Of a stretch of DNA of 56,331 bases, positions 1-56,331 are shown one piece after another. The translations under genes and the position numbers were made by a program. The stretch spans positions 1-56,331 of IMG/VR virus record IMGVR_UViG_3300028114_001316; one strand, 5' to 3'. The stretch comes from a virus. Under the pieces are notes generated by a model. That model had not been told where the DNA came from. It did no database searches and saw only the letters and a list, made by a program, of their open reading frames with translations. The stretch's first letter is position 1. Every line of letters begins with the position of its first letter.

Positions 1-126
1 ACTATGCTTAATGAAGGTATGCTAGGTCCCAAACAACTTAATATAGATTTGAATACAAAAAGCAATGTGGCTGAAAGTATTAAATTACAGATTAAAGTCC
101 ACAAACCATGTAGGATTAAAGAATAA
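1..126 (+). CDS. C-terminal end of an upstream phage gene (partial)
   Basis: An open frame runs in from the left edge and stops at TAA 124-126, leaving the last 41 residues of a protein. The end is hydrophilic and basic and finishes with CRIKE. Head-tail connection genes follow directly, so a head or capsid-associated gene is the natural expectation. The fragment is too short to assign to a family. The 100 bp after it hold no gene. Confidence 0.55.
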   Translation, partial: TMLNEGMLGPKQLNIDLNTKSNVAESIKLQIKVHKPCRIKE

Positions 127-212
127 TATATATTCTATACTAATAATATAGTGGACGCATTTAGTACAGAAGAAATCTTGTCAACTTTGCTTTAAATTTA
201 TAATAATTTAAA

Positions 213-218
213 GTGTAA
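213..218 (+). promoter_or_regulatory. Putative late-type promoter box GTGTAAT before the neck operon
   Basis: GTGTAA lies 8 nt before the ATG at 227, in the context GTGTAATTTAAAGTATG. No Shine-Dalgarno sequence is present. The same 17-base string recurs before the virion-type gene at 35592 and, with one change, before the one at 34905. The other copies of the box also lie next to virion genes. Its role as a promoter is inferred from recurrence and position. Confidence 0.5.
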
Positions 219-226
219 TTTAAAGT

Positions 227-736
227 ATGATTATTAATACTGTTACATCTATTGCCCAAGAAATATATGAAGAAATGGGTGAACCAAGTGGTTTTAGTAT
301 TGCATCAATAGCAGCTTGGGTTAGAAGAAATATTGGTGGGCTGGGTAATATGCTTAATAATTCTTATGAAATAAATAGCTCTACTCTAGAGATAAGCCCT
401 AATTTATCTGATATAGAAAAATATATATTTAAAAAAATGTATTCTATATACTTTTTTGATCTTAAAATAAAGAGCGCAGGAAGCCTTGCTGTATCAGATT
501 ATACTTCTATTAAAGATGATTTTGGCAGCGTTCAGAAATTAAATAGCAATGAAGTTTTAAAAAGCTTCTATCAAATACGCCAACAAGAGTACAAAGAATT
601 AAAAGATTTAATTACAAAATATTCATTGAATGCAAGTAGTCCAGTTCAAGTTGCTGGAGATGATACCATACAAGGAAGTTACGAATCTGAAAGGGGCGCA
701 TTATATAATATTCGCACAATATATAGTGCTGGATAA
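227..736 (+). CDS. Head-tail connector (adaptor-like) protein
   Basis: This 169-residue protein is the first of four tightly packed genes before the tail tube gene. Its start (IAQEIYEEMGEP, then IAAWVRRNIGGLGNMLN near residues 29-45) matches the helical pattern of phage neck adaptor proteins: a short helix, then a conserved tryptophan-arginine helix and a Gly-Leu-Asn turn. The C-terminal half is helical and ends with RGALYNIRTIYSAG. The ATG lies 8 nt after a GTGTAAT box and has no Shine-Dalgarno sequence, so it may be translated from a leaderless message. The adaptor role rests on pattern and gene order; no single motif proves it. Confidence 0.5.
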   Translation: MIINTVTSIAQEIYEEMGEPSGFSIASIAAWVRRNIGGLGNMLNNSYEINSSTLEISPNLSDIEKYIFKKMYSIYFFDLKIKSAGSLAVSDYTSIKDDFGSVQKLNSNEVLKSFYQIRQQEYKELKDLITKYSLNASSPVQVAGDDTIQGSYESERGALYNIRTIYSAG

Positions 737-738
737 AA

Positions 739-1176
739 ATGAGTCTTATTAGTCCAAGTGTTGCAGCAAGTTTCTCGGCAGAATTTGAAAAGTTTTTTGA
801 TTATTTTTCAAGAGATTTCGTGGTCAACAAAGAGCCATTAAAAGTGTTAGTTTCGCCAGCAACAACACCACTATTTGGATACGAAACTCAATCTACACCA
901 GCGGCTTATAATTATATACCAGTTCAAGCAACTTTCAAGGGTAGAATATCTTACAATAAAAAACAAAGTGAAGATATCTTAACGGACGTAAGAGTTACTA
1001 TTGCTAGAGGAATTGTGACCCTAGTTGTTAAAGAACCTGCTAAAAATTATATAGATACTGGAACAACCTTGAACATTGAGTTCGATGGTAAAACTTTTAA
1101 TAAAATAACAACCGCTGGAGTTAGAAAGTATTTAAATAATACGTATTATCAATACTATTTAGAGGAAACAAAATAA
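739..1176 (+). CDS. Neck protein, probable head-closure (stopper) or tail-completion protein
   Basis: This 145-residue protein starts two bases after the stop of the preceding gene. The middle is rich in beta strands: VQATFKGRISYNK, a short charged loop, then VRVTIARGIVTLVVKEPA, followed by LNIEFDGKTFNKI. A small beta-barrel of this size between an adaptor and a tail-completion gene fits head-closure proteins of long-tailed phages. No diagnostic motif is visible, so the role is inferred from size, predicted fold and order. The stop overlaps the next start as TAATG, which implies coupled translation. Confidence 0.4.
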   Translation: MSLISPSVAASFSAEFEKFFDYFSRDFVVNKEPLKVLVSPATTPLFGYETQSTPAAYNYIPVQATFKGRISYNKKQSEDILTDVRVTIARGIVTLVVKEPAKNYIDTGTTLNIEFDGKTFNKITTAGVRKYLNNTYYQYYLEETK

Positions 1177-1757
1177 TGGCTTCTAGAATAAATAAATCTA
1201 TTCTAAAAGGTGAAATAGCTTCAGCTCAATTAAAAGCTTTAGAAAAAGAAGCTAAAATTATTGCAAATCAAATTCTTGAAGAAAAGAAAAAGGAATATAT
1301 TTCAGAAATATTAAATCATCCAGTTTCTATAGAATTAAATAATGGTCCTAGCGCATCAAATATTTCTAATACTTTAGATGGAAAAGGAAATTTATACAGC
1401 TTTATTGGGTTTGATGCTGGAGACCAACCAGTTCAAGATGTTGTTGACGCAATAGATAAAAATACAAGAATACAATCAAAAAATTCAAAAGATGGATTTT
1501 TTAATTTTGAGGTTTTAACTCCATCACTCGAGGAGTTAGGATCATATACTCCTATGCCATTTGAGGGCGGAAATAGTTGGCTTAAGGGGATAGAAAAAGG
1601 TATATCTGGATTTAGCAATTATGTTTATGGTCTTTTGTTTCCAACTAGTAGATCTGGCAGAGGCATACAAAGCGAAAATCAAATAAGAAGAGCTTCTTAT
1701 AAACCAACTAAATATTTTAGTGTTTTATATAAAAATTTTATAGAAAGTTTTAAATGA
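1176..1757 (+). CDS. Neck or tail-completion protein, HK97 gp10-like by position
   Basis: This 193-residue protein has a strongly helical, lysine-rich N-terminus (residues 1-45, KALEKEAKIIANQILEEKKK). A glycine- and proline-rich middle follows, then a basic C-terminus with SRSGRGIQ and RRASYKPTKY. An N-terminal amphipathic helix of this kind is common in HK97 gp10-type tail-completion proteins, which sit third or fourth in the neck operon. Membership of that family is not proved. The start overlaps the upstream stop as TAATG and the end overlaps the next start as ATGA. Confidence 0.35.
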   Translation: MASRINKSILKGEIASAQLKALEKEAKIIANQILEEKKKEYISEILNHPVSIELNNGPSASNISNTLDGKGNLYSFIGFDAGDQPVQDVVDAIDKNTRIQSKNSKDGFFNFEVLTPSLEELGSYTPMPFEGGNSWLKGIEKGISGFSNYVYGLLFPTSRSGRGIQSENQIRRASYKPTKYFSVLYKNFIESFK

Positions 1758-2617
1758 AAAGTCAATTAAATAATCTTGCAATGACTAGTATGCTATTTTG
1801 GTTTGATAATAAACTACTCACAAAAGGAGAGGCTTTTACCAACCATAGTAGTTATTTTTGGCCTATTGATGTAAATTATTATGGTTTTTATACTTACGGA
1901 GCGCCTTTTAAACAAATGGTAATTGACGAATCCGTTCCAAATGCAAATATTATAAGCGGAGTCTATATTAATAATGCATTTACTCAAGTTGGTCAAAACT
2001 ATTTAAGCGGAATTAACGCTAGTCAAGGACAGTTATATTTTACTCAGCCCGTTTCAAATGCTTCTACTTCTATAAGTGGAAATTATGCTATTAAAGATTT
2101 CAATGTATATTTAACAAGTGAAACAGAAGAAGACTTATTATTTGAAACTCAATTTCAATTACAACCTAAAACTTATCAAAACCCAACTGGTTTACCTTCA
2201 AATGTAGAAACTTATCCTGCGATATATTTAAAATATCAAGGTGGGAATAATGAACCATTAGCTTTTGGTGGCATGGATAAAACTAATATTAATATTAGAG
2301 CTATAGTATTATCTGATAATATATTTAAGCTGGATGCTGTAACTAGTATATTTAGAGATACAGCAAGAAGTCTTGTGCCGTTAATATATGATAATCAAAT
2401 GCCTTTTAATGCTTTAGGTAGCTGTACTGGAGATTGTTTTAATTATTTAGAATTAATAGCTAATAAACAAGCTGATTTTGAATATTTATACATAGATAAT
2501 GTGAATATATCTAAAATAGATAATAGATTAAGTAATAGCTATAATAAGTTAAATCCTAATCTTTTCACAGCTTTTATTGATTTTGAACTAAGTCAAAATA
2601 GATATCCAAGGCTATAA
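1754..2617 (+). CDS. Virion protein between neck and tail tube genes (tail terminator candidate)
   Basis: The 287-residue product shows no motif I recognise. It is rich in Asn, Ser, Thr and aromatic residues, with alternating beta-type stretches and few charges, like other structural proteins in this window. It is the last gene before the tail tube gene and overlaps the preceding gene by ATGA, so it belongs to the neck operon. Tail terminator or tail-completion protein is the best positional guess. It is longer than typical terminators (about 130-200 residues), so it could be a fusion or a different connector. Confidence 0.35.
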   Translation: MKSQLNNLAMTSMLFWFDNKLLTKGEAFTNHSSYFWPIDVNYYGFYTYGAPFKQMVIDESVPNANIISGVYINNAFTQVGQNYLSGINASQGQLYFTQPVSNASTSISGNYAIKDFNVYLTSETEEDLLFETQFQLQPKTYQNPTGLPSNVETYPAIYLKYQGGNNEPLAFGGMDKTNINIRAIVLSDNIFKLDAVTSIFRDTARSLVPLIYDNQMPFNALGSCTGDCFNYLELIANKQADFEYLYIDNVNISKIDNRLSNSYNKLNPNLFTAFIDFELSQNRYPRL

Positions 2618-2643
2618 AAAATAGATAAAATACAAAAAATCGT

Positions 2644-2649
2644 GTGTAA
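2644..2649 (+). promoter_or_regulatory. Putative late-type promoter box before the tail tube gene
   Basis: GTGTAAT lies 25 nt before the tail tube ATG. A clear GGAG ribosome binding site is at 2661-2664. This is one of the copies in which the box is far enough away to give a leader, and a Shine-Dalgarno sequence is then present. Confidence 0.45.
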
Positions 2650-2674
2650 TAAATAGAAACGGAGAAATACTAAT

Positions 2675-3823
2675 ATGCCTAGAAATAGAATAATTTATCA
2701 ATCAGAAGCTCTTTATGCTGGCCCAGCACCCGCAACAGGTTTTCATTACGGAACATTTACCCCTGGAATCGGTGGAAGCACTAACGTACCAGAAGCAAAC
2801 ACTAATCTAGTTAACCAACTACAAAGAATTCAAACCGCTAATTATAGTTTTAATGTAGAACGCACAGATGTTAATCAATACGGTCAATTAGCAGCTATTG
2901 ATCGAGTTATTTTGAATAGTCCAACTGTATCTCTTGATTTCAGTTATTTACTAGGAAACTTATCAAACGATAATATACTCGGCCTTACAATAGTTAGTGG
3001 CAATAGCGATTCTACAATTTCTGCTATATCTGGATTTTTAAATAAAACTTCTGATGAAAGAAATTACTTTATTCGCACAACTCCAGAAGGTACAGATACA
3101 GTAGGATTCACAAGCAACTCTTCTGGTGATAATGGAGTTATAGGTATTGGCAATGGAACAATAACCTCTTATTCAACAGAGGGATCTGTTGGTAATTTCC
3201 CAACAACAACCATAAATGTTGAAGGTTTAAATATGAACTTTCAAAAAGGAATTAGCGGTAATCTTGTGCCAGCAGTAAATCCTGTAAACGGATCTCCTTT
3301 ACAAAATTATTATCAATTATCTCAAGCTACTCAAAATGTTGGACTTGGTAGCGGAAATGCAATTTCTGCTCTACGTCCAGGAGATATAACATTATCACTA
3401 ACTAATACGTTAGCTAGCGGAGTAGATGTTAGCACCATGAATATTCAGAGCTATACTTTGAGCTTAGATTTGGGTCGTACTCCAATTCAAAGATTAGGTA
3501 ACAAGTTTGCATTTACAAGAGAAATTGATTTCCCATTAACTGTTTCACTTAGCGTAGAAGCTCAAGTAACAGAAATGAACGCAGGTAATCTAGCAACTCT
3601 TGTAGCAGACGATAGCGCAACATTAACCCCATCTATCACAATTAAGAGTCCTACTGATTCTAGTTTGATTATGGCTAAATTCTTGCTCAAAGGCGCAAAA
3701 CTAGATAGTCAAGAATACAGCACTGATATCGGAAGTAATAAATCTGTTACTCTTACATTTAGTTCTCAAATTGGCGGTCCTCAAGATACAAGTAACGGAT
3801 TGTTTATTAACGGTCAATTCTAA
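2675..3823 (+). CDS. Major tail tube protein
   Basis: This 382-residue, low-charge, beta-rich protein is preceded by a good GGAG site and its own putative promoter, and is followed by a strong terminator. That isolation is typical of a highly expressed structural gene. Its position between neck genes and the chaperone and tape measure genes is that of the tube protein. Residues about 265-310 (SYTLSLDLGRTPIQRLGN, then FPLTVSLSVEAQV) carry a pattern that recurs in the protein encoded at 20532-21341. The role is inferred from order and expression signals rather than from a family motif. Confidence 0.65.
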   Translation: MPRNRIIYQSEALYAGPAPATGFHYGTFTPGIGGSTNVPEANTNLVNQLQRIQTANYSFNVERTDVNQYGQLAAIDRVILNSPTVSLDFSYLLGNLSNDNILGLTIVSGNSDSTISAISGFLNKTSDERNYFIRTTPEGTDTVGFTSNSSGDNGVIGIGNGTITSYSTEGSVGNFPTTTINVEGLNMNFQKGISGNLVPAVNPVNGSPLQNYYQLSQATQNVGLGSGNAISALRPGDITLSLTNTLASGVDVSTMNIQSYTLSLDLGRTPIQRLGNKFAFTREIDFPLTVSLSVEAQVTEMNAGNLATLVADDSATLTPSITIKSPTDSSLIMAKFLLKGAKLDSQEYSTDIGSNKSVTLTFSSQIGGPQDTSNGLFINGQF

Positions 3824-3843
3824 TAGACAGTAATATATATCAC

Positions 3844-3878
3844 AAAATAACCCTCGCGTTCTGCGGGGGTTATTTTTT
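3844..3878 (+). terminator. Rho-independent terminator after the tail tube gene
   Basis: A 14-bp stem (3844-3857 with 3863-3876, one G-T pair) encloses a 5-nt loop and ends in a T tract. The inner part is GC-rich and the outer part is A/T. The A tract on the left arm would also let it act on the minus strand. It is the only strong terminator hairpin I found in the window. Confidence 0.9.
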
Positions 3879-3894
3879 GTGTAATACCGTGTAA
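3879..3894 (+). promoter_or_regulatory. Tandem GTGTAA boxes just after the terminator
   Basis: GTGTAA occurs at 3879-3884 and again at 3889-3894, 10 nt apart. The first copy touches the terminator T tract. They lie 31-41 nt before the ATG at 3926, with AAAAGG purine runs between. A terminator followed at once by new promoter boxes would separate tail tube expression from the genes that follow. Confidence 0.4.
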
Positions 3895-3925
3895 GGTTAA
3901 AAGGTTGGTTAAAAGGTAAAAGAAT

Positions 3926-4150
3926 ATGGAAAATGAAGCTTTAAAAGATATAACTCTTTTTCAGATAAAGAGAAAAATCACAAATATATACAAGAATTTC
4001 TTTTTTATTCTTGAAGATTTAGGTGATTCTGGCTATAATATAAATGATGAAACTTATCAAAAAATACGCAAAAGAGTCCTTGATAATGCTAATGACGCTT
4101 TCAGGGAAATAGAAGAAAGCTTTACTAGGTTAAATATAACATTAAAATGA
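3926..4150 (+). CDS. Small protein in the tail assembly region
   Basis: This 74-residue, mostly helical, charged protein starts after AAAAGGTAAAAG and ends with an ATGA overlap into the next gene. It has no recognised motif. It opens the group of four genes between tail tube and tape measure, where phages usually encode tail assembly chaperones. A chaperone or chaperone partner is possible from position only. Confidence 0.5.
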   Translation: MENEALKDITLFQIKRKITNIYKNFFFILEDLGDSGYNINDETYQKIRKRVLDNANDAFREIEESFTRLNITLK

Positions 4151-4422
4151 AACTTAAAAAATTAAACCATAATTTTCCTATAGACGAGATAATCCAAGGA
4201 AATCTTTCTGTTCAAAGCATACAAAAAAGTTTAAAGGACAACTTTGGTATCTCAAAACCAACTTTAACAACATTTAAAAATTTAAATTTTATTAAAAATT
4301 ATCAACACTGGGACGAAGACAAAAAACACAGATTTATTAAAACAATTGGTGGCGTAGTTTATTATGGCAAAGTTAAAAACTATCTAGACAACCTAATTAA
4401 TACTAATGGAGAAAAAATATGA
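4147..4422 (+). CDS. Small protein in the tail assembly region
   Basis: This 91-residue basic protein is coupled to both neighbours by ATGA overlaps. The sequence FGISKPTLTTFKNLNFIKNY near residues 33-52 could form a short helix-turn-helix-like unit, but nothing identifies a family. Position is again that of tail chaperone genes. No slippery heptamer with an out-of-frame extension was seen at either end, so it does not look like the usual G/GT frameshift pair. Confidence 0.45.
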   Translation: MKLKKLNHNFPIDEIIQGNLSVQSIQKSLKDNFGISKPTLTTFKNLNFIKNYQHWDEDKKHRFIKTIGGVVYYGKVKNYLDNLINTNGEKI

Positions 4423-5180
4423 AAACAATGTTTGAATTTGACATCTATCACGAAAAAGAAATAGAAAAAGTAGATGTTTCTACAAATGAAAAAGGCGAAG
4501 AAGTAAAGGTTACTTCTAAAGTAAAAACAACTGTGCCAGTTAAATTAGGCATCAAAAAACCTACTAGAAGTTTATTTGATGAAGCAGAGTTATTTTATGG
4601 AGTTAGACTTTCAGAAGGTATTAAAGCTGGTCTATTAACTCGCGCTTTATTAGCTAAAAGATTTAATAATGATGGCGGAGTTTTAAGTGAAGAAGAACAG
4701 AAAGAATACAATGATCTTTACAATAAATTTTTTAATCTACAAACAGATTTTCAAAGTTTATCTTTAAAACAAGAAGCTATAAGAACAGAAGAAGAGAAAG
4801 CTAATCTTGCAAAAGTCATCGAAGAGATGACACAAGCAAGAGAAATGATTCAGAAATATGAGATGGCGCAAGCAAATCTATTTGAGCAAACCGCAGAGAA
4901 TAGAGCTAGGAATAAGACTATCATGTGGTGGGTTCTTCAGCTTGGTTTAATCGAAGGTGAAGACAAAAAACTAAAAGACCTTTTTGGTCAAGGATCTTAT
5001 GAAAGTAGGCTGCAAAAATATGATGATATTGAAGAATCTGAATTTGGTATTGAAAAAATTGCTCTTCAAAAATTATTATACTTGATCAGCTTCTGGTACG
5101 TAGGTAGAGCTGCAACCCAAGAAGAATTTTCTAAATTACTTGATGCAATCAACAAAGACAATAAAACAATGGAGAAATAA
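4419..5180 (+). CDS. Probable tail assembly chaperone-like protein
   Basis: This 253-residue protein follows a GGAG site and starts in an ATGA overlap. The N-terminal third is a beta-type segment ending in GIKKPTRSLFDEAELFYGVR. The middle (about residues 85-160) is a long charged coiled-coil rich in Glu, Lys and Gln. The C-terminus is helical (ALQKLLYLISFWYVGRAATQEEF). It precedes the tape measure gene by one gene. Chaperone function is inferred from location and helical character; I do not recognise the family. It ends with two in-frame stops, TAA TGA. Confidence 0.4.
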   Translation: MKTMFEFDIYHEKEIEKVDVSTNEKGEEVKVTSKVKTTVPVKLGIKKPTRSLFDEAELFYGVRLSEGIKAGLLTRALLAKRFNNDGGVLSEEEQKEYNDLYNKFFNLQTDFQSLSLKQEAIRTEEEKANLAKVIEEMTQAREMIQKYEMAQANLFEQTAENRARNKTIMWWVLQLGLIEGEDKKLKDLFGQGSYESRLQKYDDIEESEFGIEKIALQKLLYLISFWYVGRAATQEEFSKLLDAINKDNKTMEK

Positions 5181-5183
5181 TGA

Positions 5184-6200
5184 TTGCAAGCGTCAGATAA
5201 AAATAAGATAAGGTTGCTGTTCGTTGATATCCTAAAAGGATACACAGAGACATATTATAGAAATAGCAAAGTTTATTTCAAGCACAATACAAGCTTTGAT
5301 TCTGGTGATATAGATTCTAAAAAACAAGATTTTATTAGAAAAGCTCAAAAGAATGGATTACCTGCCGAAGAAGAGAAAGAAAAGTATTTGATATTAGAAA
5401 ATTTATGGTCAAAAGAAAAGAACGATGAGATACAAAAAATAAAATCATACATCTCTAATCTTAAAACAACAAAATCAAAATTATTTAGAAATGAAGAAAT
5501 AGAATCAATTAATAATCAAGTAAATGAACAAAATTTAAAATTAATAGAATTAATATCAGAAAGAAAAGAATTACTTGGTTTTACTGTGGAAGATTATGCT
5601 AATAAAAAAGTAAATGAATATTATATGTATAACTCTTTATACAAGGATAAGGATCTAAAAGATCGATTTTTCTCTGAGGATGAATTTGATGAATTAGAAA
5701 ACAAAGATGTATCAGAAATAATAGAAATATACAATAACATGAGCAAAGACTTTTCTGAAAAAAATCTCAAAAAAGTAGCCTTATCGTCTTTTTATCTAAG
5801 TCTTTATAATATGTGCGAGGATAGTCCATATTATCTTTATGGCAAATCAGTGATACATCTTACATTCTATCAAATTGAAGTTTTTAGTTATTCTAGGTAT
5901 TTTAGAAATGCCATCTCAGAAGCGAAGCACAAACCAGCAGATGAACTATATGAAGATCCAGAAAAACTAATTGATTGGTTAGAGAGTAGTAAAAATGCTG
6001 AAGAATTACTAAGCAAAAGTGATGGTAAAGAAAATAAAAAAGGTGAGGGCGTTATTGCGACTTCTATTGTGGGCGCTAAAAAAGAAGATCTTGAGAAAAT
6101 TGGAGCAAACGAAAAGAGCGTTAGCTTGCATGATGAAGCGATCAAAAAGGGCGGCAGTTTGAGTATGGAAGATTTAATGAAATTACATGGAATCAAATAA
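5184..6200 (+). CDS. Helical protein preceding the tape measure gene, TTG start
   Basis: The frame opens right after the tandem stops of the previous gene, and the first usable codon is TTG at 5184, nine bases after GGAG at 5171-5174. An ATG at 5180 leads to a stop after six codons. The 338-residue product is highly charged and helical, with a coiled-coil near residues 70-130 and a cluster of aromatic residues in the middle (about 195-235). The end is hydrophilic and Gly/Lys-rich. It shares its frame with the upstream gene, but two stop codons make read-through unlikely. Location suggests a tail assembly role; no family is recognised. Confidence 0.4.
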   Translation: MQASDKNKIRLLFVDILKGYTETYYRNSKVYFKHNTSFDSGDIDSKKQDFIRKAQKNGLPAEEEKEKYLILENLWSKEKNDEIQKIKSYISNLKTTKSKLFRNEEIESINNQVNEQNLKLIELISERKELLGFTVEDYANKKVNEYYMYNSLYKDKDLKDRFFSEDEFDELENKDVSEIIEIYNNMSKDFSEKNLKKVALSSFYLSLYNMCEDSPYYLYGKSVIHLTFYQIEVFSYSRYFRNAISEAKHKPADELYEDPEKLIDWLESSKNAEELLSKSDGKENKKGEGVIATSIVGAKKEDLEKIGANEKSVSLHDEAIKKGGSLSMEDLMKLHGIK

Positions 6201-6228
6201 GCAAAACTATCATATTTAAGTATATTTT

Positions 6229-6234
6229 GTGTAA
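6229..6234 (+). promoter_or_regulatory. Putative late-type promoter box before the tape measure gene
   Basis: GTGTAAT lies 24 nt before the ATG at 6259. Between them is AAAGGAATAAGG, a workable ribosome binding site. Confidence 0.45.
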
Positions 6235-6258
6235 TTTACTGTAGTAAAGGAATAAGGC

Positions 6259-9200
6259 ATGGCTAGGACTTCCGCTACAATTTCGGTAGGTGCAGATACT
6301 AGGCAACTTGAAAGAGATATTCAAAGGGCCCTAGGGCGTGATTTTAAATTCAAAGGATTGAATGAAAAGGCCTTTACTCAACCCCTAGGGCGAATTACTG
6401 GTGCATCTAATGAGTTCCAAAAATCACTAGACGCTTCAAATGCTCGTGTTATTGCGTTCGGAGCTAGTGCGGGCCTAATATATAGCGTAGAGAAGGCTTT
6501 CTCATCTTTGGTAAGAAGCACTATAGATGTGCAAAAATCATTAACTGATATTAATGTTATTTTAAATGTAAGTTCAAAATCTTTAGCGGCTTTTGGCGGT
6601 GGTTTATTTAATATCGCAAAAGACACCGCTCAGTCTTTTGATACGGTTGCTCAAGCTGCAACTGAATTTTCGCGTCAAGGTTTAGGTCTGGAAGAAACAC
6701 TTAAAAGGACGAGGGATGCTCTTATATTAACTCGTCTAAGCGGCTTAGATACTGTGGCTTCAGTAGAAGCATTAACTGCAACAATTAATAGTTTTAGTGA
6801 TGCGGCTTTAGACTCTACAACAATCATTAATAAATTGGCAAATGTTGATGCTGCATTTGCGGTGAGTTCTGCGGATCTGGCGGAAGCTATCAAAAGAGTT
6901 GGAAGTTCTGCTCAAGATGTGGGTGTTGATTTTGATGAATTATTAGGTATCGTTACCAGCGTCCAACAAACGACCGCTAGAGGTGGTGCTGTTATTGGTA
7001 ACTCACTAAAAACAATATTCACAAGAATACAGAGAACAGAGACTTTAGATCAACTTGAACAATTAGGCATTCAAGTAAGGACTCTAGAAGGTAATACCCT
7101 GCCTGCAATTCAGATATTGTCTAATCTTGCTGGGACCTTTAGTGTTCTAGGAGATAGTCAAAGAGCGCAAGTTGCAGAAACTGTTGGTGGTATATTTCAG
7201 ATTAATATTTTAAAAGCAGCTTTGGCGGATTTGGGTAAAGAGTATTCAGTTTACAATAGAGCTTTACAAACTTCTGCTGGAGCAACAGATCAAGCTATAA
7301 CCAGAAACCAAGCTCTAAATGAAACTTTATCAGCGCTGATCAATCGTACGTTTGTTAATCTAACTCAGCTTGGTGCAGATTTTGGAAAAATATCTCTACA
7401 ACCAACTTTTCAGGGTGGGCTTGAATTATTAAATAAAGGACTAGAGTCAATTTCTTCAGACTCTCAAGGAATAGGAAGTAAAATTGCTAAAGGAATATTT
7501 GAGGGTATAGGCACTTTTGTAAGTGGTCCAGGAGTAATACTTGTAACTGCTGTATTTGGCAAATTATTTTTAAACTTAGCTAAGTTTGCTGGAGAATCTC
7601 TAAAAGCTTTATTGAATTTAAATACTCAGTCGGAACAGCGAGCACAAATACAGGCCAAAATAAGTCAAGTGTTGTCGCAAGAACCCGCGCTTGTTCAGGC
7701 AATATTTAACAAACAAATAAGCGTATTAGACGTAGAAAATAAAATTTTAAATATTATCCGACAACAAACAATAGAAAGAGAAAAAGCCGCAAGTATTGCT
7801 ACGGCAGTAGCTGGTGGATTAATAGGAAAAGGAGTCACTGCTAAAGGAGGAGTTTTAAAAGCTAAGAGCGGAGGATTTATTCCAAATTTCGCAATGAGCG
7901 AAATATTTGGTGCATTAGCTGGAGGCTATAATCCAGGCAGCATAAAAAGAATGAATATTCCTGGTGAAGGACCAGTAACCTATAACTCGGCAGAAACAGT
8001 TAAAAGATTTCCTGGAATGAGTCAGCCAGCAATTATGCCTCCTCAAGGAAGCATGGCTGGAAAAAATTATCAAAATGAATTTGAATCTAAATTAGGATTT
8101 AATCCATATGCAAGCGCTGGATTTGTTCCAAATTTTAATATATATCAAAGATTACTTGGTGGAATACAAAATAGAGAAAGAGGAATAGATTCTTCGATAT
8201 TAAAAGCCCAAAGAGAAGGTAAACTAACTCAAACTCAAGTAGATCAGTTAAATGCAGCAAAAACTACAGTAAGAGGGTCTATAGCTCCGTCGTTATTAGC
8301 AAAGCAAGGTTCTGGAGCAGAAACAAGAGAGTTCGATGGATCTACTTTAGGAGTACTCTCTTTAAGGGGCAGAAGTGGGGATATCACTACTTCTACCAAA
8401 TTAGCTCAATTACCTATGTTTTCTAACGCTATTAAGAATGATCCGTCAGTTGCTCAAAAAACAGTTAGATTTAGCGGTGTCCAAGTCCGAAGCTTGGATT
8501 CCTTAGATAAGCAAAAACCAAATGAATTTATTAGGTTACTAACAGAAAAACTTTTACCGCCACTTGCAGATGTTGCGACTAAATTTGTTGGTGGGGCTTT
8601 AGGAAACCAAGGCGATGGGGTAAATACTATTTTAGGCAACATTAAAGCTGGAAAAAGTTTTCTTCCTCCTGGAGCAATAGGAGATCTATTTGAGACAGTA
8701 ATTAAAATTGCAACAAAAAATCCTAAACAATTTTTGCAATCAGTTGATGATGATTTTAGAAGACCATTTGATTTTGAAGAGAGTGGCGCTGCAAGTGGTC
8801 AATTTAAAACTAGGTTTGGATTTAGATCAAGTTTAATTAAAGCTGATGCAAAATTAACATCCGATAATGAAGCAATAAGGTCAATAATTAAAAAAGCATA
8901 CAATTCAAGGTTGGGTCCACTTCCGTTTAGTGAGCTACTAAACACAGGTACACAAAAAACTTCATCCGCAAAAAGAAAATCTAAGGGCTTTATACCCAAT
9001 TTTTCAGCACTTAACGACGCTATAGATCGAGAGCTTACAGCAGGAGTATCTTCTTCAAAAGTAAGAATAGGTAAAGATTCTAGATTAACTTCTGCTTATA
9101 ATCCTCTTGGTTTAGGAGTCTACAACACAAAAGATGAGCCTCTTGGTTTGGGTCAAGGAGTGTCTAGAGCGGGTAATGGAGCCAAAACAGCAGGAGCAGC

Positions 9201-12200
9201 ATCTGGATTTATTCCAAATTTCGTAAATATGCCATCAACATTTATGGGCGATCCAAAAGCATTGCAATATCAAATAGGTGTATTGGCGGAAACACAAAAT
9301 AGATCAACAAAACAACTTATTAAAGATTTCAGAGAATTAAGTAGAGAAACAAAAAATGCTTCTAAAGGATTTGAAAAATTTGGTGGCGCTGCCCTAGCTT
9401 TTAGTTTTGGTTTACCAATAATTTTACAAACTTTATCTCAATTTAGCTCCAATGAAGATATTAAAACTCAAGCTGCTATTAATGGAATAAGTACAGCAGT
9501 AAGTATGATAGGAACTGGCGCATTTGTAGGAGCTGGTATGGGGGCAAGGGGTGGTATTTATGGTGCGGCTGCAGGAGCAGTTGTCGGTGGCGGAATAGCT
9601 ACTTATCAATTTATTAATGCTTTAAAAGCAGAAGATCTAAACAACCTTCGGAAAAATTTGCAATTTCTTCAAGACGAATTTCAATCTTCACAATCTTCTT
9701 TACAAAAAGTTATTCCTCTTATTGAAGAGTATAAGAGAGTCCAAGCTTCTGCTGCTGACGAGCAAACAAAAGCTTTTAATTTAGAAAAAATTGTAAATGA
9801 AATTTCTACTGGTCTTGGTCCTCTTGGAGAAGAGACAGTAAATAAAGTATTAGAAGCATTTAAAAATGCAGATTACGATGGTATTAGTTTGATTATTAAT
9901 AAAAAATTAGCTGAAAGTAGCGCTCAACTTTCAAATGAAGGAGTTAAAATTTTGTTAGAAGAATTTAAAACCAAGGGGAAAATAGAAGATCCTAAAACAG
10001 CTAAAGTTATAGGAAAAAGTTTATTATCTCTTCAAACGTCTACTGGAGAATCTGTAATAAGAAAATTAGCTCAGACAGAAGAAGGCAAGCAAAAAATAGA
10101 TGTTGTTAGTAAAAATTTAGAAAAACTTCAAAAAGAAAGAAATGATTTACTTAAAAATCAACAACAAGCAATAGATAATATTTCGGGTCAAGTTCCAGAA
10201 TTAAGAGCTAGTTTAGCTCAAAAGCCACCAACTGGAACATTACAGGATCTTCAAGAAAGATTGAGTACAATCGTAGCTGGTGCTTCAGCTGAAATTAAAG
10301 CTGATCCACTTGCATTTTTTGGAATTAGAAAAGGTGACTCTGAAAAATTATCAAAACTCCAAACAGAATTAAACACTAATTTATCTGATATCTTAAGCAC
10401 TATTGAACCTCTTTACCAAGACGCAGAAGAAACAAGAGTAAAGTTTGCTGAATGGAAAATTGCTTCGGGTAGCACAGCTTTAAATCAAGAAGCTAGTTCA
10501 GCTCTTATTGATCAAATTGTAAAAGATTTAAGATCTCAAGGAGTTACCACAGAAAAAATTGATAAGATTCTCAGAGTTAGTGCGATTACTAGCATAGAGG
10601 AGTATGTTCAAGCTTTTAGAAATAATACATTAACATTAAGAAAAGCCGATAAATTTGTTAAAAATACTTTATTTAAGAGACTTCAAGATCCTTTGGAAAT
10701 TTTAGGCAAAGAACAAGGTGCATTAATACAAAATATTGGAACAGATATATTAACGCCATCTAGAAGAAATCGAGTATATGATGAAATAGATAAAGCAACA
10801 GAGAAGCTTAGATCTCAATTAAATAATGAAATAATTAGAAGAGAAAGATTAGATGCCCAGCTCGCAAATAAAGAAATAACAGAAGAGCAGTATCAAAAAG
10901 ATATAGAAAAAACAATTATTACCGAAGATCAATACAGAAAAAGATTAGAAGCTCTTCGCGAAAAGATATTATTAGATCAAAGAAGAGCTGGAGGAATATT
11001 TGCCGAAGACTTTAGAGGAGGAAGACAAGAAGCAAGAGAGGCTAGAATTCTTGGTCAACAAACTCAATTAGAAGATTTTCCCGCTGCATTTTTTGATGAA
11101 TTTGATTTTAGAACAGAAGATTCATATAGACAAGCTCAACTTGGAGCAGCAGATACAGCAAGAACAATTAAAAGTGAATTTAATAATGCCTTCTTATCTT
11201 TTGCCAATGGAACAGAAACCGCTAGTGACGCTTTTACAAAAATGGCTCTTAATATAAGTGATAGAATACAACAATTAGCATTAGACTTTGCAACAAATCA
11301 AATTTTTGGTTCCCTTTTTGGTAGCACTAGCAATATCTTTGGTGGCGGTAGTGGAATTGGAGATTTCTTCGGCGGTCTATTCAAATCAAAAGGTGGAATA
11401 ATCAAGGGATATTCTTCTGGTGGAAATGTAACTGGTGGATCAGGCACAAAAGATGATGTTCCTGCTATGTTAAGTGCTGGAGAATATGTTGTAAGAAAAA
11501 GCGCTGTTAATAAATATGGCCCAGAATATTTGCAAATGTTAAATGAAGGAAAAGTTCAAAAACGCTTTATTGGTGGCGCGTTGTTATCTCCTGCACTGGG
11601 AATTACAGCAGGAGCATTAGCTCAAAGTGCACAAGCTAACCCTACAGGCCCAGCGGCTACCATGCTTCAGGGTGGATTTTTCAATAAAATTGCTGGTTTT
11701 ATGAACGCAAAAGTTACAAACCCAGGAATTCAAACTATATCTAATGCTATAACTCCAGCTCTTACGAGTCGAAAATCTATGACGAGTATGATGGGTACAA
11801 GTCAACAATCTATGAAAGCAGCCCCTGGACAATCAGGACGAATAAACCCGCGCGAATACGAAAAATTTGCTGGTGGAGGAGAAGTAGGATTTTTAGGAAA
11901 AAATTTCTATAAATATAATGATCCTCTTTACCCAACTGGTGGAGAATCTGTAATAAGTGAAAATCTAAGCCTTCTAGCTACTTTAGATGAAGATAATCCT
12001 CAAAATGCAATAAGAAAAGAAAGAGAAACGACTTTATTTAATTATTTAATATATTTAAAAGATTTAAAGGAAAGAAATGAAGAAGCTTATAAAGAAAATC
12101 AAAGATTAAACAAAGAAATCAGAGACAATTATAATAGTCAACAAAAGCAGAAGCAAACAGGAGCGCTTATAGGATTTGGTTTAGGAGTAGCGGGCGCTTT

Positions 12201-12804
12201 TGCTCCAGGATTTATGCCTGGCGGCAAAGACTCTTTCTTTGGTAAATCTTCTACTCCAAACATGCCCTTGCGTAAACCGTACACTCCTCCATCTCAGAAT
12301 AATAATTATCCGCCTGATGCAAGAGGAAGATTAAAATTAGGTAAGGCTAACGGAGGACAAATTAAAAAATTTGCAGCAGGAGGATCAAGTGTAGATGATA
12401 TACCCGCCTTACTTATGGACGGAGAATTTGTAATAAAAAAAGATATTGTAAGCATGTATGGCAAGCAATTTTTTGATGATCTCAACAGGGGGAGAATTAA
12501 AAAATTTGCTGAAGGAGGTCCTGTTGGAAATTCAACTTCTTCTTCTTCCTCTTCAGTTCCAGAATCAAATCCTTCCGCCTACTCGCCAGTAAATAACATT
12601 AATATAACTGTTAATGTAGCAAAAGAACAATCACAAGTCGTATCTCAAAATGAAAACAGTTCTGGATCAGAAGAGGATGGAAAAGAAGAAACAGTTAAAA
12701 ATAAAGAACTTGCAGAAAAAATAAAAGGTCAAGTAATTCGAGTGCTAACAGAGCAACAAAGGCCTGGTGGAATGCTAAGCAGCAGCGTATATAAGAAAAG
12801 ATAA
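6259..12804 (+). CDS. Tail tape measure protein
   Basis: At 2181 residues this is by far the longest gene, as expected for a protein that sets tail length. Residues about 55-330 match the TP901-type tape measure core: IAFGASAGLIYSVEKAF, then FSRQGLGLEETLKRTRDAL and TTARGGAVIGNSLKTIFTRI. Four GF(I/V)PNF motifs follow at residues 539, 621, 910 and 983. A glycine-rich hydrophobic region lies near 1040-1130 and long coiled-coil helices near 1130-1650. Two copies of the DDVPAMLSAGEYVV-type motif with flanking GG repeats occur near 1720-1770 and 2038-2090. The end is basic. It starts with ATG after a good ribosome site. Confidence 0.93.
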   Translation: MARTSATISVGADTRQLERDIQRALGRDFKFKGLNEKAFTQPLGRITGASNEFQKSLDASNARVIAFGASAGLIYSVEKAFSSLVRSTIDVQKSLTDINVILNVSSKSLAAFGGGLFNIAKDTAQSFDTVAQAATEFSRQGLGLEETLKRTRDALILTRLSGLDTVASVEALTATINSFSDAALDSTTIINKLANVDAAFAVSSADLAEAIKRVGSSAQDVGVDFDELLGIVTSVQQTTARGGAVIGNSLKTIFTRIQRTETLDQLEQLGIQVRTLEGNTLPAIQILSNLAGTFSVLGDSQRAQVAETVGGIFQINILKAALADLGKEYSVYNRALQTSAGATDQAITRNQALNETLSALINRTFVNLTQLGADFGKISLQPTFQGGLELLNKGLESISSDSQGIGSKIAKGIFEGIGTFVSGPGVILVTAVFGKLFLNLAKFAGESLKALLNLNTQSEQRAQIQAKISQVLSQEPALVQAIFNKQISVLDVENKILNIIRQQTIEREKAASIATAVAGGLIGKGVTAKGGVLKAKSGGFIPNFAMSEIFGALAGGYNPGSIKRMNIPGEGPVTYNSAETVKRFPGMSQPAIMPPQGSMAGKNYQNEFESKLGFNPYASAGFVPNFNIYQRLLGGIQNRERGIDSSILKAQREGKLTQTQVDQLNAAKTTVRGSIAPSLLAKQGSGAETREFDGSTLGVLSLRGRSGDITTSTKLAQLPMFSNAIKNDPSVAQKTVRFSGVQVRSLDSLDKQKPNEFIRLLTEKLLPPLADVATKFVGGALGNQGDGVNTILGNIKAGKSFLPPGAIGDLFETVIKIATKNPKQFLQSVDDDFRRPFDFEESGAASGQFKTRFGFRSSLIKADAKLTSDNEAIRSIIKKAYNSRLGPLPFSELLNTGTQKTSSAKRKSKGFIPNFSALNDAIDRELTAGVSSSKVRIGKDSRLTSAYNPLGLGVYNTKDEPLGLGQGVSRAGNGAKTAGAASGFIPNFVNMPSTFMGDPKALQYQIGVLAETQNRSTKQLIKDFRELSRETKNASKGFEKFGGAALAFSFGLPIILQTLSQFSSNEDIKTQAAINGISTAVSMIGTGAFVGAGMGARGGIYGAAAGAVVGGGIATYQFINALKAEDLNNLRKNLQFLQDEFQSSQSSLQKVIPLIEEYKRVQASAADEQTKAFNLEKIVNEISTGLGPLGEETVNKVLEAFKNADYDGISLIINKKLAESSAQLSNEGVKILLEEFKTKGKIEDPKTAKVIGKSLLSLQTSTGESVIRKLAQTEEGKQKIDVVSKNLEKLQKERNDLLKNQQQAIDNISGQVPELRASLAQKPPTGTLQDLQERLSTIVAGASAEIKADPLAFFGIRKGDSEKLSKLQTELNTNLSDILSTIEPLYQDAEETRVKFAEWKIASGSTALNQEASSALIDQIVKDLRSQGVTTEKIDKILRVSAITSIEEYVQAFRNNTLTLRKADKFVKNTLFKRLQDPLEILGKEQGALIQNIGTDILTPSRRNRVYDEIDKATEKLRSQLNNEIIRRERLDAQLANKEITEEQYQKDIEKTIITEDQYRKRLEALREKILLDQRRAGGIFAEDFRGGRQEAREARILGQQTQLEDFPAAFFDEFDFRTEDSYRQAQLGAADTARTIKSEFNNAFLSFANGTETASDAFTKMALNISDRIQQLALDFATNQIFGSLFGSTSNIFGGGSGIGDFFGGLFKSKGGIIKGYSSGGNVTGGSGTKDDVPAMLSAGEYVVRKSAVNKYGPEYLQMLNEGKVQKRFIGGALLSPALGITAGALAQSAQANPTGPAATMLQGGFFNKIAGFMNAKVTNPGIQTISNAITPALTSRKSMTSMMGTSQQSMKAAPGQSGRINPREYEKFAGGGEVGFLGKNFYKYNDPLYPTGGESVISENLSLLATLDEDNPQNAIRKERETTLFNYLIYLKDLKERNEEAYKENQRLNKEIRDNYNSQQKQKQTGALIGFGLGVAGAFAPGFMPGGKDSFFGKSSTPNMPLRKPYTPPSQNNNYPPDARGRLKLGKANGGQIKKFAAGGSSVDDIPALLMDGEFVIKKDIVSMYGKQFFDDLNRGRIKKFAEGGPVGNSTSSSSSSVPESNPSAYSPVNNINITVNVAKEQSQVVSQNENSSGSEEDGKEETVKNKELAEKIKGQVIRVLTEQQRPGGMLSSSVYKKR
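7873..9222 (+). repeat. Four GF(I/V)PNF peptide repeats inside the tape measure gene
   Basis: Codons for GFIPNF or GFVPNF start at 7873, 8119, 8986 and 9205. Each copy is preceded by small residues (SG, SA, SK, AS). The copies are unevenly spaced and separated by unrelated sequence, so they are short conserved peptides rather than a tandem duplication. Confidence 0.8.
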
Positions 12805-12806
12805 AA

Positions 12807-14213
12807 TTAGATTATAAATTTTGCAGAAAAATTTATTAGATCTTTTTCAGATAAAATTTGATTTTTTTGTAAATTTTGATTTAAAGATAAAAAGTTCTTT
12901 AATTTTTCTAACGGATATTTGTATTCAAAAAGAAAAGTAATATATTCTCTATCGTTTGAAAGAGTTTTGTATTTTTCTATATATTTTAAATTTGCGCTCG
13001 ATTCAACATAAAATTTTTCTTTTTCAAAAAAATTCGTAATAAATTCTATGTACAGGAAACATTCTGTTTCATTCTCTTTAATTTCTAAAATTTTAACGTC
13101 TTTAATATTTCTAGATTGGAAATAATCTAAATCCATATTAATATCTACATATTTAGTTTGGCTTTGATTGTAATACCCAAGATGATCTTTTTCTATGTTA
13201 TAACTATTATCTATTACGTCATCAGAATTTATATCTTCTGATAAACAAATCATTTTATTTTTCAGATCTTTATTTAAAATTGGATAATAATTCTCAAAAT
13301 TAACATCTCCAATCTGTATTTTATCAATAGAGCTACTTAAACTTTCTTCGTTAAATAGGTATAAGTAATTTTGAAAAAATACTAATGTTTCGTAATTTAT
13401 TGATTGTTTGTATATTTTTCCAATATTTATAATTTGTTTTTCAAAATTTTCTCTTAAAAAAGTGTTTATATCTTCTTCTTTTTCTCTATCTTTTAAAAAT
13501 TTATACATTTCTGATTGCCATTTTTTTAGAGGTAAAATTTTAATATTTATATTCTCTGATATTTCGACTATATTAGATTCTATAAAAGGAACGGTAAGTA
13601 AGGTCGTAAAATTATTATTATCTAACCATTTTGAGGCAACGTTTTCAATAAATAGATTTTTAAGTTGAAGATTTTTTTCTACATGATTAGATAAGGTTGA
13701 TAAGATTAAATATGAGTAGATTCCTTTTGATTCTGCGTATTCTTTATTTGACAACATTTTTATACTTAAAAAATCATCACTTCTATATATTCTATTAAAT
13801 AAAATATTTTTATCTATGTCTTCTAACATTTCGTATTCAACATCTAAATTGAAATGCTGTTTGTCTTGATTATCGTATAATACACTAAAGTTTATATGTT
13901 TATAGAAACCAATTTTTTTATTATTTTCTTTGTATTTATTAAAATTATTTTCAAAAGGATAATCAAAGCTTGAATTAACTTGATTTTTATCCTCACTCCG
14001 ATTATATTTAAGTTTTTTAGAGTTATTTTCTGAAGAAAAAGTTTTGTAGTTTGCGATCATATGATTATTTAAATTTAAAAACCTATCAATAATTAAATCT
14101 TTATCTTTCAGAGTCACGCTAAAAGACGGAGGAATACTACTTTTTGATAAAGTACCCAAAGAGTTTAATATGGTCTTCCATTCAAGTTTTATATTAATAT
14201 TGTTATTTTTCAT
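12807..14213 (-). CDS. Unknown protein at the end of the tail tip operon
   Basis: The 468-residue product starts with ATG four bases after the J-like gene and stops two bases from the convergent tape measure stop. It is very rich in Asn, Lys, Ile and Phe and lacks Cys clusters, membrane helices or a motif I know. Being last in an M-L-K-I-J operon, it is probably a minor tail or tail fibre accessory protein. Codon use is even more AT-rich than its neighbours. There is no visible terminator between it and the tape measure gene. Confidence 0.45.
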   Translation of the reverse strand: MKNNNINIKLEWKTILNSLGTLSKSSIPPSFSVTLKDKDLIIDRFLNLNNHMIANYKTFSSENNSKKLKYNRSEDKNQVNSSFDYPFENNFNKYKENNKKIGFYKHINFSVLYDNQDKQHFNLDVEYEMLEDIDKNILFNRIYRSDDFLSIKMLSNKEYAESKGIYSYLILSTLSNHVEKNLQLKNLFIENVASKWLDNNNFTTLLTVPFIESNIVEISENINIKILPLKKWQSEMYKFLKDREKEEDINTFLRENFEKQIINIGKIYKQSINYETLVFFQNYLYLFNEESLSSSIDKIQIGDVNFENYYPILNKDLKNKMICLSEDINSDDVIDNSYNIEKDHLGYYNQSQTKYVDINMDLDYFQSRNIKDVKILEIKENETECFLYIEFITNFFEKEKFYVESSANLKYIEKYKTLSNDREYITFLFEYKYPLEKLKNFLSLNQNLQKNQILSEKDLINFSAKFII

Positions 14214-14217
14214 TTTA

Positions 14218-17200
14218 TTATAATAAATTTACTCCAGATATCGTGACGCTATCTAGTGGAGCTTGGTTTATGAAATTAAACTTCTTTTCTACGTAACTAG
14301 ATCTCTCATTCAAGAAATTTGAAGCATATACTCTAAAGGAATATACACCCGTATAAAGTGGGGTAACAAACGGAGGTATGGTGCCATTTTCCCAGTTTGT
14401 GCCATTTAATCCATTTTGTAATACTTCCGTAAACGAAAGGGTCTTTTCTAAAAATTGATTGTCTATTCCATCTCCATCAAAATTACCAGATTTTACATAT
14501 ACGGTATATAAAGAAACATATTCCGTATCTCCTGTTGGTAAAATTTGATATATAATACTGTTTATTCCACTTTGATTTTGTTGATAAGGGATGCTTGGAC
14601 TACCTGTTGGAGCGTAATTATTGCCACCGTATCCTGATTTGGGTAGATCTCTAAATAAACCAGTTAAAAATAAGTTTGGTGGTGGAGGTATTCCTGGTTT
14701 TATCGGTTTATCTATTAGAGTAGCTGAATTATCAATGTTAAAATATTTTTGTTCATTATACATCAGCGCAGAAATACTAAAGTTGTTGTTTTCATTTTCT
14801 TTGATCGATAAAACTCTGTATTTTTGAGGTTTATCTAAAAATGGCTCTAGGTAATATCCTGGATAAACGCCTAATGATGGATTATTAATCTCGGATCGAG
14901 CATTTAAAACTCCATTAAAACTTGATTGATCAATTTCTATAATCCAATTAGTATTATTTAATAGATTATAATTAATTGAATCTAAGGGTTGTGGCAAGTT
15001 TAATCTTATGTAATCTTTATAAATTCCAGACCCACTTGTTAAAAAGCTCGATGGATTATTTATATTTATGTCTTGAATATGAGCGCGTTTTATAAATTCA
15101 CTGTTAATACCGCTTATTCCATCAGATTTAATATCTGAAAATCCTGTAGAGTATAGATTTGCTAGGTCCGTACCGATTTGTAAATTATAAGTAGGAGTTA
15201 TAATTTGAAATTTAAAAGATTCATTAATTCCAGTTAAAATATTTAAATTATATTGATTATAATCTAAATCTAAAACAGCGTGATTTGCGCTTAACTCTAA
15301 TGTCCTACCCGCATATATTTTGTTTCTTCTATTTTGATCATATACAGAGATTACATCTCCAGGCTTTATATAATACCCTTCGAGTCCTACTCTGAAATCT
15401 ACCATTTCTGTATCTTCGTTATCAGTAACTAACAACCATTTTCCTATTCTTCTCGCTTGAGTTTTAGATGTGCATCCAAATGCGCTAATTTCTTTCTCTC
15501 TTATTCCATGTTTTAATATTCCTTGTCTATCTTCAACATATTCGATTGCAGGTTTGTAATTATCATTCTTATCATTATACCTTACTAGTACCGTAGTACT
15601 TCTTGCTCTCCTTGAAGCGTCTGAATAAATAAATTCGCCGCCTATTACATTACTATTATTAAAAATATATATTGGTTTTTTTGGAGAATCTTGCGATGTT
15701 AATATTTGGCCAGCTGAATAGTATATAATGCCGCGAAAAATACTAGCCATATCGTTTAAAATTTTGTAAGCCTCTTCTCTAGTATTTATATACAAATTAC
15801 AAGTAAATCTTGGCTCTAAGCCTCCGATTCCATTTGATACGAGCTCATCGCAATATTTAGAAATTTCATATAACGTCCATTTGTCCGTAAGATCTTTATC
15901 GATATATTTTCCAAGACCATATCTATTGTTCGTGATCATATCATAAAAGCACCAAGCTGGATTGTCTGTCCAAGCTAATTTAAATTTTCCATTCCAGGCA
16001 CCATCATAAGTTTTCGTAATAGGATTATAGTTTATAGGAATCTTTACTTTTAATAAACGAAGATTATAAGACCTCTCAGGAATTGCACTAAAATATCTTG
16101 CGTCAAATCTAGAATATATTATTGCACAGCCTGGATGAACGAATCGATCAGAATATATTTCTGATATAGAATCTATTTGTGTCGTTGTTTGAAGTGTACT
16201 TCCTCCGCCTTCTAGAGTATTTTTTGTTAGTGTAATTGCCCAACCAATTTGATTTTTAAATAAACTAAAGTTTGGAAAATTTTCTGCGTATGGTCTCAGA
16301 TTTATATGATATGTAAATACATTTGGAGAACTTTGGACTTTTCCCTCTACAAAAACTAAATCATTAGAATAAGCCGAAGCGGTATGCGGAGAATATTTAG
16401 ATGTATCTAACGCCACTAAAGTATTGTCGTTTAAAACTCTAAAAATTTCGATCTCTACTTCTACTTCTTGAAATTCTACGTCCCCTGCTGTTTCTGTTCC
16501 GTCTAAAATTTGTTCAAATAAAGTCAAAACTTTTATATTCACTTCTATTGAACTTAAGTCTGTGTTGTATATATAATATGTTTTAGGGTATCTTATCTTT
16601 GTATTTGTATCTGAAAGATATGCTCCATACAATCTCTCTCCAATTGATCTTGTCGTGGTTGTTTCTAGAGGAATTTTAAATTTATCAACTTGTGAACCGT
16701 AATAATCATATCTATCTTCGTATAAATATATTTTAGGATTAAATACTGTATGTTCGTTATTATTTTCTCCATACGTGTATCTATAATTAACATATTGAAA
16801 ATTAAAAAATCCCTTGACATCTGATACAGGAGTATTATTCCAATATATTGATGGAGATTCTAAACTAGAATTTAAGTTAGAAAATGGCGTAAAAGTTGCA
16901 CTTGAATAACCTATACTTCCAGTTGTTTTATTTTCAAATCCGTAAGAATACTGTCCTGTGACAAAACCTTCAATAGGACCCTCGCAGACAAGATCTGCGG
17001 TAGCGATAGTATTGACCGATGTAAAGGCTCTTTGATTGTTTACGGTAGCGCTGGCAGGTGGATGTTCTACAAAAATTGATTTTAAATTTGGAGAACTTGG
17101 AGATATCGCTGATGCTGTAAATCCTGGTCCATTATTTCCACCATTTTCTTGAAATTTGTATATATCTGCATCGTTTAATGTCCTTATACTCGTCCAATAG

Positions 17201-17418
17201 GCATCAAATCCGCTTGGTCCATAACCATAGCCTCTGGTTTTCGAGGTAGAATACGGTATGCTTGAAGTATCTCCACCTTGAAATGAAAATGCTAATGCGC
17301 CAGGCCTGTCTTGAGCGGTGCTTTCTGGGAAGTTATAGCCACAGTAAGTAAACCCTATATTAAATGTATTTAATACGTTTCTAAAACCTTCTGCATATTT
17401 ATTAGGACTATTTGCCAT
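14218..17418 (-). CDS. Tail tip / central fibre protein, lambda J-like
   Basis: The 1066-residue protein is close to lambda gpJ in length. The N-terminal part has SVNTIATADLVCEGPIEGFV, the typical start of J-type hub proteins. Residues about 450-720 show the hub and gp27-like region (LLKVKIPINYNP, KLAWTDNPAWCFYDMITN, NRYGLGKYID, then TREEAYKILNDMASIFRG and YYIKPGDVISVYDQNRRN). The C-terminal 150 residues look like a fibronectin type III module before a short end. It should bind receptor and plug the tail tube. It lies directly after the I-like gene in the tip operon. Confidence 0.88.
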   Translation of the reverse strand: MANSPNKYAEGFRNVLNTFNIGFTYCGYNFPESTAQDRPGALAFSFQGGDTSSIPYSTSKTRGYGYGPSGFDAYWTSIRTLNDADIYKFQENGGNNGPGFTASAISPSSPNLKSIFVEHPPASATVNNQRAFTSVNTIATADLVCEGPIEGFVTGQYSYGFENKTTGSIGYSSATFTPFSNLNSSLESPSIYWNNTPVSDVKGFFNFQYVNYRYTYGENNNEHTVFNPKIYLYEDRYDYYGSQVDKFKIPLETTTTRSIGERLYGAYLSDTNTKIRYPKTYYIYNTDLSSIEVNIKVLTLFEQILDGTETAGDVEFQEVEVEIEIFRVLNDNTLVALDTSKYSPHTASAYSNDLVFVEGKVQSSPNVFTYHINLRPYAENFPNFSLFKNQIGWAITLTKNTLEGGGSTLQTTTQIDSISEIYSDRFVHPGCAIIYSRFDARYFSAIPERSYNLRLLKVKIPINYNPITKTYDGAWNGKFKLAWTDNPAWCFYDMITNNRYGLGKYIDKDLTDKWTLYEISKYCDELVSNGIGGLEPRFTCNLYINTREEAYKILNDMASIFRGIIYYSAGQILTSQDSPKKPIYIFNNSNVIGGEFIYSDASRRARSTTVLVRYNDKNDNYKPAIEYVEDRQGILKHGIREKEISAFGCTSKTQARRIGKWLLVTDNEDTEMVDFRVGLEGYYIKPGDVISVYDQNRRNKIYAGRTLELSANHAVLDLDYNQYNLNILTGINESFKFQIITPTYNLQIGTDLANLYSTGFSDIKSDGISGINSEFIKRAHIQDININNPSSFLTSGSGIYKDYIRLNLPQPLDSINYNLLNNTNWIIEIDQSSFNGVLNARSEINNPSLGVYPGYYLEPFLDKPQKYRVLSIKENENNNFSISALMYNEQKYFNIDNSATLIDKPIKPGIPPPPNLFLTGLFRDLPKSGYGGNNYAPTGSPSIPYQQNQSGINSIIYQILPTGDTEYVSLYTVYVKSGNFDGDGIDNQFLEKTLSFTEVLQNGLNGTNWENGTIPPFVTPLYTGVYSFRVYASNFLNERSSYVEKKFNFINQAPLDSVTISGVNLL

Positions 17419-17423
17419 AAAGA

Positions 17424-18191
17424 TTATATTTCCGAAGTACTAGGATTTTGACTTATTAAGAATCCTCTATTATTAAAAATATATGCTGGAGTTGCGTATA
17501 GAGATACTTGTTTTGTGGTTGAATTGACAGCTGATTTTGATGCATTTACATTATAACTAAAATTACTCATAATATTATGCCCGCCAATTATAAGTTCACC
17601 GTATCCAACTGGGACTGGCCCACCTTCTCCAACAGTATTGTTGGGACCATTAAATAGATAAGAACTTGGTCCACCAGCACTACCGTCTATAGCGTCGGCT
17701 TGCTGAGCAGTAAAAGGTATATTTGGAGGAGGTTTAGATAGTAATGAACTTACTCCAGCCGCAATTAAACCGATTCCAGCAAATAAGAGTCCAGGTACAG
17801 CAAAAGCTAAGACAGGAGCAACAAAAGGTACAAAGATTGCTGCCGCAATCGAAACAGCACCCAGAAAAATTCCGGCTGCCTTTGACCAAAAATCGCTGCC
17901 AATAATCTCTGGTATAATATCTATTGTGTCTACTTTTTCTGATATGTCTAAGAAAAATTCTGAATTTTTAAAATCTTCAATAGTTTCAAATTTGGGTACT
18001 TCATTAAATAAATTTTCTTTATTAACTAGAATTTGGTATTCAAATTCTTCTTTATTTTCTAAAAGAAAATTTCTCAACTTACCTGTGTTTGCCTCTATTG
18101 CTCTAAGAGCTTCAGAAACGCTAACAACATCTAAATCCCAAAATTCTCCAACTTCTTGACCTAATTTACCATGAATATTTACTTTAATCAT
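17424..18191 (-). CDS. Tail tip assembly protein, lambda I-like
   Basis: The ATG at 18191 is preceded by GGAG at a 7-nt spacing and overlaps the upstream stop by 8 nt, giving 255 residues; a longer reading from 18233 is possible but less well placed. The N-terminus has the ubiquitin-like pattern of lambda gpI (VNIHGKLGQEVGEFWDLDV, then VSEALRAIEANTG). A hydrophobic Ala/Gly-rich segment spans about residues 100-150. The C-terminal part has NNTVGEGGPVPVGYGELIIGG, which is typical of this family. It acts in tail tip assembly together with the K- and J-like proteins encoded next to it. Confidence 0.85.
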   Translation of the reverse strand: MIKVNIHGKLGQEVGEFWDLDVVSVSEALRAIEANTGKLRNFLLENKEEFEYQILVNKENLFNEVPKFETIEDFKNSEFFLDISEKVDTIDIIPEIIGSDFWSKAAGIFLGAVSIAAAIFVPFVAPVLAFAVPGLLFAGIGLIAAGVSSLLSKPPPNIPFTAQQADAIDGSAGGPSSYLFNGPNNTVGEGGPVPVGYGELIIGGHNIMSNFSYNVNASKSAVNSTTKQVSLYATPAYIFNNRGFLISQNPSTSEI

Positions 18192-18531
18192 ATGTTTCTC
18201 CTGGATAATAAAAATTAAATTCATCCACACCAACGCAATATAATATAAAAGGTATTAAAATTGCATTAGAAGTTTGTATATCTAATTTAGAAAAATTTTT
18301 AACTTTACTTGGGTGACTATGATAGATATATTGTATTTTTTTATATTTACTTTTTGCTTTTAAAAAATCCAGTGGATCAATTTTAAAATTTTCTTTAGGC
18401 TCAAAAGATATATTTTTTACTGGGATACATAAATTTTTATTGTTATTTTCTATGACAAATCCGCATGTCTCATTGGGTAAATCTATAAAAGATTTATTTT
18501 TTATAAAATTGAGTATATCGTTGCTTATCAT
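18184..18531 (-). CDS. Tail tip JAMM-domain peptidase, lambda K N-domain-like
   Basis: The 115-residue protein has a complete MPN+/JAMM signature: Glu21 (ETCGF), His71 and His73 (YHSHPS), Ser81 and Asp84, with the spacing H-x-H-x7-S-x2-D. These residues bind zinc in active JAMM isopeptidases. Lambda gpK carries the same domain followed by an NlpC/P60 domain, which is absent here, so the protein is a single-domain K. It is coupled to both neighbours by overlaps. A role in processing a tail tip or cell wall substrate is known for the family and not shown here. Confidence 0.88.
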   Translation of the reverse strand: MISNDILNFIKNKSFIDLPNETCGFVIENNNKNLCIPVKNISFEPKENFKIDPLDFLKAKSKYKKIQYIYHSHPSKVKNFSKLDIQTSNAILIPFILYCVGVDEFNFYYPGETYD

Positions 18532-19931
18532 GACGGTTTTACCGCAGCAGGAAATCCACCGAAAGGTAAATACCCATTTAAGTAATTACCTTCATAATCT
18601 TTGGGAATACCATGCGCTTGTTCAGATATTGGATTTTCTGCTCCAGGCCTTCTAGGAAAATAAACTGGAGTTCCATTTATTCCCGTTAACCATTGAGAAT
18701 TAACTTCGTTTGCAGTATATTGTACTGCTCCAGGTTTTGCTGCATAGATTGTTGAGTTTGCCCTTTGTTGAGCAAAAATTCTACTAATTGTTTGATCGTA
18801 AGTTTCTCCATTTCTATCCGTGGGCCAAATTACAGGTTTAAATGCTGGGTTCTTTAACCATCTTAATCTGCAAGAATTTACATTTTTTGCACATGTATCT
18901 GAAATCCAATAGTTAGTGTTTGGTGGGTAATTAAACTCGTCTGCAGAATGATTATTAATACAGACAAAATAATATTTTAATTTATCTTTTTCAATAAAAA
19001 CAAAATCTCCAGAAACGTAATTAGCGGTATTTTGCCAGAGTCCAGAATTACCTAAGCCGTTAGTAATTCTGGCTGCAGCTGATACTGCAGCTGGCCCTTT
19101 AGAAAAAATACCTCCAATAAATAATTGGTCATTTTCTGTCGCTACTGGAGGTGCAGATTGTAAACCGCGAATTGTGGCGTAATTATTTTCAATACCAGCG
19201 TAACAGCCACTATGTTTTTCTGTTAGTCTTGAATTGTACTCATAGCAACAATTTTCTCCTCTGTATTGAAAGTTACATTTTTTTGCTAGTATCGTCCTAG
19301 CGGGAAGAACTATATTTTCTATGTCGAGTACAGAGGCTAATTGATACTCTACCATGACTTTATTTTCTGTAGTTTTTCTGTCTATATAATAGATTTCTTT
19401 TGGTAGCTCAACTTCATATATGCTGGATTGAGCATTAAATATGTTTGTTCCTCCTTGAAAATTTTCACCTTTTAAATATTTAACAAAAGTTTTTATTCTA
19501 GTGAACTTCGCCCCAACTATATCACCTAAAGATTCAATTTGCATTCTAATGTATTTATAAAAAGAGTTTAAAGATTTATCTGGACTAAAGTTACCCATTG
19601 CAAGTCTAGGTGTTGGAAGAGTGCCTGCGCTTGTATAATCAAATCCATCTGCTACTATTGGAAATGGATAATAAAAATTATTTTTCCATTTTATTGCAGC
19701 GGATGGGTTATTACTAATGTTGTATAAGAAATATTCATTGTATAGCCTTAATACTCCTCCATTCAACGGCTGCTCTCCCGTATTATTAAAGTTTTTCAAA
19801 TTTGGCGATATTTCTGAAAGATCTATCTCATAGAAACTTATTGGTGTCGATGGTGTTAAAGAAGTTAGGTTTGAATTTATATCTTTGGAGCCACTTACGA
19901 TTAAATTGTATATCTCAGAAGATGTGCTCAT
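18528..19931 (-). CDS. Minor tail tip protein, lambda L-like, with inserted carbohydrate-binding-like module
   Basis: The 467-residue protein has the L-family core: ARTILAKKCNFQYRGENCCY at residues 211-230, paired cysteines Cys219, Cys228/229, Cys347 and Cys354, and a C-terminal YLPFGGFPA. In lambda gpL four such cysteines hold a [4Fe-4S] cluster. Between them, at about 299-343, is an inserted segment starting LWQNTANYVSGDFVFIEK and ending NTNYWI, which resembles the aromatic pattern of CBM5/12 chitin-binding-type modules. A second extra stretch (about 361-440) precedes the end. It overlaps the K-like gene by ATGA. The iron-sulfur role is inferred from the family. Confidence 0.82.
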   Translation of the reverse strand: MSTSSEIYNLIVSGSKDINSNLTSLTPSTPISFYEIDLSEISPNLKNFNNTGEQPLNGGVLRLYNEYFLYNISNNPSAAIKWKNNFYYPFPIVADGFDYTSAGTLPTPRLAMGNFSPDKSLNSFYKYIRMQIESLGDIVGAKFTRIKTFVKYLKGENFQGGTNIFNAQSSIYEVELPKEIYYIDRKTTENKVMVEYQLASVLDIENIVLPARTILAKKCNFQYRGENCCYEYNSRLTEKHSGCYAGIENNYATIRGLQSAPPVATENDQLFIGGIFSKGPAAVSAAARITNGLGNSGLWQNTANYVSGDFVFIEKDKLKYYFVCINNHSADEFNYPPNTNYWISDTCAKNVNSCRLRWLKNPAFKPVIWPTDRNGETYDQTISRIFAQQRANSTIYAAKPGAVQYTANEVNSQWLTGINGTPVYFPRRPGAENPISEQAHGIPKDYEGNYLNGYLPFGGFPAAVKPS

Positions 19932-19936
19932 ATTTA

Positions 19937-20479
19937 TTAAACAGGTACCTCTAGAAGGGTAGTTTGAATAATGTGCATATCATACGATATATATGAAGCC
20001 GTCCAATTTATAGAAATATATCTTGTGTCAATTTTATCATTTGATTTTTTATATATGGTTGGAGGATTATAAATAAAAGACTCTACACCCGCTCTTTCTT
20101 TTAAAAAATGCAAGATTGAAACTGTTTCATTTTCAGATCTGCCTTCAAAGTTTAAAGTAAATTTTGCAAGAGTTGAGTTTATTCCGTCAGAAATTCTTTG
20201 TTGATAACCATTCCCAAATTGAGAAACTGTAATTTGAGGACTAATTTCTATTGATGCATTATATGATGGTTTCCACCAAAAATTAGGGACTAAAATTCCG
20301 TTCAAAGAAATATATCCCTCCCAATGAACTTGTAGATTCGCAAGGGTTATTGGGTTATTAGAAACATTAGAATCTTTAATTGAATAATAGAAACGATCGT
20401 CACTACCTTTCACAATATCATACTTTTTATAAGTAGTTAAATTGCTCCAGTAGGAAACTGTATCGTGAATACTTGCCAT
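19937..20479 (-). CDS. Minor tail tip protein, lambda M-like, with N-terminal carbohydrate-binding-like module
   Basis: The 180-residue protein opens the tip operon. Residues 10-60 (YWSNLTTYKKYDIVKGSDD, followed by aromatic residues and HWEGY) resemble a CBM5/12-type module. From about residue 75 the sequence fits lambda gpM (SPQITVSQFGNGYQQRISDG, then AKFTLNFEGRSENE). The gene starts after an AAAGG-containing leader and is the first gene downstream of the minus-strand GTGTAA box at 20501-20506. gpM caps the tape measure at the tail tip in lambda. Confidence 0.82.
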   Translation of the reverse strand: MASIHDTVSYWSNLTTYKKYDIVKGSDDRFYYSIKDSNVSNNPITLANLQVHWEGYISLNGILVPNFWWKPSYNASIEISPQITVSQFGNGYQQRISDGINSTLAKFTLNFEGRSENETVSILHFLKERAGVESFIYNPPTIYKKSNDKIDTRYISINWTASYISYDMHIIQTTLLEVPV

Positions 20480-20500
20480 ATACCTTTTACCTCTAATAAT

Positions 20501-20522
20501 TTACACTTAAAATATAGTGTAA
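20501..20522. promoter_or_regulatory. Divergent pair of GTGTAA boxes
   Basis: One box reads on the minus strand (20506-20501) and lies 21 nt before the M-like start, with a purine-rich ribosome site between. The other reads on the plus strand (20517-20522) and lies 9 nt before the ATG at 20532, with no ribosome site. The intergenic region is only 52 bp and serves two virion operons that run apart. Confidence 0.5.
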
Positions 20523-20531
20523 TCATGTTTA

Positions 20532-21341
20532 ATGTTTAACGTATATTCTATAGAAAACCAAAACTTTTATTTAAATAACTCTCTTATTTCTGGAATTGAA
20601 GACTTGAGTATATCTTACGGTAATAATATTAATCCTTATCTATCTATAGATAGCAATGACATGAATTACTTTGTTTCTGCTCCAATTATAGCTAATTTGG
20701 ATTTAAATTACGTTTTGAGCTCGAATGACCCTTTTATATCCTATACAGGCAGTAATTCCTTCTCTGGAAAAATCGAGTACGGGAACAAATTTTTTACATT
20801 TTCTAGCGGATATTTGAATAATTACTCTATAGAATATAGATTAAACGAATACCCAAAAGTCAACGTAAAAACTTTATTATTAGGAGAATTAGGAAACACT
20901 TCTGGATCTTTTAACTTTAATCCAAAACCAATAAATGATTTCGATATAAGTGATGGCTGCTATGTCGACCTAAATTTAAATGAAGCGAACTCTAATAGGT
21001 TAGAATCATTCGGATTAAATATAAATATAAATAGGGTTCCAATCTACACTATTGGTAATTATTTACCAGATGCTGTTATCATTAAATATCCTATAAATAT
21101 AAGTTTAAATTTTGAATTTTCAATGAGTGATTATGATCAAGAAAAAGTAACTAATATATTTAAATCTATATCAAGTAGAGACTTTAGTGTTAATTTTAGA
21201 AAATATAACACTAATCAGTCTTTGTTAAAGATAAATTTGGCTAATTTAATTAATAATAATACTCAATTATCGTATTCAATAAATAATGATGCTAAATTAA
21301 CCTTAAGCTTTGATACATATATATTGAGTGGTAGTTTATAA
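20532..21341 (+). CDS. Virion protein, diverged paralog of the tail tube protein
   Basis: This 269-residue beta-rich protein contains RVPIYTIGN followed by KYPINISLNFEF (about residues 170-200). The tail tube protein encoded at 2675-3823 has RTPIQRLGN followed by DFPLTVSLSVEA at its matching C-terminal part. Both also share an earlier LDLNYVL / LDFSYLL strand. This points to an ancient duplication; a tail tube variant, tail tip adaptor (distal-tail-like) or decoration protein are the options. It has no Shine-Dalgarno sequence and starts 9 nt after a GTGTAA box. An out-of-frame ATG at 20525 is ignored. Confidence 0.5.
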   Translation: MFNVYSIENQNFYLNNSLISGIEDLSISYGNNINPYLSIDSNDMNYFVSAPIIANLDLNYVLSSNDPFISYTGSNSFSGKIEYGNKFFTFSSGYLNNYSIEYRLNEYPKVNVKTLLLGELGNTSGSFNFNPKPINDFDISDGCYVDLNLNEANSNRLESFGLNININRVPIYTIGNYLPDAVIIKYPINISLNFEFSMSDYDQEKVTNIFKSISSRDFSVNFRKYNTNQSLLKINLANLINNNTQLSYSINNDAKLTLSFDTYILSGSL

Positions 21342-21368
21342 AATTTAGAAATATATGAAGTATTGATA

Positions 21369-21374
21369 TATAAT
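21369..21374 (+). promoter_or_regulatory. -10-like TATAAT 7 nt before the ATG at 21382
   Basis: A perfect TATAAT ends 7 nt before the start codon and no ribosome site is present. I see no good -35 at the 17-nt distance. The spacing matches the leaderless arrangement found before several minus-strand genes. Confidence 0.4.
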
Positions 21375-21381
21375 AAATTAT

Positions 21382-21855
21382 ATGACATTTCAAGAACTCC
21401 TCAATTCGCCAGTATTTTTTAATACTTTTATCAAAAATGATACATTTTTCAACTCTTTAAAAGACAAGTTTCCAGAAATCTTAGCAGACCTTACTAGCTC
21501 CAGAAACAATCCAAATTGCTCTTGCAAAAATAGAGTAAAAGCTCATCTTCAAGGGAAACTTACTACTGAGCAAGATTATTTCAATAATCTTATCAATAAT
21601 GAAGAAGTTAAGAAATCAACACAAGAAAAAGCTGAAGAAATTAAAAATTCTCAAGCACCAACTAACCCAATGGAGAACCATATGCAAATGATGCAACAAA
21701 ACATGTTTAGAAATAGCGGCGGAAGAGTATTCGAAATCGGCAAGACAGAAGAAGATTGGAAAAATCTTGCTAAAAAATTAACTGAAGAAAAGATACTTTT
21801 TAAGTCTTTCTCAATAGTAGAAAAATCAGATAAACTAGTTGTTTATTTTATTTAA
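21382..21855 (+). CDS. Unknown protein with CSC motif
   Basis: The 157-residue protein has no recognised family. The N-terminal third is helical and aromatic, followed by NCSCKNRVKAHLQGKL near residues 48-63, a charged linker, a Met/Gln-rich stretch (MENHMQMMQQNMF), and a small beta-alpha end (GRVFEIGKTEEDWKNLA). Clustered cysteines could bind a metal. It lies between a virion gene and a small membrane protein gene, whose ATG follows its stop directly. Confidence 0.45.
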   Translation: MTFQELLNSPVFFNTFIKNDTFFNSLKDKFPEILADLTSSRNNPNCSCKNRVKAHLQGKLTTEQDYFNNLINNEEVKKSTQEKAEEIKNSQAPTNPMENHMQMMQQNMFRNSGGRVFEIGKTEEDWKNLAKKLTEEKILFKSFSIVEKSDKLVVYFI

Positions 21856-22152
21856 ATGTTTTATCAATTCTTAGCGTATTTGTTTGTTTGCTTGGGAGTG
21901 ACTTATGCTTGGAGCGATACTGAGATTGCTAGACCTTTTAGAAATTTTATAGCTAAGATTCCTTATATTCATAAACCTTTGCTTTGTCATGAATGTTCTA
22001 GTTTTTGGATATCTTTAGGTGTTAGTTTTTTTATTAATCCTTTTGATTTATTAATTTATTCTTACTTTAGTAATATATTAAGCGCTTTTTGTGGATTTTT
22101 TATTAATCTTTATTTTGTAAGAAACCAATTAGTAAAGTATAAAGATTATTAA
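21856..22152 (+). CDS. Small membrane protein with CxxC motif
   Basis: This 98-residue protein has an N-terminal hydrophobic helix (FYQFLAYLFVCLGVTYAW), then PLLCHECSSFWISLGVSFF at about 41-59, and a further hydrophobic segment near 60-88. The Cys-x2-Cys followed by SFW at a membrane surface resembles small DUF1360-type phage membrane proteins, which is a tentative link. The stop shares a TTAA with the stop of the convergent gene. Confidence 0.45.
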   Translation: MFYQFLAYLFVCLGVTYAWSDTEIARPFRNFIAKIPYIHKPLLCHECSSFWISLGVSFFINPFDLLIYSYFSNILSAFCGFFINLYFVRNQLVKYKDY

Positions 22153-22973
22153 TCTTTAATTTTTTTAATTCGATCTATTAATTCAAACAACTTAACTTTG
22201 GGTATATCTGAGATAGAGTTTAAATTTTCTGCATTATCAAAATTATCTTTAATTAATCTTTTCTTAAGCGCTTCAAAATTAACATTCTTTTCTTTCATGA
22301 CTTTTTCAAGTAATGATTGGGGAGAAGTTGGATTTTCATTTACAGAAGAAGAGTCATCGAGAAGTTTTGCATCTCCAAGTTCTTCTTGAGAAACAATATT
22401 AATCTTCAAAAAATTACGAACACAACGCACAAACGCTCTATTCTCGGCAATTGCAGCCAAGAAGAATCTGGCAAAGCTCTTTGTATTATTTAAAGTGGCA
22501 TCAGCAAGAGATTCAAAAATCACCTCTTTTCCACCAGTTTCATAATTTGGCAACCAAGTAATCCTACAACTCGTTGCAAAATAATTTTCAGAAGCTGCAA
22601 CAACTTTATATTCAACACTAGTATAGCCCCTAATTTGAGCTAGTTCTTTAATTCCGCCTAAAAGTATAAGAAGATCTTTATCTTGAAGTTTTGAAACATC
22701 TGTTTCTTGAGTTTTTTGCCTATTAGGTACAAGATGTTCAACTTTAACCATTTTACGCCAATTGATTGTACCATCATCATTAAATACATAATTTAAAGTT
22801 TGATCTTCAATAAGACCATAATTATTTCTAGTTACTAGCTTTGGAGGAGTAACTTGAAGCATTGGTGTCGCAGTATTTTCAATTTGAATGTCTGATCCTT
22901 TATTCACAACATTGAACAACTCTGAACTACCAATTGAAACTGTATTTTCTTCTGATTTGATTTTAGGGCTCAT
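22149..22973 (-). CDS. Possible recombination or ssDNA-annealing-type protein
   Basis: The 274-residue protein has a central segment SFARFFLAAIAENRAFVRCV followed by RNFLKINIVSQEELG (about residues 168-202). Repeated Arg/Ala helices of the type A-x2-RA-x2-R near the end of a folded core are seen in Rad52/RecT-like phage annealing proteins, and the C-terminal helical tail (SLLEKVMKEKNVNFEALKKR) would fit. The link is weak and based on this pattern only. It has its own promoter, with the -10 box 6 nt before the ATG. Confidence 0.3.
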   Translation of the reverse strand: MSPKIKSEENTVSIGSSELFNVVNKGSDIQIENTATPMLQVTPPKLVTRNNYGLIEDQTLNYVFNDDGTINWRKMVKVEHLVPNRQKTQETDVSKLQDKDLLILLGGIKELAQIRGYTSVEYKVVAASENYFATSCRITWLPNYETGGKEVIFESLADATLNNTKSFARFFLAAIAENRAFVRCVRNFLKINIVSQEELGDAKLLDDSSSVNENPTSPQSLLEKVMKEKNVNFEALKKRLIKDNFDNAENLNSISDIPKVKLFELIDRIKKIKD

Positions 22974-22979
22974 TTAGTA

Positions 22980-23008
22980 ATGATACTACAGATTGTATAT
23001 TAAGTCAA
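22980..23008 (-). promoter_or_regulatory. Sigma70-like promoter, leaderless spacing
   Basis: On the minus strand TTGACT (23008-23003), a 17-nt spacer and TATCAT (22985-22980) end 6 nt before the ATG at 22973. The -35 box overlaps the stop codon of the upstream gene. A usual start point would fall at the start codon itself. Confidence 0.6.
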
Positions 23009-24151
23009 CTTAAAAATATAAAAATTATCAGCTTCTTTCCAAAAATCAGGATGATCCACTACTTTATCTCCTGTTTTATTTAACCAATCATATTTTGATC
23101 TAAACTGACCTTTTGAAGTATGCAGTATTCTAGAAGAGTTATAGTAAAGATTATCAATCTCTTTTACGCTAGTGTCTTGTTTACTCTTATGGTTTCTGTT
23201 TATAATTAAGTTATAATCCATATAATTTAATTTATACTTACTAAGCTCGTCATCCTTCAAGAAAGATAGTAATACATAGTTTATTGAATTATTCTTTAAC
23301 GTTTTAACAAAGTTTACATCATTATCATGGTCTATAATGTAAATTAATTGGATAATATTACTTTTGTACTTTTTAAGTATATCTTTTTTAATGGGTTTAT
23401 CTGTGAAAATTATGGATTTTTTAATTGATAATACTTTTTCAAGAACTTTTTCGTTGAAAAGATAATCCATTCTTATGATAGGATTTTCTATTGGAATTGA
23501 ATTTACGTCTATCTCATCGTCTAATATAACTTCAAAACTCCTATTATTAAAATCTGGTCCAATATGTATAGTTTCTGGTAATTTAGAATGGCTTATATTT
23601 AATAAATCCAAAATCCCTTTAGCAATTTCTTCTGGTTTTATGGTATCTATTGATTTAGGGTTTTCTACTTGAGAGTATGATGGTTTTTTATTTCCAATTT
23701 TTTCGTACCCTTTTAGTAGTATATGTTTATTTTTATTTCCAAAATGAGGACCAGCAACATCGGGATTGCTTATGCTGTAAATTGAAACTATGGGCTTATC
23801 AAAATAAGAAGCTAAATGAACAGAAAGACTATCAGCGCCAAAGTGTAAAATACTATTTTCAATAACATAAGCTAATTGATTTAGAGTCGTTTGGCCAACG
23901 ATATTAATTACTCCATTTAAAACTTTTTCGTCTTTTATACCAACTTGTAATATATGAATGTTTTCTTTTAATAAAGGAGCATGAATCAATCCAATTACTT
24001 CTTGCCAATAAGAATAATTTCTAGAGTCATAAGGAGTTTGAGCTTGAAAAGTTATATACTTTTGTAAGGGCAAAGGAAAAAATTTAGTATAGATAAAAGG
24101 TTTGTCAATTTTTGAACCAGTATTAGTTGCGTATGTATCTAAAAGTCTCAC
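23000..24151 (-). CDS. C-terminal half of a GT9 (heptosyltransferase-like) glycosyltransferase
   Basis: The 383-residue product starts at GTG 24151, since no ATG is available nearby. Residues about 55-170 carry the C-terminal Rossmann domain of GT9 enzymes: IHILQVGIKDEKVLNGVINI, TTLNQLAYVIENSILHFGAD and SVHLASYFDKPIVSIYS. The N-terminal GT9 domain is missing here but is found at the end of the preceding gene, 14 bp upstream in another frame. The last 200 residues form an unrecognised domain. The enzyme type transfers heptose or related sugars onto LPS core. Splitting or a frameshift is possible. Confidence 0.65.
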   Translation of the reverse strand: MRLLDTYATNTGSKIDKPFIYTKFFPLPLQKYITFQAQTPYDSRNYSYWQEVIGLIHAPLLKENIHILQVGIKDEKVLNGVINIVGQTTLNQLAYVIENSILHFGADSLSVHLASYFDKPIVSIYSISNPDVAGPHFGNKNKHILLKGYEKIGNKKPSYSQVENPKSIDTIKPEEIAKGILDLLNISHSKLPETIHIGPDFNNRSFEVILDDEIDVNSIPIENPIIRMDYLFNEKVLEKVLSIKKSIIFTDKPIKKDILKKYKSNIIQLIYIIDHDNDVNFVKTLKNNSINYVLLSFLKDDELSKYKLNYMDYNLIINRNHKSKQDTSVKEIDNLYYNSSRILHTSKGQFRSKYDWLNKTGDKVVDHPDFWKEADNFYIFKLT

Positions 24152-24165
24152 TCTTTTATTGTATC

Positions 24166-26079
24166 CTACTTGAGTTCAAAATCTATTTTATCTAAGCCAT
24201 TGTGAAGATAATTTAAATTTCTTTGAGTGCAGGTATAAGGTAAATAAGCGATATCAAAGTATCCATTGTGTTGACTATTTCCTTCTAACCAAATTAAGTT
24301 ATCCATCATAGGATTATATTCTATCCATCTATGAACATAAGGATTACCATCTAGTATGTCTTTATACTGCGGTTTTGTAGCCACATACAAGCTATAGTCT
24401 GGATATCTATTTTTAATAGATTTAAATAAAGCAGTACTTAAGAATATGTCTCCTGCGCTTTCTGGCATAACATATATAACTCTACCTTTATCTTTTTCAT
24501 CAAGTAGATCTTCAAATTTTACTTGTTTTTTATTTTCATTTTCTTTCAAGGCTACATTTCTGAAATAATTTTCTACATCTTGTCTTTTTGCTCCTTTAGA
24601 TAATTCTTGCATCCAATATTTATGCCCAGAATCATTACTATCGATATTTTTCATTTTTAAAATATTATGATACAGCTCAATCAACCAGACTGCATCATCT
24701 TTAATCTCTGGCATTTGATAATAAGGATCTTTTTTATCCTCTGGGTTTTCTTTTATTTTTTCCCAATCAGCAAAAGGTTGAGAATCGATAAAATCTTCTA
24801 GAGTTTTACCTATGTTTTTTACTGCAAAATTATCAATTGTCCATTCTCTAGCTTTTTTACCCAACTCTCTTCTTTTATATTCGGGCATTTTAAATACAAT
24901 GTTAATTTGTTTGGCTATAGATTCTGGAGTTGTAGAAGCTTTAATAAATTCTGTTCCGTGTTCTCTATATTCTGTCCATTCCAGAGGTAATGAACCTGCT
25001 TGTGACTCACACATTTCTTCTCCACAAGAATAATTAGTAACTAGCGTAATTAATTCTGTTAATTTTGCTTCTTGAATGGGTATCTCTTGACCTCCGCTTG
25101 TGAAAGGATGACAGTATGTATCCATAAAATTGTATACCTCGTTTAATTGAGACTCTGTAACTCCTAATCCTACATTCGTTGTTGTCTGACTCTTTTCTGC
25201 TCCACAATATTTACAGTTTAAATCTTGACCAGTAAAGGGTTTAATTTCGTATTGACCACAGTTTTTACATATATATGTCGTTAATACTTCTTGAGGATTT
25301 ACTCCGATCTCTGAAGCTAACTTATGTATGTTCCAACCTTCTCCCCAATGTGTATGAAACAATAAATAAGTATTCTCAATTCCTGGATTTTCCTTTTTCC
25401 ATAAAGCGTAACCTTGCAAAAGATTAGGAACGCTTTTTCTTAACTGATTTCTAAACACGAATCCGATAATAAAAGCATTTTCTGGAAGATTGTTCTTTCT
25501 GCGAAGTTCTTTTCTGTCAAAATCTGATAATCTATAAAAATCTTTATCTTCTAAGCACCCGTGAACTGTTTTTATATGACTATAACCAAGTTTATGCAGA
25601 GCTTTTGTTGCAAAATTGCTCCAGATCCAATAGTTTTTTATCTTGGTTGCATTTGTAATAGCAGATTGAAGTATAGGCAAGGAATCTAATGTCGTCCAAA
25701 TAACAGAACTAATTTTAGAAAACCAATTCTTTTCAATTGCAAAATCGACCCCCCAAATATCTTGTACAGCGAAATAGACATCTGGTTTTTCTTCGTTAAT
25801 TACTCTGTCTATAAAATGAGCCCCATAACTAGCCATTCTTGCCAAGTTTGGGTCTCTATTGAGTTGTTCTAGTTCTTGTTGATTATTAGGAAGCGAGCCT
25901 ACAGATTTCCATGGGGTTTTTTTAAGCTCTGGGTGATCATAAGTCATACCACAGGAGTAGTGAGTTATATCATACTTATCCGTAGAATACAGATACTTTA
26001 GTAAAGCTCTAGAGTTTCTGCCGAAACCAGTTTTTGCTAAAGAAAAATCACTTTGAAATAAGATTTTTTTTCTTTTCAC
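24166..26079 (-). CDS. GT4-type glycosyltransferase fused to an N-terminal GT9-like domain
   Basis: The reading starts at GTG 26079, three bases after the upstream stop; a TTG at 26088 is the alternative. About 637 residues. The first 420 have a GT-B glycosyltransferase layout (FQSDFSLAKTGFGRNSRALL, later FTSGGQEIPIQEAKLTELIT with the E-x7-E type pattern). A zinc ribbon is inserted near 265-290 (CKNCG and CKYCG). The last 110 residues (RVIYVMPESAGDIFLSTALF, then GNPYVHRWIEYNP) are the N-terminal half of a GT9 heptosyltransferase, continued by the next gene. It is an unusual fusion and probably acts on a surface glycan. Confidence 0.7.
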   Translation of the reverse strand: MKRKKILFQSDFSLAKTGFGRNSRALLKYLYSTDKYDITHYSCGMTYDHPELKKTPWKSVGSLPNNQQELEQLNRDPNLARMASYGAHFIDRVINEEKPDVYFAVQDIWGVDFAIEKNWFSKISSVIWTTLDSLPILQSAITNATKIKNYWIWSNFATKALHKLGYSHIKTVHGCLEDKDFYRLSDFDRKELRRKNNLPENAFIIGFVFRNQLRKSVPNLLQGYALWKKENPGIENTYLLFHTHWGEGWNIHKLASEIGVNPQEVLTTYICKNCGQYEIKPFTGQDLNCKYCGAEKSQTTTNVGLGVTESQLNEVYNFMDTYCHPFTSGGQEIPIQEAKLTELITLVTNYSCGEEMCESQAGSLPLEWTEYREHGTEFIKASTTPESIAKQINIVFKMPEYKRRELGKKAREWTIDNFAVKNIGKTLEDFIDSQPFADWEKIKENPEDKKDPYYQMPEIKDDAVWLIELYHNILKMKNIDSNDSGHKYWMQELSKGAKRQDVENYFRNVALKENENKKQVKFEDLLDEKDKGRVIYVMPESAGDIFLSTALFKSIKNRYPDYSLYVATKPQYKDILDGNPYVHRWIEYNPMMDNLIWLEGNSQHNGYFDIAYLPYTCTQRNLNYLHNGLDKIDFELK

Positions 26080-26081
26080 GA

Positions 26082-26615
26082 TTACCAAAGTTCGCTATCT
26101 TCTTGTGGGCTATTGATCGTTTCTTCTGTTGAATTTTTAGCTTTCTTTATTGCTTCAATTCTTTGAGTTTCAAAAACAGAATTTAAAGAATAGGCTAAAA
26201 ACTCCCTTAAAAGTCTAGCTTCGTTAAAGTAAAAACCAATTAAATAAGACTGTTTATTTTCTATATTTTGCTTATCTTCTTTATGAACACTATAAGAGAA
26301 ACCGACTTGTTTTTCTTCTCTAATATAGGGCGACAACTTGATCTTAGTAATTTGTTTTTCTGAGTTATGATAAGCAGAAAACTCTGTATTTCTTTCTATT
26401 GCGTCAAGAATTCCAGCTGCCTCTGTTAATGAAAATTTAACCTTAACACTTTTATTTGGATTATTTTGATTCTCCGAAAAAGACCCAATCTTTTTGGCAT
26501 CATTCCAAGAGCTTTGCTTGATTAATGAACCCCATACAGAATTATCTTTTGAATTTACGCTAAAACTACAAGCTGTGCCTGTGTTTTTACTATTTGGTTT
26601 GTAAAATGATATCAT
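26082..26615 (-). CDS. Possible single-stranded DNA-binding protein
   Basis: The 177-residue protein starts FYKPNSKNTGTACSFSVNSK, continues with strands and aromatic residues (SVWGSLIKQSSWNDAKKIGS), and ends in an acidic tail with a terminal tryptophan (SPQEDSELW). A beta-rich DNA-binding core with an acidic C-terminal tip is typical of phage and bacterial single-stranded DNA-binding proteins. It sits directly downstream of the DNA polymerase gene with its own consensus promoter. No other candidate for that function is seen in the replication cluster. The family is not recognised with certainty. Confidence 0.4.
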   Translation of the reverse strand: MISFYKPNSKNTGTACSFSVNSKDNSVWGSLIKQSSWNDAKKIGSFSENQNNPNKSVKVKFSLTEAAGILDAIERNTEFSAYHNSEKQITKIKLSPYIREEKQVGFSYSVHKEDKQNIENKQSYLIGFYFNEARLLREFLAYSLNSVFETQRIEAIKKAKNSTEETINSPQEDSELW

Positions 26616-26623
26616 ATTCCTTT

Positions 26624-26652
26624 ATATTACTACTTATATTTTAAAATGTCAA
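26624..26652 (-). promoter_or_regulatory. Sigma70-like promoter, near-leaderless spacing
   Basis: A perfect TTGACA (26652-26647), a 17-nt spacer and TAATAT (26629-26624) end 8 nt before the ATG at 26615. AAAGGA lies inside that gap, so a short-leader message remains possible. Confidence 0.6.
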
Positions 26653-29237
26653 TTATTTTTATCTATCTTTTTTAAATCATTTAATTTCATGTATATCTCA
26701 TGATCTTGAATAGCTATTAAATCACCAAATATACAATCATCTCTTTTAGAACCTTTTACTATAACAATATTCCCTTCTTCAAAATTTTTATTATTTAATA
26801 GTTTATTTGTGTCGATATTATCGTTAAATATTAATGCGCTAATGGTGCTTGTTTCATCTGATATCTTTAATCTAACATATCTTGTCTTTTTTGCATTTTT
26901 GGATATTCCAGAAAATACCTCTTCTATTTGACCAACTAAAGCTACTTTAGAGTTTACTGGTTCATCTAATATATCAGATATATATTTAAGATTTTCTCTT
27001 TTCTCAGCAAAGATATCTTTTAGATTTTTATTATAAGTATATCCCAGAAGCTTCTTTTCGTAATACCAATTAGCAAAGCTTTCACTTTTATTATTTTGCT
27101 CATATATGCTCAAATATGGAGTATACTTTTCTTTAATGGTACTCAATCTATTATCTTTAATAACCACTTTATTTTTTTCGTCAGTGAATTTATTAAGATG
27201 TTTAATAATTTTAATTAGATCATAATCGAATTTATCTGCAAATGATATAGCGTATTTCTTCTCTTTAGAGGTTAGCATGTTCCATAATTGAACTTCTAGT
27301 ACTATTTTACTTCTTGATTGATTGAACCCACTAAGTGCGCCAGCTTGAATTAATGCAGATAATGCTCCAATATTTAATCCAGCTTCTTCTGCAGCTTCAA
27401 ATATTTCAAATTTATTAGAATATTTATTTCTAAAGCTATTCAATTTTTCTATTGATTTATCGCTAATACCTTTGATTGATAATAGACCGAATCTAATGTC
27501 TTTATCCTCAATTGAGAAATCCATTTCTGATTTAATAATATGAGGAGGAAGGAGTTTGATCCCGAAGTTATGCATTTCTTTTTGAATTTTAGATATTTCG
27601 CCAATTGGATCTGGTTCATTCCTGCTCATCTTTAATAATGATAAAAAGAATTGTTGAGGATAATTAAACTTAAGATAAATTGTAATTGCTGCAAGTCCAG
27701 CATAAGCTATTGAATGCGATTTATTAAAGGAGTAATTAACAGAATCTTCAAGAAGCTTCCATAAAATTTCGCTAACTTCTTTTGGAATTTTATTTTGTTT
27801 ACATTTTTGTTCGATCTTTTGTTTCCAAGCTTTGATTTCTTCCGTTTTCTTTTTACCCACGATTCTTCTTAAGATTTCTGCTTCATCTAAATTAAAACCA
27901 ATCTTATTAGCCATTTTCATTAATTGCTCTTGATATAAAGCAACCCCGCCAGTTTGTTTTAAAATTTCATCAAAAAACGGATGAATACTTTCTGATTGTT
28001 GAAAATTTGTATGAGCTGCATATTTATCTACGAATTGAAGAGCTCCAGGTCTAGCTAAAGCTAGAACACCGCTAAGTTCTTCTAGATTTTTTGGTTTAAC
28101 TTTTTGACATACCCTAAAATTAGTTTCTGCTTCGATTTGGAATAGACCATGTGGCGATTTTAAATCCTGTAAATTTCTATAAATAGATTCATGATTTAAA
28201 TCTATATCTTCTATTTTTAGATTAATGCTCTTGCAAACATTATCTACTACAGAAACGCTTCTTAAGCCAAGAATATCAAGCTTTATGTTAAAAACGCTTG
28301 CCCAGTTCATATCGAAGCTAGATACGATTTCTTTGTCTGAAGAGAATTCTGTTGGACAGATAGTCTCTAAATCGTAATAAGAAAGTAATACGCCAGAAGG
28401 ATGAACTCCTTTATTCTTGATTAAGTCTCTTAATTTAAGGGCGACTTGATATGCTTCTTTATTTTGATCGCACCACTCTTTAAATTGCTCAACTTCTTTA
28501 TAGGCTTCTGAGATGTCCTTAACTTGGCCATAGGTTTTAGGAATTAAAGAAGATATCATTGTCATTTCTTGCTCTGGTTTTTCAGCAATGATTTTACCAC
28601 ATTCTTTAATAAGCAATTTTCCACTTAAACTATTAAAGGTTAATATCTTGCTAGTTTTGTCTTTGAATTTATTCTCTAAATATTGAAGGACTTTTTGACG
28701 ATTATAATAACAAATATCTAAATCTACATCGCACATCAAACTACCATCTAAATACGTTACCCCATCAACAATCTGTTTTTTAGCGCGAATCTTGGATATA
28801 AATCTTTCAAAATAGAGATCATATTTAACTGGATCAATTCTGGTAACGCCCACTAAATATAATATCAAAGACCCTGCGGCCGAACCTCTGCCTAAACCCA
28901 CTGGAATATCACTAGTTTTACAAAAATGTATAACATCCCATACTAATAATATATAATCAATAAACCCTAACTCTTTTAACGTGTCTAATTCATATTTTGC
29001 CCTATCGATATACCTCTTGTAATCCTTATCAGCTTTATTAATATTTAAAGTTTTAAATCCGTTTAATGTTAAGGCTCTTAAAAAGTCATAGTTTGATGCA
29101 TCCTCACTAACACCTAAATGTCTTTTAGAGGCTAGATCAATCTCAAACTCAGGCAATCTAACCCCGTGAATATCTAGCTCTATATTTTCGAATTGATCAG
29201 AAAAATCTTTTGCGTTGGAGTAGTTGTCAGTCTTCAT
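26649..29237 (-). CDS. DNA polymerase III alpha core (DnaE-like) lacking the PHP domain
   Basis: The ATG at 29237 has AGAGG nine bases upstream; ATG 29243 and TTG 29264 are alternatives. About 862 residues. The palm begins near residue 80: YELDTLKELGFIDYILLVWD, then PVGLGRGSAAGSLILYLVG. The catalytic aspartates lie in CDVDLD (about 169-174) and in KLDILGLRS (about 315). Fingers motifs follow (GVALYQEQLMKMAN, SVNYSFNKSHSIAYA). A helix-hairpin-helix region (FGLLSIKGISDKSI) and an OB fold (VALVGQIEEVFSG) close the protein. The usual N-terminal PHP domain is absent and is encoded as a separate gene at 30094-30840. It should be the replicative polymerase. Confidence 0.92.
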   Translation of the reverse strand: MKTDNYSNAKDFSDQFENIELDIHGVRLPEFEIDLASKRHLGVSEDASNYDFLRALTLNGFKTLNINKADKDYKRYIDRAKYELDTLKELGFIDYILLVWDVIHFCKTSDIPVGLGRGSAAGSLILYLVGVTRIDPVKYDLYFERFISKIRAKKQIVDGVTYLDGSLMCDVDLDICYYNRQKVLQYLENKFKDKTSKILTFNSLSGKLLIKECGKIIAEKPEQEMTMISSLIPKTYGQVKDISEAYKEVEQFKEWCDQNKEAYQVALKLRDLIKNKGVHPSGVLLSYYDLETICPTEFSSDKEIVSSFDMNWASVFNIKLDILGLRSVSVVDNVCKSINLKIEDIDLNHESIYRNLQDLKSPHGLFQIEAETNFRVCQKVKPKNLEELSGVLALARPGALQFVDKYAAHTNFQQSESIHPFFDEILKQTGGVALYQEQLMKMANKIGFNLDEAEILRRIVGKKKTEEIKAWKQKIEQKCKQNKIPKEVSEILWKLLEDSVNYSFNKSHSIAYAGLAAITIYLKFNYPQQFFLSLLKMSRNEPDPIGEISKIQKEMHNFGIKLLPPHIIKSEMDFSIEDKDIRFGLLSIKGISDKSIEKLNSFRNKYSNKFEIFEAAEEAGLNIGALSALIQAGALSGFNQSRSKIVLEVQLWNMLTSKEKKYAISFADKFDYDLIKIIKHLNKFTDEKNKVVIKDNRLSTIKEKYTPYLSIYEQNNKSESFANWYYEKKLLGYTYNKNLKDIFAEKRENLKYISDILDEPVNSKVALVGQIEEVFSGISKNAKKTRYVRLKISDETSTISALIFNDNIDTNKLLNNKNFEEGNIVIVKGSKRDDCIFGDLIAIQDHEIYMKLNDLKKIDKNN

Positions 29238-29454
29238 TTTCATCTTCCTCTTGCTCTTTTTCAATTTTATCTATTTCTTGATTAAAAACATCCAATCCTT
29301 TTGCTAGAATTTTCATAGAAGCTCTATCTTTTAAGCTGTAAAATACATCAGCTTTACCCTGCTTCTTTCCTTTTTCTATGGTTATAAGAAGATATTCTAT
29401 TCCATGGTCTTCTAATTTTTGTATAGTATCGTAAACATTGTCTAATGAGCCCAT
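29227..29454 (-). CDS. Small acidic protein between exonuclease and polymerase genes
   Basis: The 75-residue product has one compact alpha-beta unit (YDTIQKLEDHGIEYLLITIE) and an acidic Glu/Asp tail. It starts one base after the exonuclease stop and overlaps the polymerase start by 11 nt. I do not recognise a family. Its place in the replicase operon suggests a small subunit that bridges exonuclease and polymerase, comparable in position only to theta or tau-type partners. Confidence 0.5.
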   Translation of the reverse strand: MGSLDNVYDTIQKLEDHGIEYLLITIEKGKKQGKADVFYSLKDRASMKILAKGLDVFNQEIDKIEKEQEEDENED

Positions 29455-29455
29455 T

Positions 29456-30094
29456 TTATACCTCTATCTGCCATTTTAGTTTATTCCATACTTTTAAATT
29501 CAAGTCAAGATCATTTATTGCGTCGTGAAGACTCTCATAATCGTGATCTATGCCGTTCTCTTTACCCAAAAAAGTTAAAGAGCTTTTAACATTTTTCTTT
29601 CTGGTATTAAGAATTTTATATTGATATTCAAGTAAATCATCTTTAGGAGTATAAATAGAATTATATTTAATGCCTCTTGCGACCGCATTAGTATCTATAA
29701 TTTTATTCATTAATCCCTTCCAATTTGATTCCATAGTTTTATAGTATTCTTTTATAAGGTAAATGTCAAACCCTAAAATATTGTGTCCAATTATATAGTC
29801 TGCATTGTCGAGCCAATCTTTTATTGTAGGAAATACTTCTTTTGGATTGAAACCTTCTTTTTGGACTTTTCTGTGATCGTATCTTGTGATTCTCGCAGCA
29901 TCTTCACTTATTTTTAAATCTGTATCCCATTTTAAATAAAAATTCTTCTGGTCTATTTTCTTGTCGCCTTTGACTTTTATCATCGCTATCTGCCAAGGAA
30001 TATTATGGCAAAAGTTAAGACAAAGATTAAAACTCTCGCAATCTATAAAGACTATAGTCTTGTCTTTATCGTATCTTAAAAGATGCTCGTCCAT
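29456..30094 (-). CDS. DnaQ-like 3'-5' exonuclease, proofreading subunit
   Basis: The 212-residue protein shows the DEDDh exonuclease motifs: FIDCES at residues 17-22 (Asp and Glu of motif I), IIGHNILGFDIYLI near 97-110 (motif II), and SLHDAINDLDLNLKVW near 188-203 (motif III His and Asp). Its start overlaps the stop of the PHP gene as TAATG. It most likely proofreads for the separate DnaE-like polymerase encoded just downstream, with a small protein gene between. Confidence 0.87.
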   Translation of the reverse strand: MDEHLLRYDKDKTIVFIDCESFNLCLNFCHNIPWQIAMIKVKGDKKIDQKNFYLKWDTDLKISEDAARITRYDHRKVQKEGFNPKEVFPTIKDWLDNADYIIGHNILGFDIYLIKEYYKTMESNWKGLMNKIIDTNAVARGIKYNSIYTPKDDLLEYQYKILNTRKKNVKSSLTFLGKENGIDHDYESLHDAINDLDLNLKVWNKLKWQIEV

Positions 30095-30840
30095 TAATTC
30101 CTTTTATGAATGCTTTCAAAGCAAAATTCGTTACTGGACATATGATCTAAATTAGGTTTATTTAAAACGCTTCTATTGTTAATGCATCTAAAAGTTAAGT
30201 AAGCTTTAAAATCTTTTCTTTCTTTATAAAAAATACTTTGCACTTTGTATATTTTAAGATTGTTCTTTTCAGCAAAAGATAAAGCTTTTTGTTTTACGAG
30301 TGAATCAAATGGTAGATCATTATCTTCTATGAAGAAGATAGGTTTTGTAAAATCAAATTGAGGGACGCAAAGACTATTTTTAAGAGTATTATTGAATATA
30401 AAAGAATCATAGAATGGTATGCATAGAATTAAATCATCGGTCCAATTTTTGGAAATTGTTTTATAATCTAGTCTTGGTTCATAATAAAAACCTTCTTTAG
30501 CTGCGACACTATAGAGTTTTGTTAATTGCTGATGTCCTTTTTTATTTTTAAAGAATAAGATTATCTTTGATGACTTGATTTTTGATTCTTCGGATTTATC
30601 GCTTATTGATTCTGTGACTGATATCCTTAATCCATAGTTTAATTTGATATTATTCGCTCTACAATTAGTATAAGCCTCTAAGAAAGAAGACATATTATCT
30701 TCAACTAAATATATTTCTTTTAAATTGTTTTGTTTTGCTATTTGAATAATAGAGTCTGGATAATCATCTTGCTCTTGTTTATCTTCTAAAGTTAATATAG
30801 ATCTACCTAAAGAATAGTGAGATTTAAATAATGGTATCAT
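30094..30840 (-). CDS. Stand-alone PHP domain of DNA polymerase III alpha
   Basis: The 248-residue protein matches the N-terminal domain of DnaE: FKSHYSLGRSILTLED at the start, SIIQIAKQNNLKEIYLVEDN, then INYGLRISVTE-like strands, GHQQLTKLYSVAAKEGFYYE and the closing DFKAYLTFRCINNRS plus HMSSNEFCFES. In DnaE this is fused to the polymerase core; here the protein ends at that junction. The metal-binding HxH of active PHP domains is largely lost (KSHYS), so a structural role is likely. It opens the replicase operon and has its own promoter. Confidence 0.8.
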   Translation of the reverse strand: MIPLFKSHYSLGRSILTLEDKQEQDDYPDSIIQIAKQNNLKEIYLVEDNMSSFLEAYTNCRANNIKLNYGLRISVTESISDKSEESKIKSSKIILFFKNKKGHQQLTKLYSVAAKEGFYYEPRLDYKTISKNWTDDLILCIPFYDSFIFNNTLKNSLCVPQFDFTKPIFFIEDNDLPFDSLVKQKALSFAEKNNLKIYKVQSIFYKERKDFKAYLTFRCINNRSVLNKPNLDHMSSNEFCFESIHKRN

Positions 30841-30849
30841 TTTGAGACT

Positions 30850-30878
30850 ATTATAGTTTATATTTTAATGCGAATCAA
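30850..30878 (-). promoter_or_regulatory. Sigma70-like promoter before the replicase operon
   Basis: TTGATT (30878-30873), a 17-nt spacer and a perfect TATAAT (30855-30850) end 9 nt before the ATG at 30840. No Shine-Dalgarno sequence is present. Confidence 0.65.
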
Positions 30879-31840
30879 TCTAAAAATTCATCTTCTTTTT
30901 TATCTAAAATATCATCTTTATTTGTATTGTTAAACTTTGGACATCCTTGATATTTTCTTTTTTCTATAGTAAATCCTGTGATATCTTTAAATTCATTGTT
31001 AAGACTTGACTCTACAATCTCGCCTTTCTCATTTAATTTAACGTAATATTCATAGGCATCTCTATATGGACATCTCCAATTGCCTACCCCACACATCCAT
31101 TTACTTTTATTATTATCTATAGCAAAATTTGCTTTTGCCGAATTTTCGTCAAATTTATTAATATAGTTATTAATATGCTCTAAATAATGCTCGAATCCTT
31201 TAATTTGGTCATCTGAAAATTCAAGCTCTTGAATTGGTTGTTTGGGAAATCTAAGAAATAAGAATCTTACGACTGGTTTGAGTTTGGGCCATAACTTTTT
31301 GCTGGCTAAACTATACATCATGGCTTGAATATTTGCCTGAAGGTCATCGCCCCTAAACTTGGCTTTAGAGCTTTTGTAGTCAATTATAACCATTTTATTG
31401 TTTGATTTAACGGGTTTATCAATAAAACCCTTAATATGATATTTAGGTTCATCATTTTCAATGTCGAAAGCATATTCTGGAGATACAATTTTACCATCTT
31501 TTTCACCGAAAAAATCATTCTTAAGACCTACTAATATCATCTGATCTAATAGTTCAAAATTAGACTCATTTAGTCCAACTTTAGCTTTTAACTTTTTAAC
31601 TAATCTAGTGATAGCTTTACTAGATGTAATAGAATCTTTCTTAATTATTTTATTATAGTGATTTTTATGTTTTGGATTTAAAAGAATCTCGAATATTGTA
31701 TGGCAGATTGTACCTCTAAGACTACCATCATTTTGAGTCTGCGGAATTTTTTCATGATAGTTGTTCCAGTAGACCCAAGAGCAAGTCTCAAGAGTTTTTA
31801 TTCTAGAAGCAGATAATATTTTTAAAGGTTTGTTTTCCAT
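30875..31840 (-). CDS. PD-(D/E)XK nuclease of the RecB/Cas4 type with likely Fe-S cluster
   Basis: The 321-residue protein has the catalytic pattern KGFIDKPVKSN (Asp141) and VIIDYKSSKA (Asp154, Lys156), followed by the Gln of motif QxxxY-type DDLQANIQAMMYSLA. Cys20 (LETCSWVYW), Cys250, Cys257 and Cys300 are placed as one N-terminal and three C-terminal cysteines, the arrangement that holds a [4Fe-4S] cluster in AddB and Cas4. It overlaps the primase gene by 19 nt. It probably resects or trims DNA ends during phage recombination or replication. Confidence 0.85.
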   Translation of the reverse strand: MENKPLKILSASRIKTLETCSWVYWNNYHEKIPQTQNDGSLRGTICHTIFEILLNPKHKNHYNKIIKKDSITSSKAITRLVKKLKAKVGLNESNFELLDQMILVGLKNDFFGEKDGKIVSPEYAFDIENDEPKYHIKGFIDKPVKSNNKMVIIDYKSSKAKFRGDDLQANIQAMMYSLASKKLWPKLKPVVRFLFLRFPKQPIQELEFSDDQIKGFEHYLEHINNYINKFDENSAKANFAIDNNKSKWMCGVGNWRCPYRDAYEYYVKLNEKGEIVESSLNNEFKDITGFTIEKRKYQGCPKFNNTNKDDILDKKEDEFLD

Positions 31841-32727
31841 TTTAAAATTTCTTCTTTAGTCATCTCTCCAAAATCTTTTTTAGTTGGTAAAATGATTTTT
31901 AATTGATTGCTATCAAAGTACCTATTCAATCTGGCGTAGATCTTTTCTGAAGCTATATTCCCTGTGTTATTCTTTTGTGAATCATTGTTTAAGCTAATGT
32001 ATATCTTTTTTATATCTATTTTTAAACAATAGTTTAATATAGATAAACTAAGACTTGTACCAAACGTTACTAATACATTTTCAATTCCTGCTTGATATAA
32101 ACTCAGCATGTCGCCAATGCTCTCAACAAGAATTACTTCTTTTTGAATCTCTATTACTTTCGAGTTTAAGAATAGTGGGTAAACGAAATCATTCTTCTCA
32201 CCAAGATGTTTCCATTTAATCTTAGAAAGATTTGTAATATCTCTACCAGAAAATCCTATTATATTATTTTTAATATCAAATATAGGAAAAACATATCTAT
32301 TTTTCATTTTACCAGCCTTACCTATCCCACCTTTAAATTTTATTAAAACATCTGTAATAATTCCTCTATTATTCCAATACAAATGATTATTTTCTAAATT
32401 AGATAATAGATCTAAATCAAACTTTTTTGTTGATTTAAGGAGCGGTTTCGACGCCCCTTGAGGTTGATTAAATGCAAAGTTTTTATTTTTAAGCCATTCT
32501 TGGGCTTTTTCTGGATCATCTATTCTCAGAGTAAGCCTCACTAGAGAGTTCAAGTCTCCGCTTATATTTTGTTTAAAGTCGAACCATTTACCTGTGTCTT
32601 TATATATTCTTAAAACTGTATCATTATCGCTATCCCTATATAAGGGTCTAGCTCTAAATTCTTTACCACAATCTTTTAGTTGATATCCCAATTCAGTAAG
32701 GACTTCGTAAATACTTACTTGCTCCAT
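31822..32727 (-). CDS. DnaG-like primase with degenerate zinc finger
   Basis: The 301-residue protein keeps the DnaG order. The N-terminal region (FRARPLYRDSDNDTVLRIYK, GKWFDFKQNISGDLNSLVRL) corresponds to the CHC2 zinc finger but lacks the zinc ligands. RNA polymerase-type motifs follow (GGIGKAGKMKNRYVFPIFDI, IIGFSGRDI). The TOPRIM part has VILVESIGDMLSLYQAGIEN, with Glu and Asp in place, and then ISLNNDSQKNNTGNIASEKI, where the DxD is partly changed to NND. It is shorter than cellular DnaG and lacks the helicase-binding end. It overlaps thyX by 13 nt. Confidence 0.8.
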   Translation of the reverse strand: MEQVSIYEVLTELGYQLKDCGKEFRARPLYRDSDNDTVLRIYKDTGKWFDFKQNISGDLNSLVRLTLRIDDPEKAQEWLKNKNFAFNQPQGASKPLLKSTKKFDLDLLSNLENNHLYWNNRGIITDVLIKFKGGIGKAGKMKNRYVFPIFDIKNNIIGFSGRDITNLSKIKWKHLGEKNDFVYPLFLNSKVIEIQKEVILVESIGDMLSLYQAGIENVLVTFGTSLSLSILNYCLKIDIKKIYISLNNDSQKNNTGNIASEKIYARLNRYFDSNQLKIILPTKKDFGEMTKEEILKWKTNL

Positions 32728-33371
32728 TCTAAAGCCTCACTTATCACAGGAAATTCTTTAATAAAAATCTTTTTGCATTTTTCTGCAATTATTCTATGTT
32801 CTTTTTGAGTATTTTGATCGGTTCTTAACTCGATGTAATGAATCCAGCTTCTTAACGAACCTTTCATATACATTGTAGTTTGAGTTGTTAAAGGTAATAT
32901 CATTCTTGCTACTTCTTTTGCAACTCCATTTTCAATCATTGTATCATAACAATGTTGAGAAAGGGATAGGGATTCTATTAAAAGTTCATTGACTTTATCG
33001 TATGCTTCTGTATTTGTTTTCATAAGAATTTCGCCTACTTGTCTATTTTTATCACCCTGAAGTCTAAGTTCTATGTCTTCGTATTCTGTGGCTAAACTAT
33101 ATCTTAAACTAAATTCTTGAAAACAAAATGATCTGTGTCTTAAAATTTGCGCAGCAATAGCTCTGCTAGTTTTTATTTCAACACACATATCAACAAGTTC
33201 AAATGGACTCCAGTGTTTATGTTTGATTAAAAATTTTAATAGTTTTGGAGCGGTCTCTGTATTCATTTGATTAGATGGATTGCTAACTCTAGCGCAATAG
33301 GAGACCAAATCTTCTGCGTTTTTAATTCCCTTAATTTCTGGTTTTGTAACTGATACTAAATCTACATTCAT
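32715..33371 (-). CDS. thyX: Flavin-dependent thymidylate synthase ThyX
   Basis: The 218-residue protein carries the ThyX signature RHRX7S at residues 78-88 (RHRSFCFQEFSLRYS). It also has the conserved HWSPFELV segment near 53-60 and the C-terminal GSLRSWIHYIELRTD. Length is typical. The enzyme makes dTMP from dUMP using FAD and methylene-tetrahydrofolate, which suits an AT-rich phage. It overlaps the helicase gene by ATGA, so both are made from one message. Confidence 0.96.
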   Translation of the reverse strand: MNVDLVSVTKPEIKGIKNAEDLVSYCARVSNPSNQMNTETAPKLLKFLIKHKHWSPFELVDMCVEIKTSRAIAAQILRHRSFCFQEFSLRYSLATEYEDIELRLQGDKNRQVGEILMKTNTEAYDKVNELLIESLSLSQHCYDTMIENGVAKEVARMILPLTTQTTMYMKGSLRSWIHYIELRTDQNTQKEHRIIAEKCKKIFIKEFPVISEALEWSK

Positions 33372-34852
33372 AGTAATTCTCCATCATTTGCATTTTGATC
33401 GGTTAGCTCGTATTGCTCCCTTTGTCTTTCAGCAACATCTCTTAATGAACCGCGCTCTTCTATATTAAAATTTGTAATTTGATAATTAAGGTAGTTTTGT
33501 CCCCATACCTCTTTGCCAGATGAATCTAGCCTTCTCACCAAGTCTTGGTGGCCCGCCGCATCTTTACCTTGAAATCTTGTTTTAGTTGGAATTAGTTTAT
33601 GTGTTCCAAATGCTTGACCATCTAGAGTCAATTCATCTAGAGTTTTTCGCCTAAAGATTGCCACGAATGAAGCAAACCATTGGAGTCTATCTGAAAGAGA
33701 GATTACAGAGCTATCGTCAACAACGTTAGAAGAGTTTCTGTTAAAATTCTCCCCAGTCCTATTTAATTGCATTGCTGTTATAACTGGACAATTGATTTCT
33801 TCTGAAATTCTTTTTAGCTTATCAATTTTTTCACCAATAGCTTGATGTTCTGCCCAGTTTTGGCCAACTTTTTCACCTGTTAATTTAATGTAATCATAAG
33901 CTATCATAGCTTGATTGCCTCGACCAACTTTAGATAAATACCATCTGCGTATAATAGAGCATACTTGATCAATATTCTTATTGCCAACATGATAGTGAAA
34001 GTACTCATAAGTCTTAACTTTTGCCCAAGCTGCTCTTACTTTTCGGGTCATATCTTCATTTTTACGCCAATTACCCGTTTCTAGATACCATACTGGAACA
34101 TTAGTTAATGATGCAACCATTCGAATTTGAATATCCATTGTTTGCATTTCTGTGTCGAGAATTAAAGTTTTAGTTTTATTCTTTGGATTAATAGAAGTTT
34201 TAAAACAAATGTCATTTAAAAATGAAGTTTTTCCTTGACCTGGGCGACTTGCGATAGCATAAATATTCCCATTTTTTAAGCCTCCGTACATTCTGTTAAA
34301 CTCGGAGTATGGAGTAATTAATCCTGTATCATCTTTGGGACTATTACCAATTTCTTCTATTAAATCCTCAACTTCTTCAAAAACATTAACTGGTACATCA
34401 TTTTCTGAGTATGCTGATATTTTCTTATTATAAATTTGATCAATCTTACCAATAATTTCATCCATTGAATCTTCTGAATTCTTGTTAATATATTCTTTTA
34501 ATTTATCTGCTGTCTGAGATATTTCTCTTCGAACTCTTAATTTAATTAGCTCTTTGCAAGCTGTCATTGTGGCTTCTTCTGTGATCTGAGAAAAACTTAA
34601 ATTATCAATATAATCAAAAATATTAATCTCATCTTTGAATGAAATCCCAAGATTCTTAATCTTTTCTGCTAGTAATACCTTATCTACGTTTTCTCCCTTG
34701 TGCTTTATATTTTTAAATACAGTATATATTGATGAATGAACATCATTATAAAAATCATTTTCGGTTAAAAATACATCAATATCCGCAAAGAGATCTTGAT
34801 GTTTAAGTAAGCCGCTTAGTACATGTCTTTCTACTTGTAAAGAGTAAATCAT
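33368..34852 (-). CDS. Replicative DNA helicase, DnaB-like
   Basis: The 494-residue protein has an N-terminal DnaB domain (residues 1-105, ERHVLSGLLKHQDLFADIDV) and a RecA-type motor with Walker A ASRPGQGKTSF near residue 203-213. The Walker B-like TKTLILDTEM and the AMIAYDYIKLTGEKVG segment follow, then INCPVITAMQLNRTGE, typical of DnaB motif H3. It should unwind DNA at the phage fork and pair with the DnaG-like primase encoded two genes downstream. It is the first gene of this operon and has a near-consensus promoter. Confidence 0.93.
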   Translation of the reverse strand: MIYSLQVERHVLSGLLKHQDLFADIDVFLTENDFYNDVHSSIYTVFKNIKHKGENVDKVLLAEKIKNLGISFKDEINIFDYIDNLSFSQITEEATMTACKELIKLRVRREISQTADKLKEYINKNSEDSMDEIIGKIDQIYNKKISAYSENDVPVNVFEEVEDLIEEIGNSPKDDTGLITPYSEFNRMYGGLKNGNIYAIASRPGQGKTSFLNDICFKTSINPKNKTKTLILDTEMQTMDIQIRMVASLTNVPVWYLETGNWRKNEDMTRKVRAAWAKVKTYEYFHYHVGNKNIDQVCSIIRRWYLSKVGRGNQAMIAYDYIKLTGEKVGQNWAEHQAIGEKIDKLKRISEEINCPVITAMQLNRTGENFNRNSSNVVDDSSVISLSDRLQWFASFVAIFRRKTLDELTLDGQAFGTHKLIPTKTRFQGKDAAGHQDLVRRLDSSGKEVWGQNYLNYQITNFNIEERGSLRDVAERQREQYELTDQNANDGELL

Positions 34853-34861
34853 CCTTTATAT

Positions 34862-34890
34862 ATGATACCAAGCTAAAAATTAAAAGTCAA
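34862..34890 (-). promoter_or_regulatory. Sigma70-like promoter before the helicase operon
   Basis: TTGACT (34890-34885), a 17-nt spacer and TATCAT (34867-34862) end 9 nt before the ATG at 34852. The -35 overlaps the edge of the plus-strand repeat unit and is directly next to the GTGTAA box at 34891. Early leftward and late rightward signals thus touch each other here. Confidence 0.65.
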
Positions 34891-35072
34891 GTGTAATTTA
34901 AAGTATACCATGCGCCCTAACAGAGCCAAATAATTATCCAGATTACCTTAAGAGTATTCTTAAAGAGATAGATGCTGGAAGCGACGATGAATTAAAAGAT
35001 TGCGCTTGCTCTTTAAAAACTCCAACTACAGATGAAGGATGCCCTATTACAGATTCAGATGGTAAAGTTGGA
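34887..35072 (+). repeat. Direct repeat, copy 1 (186 bp)
   Basis: This stretch matches 35574-35759 at 185 of 186 positions. It includes the GTGTAA box and the first 56 codons of the following gene. The single difference is A34907 against G35594, which turns the ATG of copy 2 into ATA. Confidence 0.97.
34891..34896 (+). promoter_or_regulatory. Putative late-type promoter box GTGTAAT (repeat copy 1)
   Basis: GTGTAA lies 8 nt before the ATA at 34905. It is identical in sequence and position to the box before the gene at 35592. Confidence 0.5.
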
Positions 35073-35570
35073 CTTTTTCCAGGATGTCTTGTTATAGAAG
35101 ATAATGGCCTCCAATTATTTACATTAAAAGAAATCATGGAAATCTATTGGAAAACGAAGAGTTTTACATTAAACGTTGATTTTAATTACGATGATGGTGA
35201 GTCTAAATCATTTACTATTAAAATGCCTTATGTTGGATCTACCAGTGGAAAGGAAAAAGTTTGTCCTAATGCTGTTTACCAGAAGATTGGAGGAGTTCCT
35301 GGGCTTGGTGGTTATGTAGAGGTATATCCAAATCCAAGAAAGAAAAATGAAGAGGAAAACCTTTATTCTTTGGACATTGCAGTATTTGTTCAATTTTCAT
35401 GGGAAGTAGACACTCCAACTCCAGACCCTCTTTATGCGATAAGTCGATGGTTTACTGGTGGTCCTAACCAAGGAACTTTTAACGGAAAAAATATAAATTA
35501 TGATGGTGGTTTTGATGAACAAAGACATACGATGGGAAGCTCAACATTCAAATTAACTGCTAATTTTTAA
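34905..35570 (+). CDS. Putative virion protein, paralog of the next gene, ATA at the expected start
   Basis: The frame equivalent to the next gene opens at 34905 with ATA and gives 221 residues; the first in-frame ATG is at 35136 and would give 144. Residues 2-56 are identical to the neighbour because of the 186-bp repeat (PCALTEPNNYPDYLKSILKE at the start, Cys-rich DCACSLKTP). After the repeat the two diverge but keep L-x-LK(E/D)-x2-M-x2-YW-x2-K-x-FT. The rest is beta-rich with GGPNQGTFNGKNINYDGG. ATA may be a weak start or a loss-of-start mutation. Late-box control suggests a structural protein of unknown role. Confidence 0.55.
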   Translation: MPCALTEPNNYPDYLKSILKEIDAGSDDELKDCACSLKTPTTDEGCPITDSDGKVGLFPGCLVIEDNGLQLFTLKEIMEIYWKTKSFTLNVDFNYDDGESKSFTIKMPYVGSTSGKEKVCPNAVYQKIGGVPGLGGYVEVYPNPRKKNEEENLYSLDIAVFVQFSWEVDTPTPDPLYAISRWFTGGPNQGTFNGKNINYDGGFDEQRHTMGSSTFKLTANF

Positions 35571-35573
35571 AAA

Positions 35574-35759
35574 TCAAGTGTAATTTAAAGTATGCCATGC
35601 GCCCTAACAGAGCCAAATAATTATCCAGATTACCTTAAGAGTATTCTTAAAGAGATAGATGCTGGAAGCGACGATGAATTAAAAGATTGCGCTTGCTCTT
35701 TAAAAACTCCAACTACAGATGAAGGATGCCCTATTACAGATTCAGATGGTAAAGTTGGA
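35574..35759 (+). repeat. Direct repeat, copy 2 (186 bp)
   Basis: This is the second copy of the 34887-35072 repeat, starting 687 bp further along. It covers the promoter box, the start codon and the 5' end of the gene at 35592. Identity stops abruptly at both ends. Confidence 0.97.
35578..35583 (+). promoter_or_regulatory. Putative late-type promoter box GTGTAAT (repeat copy 2)
   Basis: GTGTAA lies 8 nt before the ATG at 35592. There is no Shine-Dalgarno sequence in the gap. Confidence 0.5.
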
Positions 35760-36422
35760 GCATTTCCATTTTGTTGGGAATTTACAGAAGATACTTCTTT
35801 AGTGGGAGGTGGAACTCTTAATCCTATAAAATTATCATTAAAAGATGCTATGTGGCTATATTGGCAAAGTAAAGATTTTACCCAGACATTGAACCACATA
35901 GAAGTTGGAAGCTGCGGTAGCTGCTCTCCATTAGCAATTCATGATTATAAAAAGAATAAATATGAAAGGTATGTCAAGCAAGACAAAGAGCTTGTTTGTA
36001 AAAAGCAAAGATCATTAATTTATAATCTTAAACTCACGTATAAATATGCGTCAGGCAGTAGTCCGTCAGTTTGCCTTACGGACGTAAGTTTCTACGATCT
36101 TTTTTTAGCTGGTTTTTTCTTTAATATGTATCAAGATATTTGCGGTGTTAATCCTCCTGAAGTTCCAGTTTATCAATATTATATAAAAGAAGGAAATGAT
36201 TACTATTTTTATCCATCATTTTTAATGCTTTATGGAACTTATAATACTACTTTTTCGTCTTATGAACAAACTTGTGTTAATACTGAATTAGTTGGTCAAG
36301 ATAATATGTCAATAAAAATAGATAAAACTACAGTTTCTATACCTATGTATAAAAGATTTGATTCAACTGGCGGCTGTGTTACTGATGTTCCTGGAACTAG
36401 AAGCGCTTTAGTCATAACTTAA
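35592..36422 (+). CDS. Putative virion protein, Cys-rich
   Basis: The 276-residue protein has at least twelve cysteines, including DCACSLKTPTTDEGCPITD near residues 31-50 and VGSCGSCSPLAIHD near 101-114. The rest is aromatic and beta-rich (SVCLTDVSFYDLFLAGFFFN). A similar GSCANCS motif occurs at the N-terminus of the large protein encoded at 53282-55459. No family is recognised. Promoter type and sequence style suggest a virion or host-contact protein; the cysteines may bind metal or form disulfides outside the cell. No signal peptide is seen. Confidence 0.55.
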   Translation: MPCALTEPNNYPDYLKSILKEIDAGSDDELKDCACSLKTPTTDEGCPITDSDGKVGAFPFCWEFTEDTSLVGGGTLNPIKLSLKDAMWLYWQSKDFTQTLNHIEVGSCGSCSPLAIHDYKKNKYERYVKQDKELVCKKQRSLIYNLKLTYKYASGSSPSVCLTDVSFYDLFLAGFFFNMYQDICGVNPPEVPVYQYYIKEGNDYYFYPSFLMLYGTYNTTFSSYEQTCVNTELVGQDNMSIKIDKTTVSIPMYKRFDSTGGCVTDVPGTRSALVIT

Positions 36423-36432
36423 AAAATATAAC

Positions 36433-36888
36433 ATGAATCATTCTTTGTTTATTGAATATATTCTTCAAAATGAAGGAAAATTAACTGGTAGTTATGTGAG
36501 AGAATGGATTGGAAATGGAGAACCAATGGACCGTGGATGGAATGATGTTGATGTCATATGCGCAAAAGATAAAGAGGCCACCATAACAAGAGAAGTTTTA
36601 AATAAATTTCCAAATATAAAATTAGATTTTAGAGCTGGGTCAACACCATTTTATAGCTCTAAATATTCAGCTAATCTTTTTCGTTATGATGGAGAGTTTA
36701 AAATTATGCCACCATATGAAAAATATCAAGAAGAATTTTTAAGTTTAACTAAAAATAAAATATGTAAATTTTTAAATACAAATGATATTGGTAGGAATTT
36801 AAGCGTTGAGAAAAGTTTAATAAATAAAGGTTGGAAACTAATCATCTTAAATAAAACTTACGATTTAGATAATTATAAATTTATTTAA
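36433..36888 (+). CDS. Small nucleotidyltransferase-fold protein
   Basis: The 151-residue protein contains GSYVREWIGNGEP and, 13 residues further on, WNDVDVICAKD (about residues 17-45). This matches the pol beta-type nucleotidyltransferase motif G-(G/S)-x-V-R-(D/E)...D-(V/I)-D. CCA-adding enzymes and poly(A) polymerase heads have the same layout (GGxVRD...DID). Another acidic residue in IKLDFRAG near 63 could complete the metal triad. There is no RNA-binding domain, so the substrate is unknown. The stop shares TTAA with the convergent gene. Confidence 0.55.
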   Translation: MNHSLFIEYILQNEGKLTGSYVREWIGNGEPMDRGWNDVDVICAKDKEATITREVLNKFPNIKLDFRAGSTPFYSSKYSANLFRYDGEFKIMPPYEKYQEEFLSLTKNKICKFLNTNDIGRNLSVEKSLINKGWKLIILNKTYDLDNYKFI

Positions 36889-37160
36889 TCTTTATCTTCT
36901 TCACCAAAATCTTTATCATCTTGATTGGTTCTTGCTATTTGATCTGTTGTGGCTTCTAAATTTAGTTGATCTACGCTTTGACTCCAAGTATTTACATAAT
37001 ACAAAAGAGCCATAGCGTTTATTTGATTATCGAATTTTGTATATACTTGGGGTTCGCCTTTACTTGAGAAATTAAAAAGAATATATCCGCCGAAGCTACA
37101 TTCATCAATTTGCTTGAGCAAAGAGTCTGGTATTTTAAAAGTTTTATTTTTACTTGCCAC
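36885..37160 (-). CDS. Small hypothetical protein, GTG start
   Basis: The product is 91 residues from GTG 37160 (TTG 37166 is the alternative). GTG places the start 9 nt after a GTGTAA box, as in other genes of this window. The sequence has one alpha-beta unit (FKIPDSLLKQIDECSFGGYI, then FNFSSKGEPQVYTKF) and an acidic tail. I do not recognise it. Confidence 0.5.
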   Translation of the reverse strand: MASKNKTFKIPDSLLKQIDECSFGGYILFNFSSKGEPQVYTKFDNQINAMALLYYVNTWSQSVDQLNLEATTDQIARTNQDDKDFGEEDKD

Positions 37161-37169
37161 TAGCAAGTT

Positions 37170-37175
37170 TTACAC
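37170..37175 (-). promoter_or_regulatory. GTGTAA box before the small gene at 36885-37160
   Basis: On the minus strand GTGTAA (37175-37170) lies 9 nt before the GTG start. It overlaps the stop region of the endonuclease gene upstream. Confidence 0.35.
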
Positions 37176-37595
37176 TTAAATGATTAATATTCCAGTTTTT
37201 TCTTCTATATACTGTGGCGATAAATTTTTTAAATCACTTTCGTATAATTCAAGAAATTTAAATTCATTAAGCTCCAGCCATTTTTCTTTTTTAACGTCTC
37301 TTTTTATGCTCTGAAGATATTTGAGTCTAGAATGATCATGAAAAAATTCATTGAAGGATTCATGTTGATTACCTTGTATCTCAACTGCTATTCTTTTTGT
37401 TGCATTTAATATATCGACTTTAAGCATGCTTCCATATACTGGAAACTCTTCATATACAATATGATTTTTCCAATAGGGATAAAAGAATTGTTTGAATTTA
37501 AATTGAAGTTTACTGCGGCTTTTAGCCTCCCAATCTATGAGATTCTTTCTTACGTTTTTATTAACGAGTTTACCGTTAATATTTAATAATCTCAT
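37176..37595 (-). CDS. PD-(D/E)XK-type endonuclease, Vsr/DUF559-like
   Basis: The 139-residue protein shows YEEFPVYGSMLKVDILNATK then RIAVEIQGNQHESFNEFFHD (about residues 48-88). This is the pattern E...VD-x-n-(I/V)EIQG-x-QH of small PD-(D/E)XK nucleases related to very-short-patch and DUF559 enzymes: an acidic pair, Glu-x-Gln instead of Glu-x-Lys, and a following His and Asp. The C-terminus has a helix and FLELYESDL. It overlaps the RecA-like gene by ATGA, so a role in recombination or DNA processing is plausible. Confidence 0.7.
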   Translation of the reverse strand: MRLLNINGKLVNKNVRKNLIDWEAKSRSKLQFKFKQFFYPYWKNHIVYEEFPVYGSMLKVDILNATKRIAVEIQGNQHESFNEFFHDHSRLKYLQSIKRDVKKEKWLELNEFKFLELYESDLKNLSPQYIEEKTGILII

Positions 37596-38734
37596 GACGC
37601 TAGAGTATTAATAAATTTGGTGTAAAAATAATCTACGATTGGTTTATTTTCTTCAAGATAGGATCTCAAATTGTCTATTCCTTGATGTTGCTTCTTAAGC
37701 TCTAGATTTACCTTTTTAAGTTCTTCAATAATTTCATCAGAAAAAGTAACCCATGCTCCTTTTGCGGTCGCAAATTCCCAACTTAGGATTTGATCAATAA
37801 TCTCATATTCTCTCCAAACAGAAGAACCATCTTTACGGCCATATTTTATTGGATATTGAACCTTGGAATTCGTTGTTTCGTTTGTGGATTTTTTAATAGT
37901 AATTTTAACATTATGACCAATTATTTTGTTTTTAATTGGGTCGTATTTTTCATTTGGTTTTTCGAAAATCATATCTTTATTGAATTTGGGTTCGAATTCA
38001 AGAATCCAATTAGCGAAATGCAATAGCGCATTTCCACCAGTTGCAGTAGTTTGACGAATATCCTTATTTGCTGCGTAAGGATCGAGCTTGATGTCAGATC
38101 GAACTTGACTAATAAAGATTGCCATGTGGCCACGTTTAGAAAGTGCAAGAGAAATCTTCTTCATCAACATTGAAGAGATAACTGCTCCACCTGCAACCTT
38201 TGTTGCTTCGGTCATACTCTTTTGAGAATCGCCTTTTGTCATCAAGCCGTCAACTGAATCAAGAATAAAGATATATCTCTTATTCTCATCATTTGATTGA
38301 ATAAGATCTTTCATTAATTCTGAAACGGTTTCAAAAATATTGCATTCAAATACGAAGCAAGTTCCATCAACCCATTCTTTAGCGTCAGTCACAAACTTAA
38401 TACCAGAACGATCTTTAATCTCTTTGCTTAATCTTCCTTCTGCTTTAAAGAGTAAAGCTCTAGAATTATCTACAGTTTTAAGAAAGTTCTTTGTAACTTC
38501 TAGTGCTTCTGAAGTTTTACCACCTTCATTCATACCAATAAATCTATGCAAACCTGGACATAAACCACCGCTTGTGGCGATATCCAGGTTTAAACTACCA
38601 GTAGATACTTTGTAATATACTTCATCCTCAAAGTTATAATGATCTTCTTTATTTTCTTTTAAAAATGATAATAGTCTATCTGATGCACTTGGACCAGATG
38701 ATTCAATAATTTCTTCTTTAGATTTTTTTGCCAT
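37592..38734 (-). CDS. RecA/UvsX-like recombinase
   Basis: The 380-residue protein has a RecA core: STGSLNLDIATSGGLCPGLH near 44-63, Walker A GMNEGGKTS at 67-75, and Walker B YIFILDSVDGLMT near 154-166. Loop and L2-like regions follow (HMAIFISQVRSDIKLDPYAA, then TTATGGNALLHFANWILEFE). RecA normally has GPESSGKTT at Walker A; the glycine-rich NEGG variant is seen in phage UvsX-type proteins. It should promote strand exchange during phage recombination. It overlaps genes on both sides. Confidence 0.92.
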   Translation of the reverse strand: MAKKSKEEIIESSGPSASDRLLSFLKENKEDHYNFEDEVYYKVSTGSLNLDIATSGGLCPGLHRFIGMNEGGKTSEALEVTKNFLKTVDNSRALLFKAEGRLSKEIKDRSGIKFVTDAKEWVDGTCFVFECNIFETVSELMKDLIQSNDENKRYIFILDSVDGLMTKGDSQKSMTEATKVAGGAVISSMLMKKISLALSKRGHMAIFISQVRSDIKLDPYAANKDIRQTTATGGNALLHFANWILEFEPKFNKDMIFEKPNEKYDPIKNKIIGHNVKITIKKSTNETTNSKVQYPIKYGRKDGSSVWREYEIIDQILSWEFATAKGAWVTFSDEIIEELKKVNLELKKQHQGIDNLRSYLEENKPIVDYFYTKFINTLAS

Positions 38735-39062
38735 ATCTTATAAATTCTATCAAACTTTTGGGCTTTTTGCAAATCTTTTTATCATCTTGGACTTTATTTT
38801 CTTCTAGTTTTACTGTTTCTGTATTTAAATTTAAATTAAAACTTTCATATTCTTTTAAAATAAAAGCTTTTCCCTCTGGCTTAAGAAACCAAGCTAATGA
38901 AGGTGGTGGACTTCCTAATTCTTTAAGATTATCCCAAAAATCAAAAGAATTAAACCTTTTAACTAATCTTTGAGCGATTTTAATCTCTCTTGGCCAATTA
39001 ATATTTCCTTTAATAAATTTCTTAACGATTAATTGACAAAGTTTATGATTTGAGATTTTCAA
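38718..39062 (-). CDS. Unknown small protein upstream of the recombinase
   Basis: The 114-residue protein overlaps the dehydratase-intein gene by 20 nt and the recombinase gene by 17 nt. The N-terminal half is helical and basic (MKISNHKLCQLIVKKFIKGN; QRLVKRFNSFDFWDNLKELG) with a PPPSLAWFL segment; the rest is charged. Coupling to the recombinase suggests a mediator or loader, but there is no motif to prove it. Confidence 0.45.
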   Translation of the reverse strand: MKISNHKLCQLIVKKFIKGNINWPREIKIAQRLVKRFNSFDFWDNLKELGSPPPSLAWFLKPEGKAFILKEYESFNLNLNTETVKLEENKVQDDKKICKKPKSLIEFIRYGKKI

Positions 39063-41226
39063 TATCCCAGTTTACCATCTTTTCTATTAATTTGTCAAAT
39101 GAAATTTTTGGTTGCCAGTTTAGCTCTTTTCTAGCTTTATCCGAATTACCAAGAAGAAGCTCCACTTCTGCTGGTCTATAAAATTTAGGATTAATTTGAA
39201 TTAATACCTTTTTATCCTCAGAGACATATACTTCATGTTCTTTTTCTCCAATCCATTCGCCATTAATTCCAGCATAAGCAAAAGCTTTTTCTGCAAACTC
39301 TTTAATTGTATGCGTCTCATTCGATGAAAAAACATATTCTTTCGCATTTCCATCGTAATTACTATTATATTTATCTTGATTTAACATCATCCAAACACCT
39401 TCTATAAAATCCTCAGCATAACTCCAATCTCTTTTCGCTTCAATATTGCCTAATTCTAATGGACTAAAGGGTTCATTATTTTTAATTGCATGGTAAATTC
39501 TTGCTACATTTTTAGTGATTTTGCGAGTTACGAATTCCTCGCCTCTTCTTGGACTATTGTGGACCCAAGAAAATCCAATTCCAGCAGAAAATGTTCCCGA
39601 CTTTGTTTCAAGATCAAATAACCATCCAGAATATTGTAATTTTGATATTTTAGTTACTTCATTTTGACTTTTTATTAAATGTTTTCCTTTATTAGATATA
39701 TTTTTATTATTTGAATTTATATTAATTTTAAAATAAAGCCTATCTCCTCTTTCTTCTGGACATAATGTAAATCTAAATTTTAGTAAACTCAATAAATAGC
39801 ATAAGCCAGAAGCAAGCGTATAGGATGAGGTCGTAAAACCTTGGAATTCAGTTTTTTGATTACTAGCTTTTAATCCATCTCCATCGTTATATGCTTTTAA
39901 ATAAATTTGAATTGTTTTTAGGTTTGAATTTAAAATTTTAATTGGAATTCTTTTATCGCCCGTTTCAGTATAAAGATTTTTTCTTAATAGTTTTAAATAA
40001 TTTGAATCTCCGCATAAATTTATATTTTTTATATCTTTTCTATTCGTGAATCCGCTTTGGCTGTAATATTCAGATGTATATCCAGAGGATAGTTTGCTCC
40101 ACAAAAACTTTACTCTTTCGCATAAATCATTATCTTTATTAGTAAATTTGCCACGACCATCTTCGCTAATGTATCCCTCCGCAGTCATTAATCCTAAAAG
40201 TTCAGCCTCTTCATCTAAAACAATAGATATGTTATTTTTTTCTGGTAGTGGTTTAAGTTCTAGTTCATTATTGACAGATAAATCTTTGGTTTTAATTTGC
40301 ATTCCGCCTTTTATAAAAGATATATGATCTGCCGTTGCTTCGTAAAATCCAGCGCGACACATTATTCTATGTATATCTTTATCATTATTTTCATCATTCC
40401 ATGTGGCCGTTCTTGTTAAAATTTCGCTCCACGTTCCGCCATCCCATATTAAATAATTACAATTATCCGTGGAGATATATTTTTTACCTTTTAAATGGTT
40501 TCTTCTATGAGGAACAATCTCGCTAATTGGTAGAATATTTATCAATCCAGAATCTTTATATTTTATAATAATTGGGGTTTTTTCAGTCAAACACTCGTGA
40601 TTAAAAAGATACCCTTGTACGGCATATAATCCATAAGACTCTCTGTATACCTTAACTAATTGTCTAGAAGCAGCTTTGCTCGCTCCATATGGACTCCTTG
40701 GCTTTAATGGATGATTCTCGTCTTGAGGAGTATATTGTACATTTCCAAATTCTTCGCTTGAACCAGCTTGATAAAGTCTACAAGATGGCTTGTAAAGCCT
40801 TATTGCTTCTAAAATATCAAGCACAGCGGTAGAATTAGTTTGCCAAGTTTGACGAGCAAAATCCCAGCTGCTCGCAACAAAACTTTGAGCAGCAAAGTTA
40901 ATAAAATAATCTGGTTGCAATTTTTCTACAGTTCTTGATATAGCATGAGAATCGGTTAAATCAAAATTAATAAGATGAAATCTATCAGACTTGATATGCT
41001 TAATATTTTCATGATTATATACGCTTAATCTTCTTACTCCACCAAAAATAAGATAATCTGTATTTTTAAGTAAAAAATCAACCATATGACTTCCATCCTG
41101 ACCAGTTACGCCAGTTATTACTACTGTTTTTCTTCCATTAATTATTCTACTAGCATCTTCAATATTGAGGATATTAGAAGTGTCTATCTTTTTACCATAA
41201 TAGGTTTCTTGAAAATTCAAACTCAT
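39043..41226 (-). CDS. gmd: GDP-mannose 4,6-dehydratase interrupted by an intein
   Basis: The 727-residue reading is an extein of 381 residues with an intein at residues 212-557. The N-extein has TVVITGVTGQDGSHMVDFLL (NAD(P)-binding), INFAAQSFVASSWD, QAGSSEEFG and SPYGASKAAS with the catalytic Tyr-x3-Lys. The host protein breaks in the conserved GYLFNHE/SPRRGEEFVTRKI, which reads perfectly after removal of the intein. Gmd converts GDP-mannose to GDP-4-keto-6-deoxymannose, the precursor of GDP-fucose and GDP-rhamnose. No GDP-fucose synthase is obvious nearby. The start is ATG, 8 nt after TATAAT. Confidence 0.95.
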   Translation of the reverse strand: MSLNFQETYYGKKIDTSNILNIEDASRIINGRKTVVITGVTGQDGSHMVDFLLKNTDYLIFGGVRRLSVYNHENIKHIKSDRFHLINFDLTDSHAISRTVEKLQPDYFINFAAQSFVASSWDFARQTWQTNSTAVLDILEAIRLYKPSCRLYQAGSSEEFGNVQYTPQDENHPLKPRSPYGASKAASRQLVKVYRESYGLYAVQGYLFNHECLTEKTPIIIKYKDSGLINILPISEIVPHRRNHLKGKKYISTDNCNYLIWDGGTWSEILTRTATWNDENNDKDIHRIMCRAGFYEATADHISFIKGGMQIKTKDLSVNNELELKPLPEKNNISIVLDEEAELLGLMTAEGYISEDGRGKFTNKDNDLCERVKFLWSKLSSGYTSEYYSQSGFTNRKDIKNINLCGDSNYLKLLRKNLYTETGDKRIPIKILNSNLKTIQIYLKAYNDGDGLKASNQKTEFQGFTTSSYTLASGLCYLLSLLKFRFTLCPEERGDRLYFKININSNNKNISNKGKHLIKSQNEVTKISKLQYSGWLFDLETKSGTFSAGIGFSWVHNSPRRGEEFVTRKITKNVARIYHAIKNNEPFSPLELGNIEAKRDWSYAEDFIEGVWMMLNQDKYNSNYDGNAKEYVFSSNETHTIKEFAEKAFAYAGINGEWIGEKEHEVYVSEDKKVLIQINPKFYRPAEVELLLGNSDKARKELNWQPKISFDKLIEKMVNWDIENLKS
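39556..40593 (-). other. Intein with LAGLIDADG homing endonuclease inside gmd
   Basis: The insert is 346 residues. It starts with Cys1 (CLTEKTPIII) and ends SWVHN with the penultimate His and terminal Asn, followed by Ser+1 of the extein. Block B is EATADH with Thr87 and His90. Two dodecapeptide-type motifs, ELLGLMTAEG (131-140) and YLKAYNDGDG (231-240), keep acidic residues, so the endonuclease may be active. Block F reads GWLFDLETKSGTFSAG. All residues needed for protein splicing are present. Confidence 0.93.
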
Positions 41227-41234
41227 ATTGTTAT

Positions 41235-41240
41235 ATTATA
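41235..41240 (-). promoter_or_regulatory. -10 box TATAAT 8 nt before the gmd ATG
   Basis: A perfect TATAAT (41240-41235) ends 8 nt before the ATG at 41226. TTGATT is present 15 nt upstream of it, a short spacer, so the -35 is weak. Confidence 0.45.
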
Positions 41241-42210
41241 ACAAATTTTTATAAAAATCAATTGTTTGTTTTAGTCCGTGTTTAAAAGATGTGATTGGAT
41301 ACCAATTTAATTCTTTGTTTATTTTGTTATTATCTATTGCATATCTAAAATCATGTCCTTTACGATCTTCTACAAAAGACATATGATCTTGAGGATTAAC
41401 ATTTAATACTTCACAAATATCATTAATAATCTCTAGATTTGTTTTTTCGCAATCTCCACCTATATTATATGTTTCGCCAATTTTACCATTATTTAGTATA
41501 GACCATACTGCTTCACAATGATCATCAACAAATATCCAATCTCTTATATTTTTTCCATTCCCATAAACAGGTATTTTTTTATTATTTAATATAGAATTGA
41601 TAACAACTGGTATGAATTTTTCATTATGTTGATTTGGTCCATAGTTGTTTGAGCAATTAGAAATTGTGATTAAAATTTTAAAAGTATGATGATAAGCTCT
41701 AACTAGCATATCGCTCGAAGCTTTTGATGCAGAGTATGGAGAATTTGGTGCATATGGCGTTTTTTCTGTGAATTTACCTTCTTCACCTAAACTGCCATAA
41801 ACTTCATCAGTAGAAATATGATGAAATCTAATCTCTGGAAAATCTCTAATAATCTCTAATAGGTTGAATGTCCCGAATATATTTGATTGAATGAATCGCC
41901 TTGGGTCAGATATTGAATTATCTACATGAGATTCTGCGGCAAAATGGACTATGTGGGTTATATTATTTTCTTTTAATATGTTTTTAAATTTTTTAATTTC
42001 TATAGAGTTATTTAACATCTCCAACCAAAAATCCTCAAATTTATATTTTATATTATTTTGAAAAGATTTTGTATTATTTAAGTTTGCTGCTCCATGATAT
42101 TTACTTTTTGTATCTATGTTTATGATGGAATGGACTTCTTTTTTATTAATTATATACTTAATAAAATTAGAGCCAATAAAACCAAGGCCACCTGTCACTA
42201 TTATATTCAT
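41236..42210 (-). CDS. rfbB: dTDP-glucose 4,6-dehydratase (RmlB/RfbB)
   Basis: The 324-residue protein is a short-chain dehydrogenase of the RmlB type: MNIIVTGGLGFIGSNFIKYI, HFAAESHVDNSISDPRRFIQ, HHISTDEVYGSLG with the catalytic Asp-Glu, and SPYSASKASSDMLV with Tyr-x3-Lys. NNYGPNQHNEKFIPVVI and GKNIRDWIFVDDH follow. It converts dTDP-glucose to dTDP-4-keto-6-deoxyglucose. It overlaps the isomerase gene by ATGA. The preceding enzyme RmlA is not in this window, so the host may supply dTDP-glucose. Confidence 0.94.
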   Translation of the reverse strand: MNIIVTGGLGFIGSNFIKYIINKKEVHSIINIDTKSKYHGAANLNNTKSFQNNIKYKFEDFWLEMLNNSIEIKKFKNILKENNITHIVHFAAESHVDNSISDPRRFIQSNIFGTFNLLEIIRDFPEIRFHHISTDEVYGSLGEEGKFTEKTPYAPNSPYSASKASSDMLVRAYHHTFKILITISNCSNNYGPNQHNEKFIPVVINSILNNKKIPVYGNGKNIRDWIFVDDHCEAVWSILNNGKIGETYNIGGDCEKTNLEIINDICEVLNVNPQDHMSFVEDRKGHDFRYAIDNNKINKELNWYPITSFKHGLKQTIDFYKNLL

Positions 42211-42593
42211 TTAATTAAATTTAAAAATTCTTTTTTATTTAAAATATAATCTTTTTCATCATATATTGTTGAGCAAATAGAAATCATTATATCGCTGCCA
42301 GTTAAAAATTTTTGTGAATCCCATACCATTTGTGGTATATGAACAAATTCTCCTTGTTTAATTAAGGTTTTTTCTTTTTTATTTCCATAATCTAGATTTA
42401 CTTGTATTTTACCTTTAACACATATTAAAAATTGTTGAGTTTTGAAATGCGCATGATTTCCTCTAACTGTATTTTTTGGTACGTCTCTTACTATAAAAAC
42501 TCTCTTGGGGCTAAACGGTAATCTTTTAAAGTCAATAGGCAGCAGATACCCTCCTCTTTCGTCTGTAAAAGTATTATAAATCTCTATATTCAT
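42207..42593 (-). CDS. fdtA: dTDP-4-keto-6-deoxyglucose 3,4-ketoisomerase (FdtA/WxcM cupin)
   Basis: The 128-residue cupin protein has VRGNHAHFKTQQFLICVKGK (about residues 44-63) and the closing strand GEFVHIPQMVW, both typical of the FdtA/QdtA and WxcM C-terminal family. This enzyme moves the keto group from C4 to C3 of the dTDP sugar. FdtA and QdtA differ in C4 configuration of the product and cannot be told apart here. It lies between the aminotransferase and RmlB genes, in the order expected for the pathway. Confidence 0.88.
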   Translation of the reverse strand: MNIEIYNTFTDERGGYLLPIDFKRLPFSPKRVFIVRDVPKNTVRGNHAHFKTQQFLICVKGKIQVNLDYGNKKEKTLIKQGEFVHIPQMVWDSQKFLTGSDIMISICSTIYDEKDYILNKKEFLNLIK

Positions 42594-43497
42594 TGACCTT
42601 TTTAATTATATAATTTAAATTAGTTTTTGTCAACTTATAATGAAAGGGTATGCTTACTGTTTTTTTAGAGATTCTTTCTGAATTAGGGCATTTTTGATCA
42701 TTTTTTGAATATATTGGATTTAAATTTTGAGCTTCATAATGAAGTCCACAAGTGATTTCATTTTTTTTCATCGCTTCTATGAAATTTTTATTATTATTTA
42801 CTTCTATTCTATAAAGATGATCGCTTGTATTATTCAAATTAAATTTTTTATTGTAAAAATCTCTAATATTTTTTAATTTACTTTTTGTTAAATCAAATTT
42901 ATCAAAATTTCTGAGCACAATTTCTGCTTGTATTGAATTCATATACATTTTATATCCTGGAAATTTAACTTGTCTTTCCCAATTATTTTCTGCATAAGAC
43001 ATCCCATTCATTACAGCTTCTTTTAGCCAGCGAATTTTATCATAATCGTCAGAAACAATCATGCCTCCATCAATTCCTCCTATTGGTTTAGTTGGATAAA
43101 AACTAAAAAACATTACATCATTAGGATTTGCTTCATTTTTGAATTGATTTTTTTCTACTTTTTGTGCGGAATCAATTATTTTATAGTCTTTAAATTCGTG
43201 TAGTATATAGGAATTTCCTATCCATTCTGTATTATCAGTAAATTTTATAGAATTTCCAGATGTTATTAATGCATTTAATACTACTGGAGGTATCATACTT
43301 GGAACTTTTACTTGTATTTTTTTATTTAAAAATAATAAGAATATAGCATTTGTGGCACTATTTATCGAACATGCATATTTTGCACCTACATATTTGGCGA
43401 TAGAATTTTCTAATTCTACGACATTTTTATCATGTAGATGATTTTTAAATTTAGAAAAATCTATTTTATAGTTATTTAAATTAAATAATTTGATCAT
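42574..43497 (-). CDS. dTDP-3-keto-sugar aminotransferase, DegT/DnrJ/EryC1 family (FdtB-like)
   Basis: The ATG at 43497 gives 307 residues; the upstream TTG at 43512 is possible but would overlap the preceding frame more. The fold-type I aminotransferase motifs are present: ELENSIAKYVGAKYACSINS (PLP phosphate site), YKIIDSAQK with Asp binding the PLP ring, and FFSFYPTKPIGGIDGGMIV, whose Lys is the PLP Schiff base residue. It is shorter than the usual 360-370 residues in loops. With RmlB and the isomerase it would make dTDP-Fuc3N or dTDP-Qui3N. The matching acetyltransferase is not seen. Confidence 0.87.
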   Translation of the reverse strand: MIKLFNLNNYKIDFSKFKNHLHDKNVVELENSIAKYVGAKYACSINSATNAIFLLFLNKKIQVKVPSMIPPVVLNALITSGNSIKFTDNTEWIGNSYILHEFKDYKIIDSAQKVEKNQFKNEANPNDVMFFSFYPTKPIGGIDGGMIVSDDYDKIRWLKEAVMNGMSYAENNWERQVKFPGYKMYMNSIQAEIVLRNFDKFDLTKSKLKNIRDFYNKKFNLNNTSDHLYRIEVNNNKNFIEAMKKNEITCGLHYEAQNLNPIYSKNDQKCPNSERISKKTVSIPFHYKLTKTNLNYIIKKVNEYRDL

Positions 43498-43710
43498 ATG
43501 TATAATATTCAAAGTTTTTATTTTTAATTAATAAAGAGTCTATTTGTTCTTTTGAGCTAATCCAATCGTCCTTTACTCCTAAATCGCAATATATATATCT
43601 ATCTTCATTTATTAAAAGATTCACATCTTTTCTTTCACCTTTTGGATGCCAGAATCCAGTCATTGGAAAATATTATTTCCTAGTCTTCCAGCGTAATTTA
43701 CAGAAATCAT
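43481..43710 (-). pseudogene. Remnant of a GT11-type glycosyltransferase gene plus a 60-residue frame
   Basis: An ATG at 43710, in an ATGA overlap with the methyltransferase stop, reads MISVNYAGRLGNNIFQ and then TGA at 43662-43660. GRLGNN(I/L)FQ is the hallmark N-terminus of GT11 fucosyltransferases. The next ATG (43663), again in ATGA overlap, opens a 60-residue frame that I do not recognise (TGFWHPKGERKDVNLLINED) and that runs 17 nt into the aminotransferase gene. The simplest reading is a glycosyltransferase gene reduced by deletion and frameshift. An intact GT11 gene lies at 48905-49714. Confidence 0.6.
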
Positions 43711-44177
43711 TTTATCGAAAATTTAGCCATCGTACCAACTTGATCTATTAAATTTAAAAAATTTAAAGCTGGTTTATATTCTTCTCTATTAAAATCATGT
43801 ATAAATACTATAGTATCTTGTCTGCCAATTTTTGAACATATTGAAGCGCAGAATATTCTGGCTCTTCCATCTATCAAAATTATATCGTATGGTCCATATG
43901 GAATTGGATAGTCTATATAATCTTTAAATTCTTGATATGTTCCACAATCTCCTCCTTCAGTATATGGTAAATTAGGTGTTCTTAATACGATTTTAGCATT
44001 AGATGGTAGATCATTTTTAATTTTAAAAAACCAATTCTCTTGATGTTCTATAGATAAAATTTCTTTGCATCTTTGAGCTATTTCAAATGTTGACTCTCCA
44101 GATCCATACTCTAGAACCTTATGAGTTTTATTTATATGATTTAAGAAAAAGGAAGATTCTTGATTTGTACTAAACAT
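43707..44177 (-). CDS. Class I SAM-dependent methyltransferase-like protein
   Basis: The 156-residue protein has KVLEYGSGESTFEIAQRCKE (motif I, SAM-binding Gly-x-Gly) near residues 20-39, ILSIEHQENWF (motif II acidic residue), and PYDIILIDGRARIFCASICS near 96-115. The small size and IDGRAR segment resemble sugar-cluster methyltransferases of unknown acceptor. It overlaps the upstream glycosyltransferase gene by 8 nt. Confidence 0.7.
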   Translation of the reverse strand: MFSTNQESSFFLNHINKTHKVLEYGSGESTFEIAQRCKEILSIEHQENWFFKIKNDLPSNAKIVLRTPNLPYTEGGDCGTYQEFKDYIDYPIPYGPYDIILIDGRARIFCASICSKIGRQDTIVFIHDFNREEYKPALNFLNLIDQVGTMAKFSIK

Positions 44178-45054
44178 ATTCTTTTAATTGTTTGTTAAAT
44201 TTTAATTTTAAATTTTCTAAATTTTTTAAAATTGCTTCTGGATGAGTTCCTTCGAATTTAGAAGTCCCACAAAAACCTCTTACATTCGGTTTAAATTCAT
44301 GTACTCCTTCGTATTTTTCTTCAATATTTTTTCTTTGATTTTCATCGCCAGTAACCCAAGGTAAATATACTTGATTAAAATAATCATCTATACAATTTTC
44401 TTTACTAATATCACTTTTATAATAACCTACTTTATTAAAAACTTGCTTTGGGAATACATAAGAATAATGATACATTTGAATGCCAAAATTATTCCATAAC
44501 GTTTCTGAATCTATATGCATCCAATTTATATTAGCATCATCTGGATATCTTATTGTTGGTGGTCTATGTTTTTCCCATGAGCAACCTGGAGTTACTCTAA
44601 ATATTCTTAAAAAATTATCTTTACCCAATTCGAATCCATTTAGATAATGATCAAATCCGCCATAAAAAGAACAACTTCTAACTGCCATTCTAGCAGGTTT
44701 ATATTCTTCTAAAATTTTAATTATTTTTTTAAGATCCTCGGTTTTATAAACTTCATCTGAATCTAAGTTAAAAAGATAATCTATATCTGGTCTTAAATTC
44801 TTCATATAAGCTTGACATTGTTCGTCTTTTTCTGAGTATTGACCATGAGTTATTGTAATTTTTTTATCTGGATCTGGAAATGTATTTAAAATATGATTAG
44901 TTTCATCTTGTGAAGTTGTTTTGCCCATCCTTTGCCAATATGAAACTGGTCCTTCTGCAATTAAAATTTGTTCAGCAAATGGATAAACTTGCTCTAAACA
45001 TTCTTTTAGAACGTAATCACTTTCAAAAACTATCATGCCAAATGCTAATTTCAT
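44170..45054 (-). CDS. Glycosyltransferase, GT-A fold (GT2-like)
   Basis: The 294-residue protein begins KLAFGMIVFESDYVLKECLE with an N-terminal nucleotide-binding pattern, followed by AEQILIAEGP. IDYLFNLDSDEVYKTEDLKK (about 90-109) has the DxD metal motif. It continues with RSCSFYGGFDHYLNGFELGK, RVTPGCSWEKHRPPTIRY and a His-rich HYSYVFPKQV. This matches an uncharacterised GT2-like family found in surface polysaccharide clusters. It is linked to both neighbours by overlaps. Donor and acceptor are unknown. Confidence 0.72.
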   Translation of the reverse strand: MKLAFGMIVFESDYVLKECLEQVYPFAEQILIAEGPVSYWQRMGKTTSQDETNHILNTFPDPDKKITITHGQYSEKDEQCQAYMKNLRPDIDYLFNLDSDEVYKTEDLKKIIKILEEYKPARMAVRSCSFYGGFDHYLNGFELGKDNFLRIFRVTPGCSWEKHRPPTIRYPDDANINWMHIDSETLWNNFGIQMYHYSYVFPKQVFNKVGYYKSDISKENCIDDYFNQVYLPWVTGDENQRKNIEEKYEGVHEFKPNVRGFCGTSKFEGTHPEAILKNLENLKLKFNKQLKEYV

Positions 45055-45668
45055 TTTTTTCTTTCTAGTAAAATTGAACTACCAAGATCTTCTGGCATAT
45101 CAATTTTGTATATTAAATTAAATTCTTTAGTTATATTCTCAAAATCCTTAAAGTTTATGATTGATCTAGATGTTTCTAGGTTTCCATATGTGCCATATTT
45201 TACAGTATTGGTTGGTTCATTTGAGAAAATTTGTCTATGTATTATAAAATATCTATCAATATTATTTAATATTTTAATTAATATTTCTACTGGAGTATCC
45301 ATTTCAGATAAGAAGCTATTACAAACAATTAAATCATTGTTTTTCAAAAAAGAAAAGTCTGAGTTATATGCATCAAAATACCCATATTTTAACTGTGGAT
45401 TTACTGTTTTTGCTACATTTTCTATTATATGCTCCAAATCAAATCCTGTATATTCATATTTATTTTGGTATACTCTACCTAATTCTGCTGCACCACATCC
45501 TAAGTCTAGCAAAGTTTTAATATGTATTTTTTGAACTAATGTATCTAGATATTTAAAATGACCAGAATGCTCTAATCTAGCCCATCCATTTAATCCTAAT
45601 GCTCCTCTTATCATTTCAGAGCAGAGTATATCCTTATTGTACCATGCGGATTTCATTTCTTTATTCAT
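45051..45668 (-). CDS. Class I SAM-dependent methyltransferase
   Basis: The ATG at 45668 overlaps the GT8 stop as ATGA and gives 205 residues; an ATG at 45689 would overlap by 25 nt. TLLDLGCGAAELGRVYQNKY (about residues 52-71) is motif I, YTGFDLEHII motif II, and LIVCNSFLSEMDTPVEIL motif IV/V. It probably methylates a sugar or nucleotide sugar in this cluster. No acceptor motif can be read. Confidence 0.75.
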   Translation of the reverse strand: MNKEMKSAWYNKDILCSEMIRGALGLNGWARLEHSGHFKYLDTLVQKIHIKTLLDLGCGAAELGRVYQNKYEYTGFDLEHIIENVAKTVNPQLKYGYFDAYNSDFSFLKNNDLIVCNSFLSEMDTPVEILIKILNNIDRYFIIHRQIFSNEPTNTVKYGTYGNLETSRSIINFKDFENITKEFNLIYKIDMPEDLGSSILLERKK

Positions 45669-46606
45669 TTTGAGTTTGGATATGGGCAAATATGTTCTTC
45701 TATTATACTATATTTATTTCTTATTTCAAGTATTTTATCATAGTAATCTTGATAAATATCATGCACATATTTATTTAAAGTTTCTGGATTCCATTCGCCT
45801 TTATATGCAGAATACCATTTCTCATTCTTTATATTAAAATGCGAAAAATGATTGAATAAAATTCTTTGTTTTGCATTATTAAATTTATAAATTACGTCTC
45901 GTTCATTTAAAAATGTATAATTCTCAAAATTCCATGGAGCTCCATGAGCAATATTACCTTCAACTACATGAATATTGTGTTTTCCAAAAAGCGGCTCAAA
46001 AAGCTCCAAGTATTTCTGGTCTCCACAAGTTCCATGTGATTGAGCAAATTGATTAGCGCAATCAAACATTAAATCTCTCCAGAATCTAGATATTAATATT
46101 CCTAAATTTGATTTTTTAAAATAAATAATACCAACATTATAAATTCCAACTCTCGATTCGTATTTATAAAATGCCGATTCATTTTTATGAGTTACTATAG
46201 CGCAATCTTTTTCTTTTATTTCTTCTTTTAAAGTATTCAAATTTTCATAAAAGATTAAATCAGAGTCGCAATATAAAACTGATTCTTTACTATATTTTTC
46301 TAATATATAATTTGTAAAATATGGAGTTAAGGAATAACAATAATACGCATGATCACCTAAATCATACCAATCTCCTAATTCTGATTTTATATTTCTATTT
46401 TTTATTTTTAATAAATTTTGATCTTCTTTCTCTAAATCTTGTAATGAATAAGCTTTAATTTCTTTTATTTTATTGCAAATGTCAAAAGTCTTATCGTCAA
46501 GGCATAATACATGAATTTCTAATTCAGGATCATGTTTTAATAATGATTCTATCATTACTAAGCCTTTATCTAGATAGTTGTAATCAAATAGTGTGCAAAT
46601 TGTCAT
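45665..46606 (-). CDS. Glycosyltransferase, GT8-like
   Basis: The 313-residue protein starts MTICTLFDYNYLDKGLVMIE and LEIHVLCLDDKTFDICNKI, the typical GT8 nucleotide-binding region. The metal site is ESVLYCDSDLIFYENLNTLK (about 110-129). NVGIIYFKKSNLG, CGDQKYLELFEPLF and ILFNHFSHF follow, as in galactosyl- or glucosyltransferases of LPS core and glycogenin-like enzymes. It overlaps the reductase gene by 23 nt. Confidence 0.78.
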   Translation of the reverse strand: MTICTLFDYNYLDKGLVMIESLLKHDPELEIHVLCLDDKTFDICNKIKEIKAYSLQDLEKEDQNLLKIKNRNIKSELGDWYDLGDHAYYCYSLTPYFTNYILEKYSKESVLYCDSDLIFYENLNTLKEEIKEKDCAIVTHKNESAFYKYESRVGIYNVGIIYFKKSNLGILISRFWRDLMFDCANQFAQSHGTCGDQKYLELFEPLFGKHNIHVVEGNIAHGAPWNFENYTFLNERDVIYKFNNAKQRILFNHFSHFNIKNEKWYSAYKGEWNPETLNKYVHDIYQDYYDKILEIRNKYSIIEEHICPYPNSK

Positions 46607-47459
46607 AGTTTTTAATAGAGTTTTCCATGCTATAATATATATTAGGTAGCTCTAAATTTAGTTTTTTAATTTTTTTTGTAGAAAGAGCGCAATTACTTCT
46701 TAAAACTTTAAAATTCATTTGATTTTGATCTAAAAATTTCCAATTCTTATTTTGCAAATTATACTTTTTGAGTATTTCTACGATTTCTTTGGCCGTAGCA
46801 TAACCTTGATTAGTAACATTATAAATTCCATATTCTGGTTTATTTTGCAAATTTATAAATTTATAAATAAATTCATTAAGATCATCAATATTAGTTAAAC
46901 TGTTTTTATAGCTGATTAAATTATCATATTTTAATATTTTGTCTATATAGTTACGTTCAGAAGATTTATATGAAAATGGCATCCTTATTCTAAAAATATA
47001 TGAGTTACTATTTTTTAATGATAGTTCGCATGCATGTTTAGTTTTACTATAAAAGCTACTATTTTGATTGTAAATTCCAAAATTTGGTTCGTCTTCTTCT
47101 GTATAATCTTTTTCATATCCACTATAAACACATCCGCTACTAATATGAATAATTGGTATGTCCCAGAGAGAAGCTATTTCTGTTAAAATAATAGGTAATT
47201 TTACATTATATTTCCAACAAGTTTCTTTATCGTTTTCACATCCTTCTACGTTTGGTCTTCCAGTATATCCAGCGCAGTTTATAATATAGTCTATTTTGAT
47301 GGATTGATTTTGTTGGAGGTACTTATTTAAAGTATTAAAATCTAAATAATTTAAATCTTTTTTAGAATAAATATTTGATTTTATGTCTGATTTTGAAATA
47401 AGATAGTCCGAGAGACTTGATCCAATATAACCTTTACCCAGTAATAAAATATTTTTCAT
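46584..47459 (-). CDS. NAD(P)-dependent sugar epimerase/reductase (RmlD-like SDR)
   Basis: The 291-residue protein starts KNILLLGKGYIGSSLSDYLI with the Gly-x2-Gly-x2-Gly dinucleotide fold. DYIINCAGYTGRPNVEGCEN, PIIHISSGCVYSGYEKDYTE and SFYSKTKHACELSL follow, with a Tyr-x3-Lys catalytic pair. RmlD-type reductases have this short layout and the YTEEDEPNFGIYN segment. Candidate roles are reduction of a 4-keto-6-deoxy sugar from RmlB or Gmd, the step otherwise missing here. The exact substrate is not readable. Confidence 0.75.
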   Translation of the reverse strand: MKNILLLGKGYIGSSLSDYLISKSDIKSNIYSKKDLNYLDFNTLNKYLQQNQSIKIDYIINCAGYTGRPNVEGCENDKETCWKYNVKLPIILTEIASLWDIPIIHISSGCVYSGYEKDYTEEDEPNFGIYNQNSSFYSKTKHACELSLKNSNSYIFRIRMPFSYKSSERNYIDKILKYDNLISYKNSLTNIDDLNEFIYKFINLQNKPEYGIYNVTNQGYATAKEIVEILKKYNLQNKNWKFLDQNQMNFKVLRSNCALSTKKIKKLNLELPNIYYSMENSIKNYDNLHTI

Positions 47460-48294
47460 ATATATAGTCTTCTATTGATTTGAATTCCAAGCATTTATTA
47501 AAATTATATTTAACTGCTTCTATTCTAGAATTGTAATCATTTTGTGATAATTTATCAATAATATTATTAAATTCTTCTAAAGAAGAAAATTGAAGTATTC
47601 CATTTTTATCAAAAATACAATTTATATTTCTTGCGCCAAGATATATTGGAATTGTACCAGTAGCAAAACAGTTTAATATTTTTTCTGTAAAATATAGGTC
47701 ATCTATAAAATTTTCAATAACAATTGAAAACATATAATCTTTTAATGTCCTATAAATAGGTATCCAACCTTGATCAATATTTCCTCCTGTAGCAAAAAAT
47801 TTATCAATTTTATTGTTATTTTTTATTGATTCCATTATTTTTAATCTTGTTAAATGTAGATTGCACATTTGTTTGTTTGAGGATACCATTGAGCATAATT
47901 TATTTTTATCATGAATAGCGATTTTTCCTTCTCCATGTGGCAAATCATCTCTACCTTCTATCCATATTCCACCTCCTGGAATCCATTTACAATTTTCATA
48001 TTTATTTAATAAATCTGAACTATGAGTAAAAACTTTATTAAATTTAGGTATTATTTGTTCTATTGATTGGTAGCAGATTGACTCTACTCCTTGGGATTCA
48101 AAAACCCATCCATATGATAATTCTTTTTCGCTTCTAATTTTATCTATATCAAACATCTTCATATGAGAATAAAAAGTTGGAGAATTAAGATTATTTAAAG
48201 ATCTATCCCATTCTATATGCTTAGAATCTCTGGCCGCTACTGAATATTTATCGTGAGCAAAGTGTCCATCTATAAGATTAAAAATTTTTTTCAT
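47434..48294 (-). CDS. Glycosyltransferase, GT10 alpha-1,3-fucosyltransferase type
   Basis: The C-terminal half of this 286-residue protein has the GT10 donor motif: FSIVIENFIDDLYFTEKILN followed by CFATGTIPIYLGARNINCIF (about 189-228), which corresponds to the fucosyltransferase signature for GDP-fucose binding. FATGGNIDQGWIPIYRTLKD precedes it. The N-terminal acceptor domain is less conserved, as usual. With gmd in the cluster, GDP-fucose or a related GDP sugar is a likely donor. It ends in a 26-nt overlap with the reductase gene. Confidence 0.85.
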   Translation of the reverse strand: MKKIFNLIDGHFAHDKYSVAARDSKHIEWDRSLNNLNSPTFYSHMKMFDIDKIRSEKELSYGWVFESQGVESICYQSIEQIIPKFNKVFTHSSDLLNKYENCKWIPGGGIWIEGRDDLPHGEGKIAIHDKNKLCSMVSSNKQMCNLHLTRLKIMESIKNNNKIDKFFATGGNIDQGWIPIYRTLKDYMFSIVIENFIDDLYFTEKILNCFATGTIPIYLGARNINCIFDKNGILQFSSLEEFNNIIDKLSQNDYNSRIEAVKYNFNKCLEFKSIEDYIYEKYFITG

Positions 48295-48903
48295 TTATTT
48301 TTTAAAAAATGCATCACCCCAAGTTTCTCCAGCCCAACAAACTTCTTCTAGTTCGAACCCAAACTCTTTTAAGAAATCGCATAAATCTTTAATATGCGGG
48401 CATCCTTCATAAACTTCTGCTCGATTCACTTCTGAGACTATATAATTTATATTATTTAATGTATTTTTAGCGCCTTTGAATACTTCTAGTTCGTAACCTT
48501 GAACATCAATATTTATAAAATTATAATTATTTTTATTAAATTCAAAATCATCTAATTTCATCATCTCTACTTCTTCTTTGTCTGTAAAATGAATCCATGG
48601 ATATTGTTGTAAATGAATTTTAGGATTAAGTATTGAACTAGATTGGCCTTGATTATTTTTTTCTACATTCATTTGTACTTTTTTATTCTCATTTCCTAGA
48701 GCTTTATTTATAACTAAGGCTTCATCTTTTACTTTATTTTTTAATATTTCAAATGAAGATTTCATTGGCTCGAAGTAAATAATATTTTGAATATTATGCT
48801 TTTTGTATGACTCATGTTCTTCGCCATGATGACCACCAATATGCATTACTCCATTGATTTTGCAATTATATTTATTAATTAAATTTTCTAGAGATAAAAG
48901 CAT
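48295..48903 (-). CDS. FkbM family methyltransferase
   Basis: The 202-residue protein has INGVMHIGGHHGEEHESYKK (motif I), NIIYFEPMKSSFEILKNK, FINIDVQGYELEVFKGAKNT and YIVSEVNRAEVYEG. These are the FkbM domain landmarks. FkbM enzymes methylate hydroxyl groups of sugars or polyketides. Capping a glycan by O-methylation would fit the neighbourhood. It starts at ATG directly after the GT11 gene with one base between. Confidence 0.87.
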   Translation of the reverse strand: MLLSLENLINKYNCKINGVMHIGGHHGEEHESYKKHNIQNIIYFEPMKSSFEILKNKVKDEALVINKALGNENKKVQMNVEKNNQGQSSSILNPKIHLQQYPWIHFTDKEEVEMMKLDDFEFNKNNYNFINIDVQGYELEVFKGAKNTLNNINYIVSEVNRAEVYEGCPHIKDLCDFLKEFGFELEEVCWAGETWGDAFFKK

Positions 48904-48904
48904 A

Positions 48905-49714
48905 TTAGACGATACTCCAATTTTGTGGAATTAGATCATCTATATTCCATTGACCATTATAAGCTGGTCCCATCCAATTTGATGGTGCAACTACTTTGTT
49001 GTTATTTTTATTAAGCCAAGCAGCCCACCAAGCAAAACTACTGTTTGCAAGAATATTGTTTTGGCAGATGGACATTAAATACATATCTTCAAATGCGTGA
49101 TTATTTTCTATATAAATAAAATTAATATTATTAAATTGTTGGAAAATTTCTTTGGCTTTAGGCATTGTATCAGAGAATACTAGGTAATTCTCTGAATTGA
49201 TTATATCAAAAGCTTTTGCGTAATAGTCTTTATTCATTACTGGATGATATTGTTGTCTATGAGCATAATCACCACATCTTAAATGAACAGAAGAAAATTT
49301 ACTAAAATCTATATTATGTTTATTATATACAGAGTTTTTTATCTCATTTTTAAAAGTTAATTGTCTTTTTAAGTCATTTTCAAAGATATTAAAATATTTA
49401 TAAGATTGAAAATATCCTTCTAAATTAGTAAAGTCTGGTATTGTAAATATATTTTTATTGTAAAAATTATAAGACCAATTGGCGGTATATTTTATTTGCT
49501 TCAAATCTTCTTCTGTAAGAATATTCGCTGATATATTATCAAAACAATTTAAAAAATAGTGCTGTATTCTAAATGTACCTTCATCAAAATGTTCTTCTGT
49601 TTTTGGAATTTTAACTTCATACCCATTTAATTTACCAATAGAATACAAGGTAGCATATTGAAAAAGTTGATTTCCAATTGCGCCATATTTACCTAATTGA
49701 GAAAATGTTATCAT
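48905..49714 (-). CDS. Glycosyltransferase, GT11 alpha-1,2-fucosyltransferase type
   Basis: The 269-residue protein shows the family N-terminus SQLGKYGAIGNQLFQYATLY and the donor-binding motif SVHLRCGDYAHRQQYHPVMN (about 157-176, HxRxGDY). YLVFSDTMPKAKEIF and NNILANSSFAWWAAWLN follow. These are the three GT11 motifs in order. Alpha-1,2-fucosylation is the usual activity. It overlaps the GT25 gene by ATGA. A broken relative lies at 43660-43710. Confidence 0.92.
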   Translation of the reverse strand: MITFSQLGKYGAIGNQLFQYATLYSIGKLNGYEVKIPKTEEHFDEGTFRIQHYFLNCFDNISANILTEEDLKQIKYTANWSYNFYNKNIFTIPDFTNLEGYFQSYKYFNIFENDLKRQLTFKNEIKNSVYNKHNIDFSKFSSVHLRCGDYAHRQQYHPVMNKDYYAKAFDIINSENYLVFSDTMPKAKEIFQQFNNINFIYIENNHAFEDMYLMSICQNNILANSSFAWWAAWLNKNNNKVVAPSNWMGPAYNGQWNIDDLIPQNWSIV

Positions 49715-50415
49715 GATGGTTTTAATTTATTAAATTCAGTAACGAAATGCTTATCTAATCTTGTGATTACTAGATTATTATCAGAAAAACATTCTTTTTG
49801 TGTTGCTAATATTTCATTTGTAGAAAATGATTTTCCTCTTGGTAAAATGTGTCGCATTAGCCATCCATCTACGCTTTCATTTCTTTGGAGCCAAGGTATA
49901 ATCTCTTGTCCTGCTGGAATATTTGAGCTAATAATTTCAGCTGCTTCTCTGCTATATGCTTGAGCATGAGCACATAGCGCTACATTAACTTTTAATAAAT
50001 TTTCACTAACTCTTTCTAGTGGAATGTCATTTGGTCTGGAAATATCAAATCCATATCCAACATGCATACCTAGATAAAATATATCCCAAGAATTTTGTTT
50101 TTTAAGATCTTCTAAAGATAATGATAATTGATTATTTACATCATTAAGAAATTCAACATCATCCTCAAAAATTAAAGCATTATTTAAGTTACGCTCTTTA
50201 ATTAAATTGATTGCTGCTCTATGAGACGCAAAACATCCAGCTGAACGAATATTTACATTAGGATGTGATCCTTCGAATTTTATGGCATCAAATCTTTCTA
50301 CTCTTTTATGGATACCTAGTTTTTCGAATTGTTCTAGACACATTTTCCACTTATCCGTACGATAAGCTAAATTAATGCAATAAATTTCTTCAAAAAAATC
50401 AAAAGGATTACTCAT
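49711..50415 (-). CDS. Glycosyltransferase, GT25 type
   Basis: The 234-residue protein starts with FFEEIYCINLAYRTDKWKMC, the GT25 hallmark (CINLxxRxDKW). GCFASHRAAINLIKERNLNN and ALIFEDDVEFLNDV with the DDV metal motif follow, then WDIFYLGMHVGYG. GT25 enzymes are known as LPS beta-galactosyltransferases and collagen galactosyltransferases. It is coupled to both neighbours through ATGA overlaps. Confidence 0.88.
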   Translation of the reverse strand: MSNPFDFFEEIYCINLAYRTDKWKMCLEQFEKLGIHKRVERFDAIKFEGSHPNVNIRSAGCFASHRAAINLIKERNLNNALIFEDDVEFLNDVNNQLSLSLEDLKKQNSWDIFYLGMHVGYGFDISRPNDIPLERVSENLLKVNVALCAHAQAYSREAAEIISSNIPAGQEIIPWLQRNESVDGWLMRHILPRGKSFSTNEILATQKECFSDNNLVITRLDKHFVTEFNKLKPS

Positions 50416-51311
50416 TTTATATACCTTAAATTTTGGAAATCTCCATTGAAGTCCAGCTCTAATACTTTAGGATGTAATTGACATCTCGCTGATGATTTAT
50501 GCCATCCGCCTTGTTTTGCTGTTATGAAATTTAAATCAGTAAATGTTGCGTATTTAAAATCTAGAATAGTGATTGGTTCTTGAGAAAATGGACTTTGTCT
50601 ATTCTTAATGCTTTCGTCAATTAGTTGTTGGGCTGCTTGTTCTGTTTTCCATTGAGAATCTAAATTACCATCATAAGTTGAAACTACTTTTTGACTTACC
50701 GACTTTGCTCCGCCCATATAAGAATAATGCCATCCACCATTCTCTATTCTTGGCATAAAATCTTTATCTCGTCTTAAAAGTTGAAATCCCATTCCAAAGC
50801 ATAGAGTATTTAAATGTTTTAATCCTTCGTATTTACAAGCTACAGTTCCAGTTACATTTTTGTTTGTATAAAAATCAATATAATGAACAAAAAACATTTG
50901 ATTTAATGCAACGATTGGATTTTTTACCATCTGTTGAAAAACATTTTTATTAGGGATTTCATCACAATCAGAGATCATTATCGTATCTGAATTATCTAAA
51001 TTTAATGTTTCAATTTGCTCAAAGAGTCTAATTCTTTGTTCATGCTCTTTAGCTCCAATTTTTGCATCTGGAAAAAACTTTGGCATTAAAACGTCAAATC
51101 TTCCATCTAGCTCTATCGCTGAGTAAAAAATCTTATCTTTAAATTCTTGCAATCTATCATCTTTCCAAAAAGATAGCTGCTTCTCTTGTCCTTGATGCGT
51201 TTTCGTAGCTTCATTAATTACAAAATAATCTACAGCATTATATAATTCTTTAATCCTTAAATATGCAATATCCTTTTCATTAAAATACATGAAACAATCT
51301 ACTAACTTCAT
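50412..51311 (-). CDS. Glycosyltransferase, GT17 type (GnT-III-like)
   Basis: The ATG at 51311 lies in an ATGA overlap with the upstream stop, which fits the cluster style; ATG 51323 is also possible. The 299-residue product shows LVDCFMYFNEKDIAYLRIKE, VDYFVINEATKTHQGQEKQL and TIMISDCDEIPNKNVFQQM. These are the landmarks of GT17, the family of beta-1,4-mannosyl-glycoprotein N-acetylglucosaminyltransferase. Bacterial and viral members are found in surface glycan clusters with unknown acceptors. YSYMGGAKSVSQKV and HKSSARCQLH sit near the end. Confidence 0.87.
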   Translation of the reverse strand: MKLVDCFMYFNEKDIAYLRIKELYNAVDYFVINEATKTHQGQEKQLSFWKDDRLQEFKDKIFYSAIELDGRFDVLMPKFFPDAKIGAKEHEQRIRLFEQIETLNLDNSDTIMISDCDEIPNKNVFQQMVKNPIVALNQMFFVHYIDFYTNKNVTGTVACKYEGLKHLNTLCFGMGFQLLRRDKDFMPRIENGGWHYSYMGGAKSVSQKVVSTYDGNLDSQWKTEQAAQQLIDESIKNRQSPFSQEPITILDFKYATFTDLNFITAKQGGWHKSSARCQLHPKVLELDFNGDFQNLRYIK

Positions 51312-52144
51312 TCTAGTGTCCATTCTTCTGATGAATCAATTTGCTCTACTGAATGATTCAAGATATTCAACCTATAAAATCTCCTTATCAATCTTTCGTT
51401 GTTAATAAAGAATTTCATTTTTTCATCAATTGCATTATTTCTCCAATATTCTTTTAATGAGTCTAGGTTAAACTTTATTCCTAAATCTTGACAATACCTT
51501 CTAAATGTTTGTCTGATTTCTTCTTGTTGTTGATATCTTTCTGGAGTTTTACCGTTATCGTAATAATGAAGAACGCAATGATTAGATCTTCCGTAAACAA
51601 AGTAATATTTCATATCACTATCAATATAATGCTTTCTTTGAGATGGCCTTTCTTCCCATGCGAATAATTGTTGATTTTTACCGTAATATTCATAAAGATC
51701 AAGATATCCTGGTTTCATTCCTTGTAAACCCCAATGAGGACTTCCTTGAAATATCATATCATCAAAATATTTAACAAGAAAAGCTTTTTGTCTGTCAACG
51801 CAACTATTTACTTTGTTCTTTTCTAAGAAATTTTCTATAAAATTACGTAAATTCTTAACCCAATCTATATCTAGCCTTTCGCAACTATCCCGAATAATAA
51901 ACCAATCGCCATTTTGCATTACATTTGCTCTTAAAAAACCATTCATTTGAAGGTCATGGTCGTTAGACCATTCTCTATTTATAACCTTTCCTTGACCTTT
52001 TCTTGCATTTAATATATCTAATGTATCATCTGTTGATCCACCATCTACAAAAATTAAACCATCAAAATATTGATATATATCTTTTGTCATATCATCAATA
52101 TTCTGCTTCTCATTTTGAGTTATTCCGCAGAGCCAGATTTTCAC
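51308..52144 (-). CDS. Glycosyltransferase, GT2-like
   Basis: The 278-residue protein starts at GTG 52144, 8 nt after TATAAT. KIWLCGITQNEKQNIDDMTK and FDGLIFVDGGSTDDTLDILN (about 28-47) form the GT2 nucleotide-binding region. The place of the DxD is taken by WFIIRDSCERLD. LFAWEERPSQRKHYID and SNHCVLHYYDNGKTP follow. Loss of the canonical DxD suggests an altered metal site or a different donor. It is the first gene of its message if the promoter is real. Confidence 0.75.
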   Translation of the reverse strand: MKIWLCGITQNEKQNIDDMTKDIYQYFDGLIFVDGGSTDDTLDILNARKGQGKVINREWSNDHDLQMNGFLRANVMQNGDWFIIRDSCERLDIDWVKNLRNFIENFLEKNKVNSCVDRQKAFLVKYFDDMIFQGSPHWGLQGMKPGYLDLYEYYGKNQQLFAWEERPSQRKHYIDSDMKYYFVYGRSNHCVLHYYDNGKTPERYQQQEEIRQTFRRYCQDLGIKFNLDSLKEYWRNNAIDEKMKFFINNERLIRRFYRLNILNHSVEQIDSSEEWTLE

Positions 52145-52152
52145 TATGTGAA

Positions 52153-52181
52153 ATTATACTAGATTATTAAGAAAATGTCCA
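52153..52181 (-). promoter_or_regulatory. Sigma70-like promoter, leaderless spacing
   Basis: TGGACA (52181-52176), a 17-nt spacer and a perfect TATAAT (52158-52153) end 8 nt before the GTG at 52144. The -10 and -35 lie inside the end of the preceding glycosyltransferase gene. Confidence 0.6.
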
Positions 52182-53119
52182 AGCTTTTCGGTTTCTTTTT
52201 GATTATCTATGATTTGACGAATAACATTAGCCGTAGTATGTTGAAGAAAATATCTATATTCTTTACTATCGTATAATGCTTTTAATTTTGCTATATATTC
52301 GTGCTGACTTTCAAAAAATAAAGCTGTTACATTTTCAATGCTCCAATTCATTAAACTTTTGTTTTGTGCCATTTGCCGATGCATTAATACTGGTTTTCCA
52401 CAAGCCATGCTTTCAATTACTGATATTCCATATCCTTCAAGATGTTTAATATGTTGAGTTGCAATACTTGATTTTAAAGTTTTTGTTAATTCTTCTTGAG
52501 AACTATTTGTATGGTAATGGTAGTCTATATATGGAGTAATTTGTTGTAATGTTTTACTCATGTTGTATTCTTGATTAAAATTCTTTTCGTATTCTGAAAT
52601 ATAAATTCCAACTATATTTCCATCTGTTGGTCCATCAAAAGTGCATCTATCATAGTCTACCCAAGGCTTGTAGTAAAGATGATTTACTTTGTACTTATTA
52701 GCGAGAGCATAACCAACATAATCTGCACAAAGATAATTTTTAATAATATAAAATGGATAAGCTCCGTCCCAATAATCATTGCCACTATAGCAAGCTAGTT
52801 TGCTTTTTTCTTTTAAGTGAGGCCAAATTTCATTTAATATTTCAAATTGAGTTTCAAAGCTTGTGATAAATATTATTTCTGGTTTAAGATCTAATATTTG
52901 TTGTTTGTTTAAGACTTTTACATTTTTCGTAGTAAATTCTAGGTCAGCTTTTTCTTGAGTCCAAGTATTATTCCATGCCCATTGATTAAATTGTTTTGGT
53001 GGTAAATTTGTTGGTATATACTCATTGCTTGGTAGTATGAGATTATGACCAAGCAAGGAAAATGCTTTTGCTATATTTTTAGTTAAATTTTTATGAATGT
53101 CGGGCCAAAGAATGTTCAA
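52154..53119 (-). CDS. Glycosyltransferase, GT4-like
   Basis: The 321-residue protein starts with TTG 53119 (MNILWPDIHKNL-type reading); no ATG is available. LACYSGNDYWDGAYPFYI and YVGYALANKYKVNHLYYKPW mark the middle. HLEGYGISVIESMACGKPVL (about 225-244) is the C-terminal donor motif of GT-B family 4 enzymes, with the E-x7-E. It is shorter than typical GT4 proteins (360-400). TATAAT lies 6 nt before the TTG. It would be the first gene of the cluster on the minus strand. Confidence 0.78.
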   Translation of the reverse strand: MNILWPDIHKNLTKNIAKAFSLLGHNLILPSNEYIPTNLPPKQFNQWAWNNTWTQEKADLEFTTKNVKVLNKQQILDLKPEIIFITSFETQFEILNEIWPHLKEKSKLACYSGNDYWDGAYPFYIIKNYLCADYVGYALANKYKVNHLYYKPWVDYDRCTFDGPTDGNIVGIYISEYEKNFNQEYNMSKTLQQITPYIDYHYHTNSSQEELTKTLKSSIATQHIKHLEGYGISVIESMACGKPVLMHRQMAQNKSLMNWSIENVTALFFESQHEYIAKLKALYDSKEYRYFLQHTTANVIRQIIDNQKETEKLGHFLNNLV

Positions 53120-53125
53120 TAACTT

Positions 53126-53131
53126 ATTATA
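53126..53131 (-). promoter_or_regulatory. -10 box TATAAT 6 nt before the TTG at 53119
   Basis: TATAAT (53131-53126) is a perfect -10. The 17-nt upstream position is A-rich with no -35 likeness, so this is the weakest member of the leaderless set. Confidence 0.35.
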
Positions 53132-53152
53132 GAGTAAAGATTAATTTTTTTC

Positions 53153-53254
53153 TTATTTTTTTGTTATTTGTATGTTTTCTTTAGGAACATTCTCTTCTAT
53201 AGGAGAACATTTAATATCTATATCTGCTTCGTTTATAATATTGTGGTTTGACAT
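53153..53254 (-). CDS. Possible 33-residue protein
   Basis: An ATG at 53254 opens a 33-codon frame ending with TAA at 53155-53153. It reads MSNHNIINEADIDIKCSPIE at the start and is followed by a Lys-rich end. There is no ribosome site and no family. It fills the gap between the large virion gene and the first glycosyltransferase gene. It could be chance. Confidence 0.25.
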   Translation of the reverse strand: MSNHNIINEADIDIKCSPIEENVPKENIQITKK

Positions 53255-53281
53255 TTTATTGATTAATTTTTTGTTTATTTT

Positions 53282-55459
53282 TTATTGAGAAAACTTTCCA
53301 TTTTGTGGTTCGTTATCCTCATTTGCGGGTGTTATTTTAAATTGCAGAAATCCTACGGATTCTGGATTCTGCCACCCTTCGTTATTATCAGATTTAAAAC
53401 CCTCTCCTTCGTTAGCTCCAATTGTTGATATTGGATTTGGTGTTTCCGTGGCCGAACCTTTAAATATAAAAGAAGTATTTCCTTTTGTTGTATCACCTGA
53501 ATCTATGCTAGTGTCGGCTTCAAGATCTGATTTCGGTGTGGAAGTTTTTGGTATATTACCCTCTGGAACAGGGGTTATTACCTCACCAATCTTATCTATT
53601 AAATCTGGTGGTACTGTTTTATTATTATCAGCTACTATATCTTTTACAACATTTTTAGCCTCTTCGACTTTCGCCCCAAATGTATTTAGCATATTTCTTG
53701 TGTCTGGATCAACATCTCTTCCTGATCCTGCTATCTCTGTGAGATTTTTAACGACGTTTACGAGGCCAGTTGCGTCTGTTTTTACTTCTGTGGCTTTGGT
53801 GTCAGCTTCAGTTGCTGTGTTACTAGCTTCTGCTGATTTATTTACTGCCGCAGTCATTGATGATTGAGCGGCTGGAAGGTTAGCTGGGACAGTACCAAGA
53901 TTTTCTATGACGGTATCTAAGTGTTGTATGGTTTGACCAATCTGAGTTACTGCCTTGCTTATGTTCCCCTCGTTTGTGTTAGAAGTTACGGGATTAGATC
54001 CTGAGCCTGTTGATAGAATGGTTTGTTCGGTCTGTGCAGCAATTGCTGCAGTATTTGCCTGCTCAGCCGCGGCCTTAACAGATGCCAGTTGTTGGGCCAC
54101 AGCAGCAGCGGTCTCAGGGGTAGCGCCTGCAACAGCTCCAGCAGCATCGGCTATCTTGTCTGCAGCTACCTCCGCGTCATCTTTTAATTTTTCAGTTTTG
54201 TCCTTAACTTTGTCAGCGTTATCCTCAGCTAGCTCTACCGCAGCTAAGCTGCTTGAATCATTGGGTTTGTGCCAAGACATCCAGACCTGATGCAGCCAAC
54301 CTTGCATATTTTTAGCAATCTGTTGAAGAGCGTATCCAAGAGATGCTTTTCTTCCTCCTATAGTTACTGTGGTTTGGCCTATTTTACCGTCAGGACCAAT
54401 AGCCATTTTATATCTAACGTAGATATCTTGTTTTGCTTGACCTCCACTCATATCTGCTTCGACTTCTACTCGAGTACTTCCGAATTGCGCACCTATACTC
54501 CAAGCTTTTTCTTCGCTGTTAAATTTAAATGGACCTCCACCGTTACTTGCCGCTCCTTGAAAACCAGCAAAAGCGCCATCTTTTAATAACTTTTCATAAT
54601 CTCGTGTAGTTTGTAGCATGGTAGCAGGAGTGATTAACTTTTCATTGGTATCGAGATCTTCTATTTTCCCAAGAGCAGTAGTTGCGAAAAATCCTCTTGG
54701 AGTTGGCTCAGAGTATTGATCTGTGACTTCAAATAAAAAATTATCATCTGATAATTCTTTCTCTTCTCCTATGACAGCCAAAAATGCTTTACAGAATTTT
54801 TTTTCTGGTTTAGTTAGCGTGAGTCTGCTTTTGTCGTCTTCTAAAGTGCAACTTTTTAAAAATTTTGGTTTCACGCCTACATTTACTTTAACTGAGTAAG
54901 TTTTTTCAACTGAGTTTCCGCTCCAACCGCTATAAGATATTGCTTTTCTATTATGGTCAGTAATAAAATCATGATTAATGTAATCTTGAAATGTTGATTT
55001 TAAAAGATTTTCTGTCTTTATGCTATTTTTAATTACCTTTTCAAAAAAAGTTTTCCATTTTGACTTTGATAGTTCTGTATGGAACTCTGCTATTACTTTT
55101 TCTGCGAAACCTATTGTCATTTCTTCTTCTCCACCGCCTTGATCAAGCTCGTCGTTATAATAATTCTTTAATTCTTCTGCTGCATTTTTTCCTTCGGCTC
55201 CTTTATCAATACTTTCTATTGACATAAGGTTATACTCAACGTAGGTATCTCCGTTAGGGGTCAAAGCTAGAGTATCTTCGCTTCCGTCTTTAGCATAAAT
55301 GTATTTAGCTTTAATCTTATAAGTAAGATTAATAGGAGTAAATACAAATGGGCTACTTGCTCCATTATAAGTAGAACAATTTGCACAGGACCCTGCGCTC
55401 TCAAGATTGGTATCTTTTGTACCGTCTCCGAATACTACAATTTTTTTATCTTCGGCCAT
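53282..55459 (-). CDS. Large Ala-rich coiled-coil protein, probable virion or fibre protein
   Basis: The 725-residue protein has three parts. The first 300 residues are beta-rich with AGSCANCSTYNG near 22-33 and INLTYKIKAKYIYAKDG. A middle part (about 315-400) has short strands and KIGQTTVTIGGRKASLG. Residues 405-620 form a long Ala/Glu/Lys/Thr coiled-coil (DNADKVKDKTEKLKDDAEVA; PETAAAVAQQLASVKAAAEQ). A Gly/Asn/Thr-rich tail closes it. The coiled-coil DNA is more GC-rich than its surroundings. A fibre or whisker-like role fits the architecture but is not proved. A GTGTAT box lies 8 nt before the ATG. Confidence 0.6.
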   Translation of the reverse strand: MAEDKKIVVFGDGTKDTNLESAGSCANCSTYNGASSPFVFTPINLTYKIKAKYIYAKDGSEDTLALTPNGDTYVEYNLMSIESIDKGAEGKNAAEELKNYYNDELDQGGGEEEMTIGFAEKVIAEFHTELSKSKWKTFFEKVIKNSIKTENLLKSTFQDYINHDFITDHNRKAISYSGWSGNSVEKTYSVKVNVGVKPKFLKSCTLEDDKSRLTLTKPEKKFCKAFLAVIGEEKELSDDNFLFEVTDQYSEPTPRGFFATTALGKIEDLDTNEKLITPATMLQTTRDYEKLLKDGAFAGFQGAASNGGGPFKFNSEEKAWSIGAQFGSTRVEVEADMSGGQAKQDIYVRYKMAIGPDGKIGQTTVTIGGRKASLGYALQQIAKNMQGWLHQVWMSWHKPNDSSSLAAVELAEDNADKVKDKTEKLKDDAEVAADKIADAAGAVAGATPETAAAVAQQLASVKAAAEQANTAAIAAQTEQTILSTGSGSNPVTSNTNEGNISKAVTQIGQTIQHLDTVIENLGTVPANLPAAQSSMTAAVNKSAEASNTATEADTKATEVKTDATGLVNVVKNLTEIAGSGRDVDPDTRNMLNTFGAKVEEAKNVVKDIVADNNKTVPPDLIDKIGEVITPVPEGNIPKTSTPKSDLEADTSIDSGDTTKGNTSFIFKGSATETPNPISTIGANEGEGFKSDNNEGWQNPESVGFLQFKITPANEDNEPQNGKFSQ

Positions 55460-55467
55460 AATATTAT

Positions 55468-55473
55468 ATACAC
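55468..55473 (-). promoter_or_regulatory. Variant late-type box GTGTAT before the large virion gene
   Basis: GTGTAT (55473-55468) lies 8 nt before the ATG at 55459, the same spacing as the exact GTGTAAT copies before 227 and 35592. No ribosome site is present. Confidence 0.35.
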
Positions 55474-55524
55474 ATTTTTTAATGCTAAAATCTAATTCTT
55501 AAATAATTTATTAGATATTTAACT

Positions 55525-55910
55525 TGGACCCGAGAGGAATTGAACCTCTGTCTTTTAAAAATTTAAATTAAAATACTACAAGTTTAGTCGTTTTTGTTTT
55601 TAGCTTTATATAGATAAACAACAAACATACTTAGCGATTTTATTTTTAATATTGAGTATAAAAAGAATAAAAAAACTCTTTATAATCAAACATCTAATTA
55701 CGCAATATCCCAATAGATGCTTCAAGGGTATCACGCTGTAACTTAAGCTACAGAAGCGGTCAGCTCAACAAGAGAAACTCTTGCTGAAATGTGACCTTTA
55801 TATTTTGCTTTTTTGGCAGTTAATATAAGTGAAACTTTTTAAGGAGTCCACGATTCAACCTCCACTTGCATTTTAATTCGTATCTCTAAAATCGAAACCA
55901 GTACGGGCCC
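55525..55910 (-). ncRNA. ssrA: tmRNA (ssrA)
   Basis: The 386-nt RNA has a complete tRNA-like end: 5' GGGCCCG (55910-55904) pairs over 7 bp, with one G-U, with 3' CGGGTCC (55532-55526), followed by discriminator A. The D-arm-like segment reads ACTGGTTTCGA and the T arm AGAGGTTCAATTCCTCT. CCA is not encoded. The tag frame runs from GCC at 55817 to TAA at 55743, and that stop sits in a CTGTA/TACAG hairpin as in other tmRNAs. The tag is 24 residues (AKKAKYKGHISA, then RVSLVELTASVA). It would rescue stalled ribosomes. Confidence 0.93.
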
Positions 55911-55932
55911 AATAAGAAAGAACTAACCTAGC

Positions 55933-55944
55933 TTACACATTATA
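55933..55944 (-). promoter_or_regulatory. Promoter elements upstream of the tmRNA
   Basis: TATAAT (55944-55939) is followed at once by GTGTAA (55938-55933), 22 nt before the tmRNA 5' end. Both overlap the end of the small upstream gene. Which one works cannot be told from sequence; a short leader would be removed by RNase P. Confidence 0.4.
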
Positions 55945-56149
55945 AAGCTTTTAATAGTTTTTCACAATCTTTTTTATAAACAAAATTAAATTTAATCCTT
56001 GCGCCGTTAATATCTGAAACTAACTGAGGTACGGCTAGGCATGGATATTCATTTGGCTCGTCATAGATATTTTCGTTAGATACATTGTAATGTTTTATGC
56101 ATTTATATGAGTAAACTGTCCATCTAGCTTTATTTTTTATCACTTCCAT
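55940..56149 (-). CDS. Small hypothetical protein upstream of the tmRNA
   Basis: The ATG at 56149 gives 69 residues and lies 7 nt after a -10-like box; a longer reading from 56218 adds a hydrophobic N-terminus but lacks start signals. The sequence EVIKNKARWTVYSYKCIKHY and EYPCLAVPQLVSDINGARIK shows no known family. It ends at the promoter of the tmRNA. Confidence 0.5.
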   Translation of the reverse strand: MEVIKNKARWTVYSYKCIKHYNVSNENIYDEPNEYPCLAVPQLVSDINGARIKFNFVYKKDCEKLLKAL

Positions 56150-56156
56150 TTGTATT

Positions 56157-56185
56157 ATAATAAATAAAATTTGACAAAAGATCAA
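56157..56185 (-). promoter_or_regulatory. Sigma70-like promoter, leaderless spacing
   Basis: TTGATC (56185-56180), a 17-nt spacer and TATTAT (56162-56157) end 7 nt before the ATG at 56149. This supports the shorter start of the small gene. Confidence 0.5.
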
Positions 56186-56230
56186 GTTTAATATATTATA
56201 AGTCAACATAGTTCCCAAATAGGACAGTTT

Positions 56231-56250
56231 GTTGATGTCAAAAAATCAAC
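56231..56250 (+). other. Short hairpin in the right-end intergenic region
   Basis: GTTGAT (56231-56236) and ATCAAC (56245-56250) can form a 6-bp stem around an 8-nt A-rich loop. It is not followed by a T tract, so it is not a standard terminator. Nothing else is seen in 56251-56316. Confidence 0.3.
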
Positions 56251-56316
56251 TATCAATCCCTGAGATAGCAATGTCATAAGGGCTGACAACTATTAAAACC
56301 TTCATTTGTACATAAT

Positions 56317-56331
56317 ATGGCTAAAGAAGGG
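56317..56331 (+). CDS. Possible start of a gene running off the right edge
   Basis: ATG at 56317 is followed by four sense codons to the window end (MAKEG). TTTGTACATAAT precedes it and no clear ribosome site is present. Too little remains for any call. Confidence 0.2.

Follow-up and report, generated by a model that had tools for sequence, protein, structure and literature searches.

CBM5/12-like modules in the distal tail protein and the iron-sulfur hub protein of a lambda-like phage tail tip

Introduction

Do two tail tip proteins of a lambda-like phage carry sugar-binding modules, and what would such modules do at the tip? The question is raised by an IMG/VR virus record (IMGVR_UViG_3300028114_001316), analysed here over its full length of 56,331 bases and referred to below as the window. 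The original prediction, made from the letters of the DNA, held that the products of genes M and L each contain a roughly 45-residue segment with the aromatic spacing of CBM5/12 modules. It further suggested that the two modules contact a polysaccharide layer in a phage that has a large glycan cluster. We followed up these claims with profile comparison, structure prediction, surveys of relatives and a search of the literature.

Results

M and L belong to a lambda-like tail tip

Gene M (19937..20479, minus strand) encodes a gpM-like distal tail (Dit) protein of 180 residues with a PF05939 match at residues 67-146 (E 1.2e-19). Gene L (18528..19931, minus strand) encodes a gpL-like hub protein of 467 residues with four Fe-S cysteines and a PF05100 match at residues 66-232 (E 1.9e-30). 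Both Pfam and PHROGs identified M as a homologue of gpM and L as a homologue of gpL, and K-, I- and J-like genes come after them on the same strand. When the AlphaFold2 models were compared with solved structures, the tail-tube fold of M matched lambda gpM (8iyk) with Z 12.9 and an rmsd of 1.9 Å over 109 residues. Lambda gpL matched the L model with Z 15.8 over 208 residues, yet at an rmsd of 10.2 Å. We conclude that the tail tip is lambda-like, with M as its distal-tail ring protein and L as its Fe-S hub protein. The K-like protein (18184-18531, minus strand; 115 aa) was found to have JAB-type matches only, the peptidase half being absent from its Pfam scan.

Both proteins contain a module that lambda lacks

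Lambda gpM (109 aa) can be aligned only from residue 66 of M onward, which leaves about 65 extra residues at the N-terminus of M. Within these we delimited a CBM5/12-fold module at residues 8-58 (20306..20458, minus strand), supported by AlphaFold2, structure matches and hhalign. In L, a module of the same fold was delimited at residues 296-345 (18897..19046, minus strand), inserted before the third Fe-S cysteine and supported by AlphaFold2, a structure match and hhalign. These boundaries agree with the segments first proposed, residues 10-60 of M and 299-343 of L. The proposed sites, the N-terminal end of M and the stretch of L that separates its Fe-S cysteine pairs, are likewise borne out.

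The first cysteine pair of L, C219 and C228 (19248..19277, minus strand), has a spacing of 9 and the second, C347 and C354 (18870..18893, minus strand), a spacing of 7; all four residues are invariant in 77 of 77 aligned L sequences. They correspond to C173, C182, C205 and C212 of lambda gpL, given as its Fe-S cysteines in passages of PMC10721106, and the spacings of 9 and 7 are kept; the cluster itself is predicted here. The insert spans residues 229-346, between C228 and C347. It begins with a linker, 'APPVAT..D' (residues 229-295; 19047..19247, minus strand), which precedes the CBM-like module, and it ends with a conserved W-x-x-D-x-C that runs directly into the third Fe-S cysteine. The distance from the second to the third cysteine is 119 in L and 23 in lambda gpL (232 aa). 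Because gpM starts to align at residue 66 and gpL has this short cysteine gap, lambda has neither module, as had been claimed. The same passages of PMC10721106 place the Fe-S domain of lambda gpL at the outer surface and describe the role of its cluster as uncharacterised.

No convincing third module was found with both module profiles among the 339 stop-to-stop ORFs of at least 40 aa in the window. After M and L, which sat in the training sets, the next-best ORF reached E 0.1 with the M profile and 1.0 with the L profile.

The modules resemble each other and CBM5/12 modules

We compared the module profiles using hhalign, with 19 segments taken from the remainder of the same two alignments as controls. 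The M and L modules matched each other with a probability of 90% (E 1.7e-6, score 28.5), and with another alignment the probability was 57% (E 1.1e-4); the highest control score in this comparison was 13.0. Against four CBM5/12 PDB sequences the M module scored 24.5 and the L module 25.6, with a control maximum of 12.1.

Matches of single sequences were sparse. The Pfam CBM_5_12 model was matched at E<=1 by 19 of 80 diverse M rows (best E 3.4e-4) and 3 of 77 diverse L rows (best E 4.1e-3). The M protein of a distant relative, L118, matched it at residues 9-45 (E 3.2e-4), with 21.1 bits, under the Pfam cut-off of 26.2. The window M and L themselves had no CBM match in Pfam or PHROGs, PF02839 being absent from the window, and the L-module profile did not find the window M (E 3.1). 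The CBM5/12 signal therefore lies in profiles and not in single sequences. Cross-detection with one profile was likewise weak, the M-module profile finding 15 of 106 L proteins at E<0.01 and the L-module profile 5 of 129 M proteins. Among PDB sequences, the best match of the L-module profile was a chitin oligosaccharide deacetylase (E 0.12). The M-module profile listed henipavirus glycoproteins first (E 0.1-0.2), which we took as chance, and a chitin deacetylase and chitinase A at 0.64-0.65.

The CBM-like fold expected by the original prediction was recovered by AlphaFold2. The M model has a pLDDT of 90-94 in the blocks covering residues 11-60 (model mean 87.3) and the L model 91-97 in those covering 291-350 (model mean 76.8); the L model is poor past residue 360 and around the first cysteine pair (pLDDT 53-82). 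In lists of 50 solved structures, the rows that span either module are CBMs of chitinases or chitin deacetylases, at 1.6-1.9 Å. Residues 3-54 of M matched the chitinase MmChi60 (9fbp; Z 6.5, 1.9 Å over 49 residues, 18% identity) and residues 7-56 a Chromobacterium violaceum chitinase (4tx8; Z 6.0, 1.6 Å over 46 residues, 22% identity). Residues 293-346 of L matched residues 384-432 of a Vibrio cholerae chitin deacetylase (4nz4; Z 4.5, 1.7 Å over 48 residues). Foldseek matched L to a V. campbellii deacetylase (8yh4) with a probability of 0.97, giving no residue range. Z values of 4.5-6.5 are modest, and the tool warns that a Z below 8 can reflect a common arrangement. Taken together with the sequence evidence, these matches are convincing support for a predicted CBM5/12-like fold in both modules, and we classed the modules by this fold and not as members of CBM5/12.

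The L module also has a weak sequence match to PDB 7b5h_AE (All3316, from the baseplate of an Anabaena contractile injection system), and L has a weak Foldseek match to it (48 columns). These matches hint that a contractile injection system has a module of a similar kind.

The conserved aromatic residues point to the fold

According to passages of PMC8449059, two conserved aromatic residues of CBM5 lie in the hydrophobic core and others bind sugar, the chitin-binding residues being a consecutive Y-W or W-W pair. In the alignments, W11, Y17 and W53 of M and, in L, W299 and Y305 fall on conserved CBM positions, and W342 of L aligns with W53 of M. These positions are strongly conserved. In L, position 299 is W or Y in 77/77 rows, with Y305 and W342 each in 76/77; in M, W11 is found in 57/80 (otherwise Y, H or F), Y17 in 73/80 and W53 in 79/80. 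By analogy with CBM5, we infer that these aromatics are core residues. The W/Y motif from which the modules were first recognised is thus a sign of the fold, its aromatics being conserved, and is no evidence of a sugar-stacking face.

Trp687 is a chitin-binding residue of ChiA1. Judged by sequence, the chitin-binding Trp has no counterpart in the window M, and the exposed Trp, or Tyr-Trp or Trp-Trp pair, that binds chitin in CBM5/12 has no clear equivalent there. In L, F333 is the sole residue near the canonical binding place, and it is present in 18 of 77 rows, which are the close relatives of L. Using a crude sequence pattern, we searched the stretch from the second strand up to the last Trp for a further Trp and found one in 7 of 76 M rows and in none of the 76 L rows parsed. 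Any W, F or Y occurred in that stretch in 38 of 76 rows of each protein by the same crude pattern. Some aromatic residue is thus available in about half of the rows, and a different binding face is therefore possible. As far as alignment can tell, M has no evident counterpart of the canonical sugar-stacking aromatics, and that in L is doubtful.

The two modules are kept together in one clade

Relatives were found by similarity to the window proteins or to their relatives, taking the best 80 of 88, 360, at least 459 and at least 556. For the non-redundant sets, M below 100 aa and L below 290 aa were dropped (for L, 23 of 187 distinct ORFs, comprising fragments and short lambda-like L) and the remainder was clustered at 75% and 80%. 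Non-redundant counts and trees consequently under-represent lambda-like L.

In the close set, the module is present in 26 of 26 aligned M rows and 24 of 24 aligned L rows, counting the window or a near-copy; the 25 other M are 55-98% and the 23 other L 59-96% identical to the window proteins. The modules also persist at greater distance, as in L118 and L119, which are about one third identical to the window and retain both. Y32 and G55 are invariant in the diverse M alignment (80 rows, window counted). In the diverse L alignment (77 rows, window counted), P336 and D345 are invariant along with the four cysteines, and Y305, G308, Y321, P337 and W342 are nearly so. Among close relatives, median identity to the window was 60.8% in the M module vs 58.6% in the core, and 62.0% in the L module vs 62.8% in the core. 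Over the diverse set, the M module is less conserved than the core (34.8 vs 40.5%) and the L module more (41.7 vs 36.9%).

Among the matches listed, 177 distinct M-L pairs had a complete Fe-S region, of which 134 have both modules, 39 neither, 4 the L module only and none the M module only. After clustering of M at 70%, there were 66 with both, 26 with neither, one with the L module only and none with the M module only. Two of the four L-only pairs have ready explanations, the M of L324 being cut by the contig end and L264, a short lambda-like L, being probably a false match; the other two are L269 and L270.

We constructed quick trees of L with the loop removed. In a tree of all 106 L, the 84 that bear the module form one clade (SH-aLRT 100), with L269 in another. 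A tree of 98 rows, from which nine of the 106 L were excluded for having no four-cysteine pattern, placed the same 84 on one side of a branch with SH-aLRT 99. The L that bear the module belong to a single old clade of uncultured phages, and no loss of the module was seen among the 84 non-redundant members of this clade. This suggests that the module pair was probably gained once, early, and then kept. As co-occurrence follows this one clade, it is not independent evidence of contact between M and L.

In 12 cultured-phage records, drawn from the best matches of 572 records for the window L and 1434 for the L of L118, no module was detected at E<0.05 (L read in 12, M in 9). In 11 of the 12, L is short and lambda-like, the exception being Synechococcus phage S-CBS4. 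A first scan of bacterial genomes found no relative. A second gave five L relatives, three of which encode both modules (two contigs of one uncultured-bacterium bin and one Proteobacteria MAG).

Other sugar-binding-type folds occupy the same Fe-S loop

We then considered the loop between the cysteine pairs across L proteins. Of the 106 non-redundant L (minimum length 290 aa), 97 show the four-cysteine pattern, with a gap of 23 in 7 and of at least 65 in 90. The pattern is greedy, giving a spacing of 10 for adjacent cysteines, and its gap of 474 for L247 is probably a misassignment. Since these L were collected through their similarity to the window, the frequencies of loop domains are not general.

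Some relatives, which belong to a subclade close to the window, have an F5/8C-like domain between the linker and the CBM-like module. The best PF00754 match is that of L192, at 27.4 bits vs a cut-off of 28.2, and L114 matches as well. The F5/8C label was set by hand for six rows, of which L114, L191 and L192 have a Pfam E below 0.05, L197 has 0.08, L193 has no match and L169 was unscanned, all scores shown being below the cut-off. Another gpL lineage is represented by L269, the only L seen above the CBM_5_12 cut-off (38 bits vs 26.2, in two stretches), which apparently has three such modules in tandem. A third lineage has bulb-type lectin (B_lectin) matches in L proteins of lambda-type phages. 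In L227, L235, L238 and L274 the cysteines place these matches between the Fe-S cysteine pairs; in L243 and L263 the same place is read from a position behind the core domain. The B_lectin score is above the cut-off in L235, L243 and L263, just below it in L227 and L238, and weak in L274. The cultured cyanophage S-CBS4 (L375, 1156-2553) also encodes an L with a long insert between the cysteine pairs, which makes it a possible laboratory model for the Fe-S loop.

Extra domains were also observed elsewhere in L. L114, L116 and L117 (about 780 aa) have, beside their F5/8C-like and CBM-like domains, a further insert of about 200 residues past the fourth Fe-S cysteine; in L114, the one scanned, this insert has no Pfam match and is jelly-roll-like by eye. 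L228, L240 and L245 combine a short lambda-like gap of 23 with a late start, and their extra domain seems to be N-terminal. L228 (3312-4307) has an Ig-like (He_PIG) match in its N-terminal extension, and L272 (3315-4946) has a weak CBM_5_12 match at its residues 7-42, in an N-terminal extension.

The window encodes a glycan cluster

A Pfam scan of seven ORFs bore out the large glycan cluster (41236-51323, minus strand). Epimerase, DegT aminotransferase, RmlD, GT11 and GT17 matches were above the Pfam cut-off and GT2 and GT8 just below, and a GDP-mannose dehydratase-type gene is counted with the cluster. The cluster is real, and we found nothing linking it to the tail tip. The GDP-mannose dehydratase-like protein (39043-41226, minus strand; 727 aa) has its Pfam match in two stretches with a LAGLIDADG-like match at 341-379; it looks like a carrier of an intein or similar insert.

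Discussion

The phage has two modules of CBM5/12-like fold that lambda lacks, one in each protein, as the original prediction supposed. Its further step, to contact with a polysaccharide, sits less firmly, the binding aromatics being without a clear counterpart in M and represented near the canonical place in L by F333 alone.

The most likely function, to which we give a probability of about 0.55, is that the modules bind a host surface polysaccharide, probably other than chitin, in a weak and multivalent way that guides the tip before gpJ acts. In this reading, M would have gained a CBM5/12-fold module at its N-terminus and L another in the loop between the cysteine pairs of a presumed [4Fe-4S] cluster. 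By homology with lambda, a tail would carry six M and three L modules, up to nine around the tip. They would project outward, a point on which single-chain models are silent, and bind capsule or LPS weakly but at many sites, holding and guiding the tip until gpJ meets its receptor. Contact of the tip modules with a glycan is likely. We favour sugar binding because the same loop holds other known or likely sugar-binding folds and because published hub proteins offer parallels. Against an adhesion role, module and core are conserved to about the same degree in close relatives, which is not what a diversifying host-range part would show.

The main competitor, which we consider possible though distinctly less probable, is that the tip has taken over the CBM5/12 fold for protein-protein contact or for stability, so that the M and L modules pack together, on the hub or on a fibre, and bind no sugar. 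The retention of the modules throughout the clade of 84 non-redundant L and their core-like conservation also fit such a structural part. So do the absence of any M module without an L module among the 177 pairs listed, the W-x-x-D-x-C that leads straight to the third Fe-S cysteine, and the canonical binding aromatics, which are not evident in M. A fixed packing role is, however, hard to fit with the unrelated folds, known or thought to bind sugar, that occupy the same loop in other phages. Moreover, L269 and L270 have L modules and no M module, and the co-occurrence tracks a single clade.

Two further explanations appear improbable, and to a similar degree. One is attachment to chitin or chito-oligosaccharides, which would tether the phage to chitin particles or chitin-coated hosts. 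The solved folds matched are indeed chitin-binding modules of chitinases and chitin deacetylases, but a common fold says nothing on the ligand, and the chitin-binding residues lack a clear counterpart, our crude pattern showing the Trp in few M rows and in no L row, though some aromatic in about half of the rows of each. The other is that the modules are degenerate relics, once sugar-binding, that kept their core and lost their function. Retained fold aromatics beside non-evident binding aromatics are what a relic would show, yet the module persists in relatives about 30-40% identical to the window, and one would expect a relic to disappear or to diverge more quickly. A chance aromatic spacing with no real module, for which the missing Pfam CBM matches of the window proteins might speak, was rejected on the 19 hhalign controls (at most 13.0 and 12.1) and is very unlikely given the AlphaFold2 models, fold matches and conservation.

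The position of the L module may also bear on the Fe-S cluster. We tentatively propose that the gpL-type cluster is a clamp: an outward loop, shut at its base by the two cysteine pairs, could be a general socket into which phages plug sugar-binding domains. The domains plugged in would be single or tandem CBM5/12-like modules, F5/8C-like and bulb-lectin domains, and oligosaccharide-binding domains, the clade of the window adding a matching module on the distal ring. Such a clamp, if true, would be one answer to what the gpL cluster is for, and the sugar-binding-type domains in the Fe-S loop of several lineages suggest closing the base of an adhesion loop as a testable role. The M and L modules are small enough to be expressed and tested for glycan binding, and they could serve as short markers for the likely host-contact parts of many uncultured phages.

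Comparison with known systems

The window proteins belong to the same families as lambda gpM and gpL, with the same M-L order and four cysteines spaced 9 and 7; lambda has neither module, and its second and third cysteines are 23 apart vs 119. With CBM5/12 (PF02839) the modules have in common the predicted fold, the fold aromatics and a length of about 45-50 residues, but the window proteins miss the Pfam model and the canonical binding aromatics are not evident.

The closest parallels are the hub g13 of RcGTA and the hub of roseophage R4C (vBDshSR4C_014). As described in passages of PMC10276861 and PMC7296036, these are also gpL-like Fe-S hubs, whose four cysteines sit in two ion-binding segments separated by an oligosaccharide-binding domain. 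The window L likewise has an insert between its two Fe-S cysteine pairs; the hub structures 6tba_7A and 8gtc_P aligned with it over residues 15-208 only, outside the insert. The RcGTA/R4C insert resembles the insertion domain of the LKA1 tailspike, whereas that of the window matches CBM5/12 and is accompanied by a related N-terminal copy in the distal tail protein. Additional sugar-binding sites are proposed for the distal tail protein of RcGTA/R4C, and the RcGTA authors propose that many such sites let the particle work through the capsule (PMC10276861, PMC7296036). Passages of PMC11445458 give the distal tail protein of JBD30 two oligosaccharide-binding domains.

In siphophages of Gram-positive hosts, evolved Dits form a distal tail ring with CBMs that add to host binding, according to passages of PMC7291167 and PMC8540738. 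Their CBMs are of other types, sit in galectin loops, in an arm or between the belt and galectin domains, and occur in only part of some phage groups. The M of the window differs in having a 50-residue, putatively sugar-binding module of CBM5/12 fold at the N-terminus of a lambda-type gpM. The Alishewanella phage protein LSH1 gp24 has a galactose-binding-like fold, and the LSH1 hub, unlike that of the window, has no Fe-S cysteines. Beyond the RcGTA/R4C, JBD30, evolved Dit and LSH1 parallels, our literature searches found no earlier description of such modules in gpL or gpM, and the passages of PMC10013915 consulted contained nothing relevant.

It is thus already known that distal tail and hub proteins can carry sugar-binding domains, even inside the Fe-S loop. 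To judge from the literature searches, three things are new: both M and L have the CBM5/12-like type, the two modules occur as a pair in an old uncultured clade, and several folds of sugar-binding type recur in a single loop bounded by the Fe-S site.
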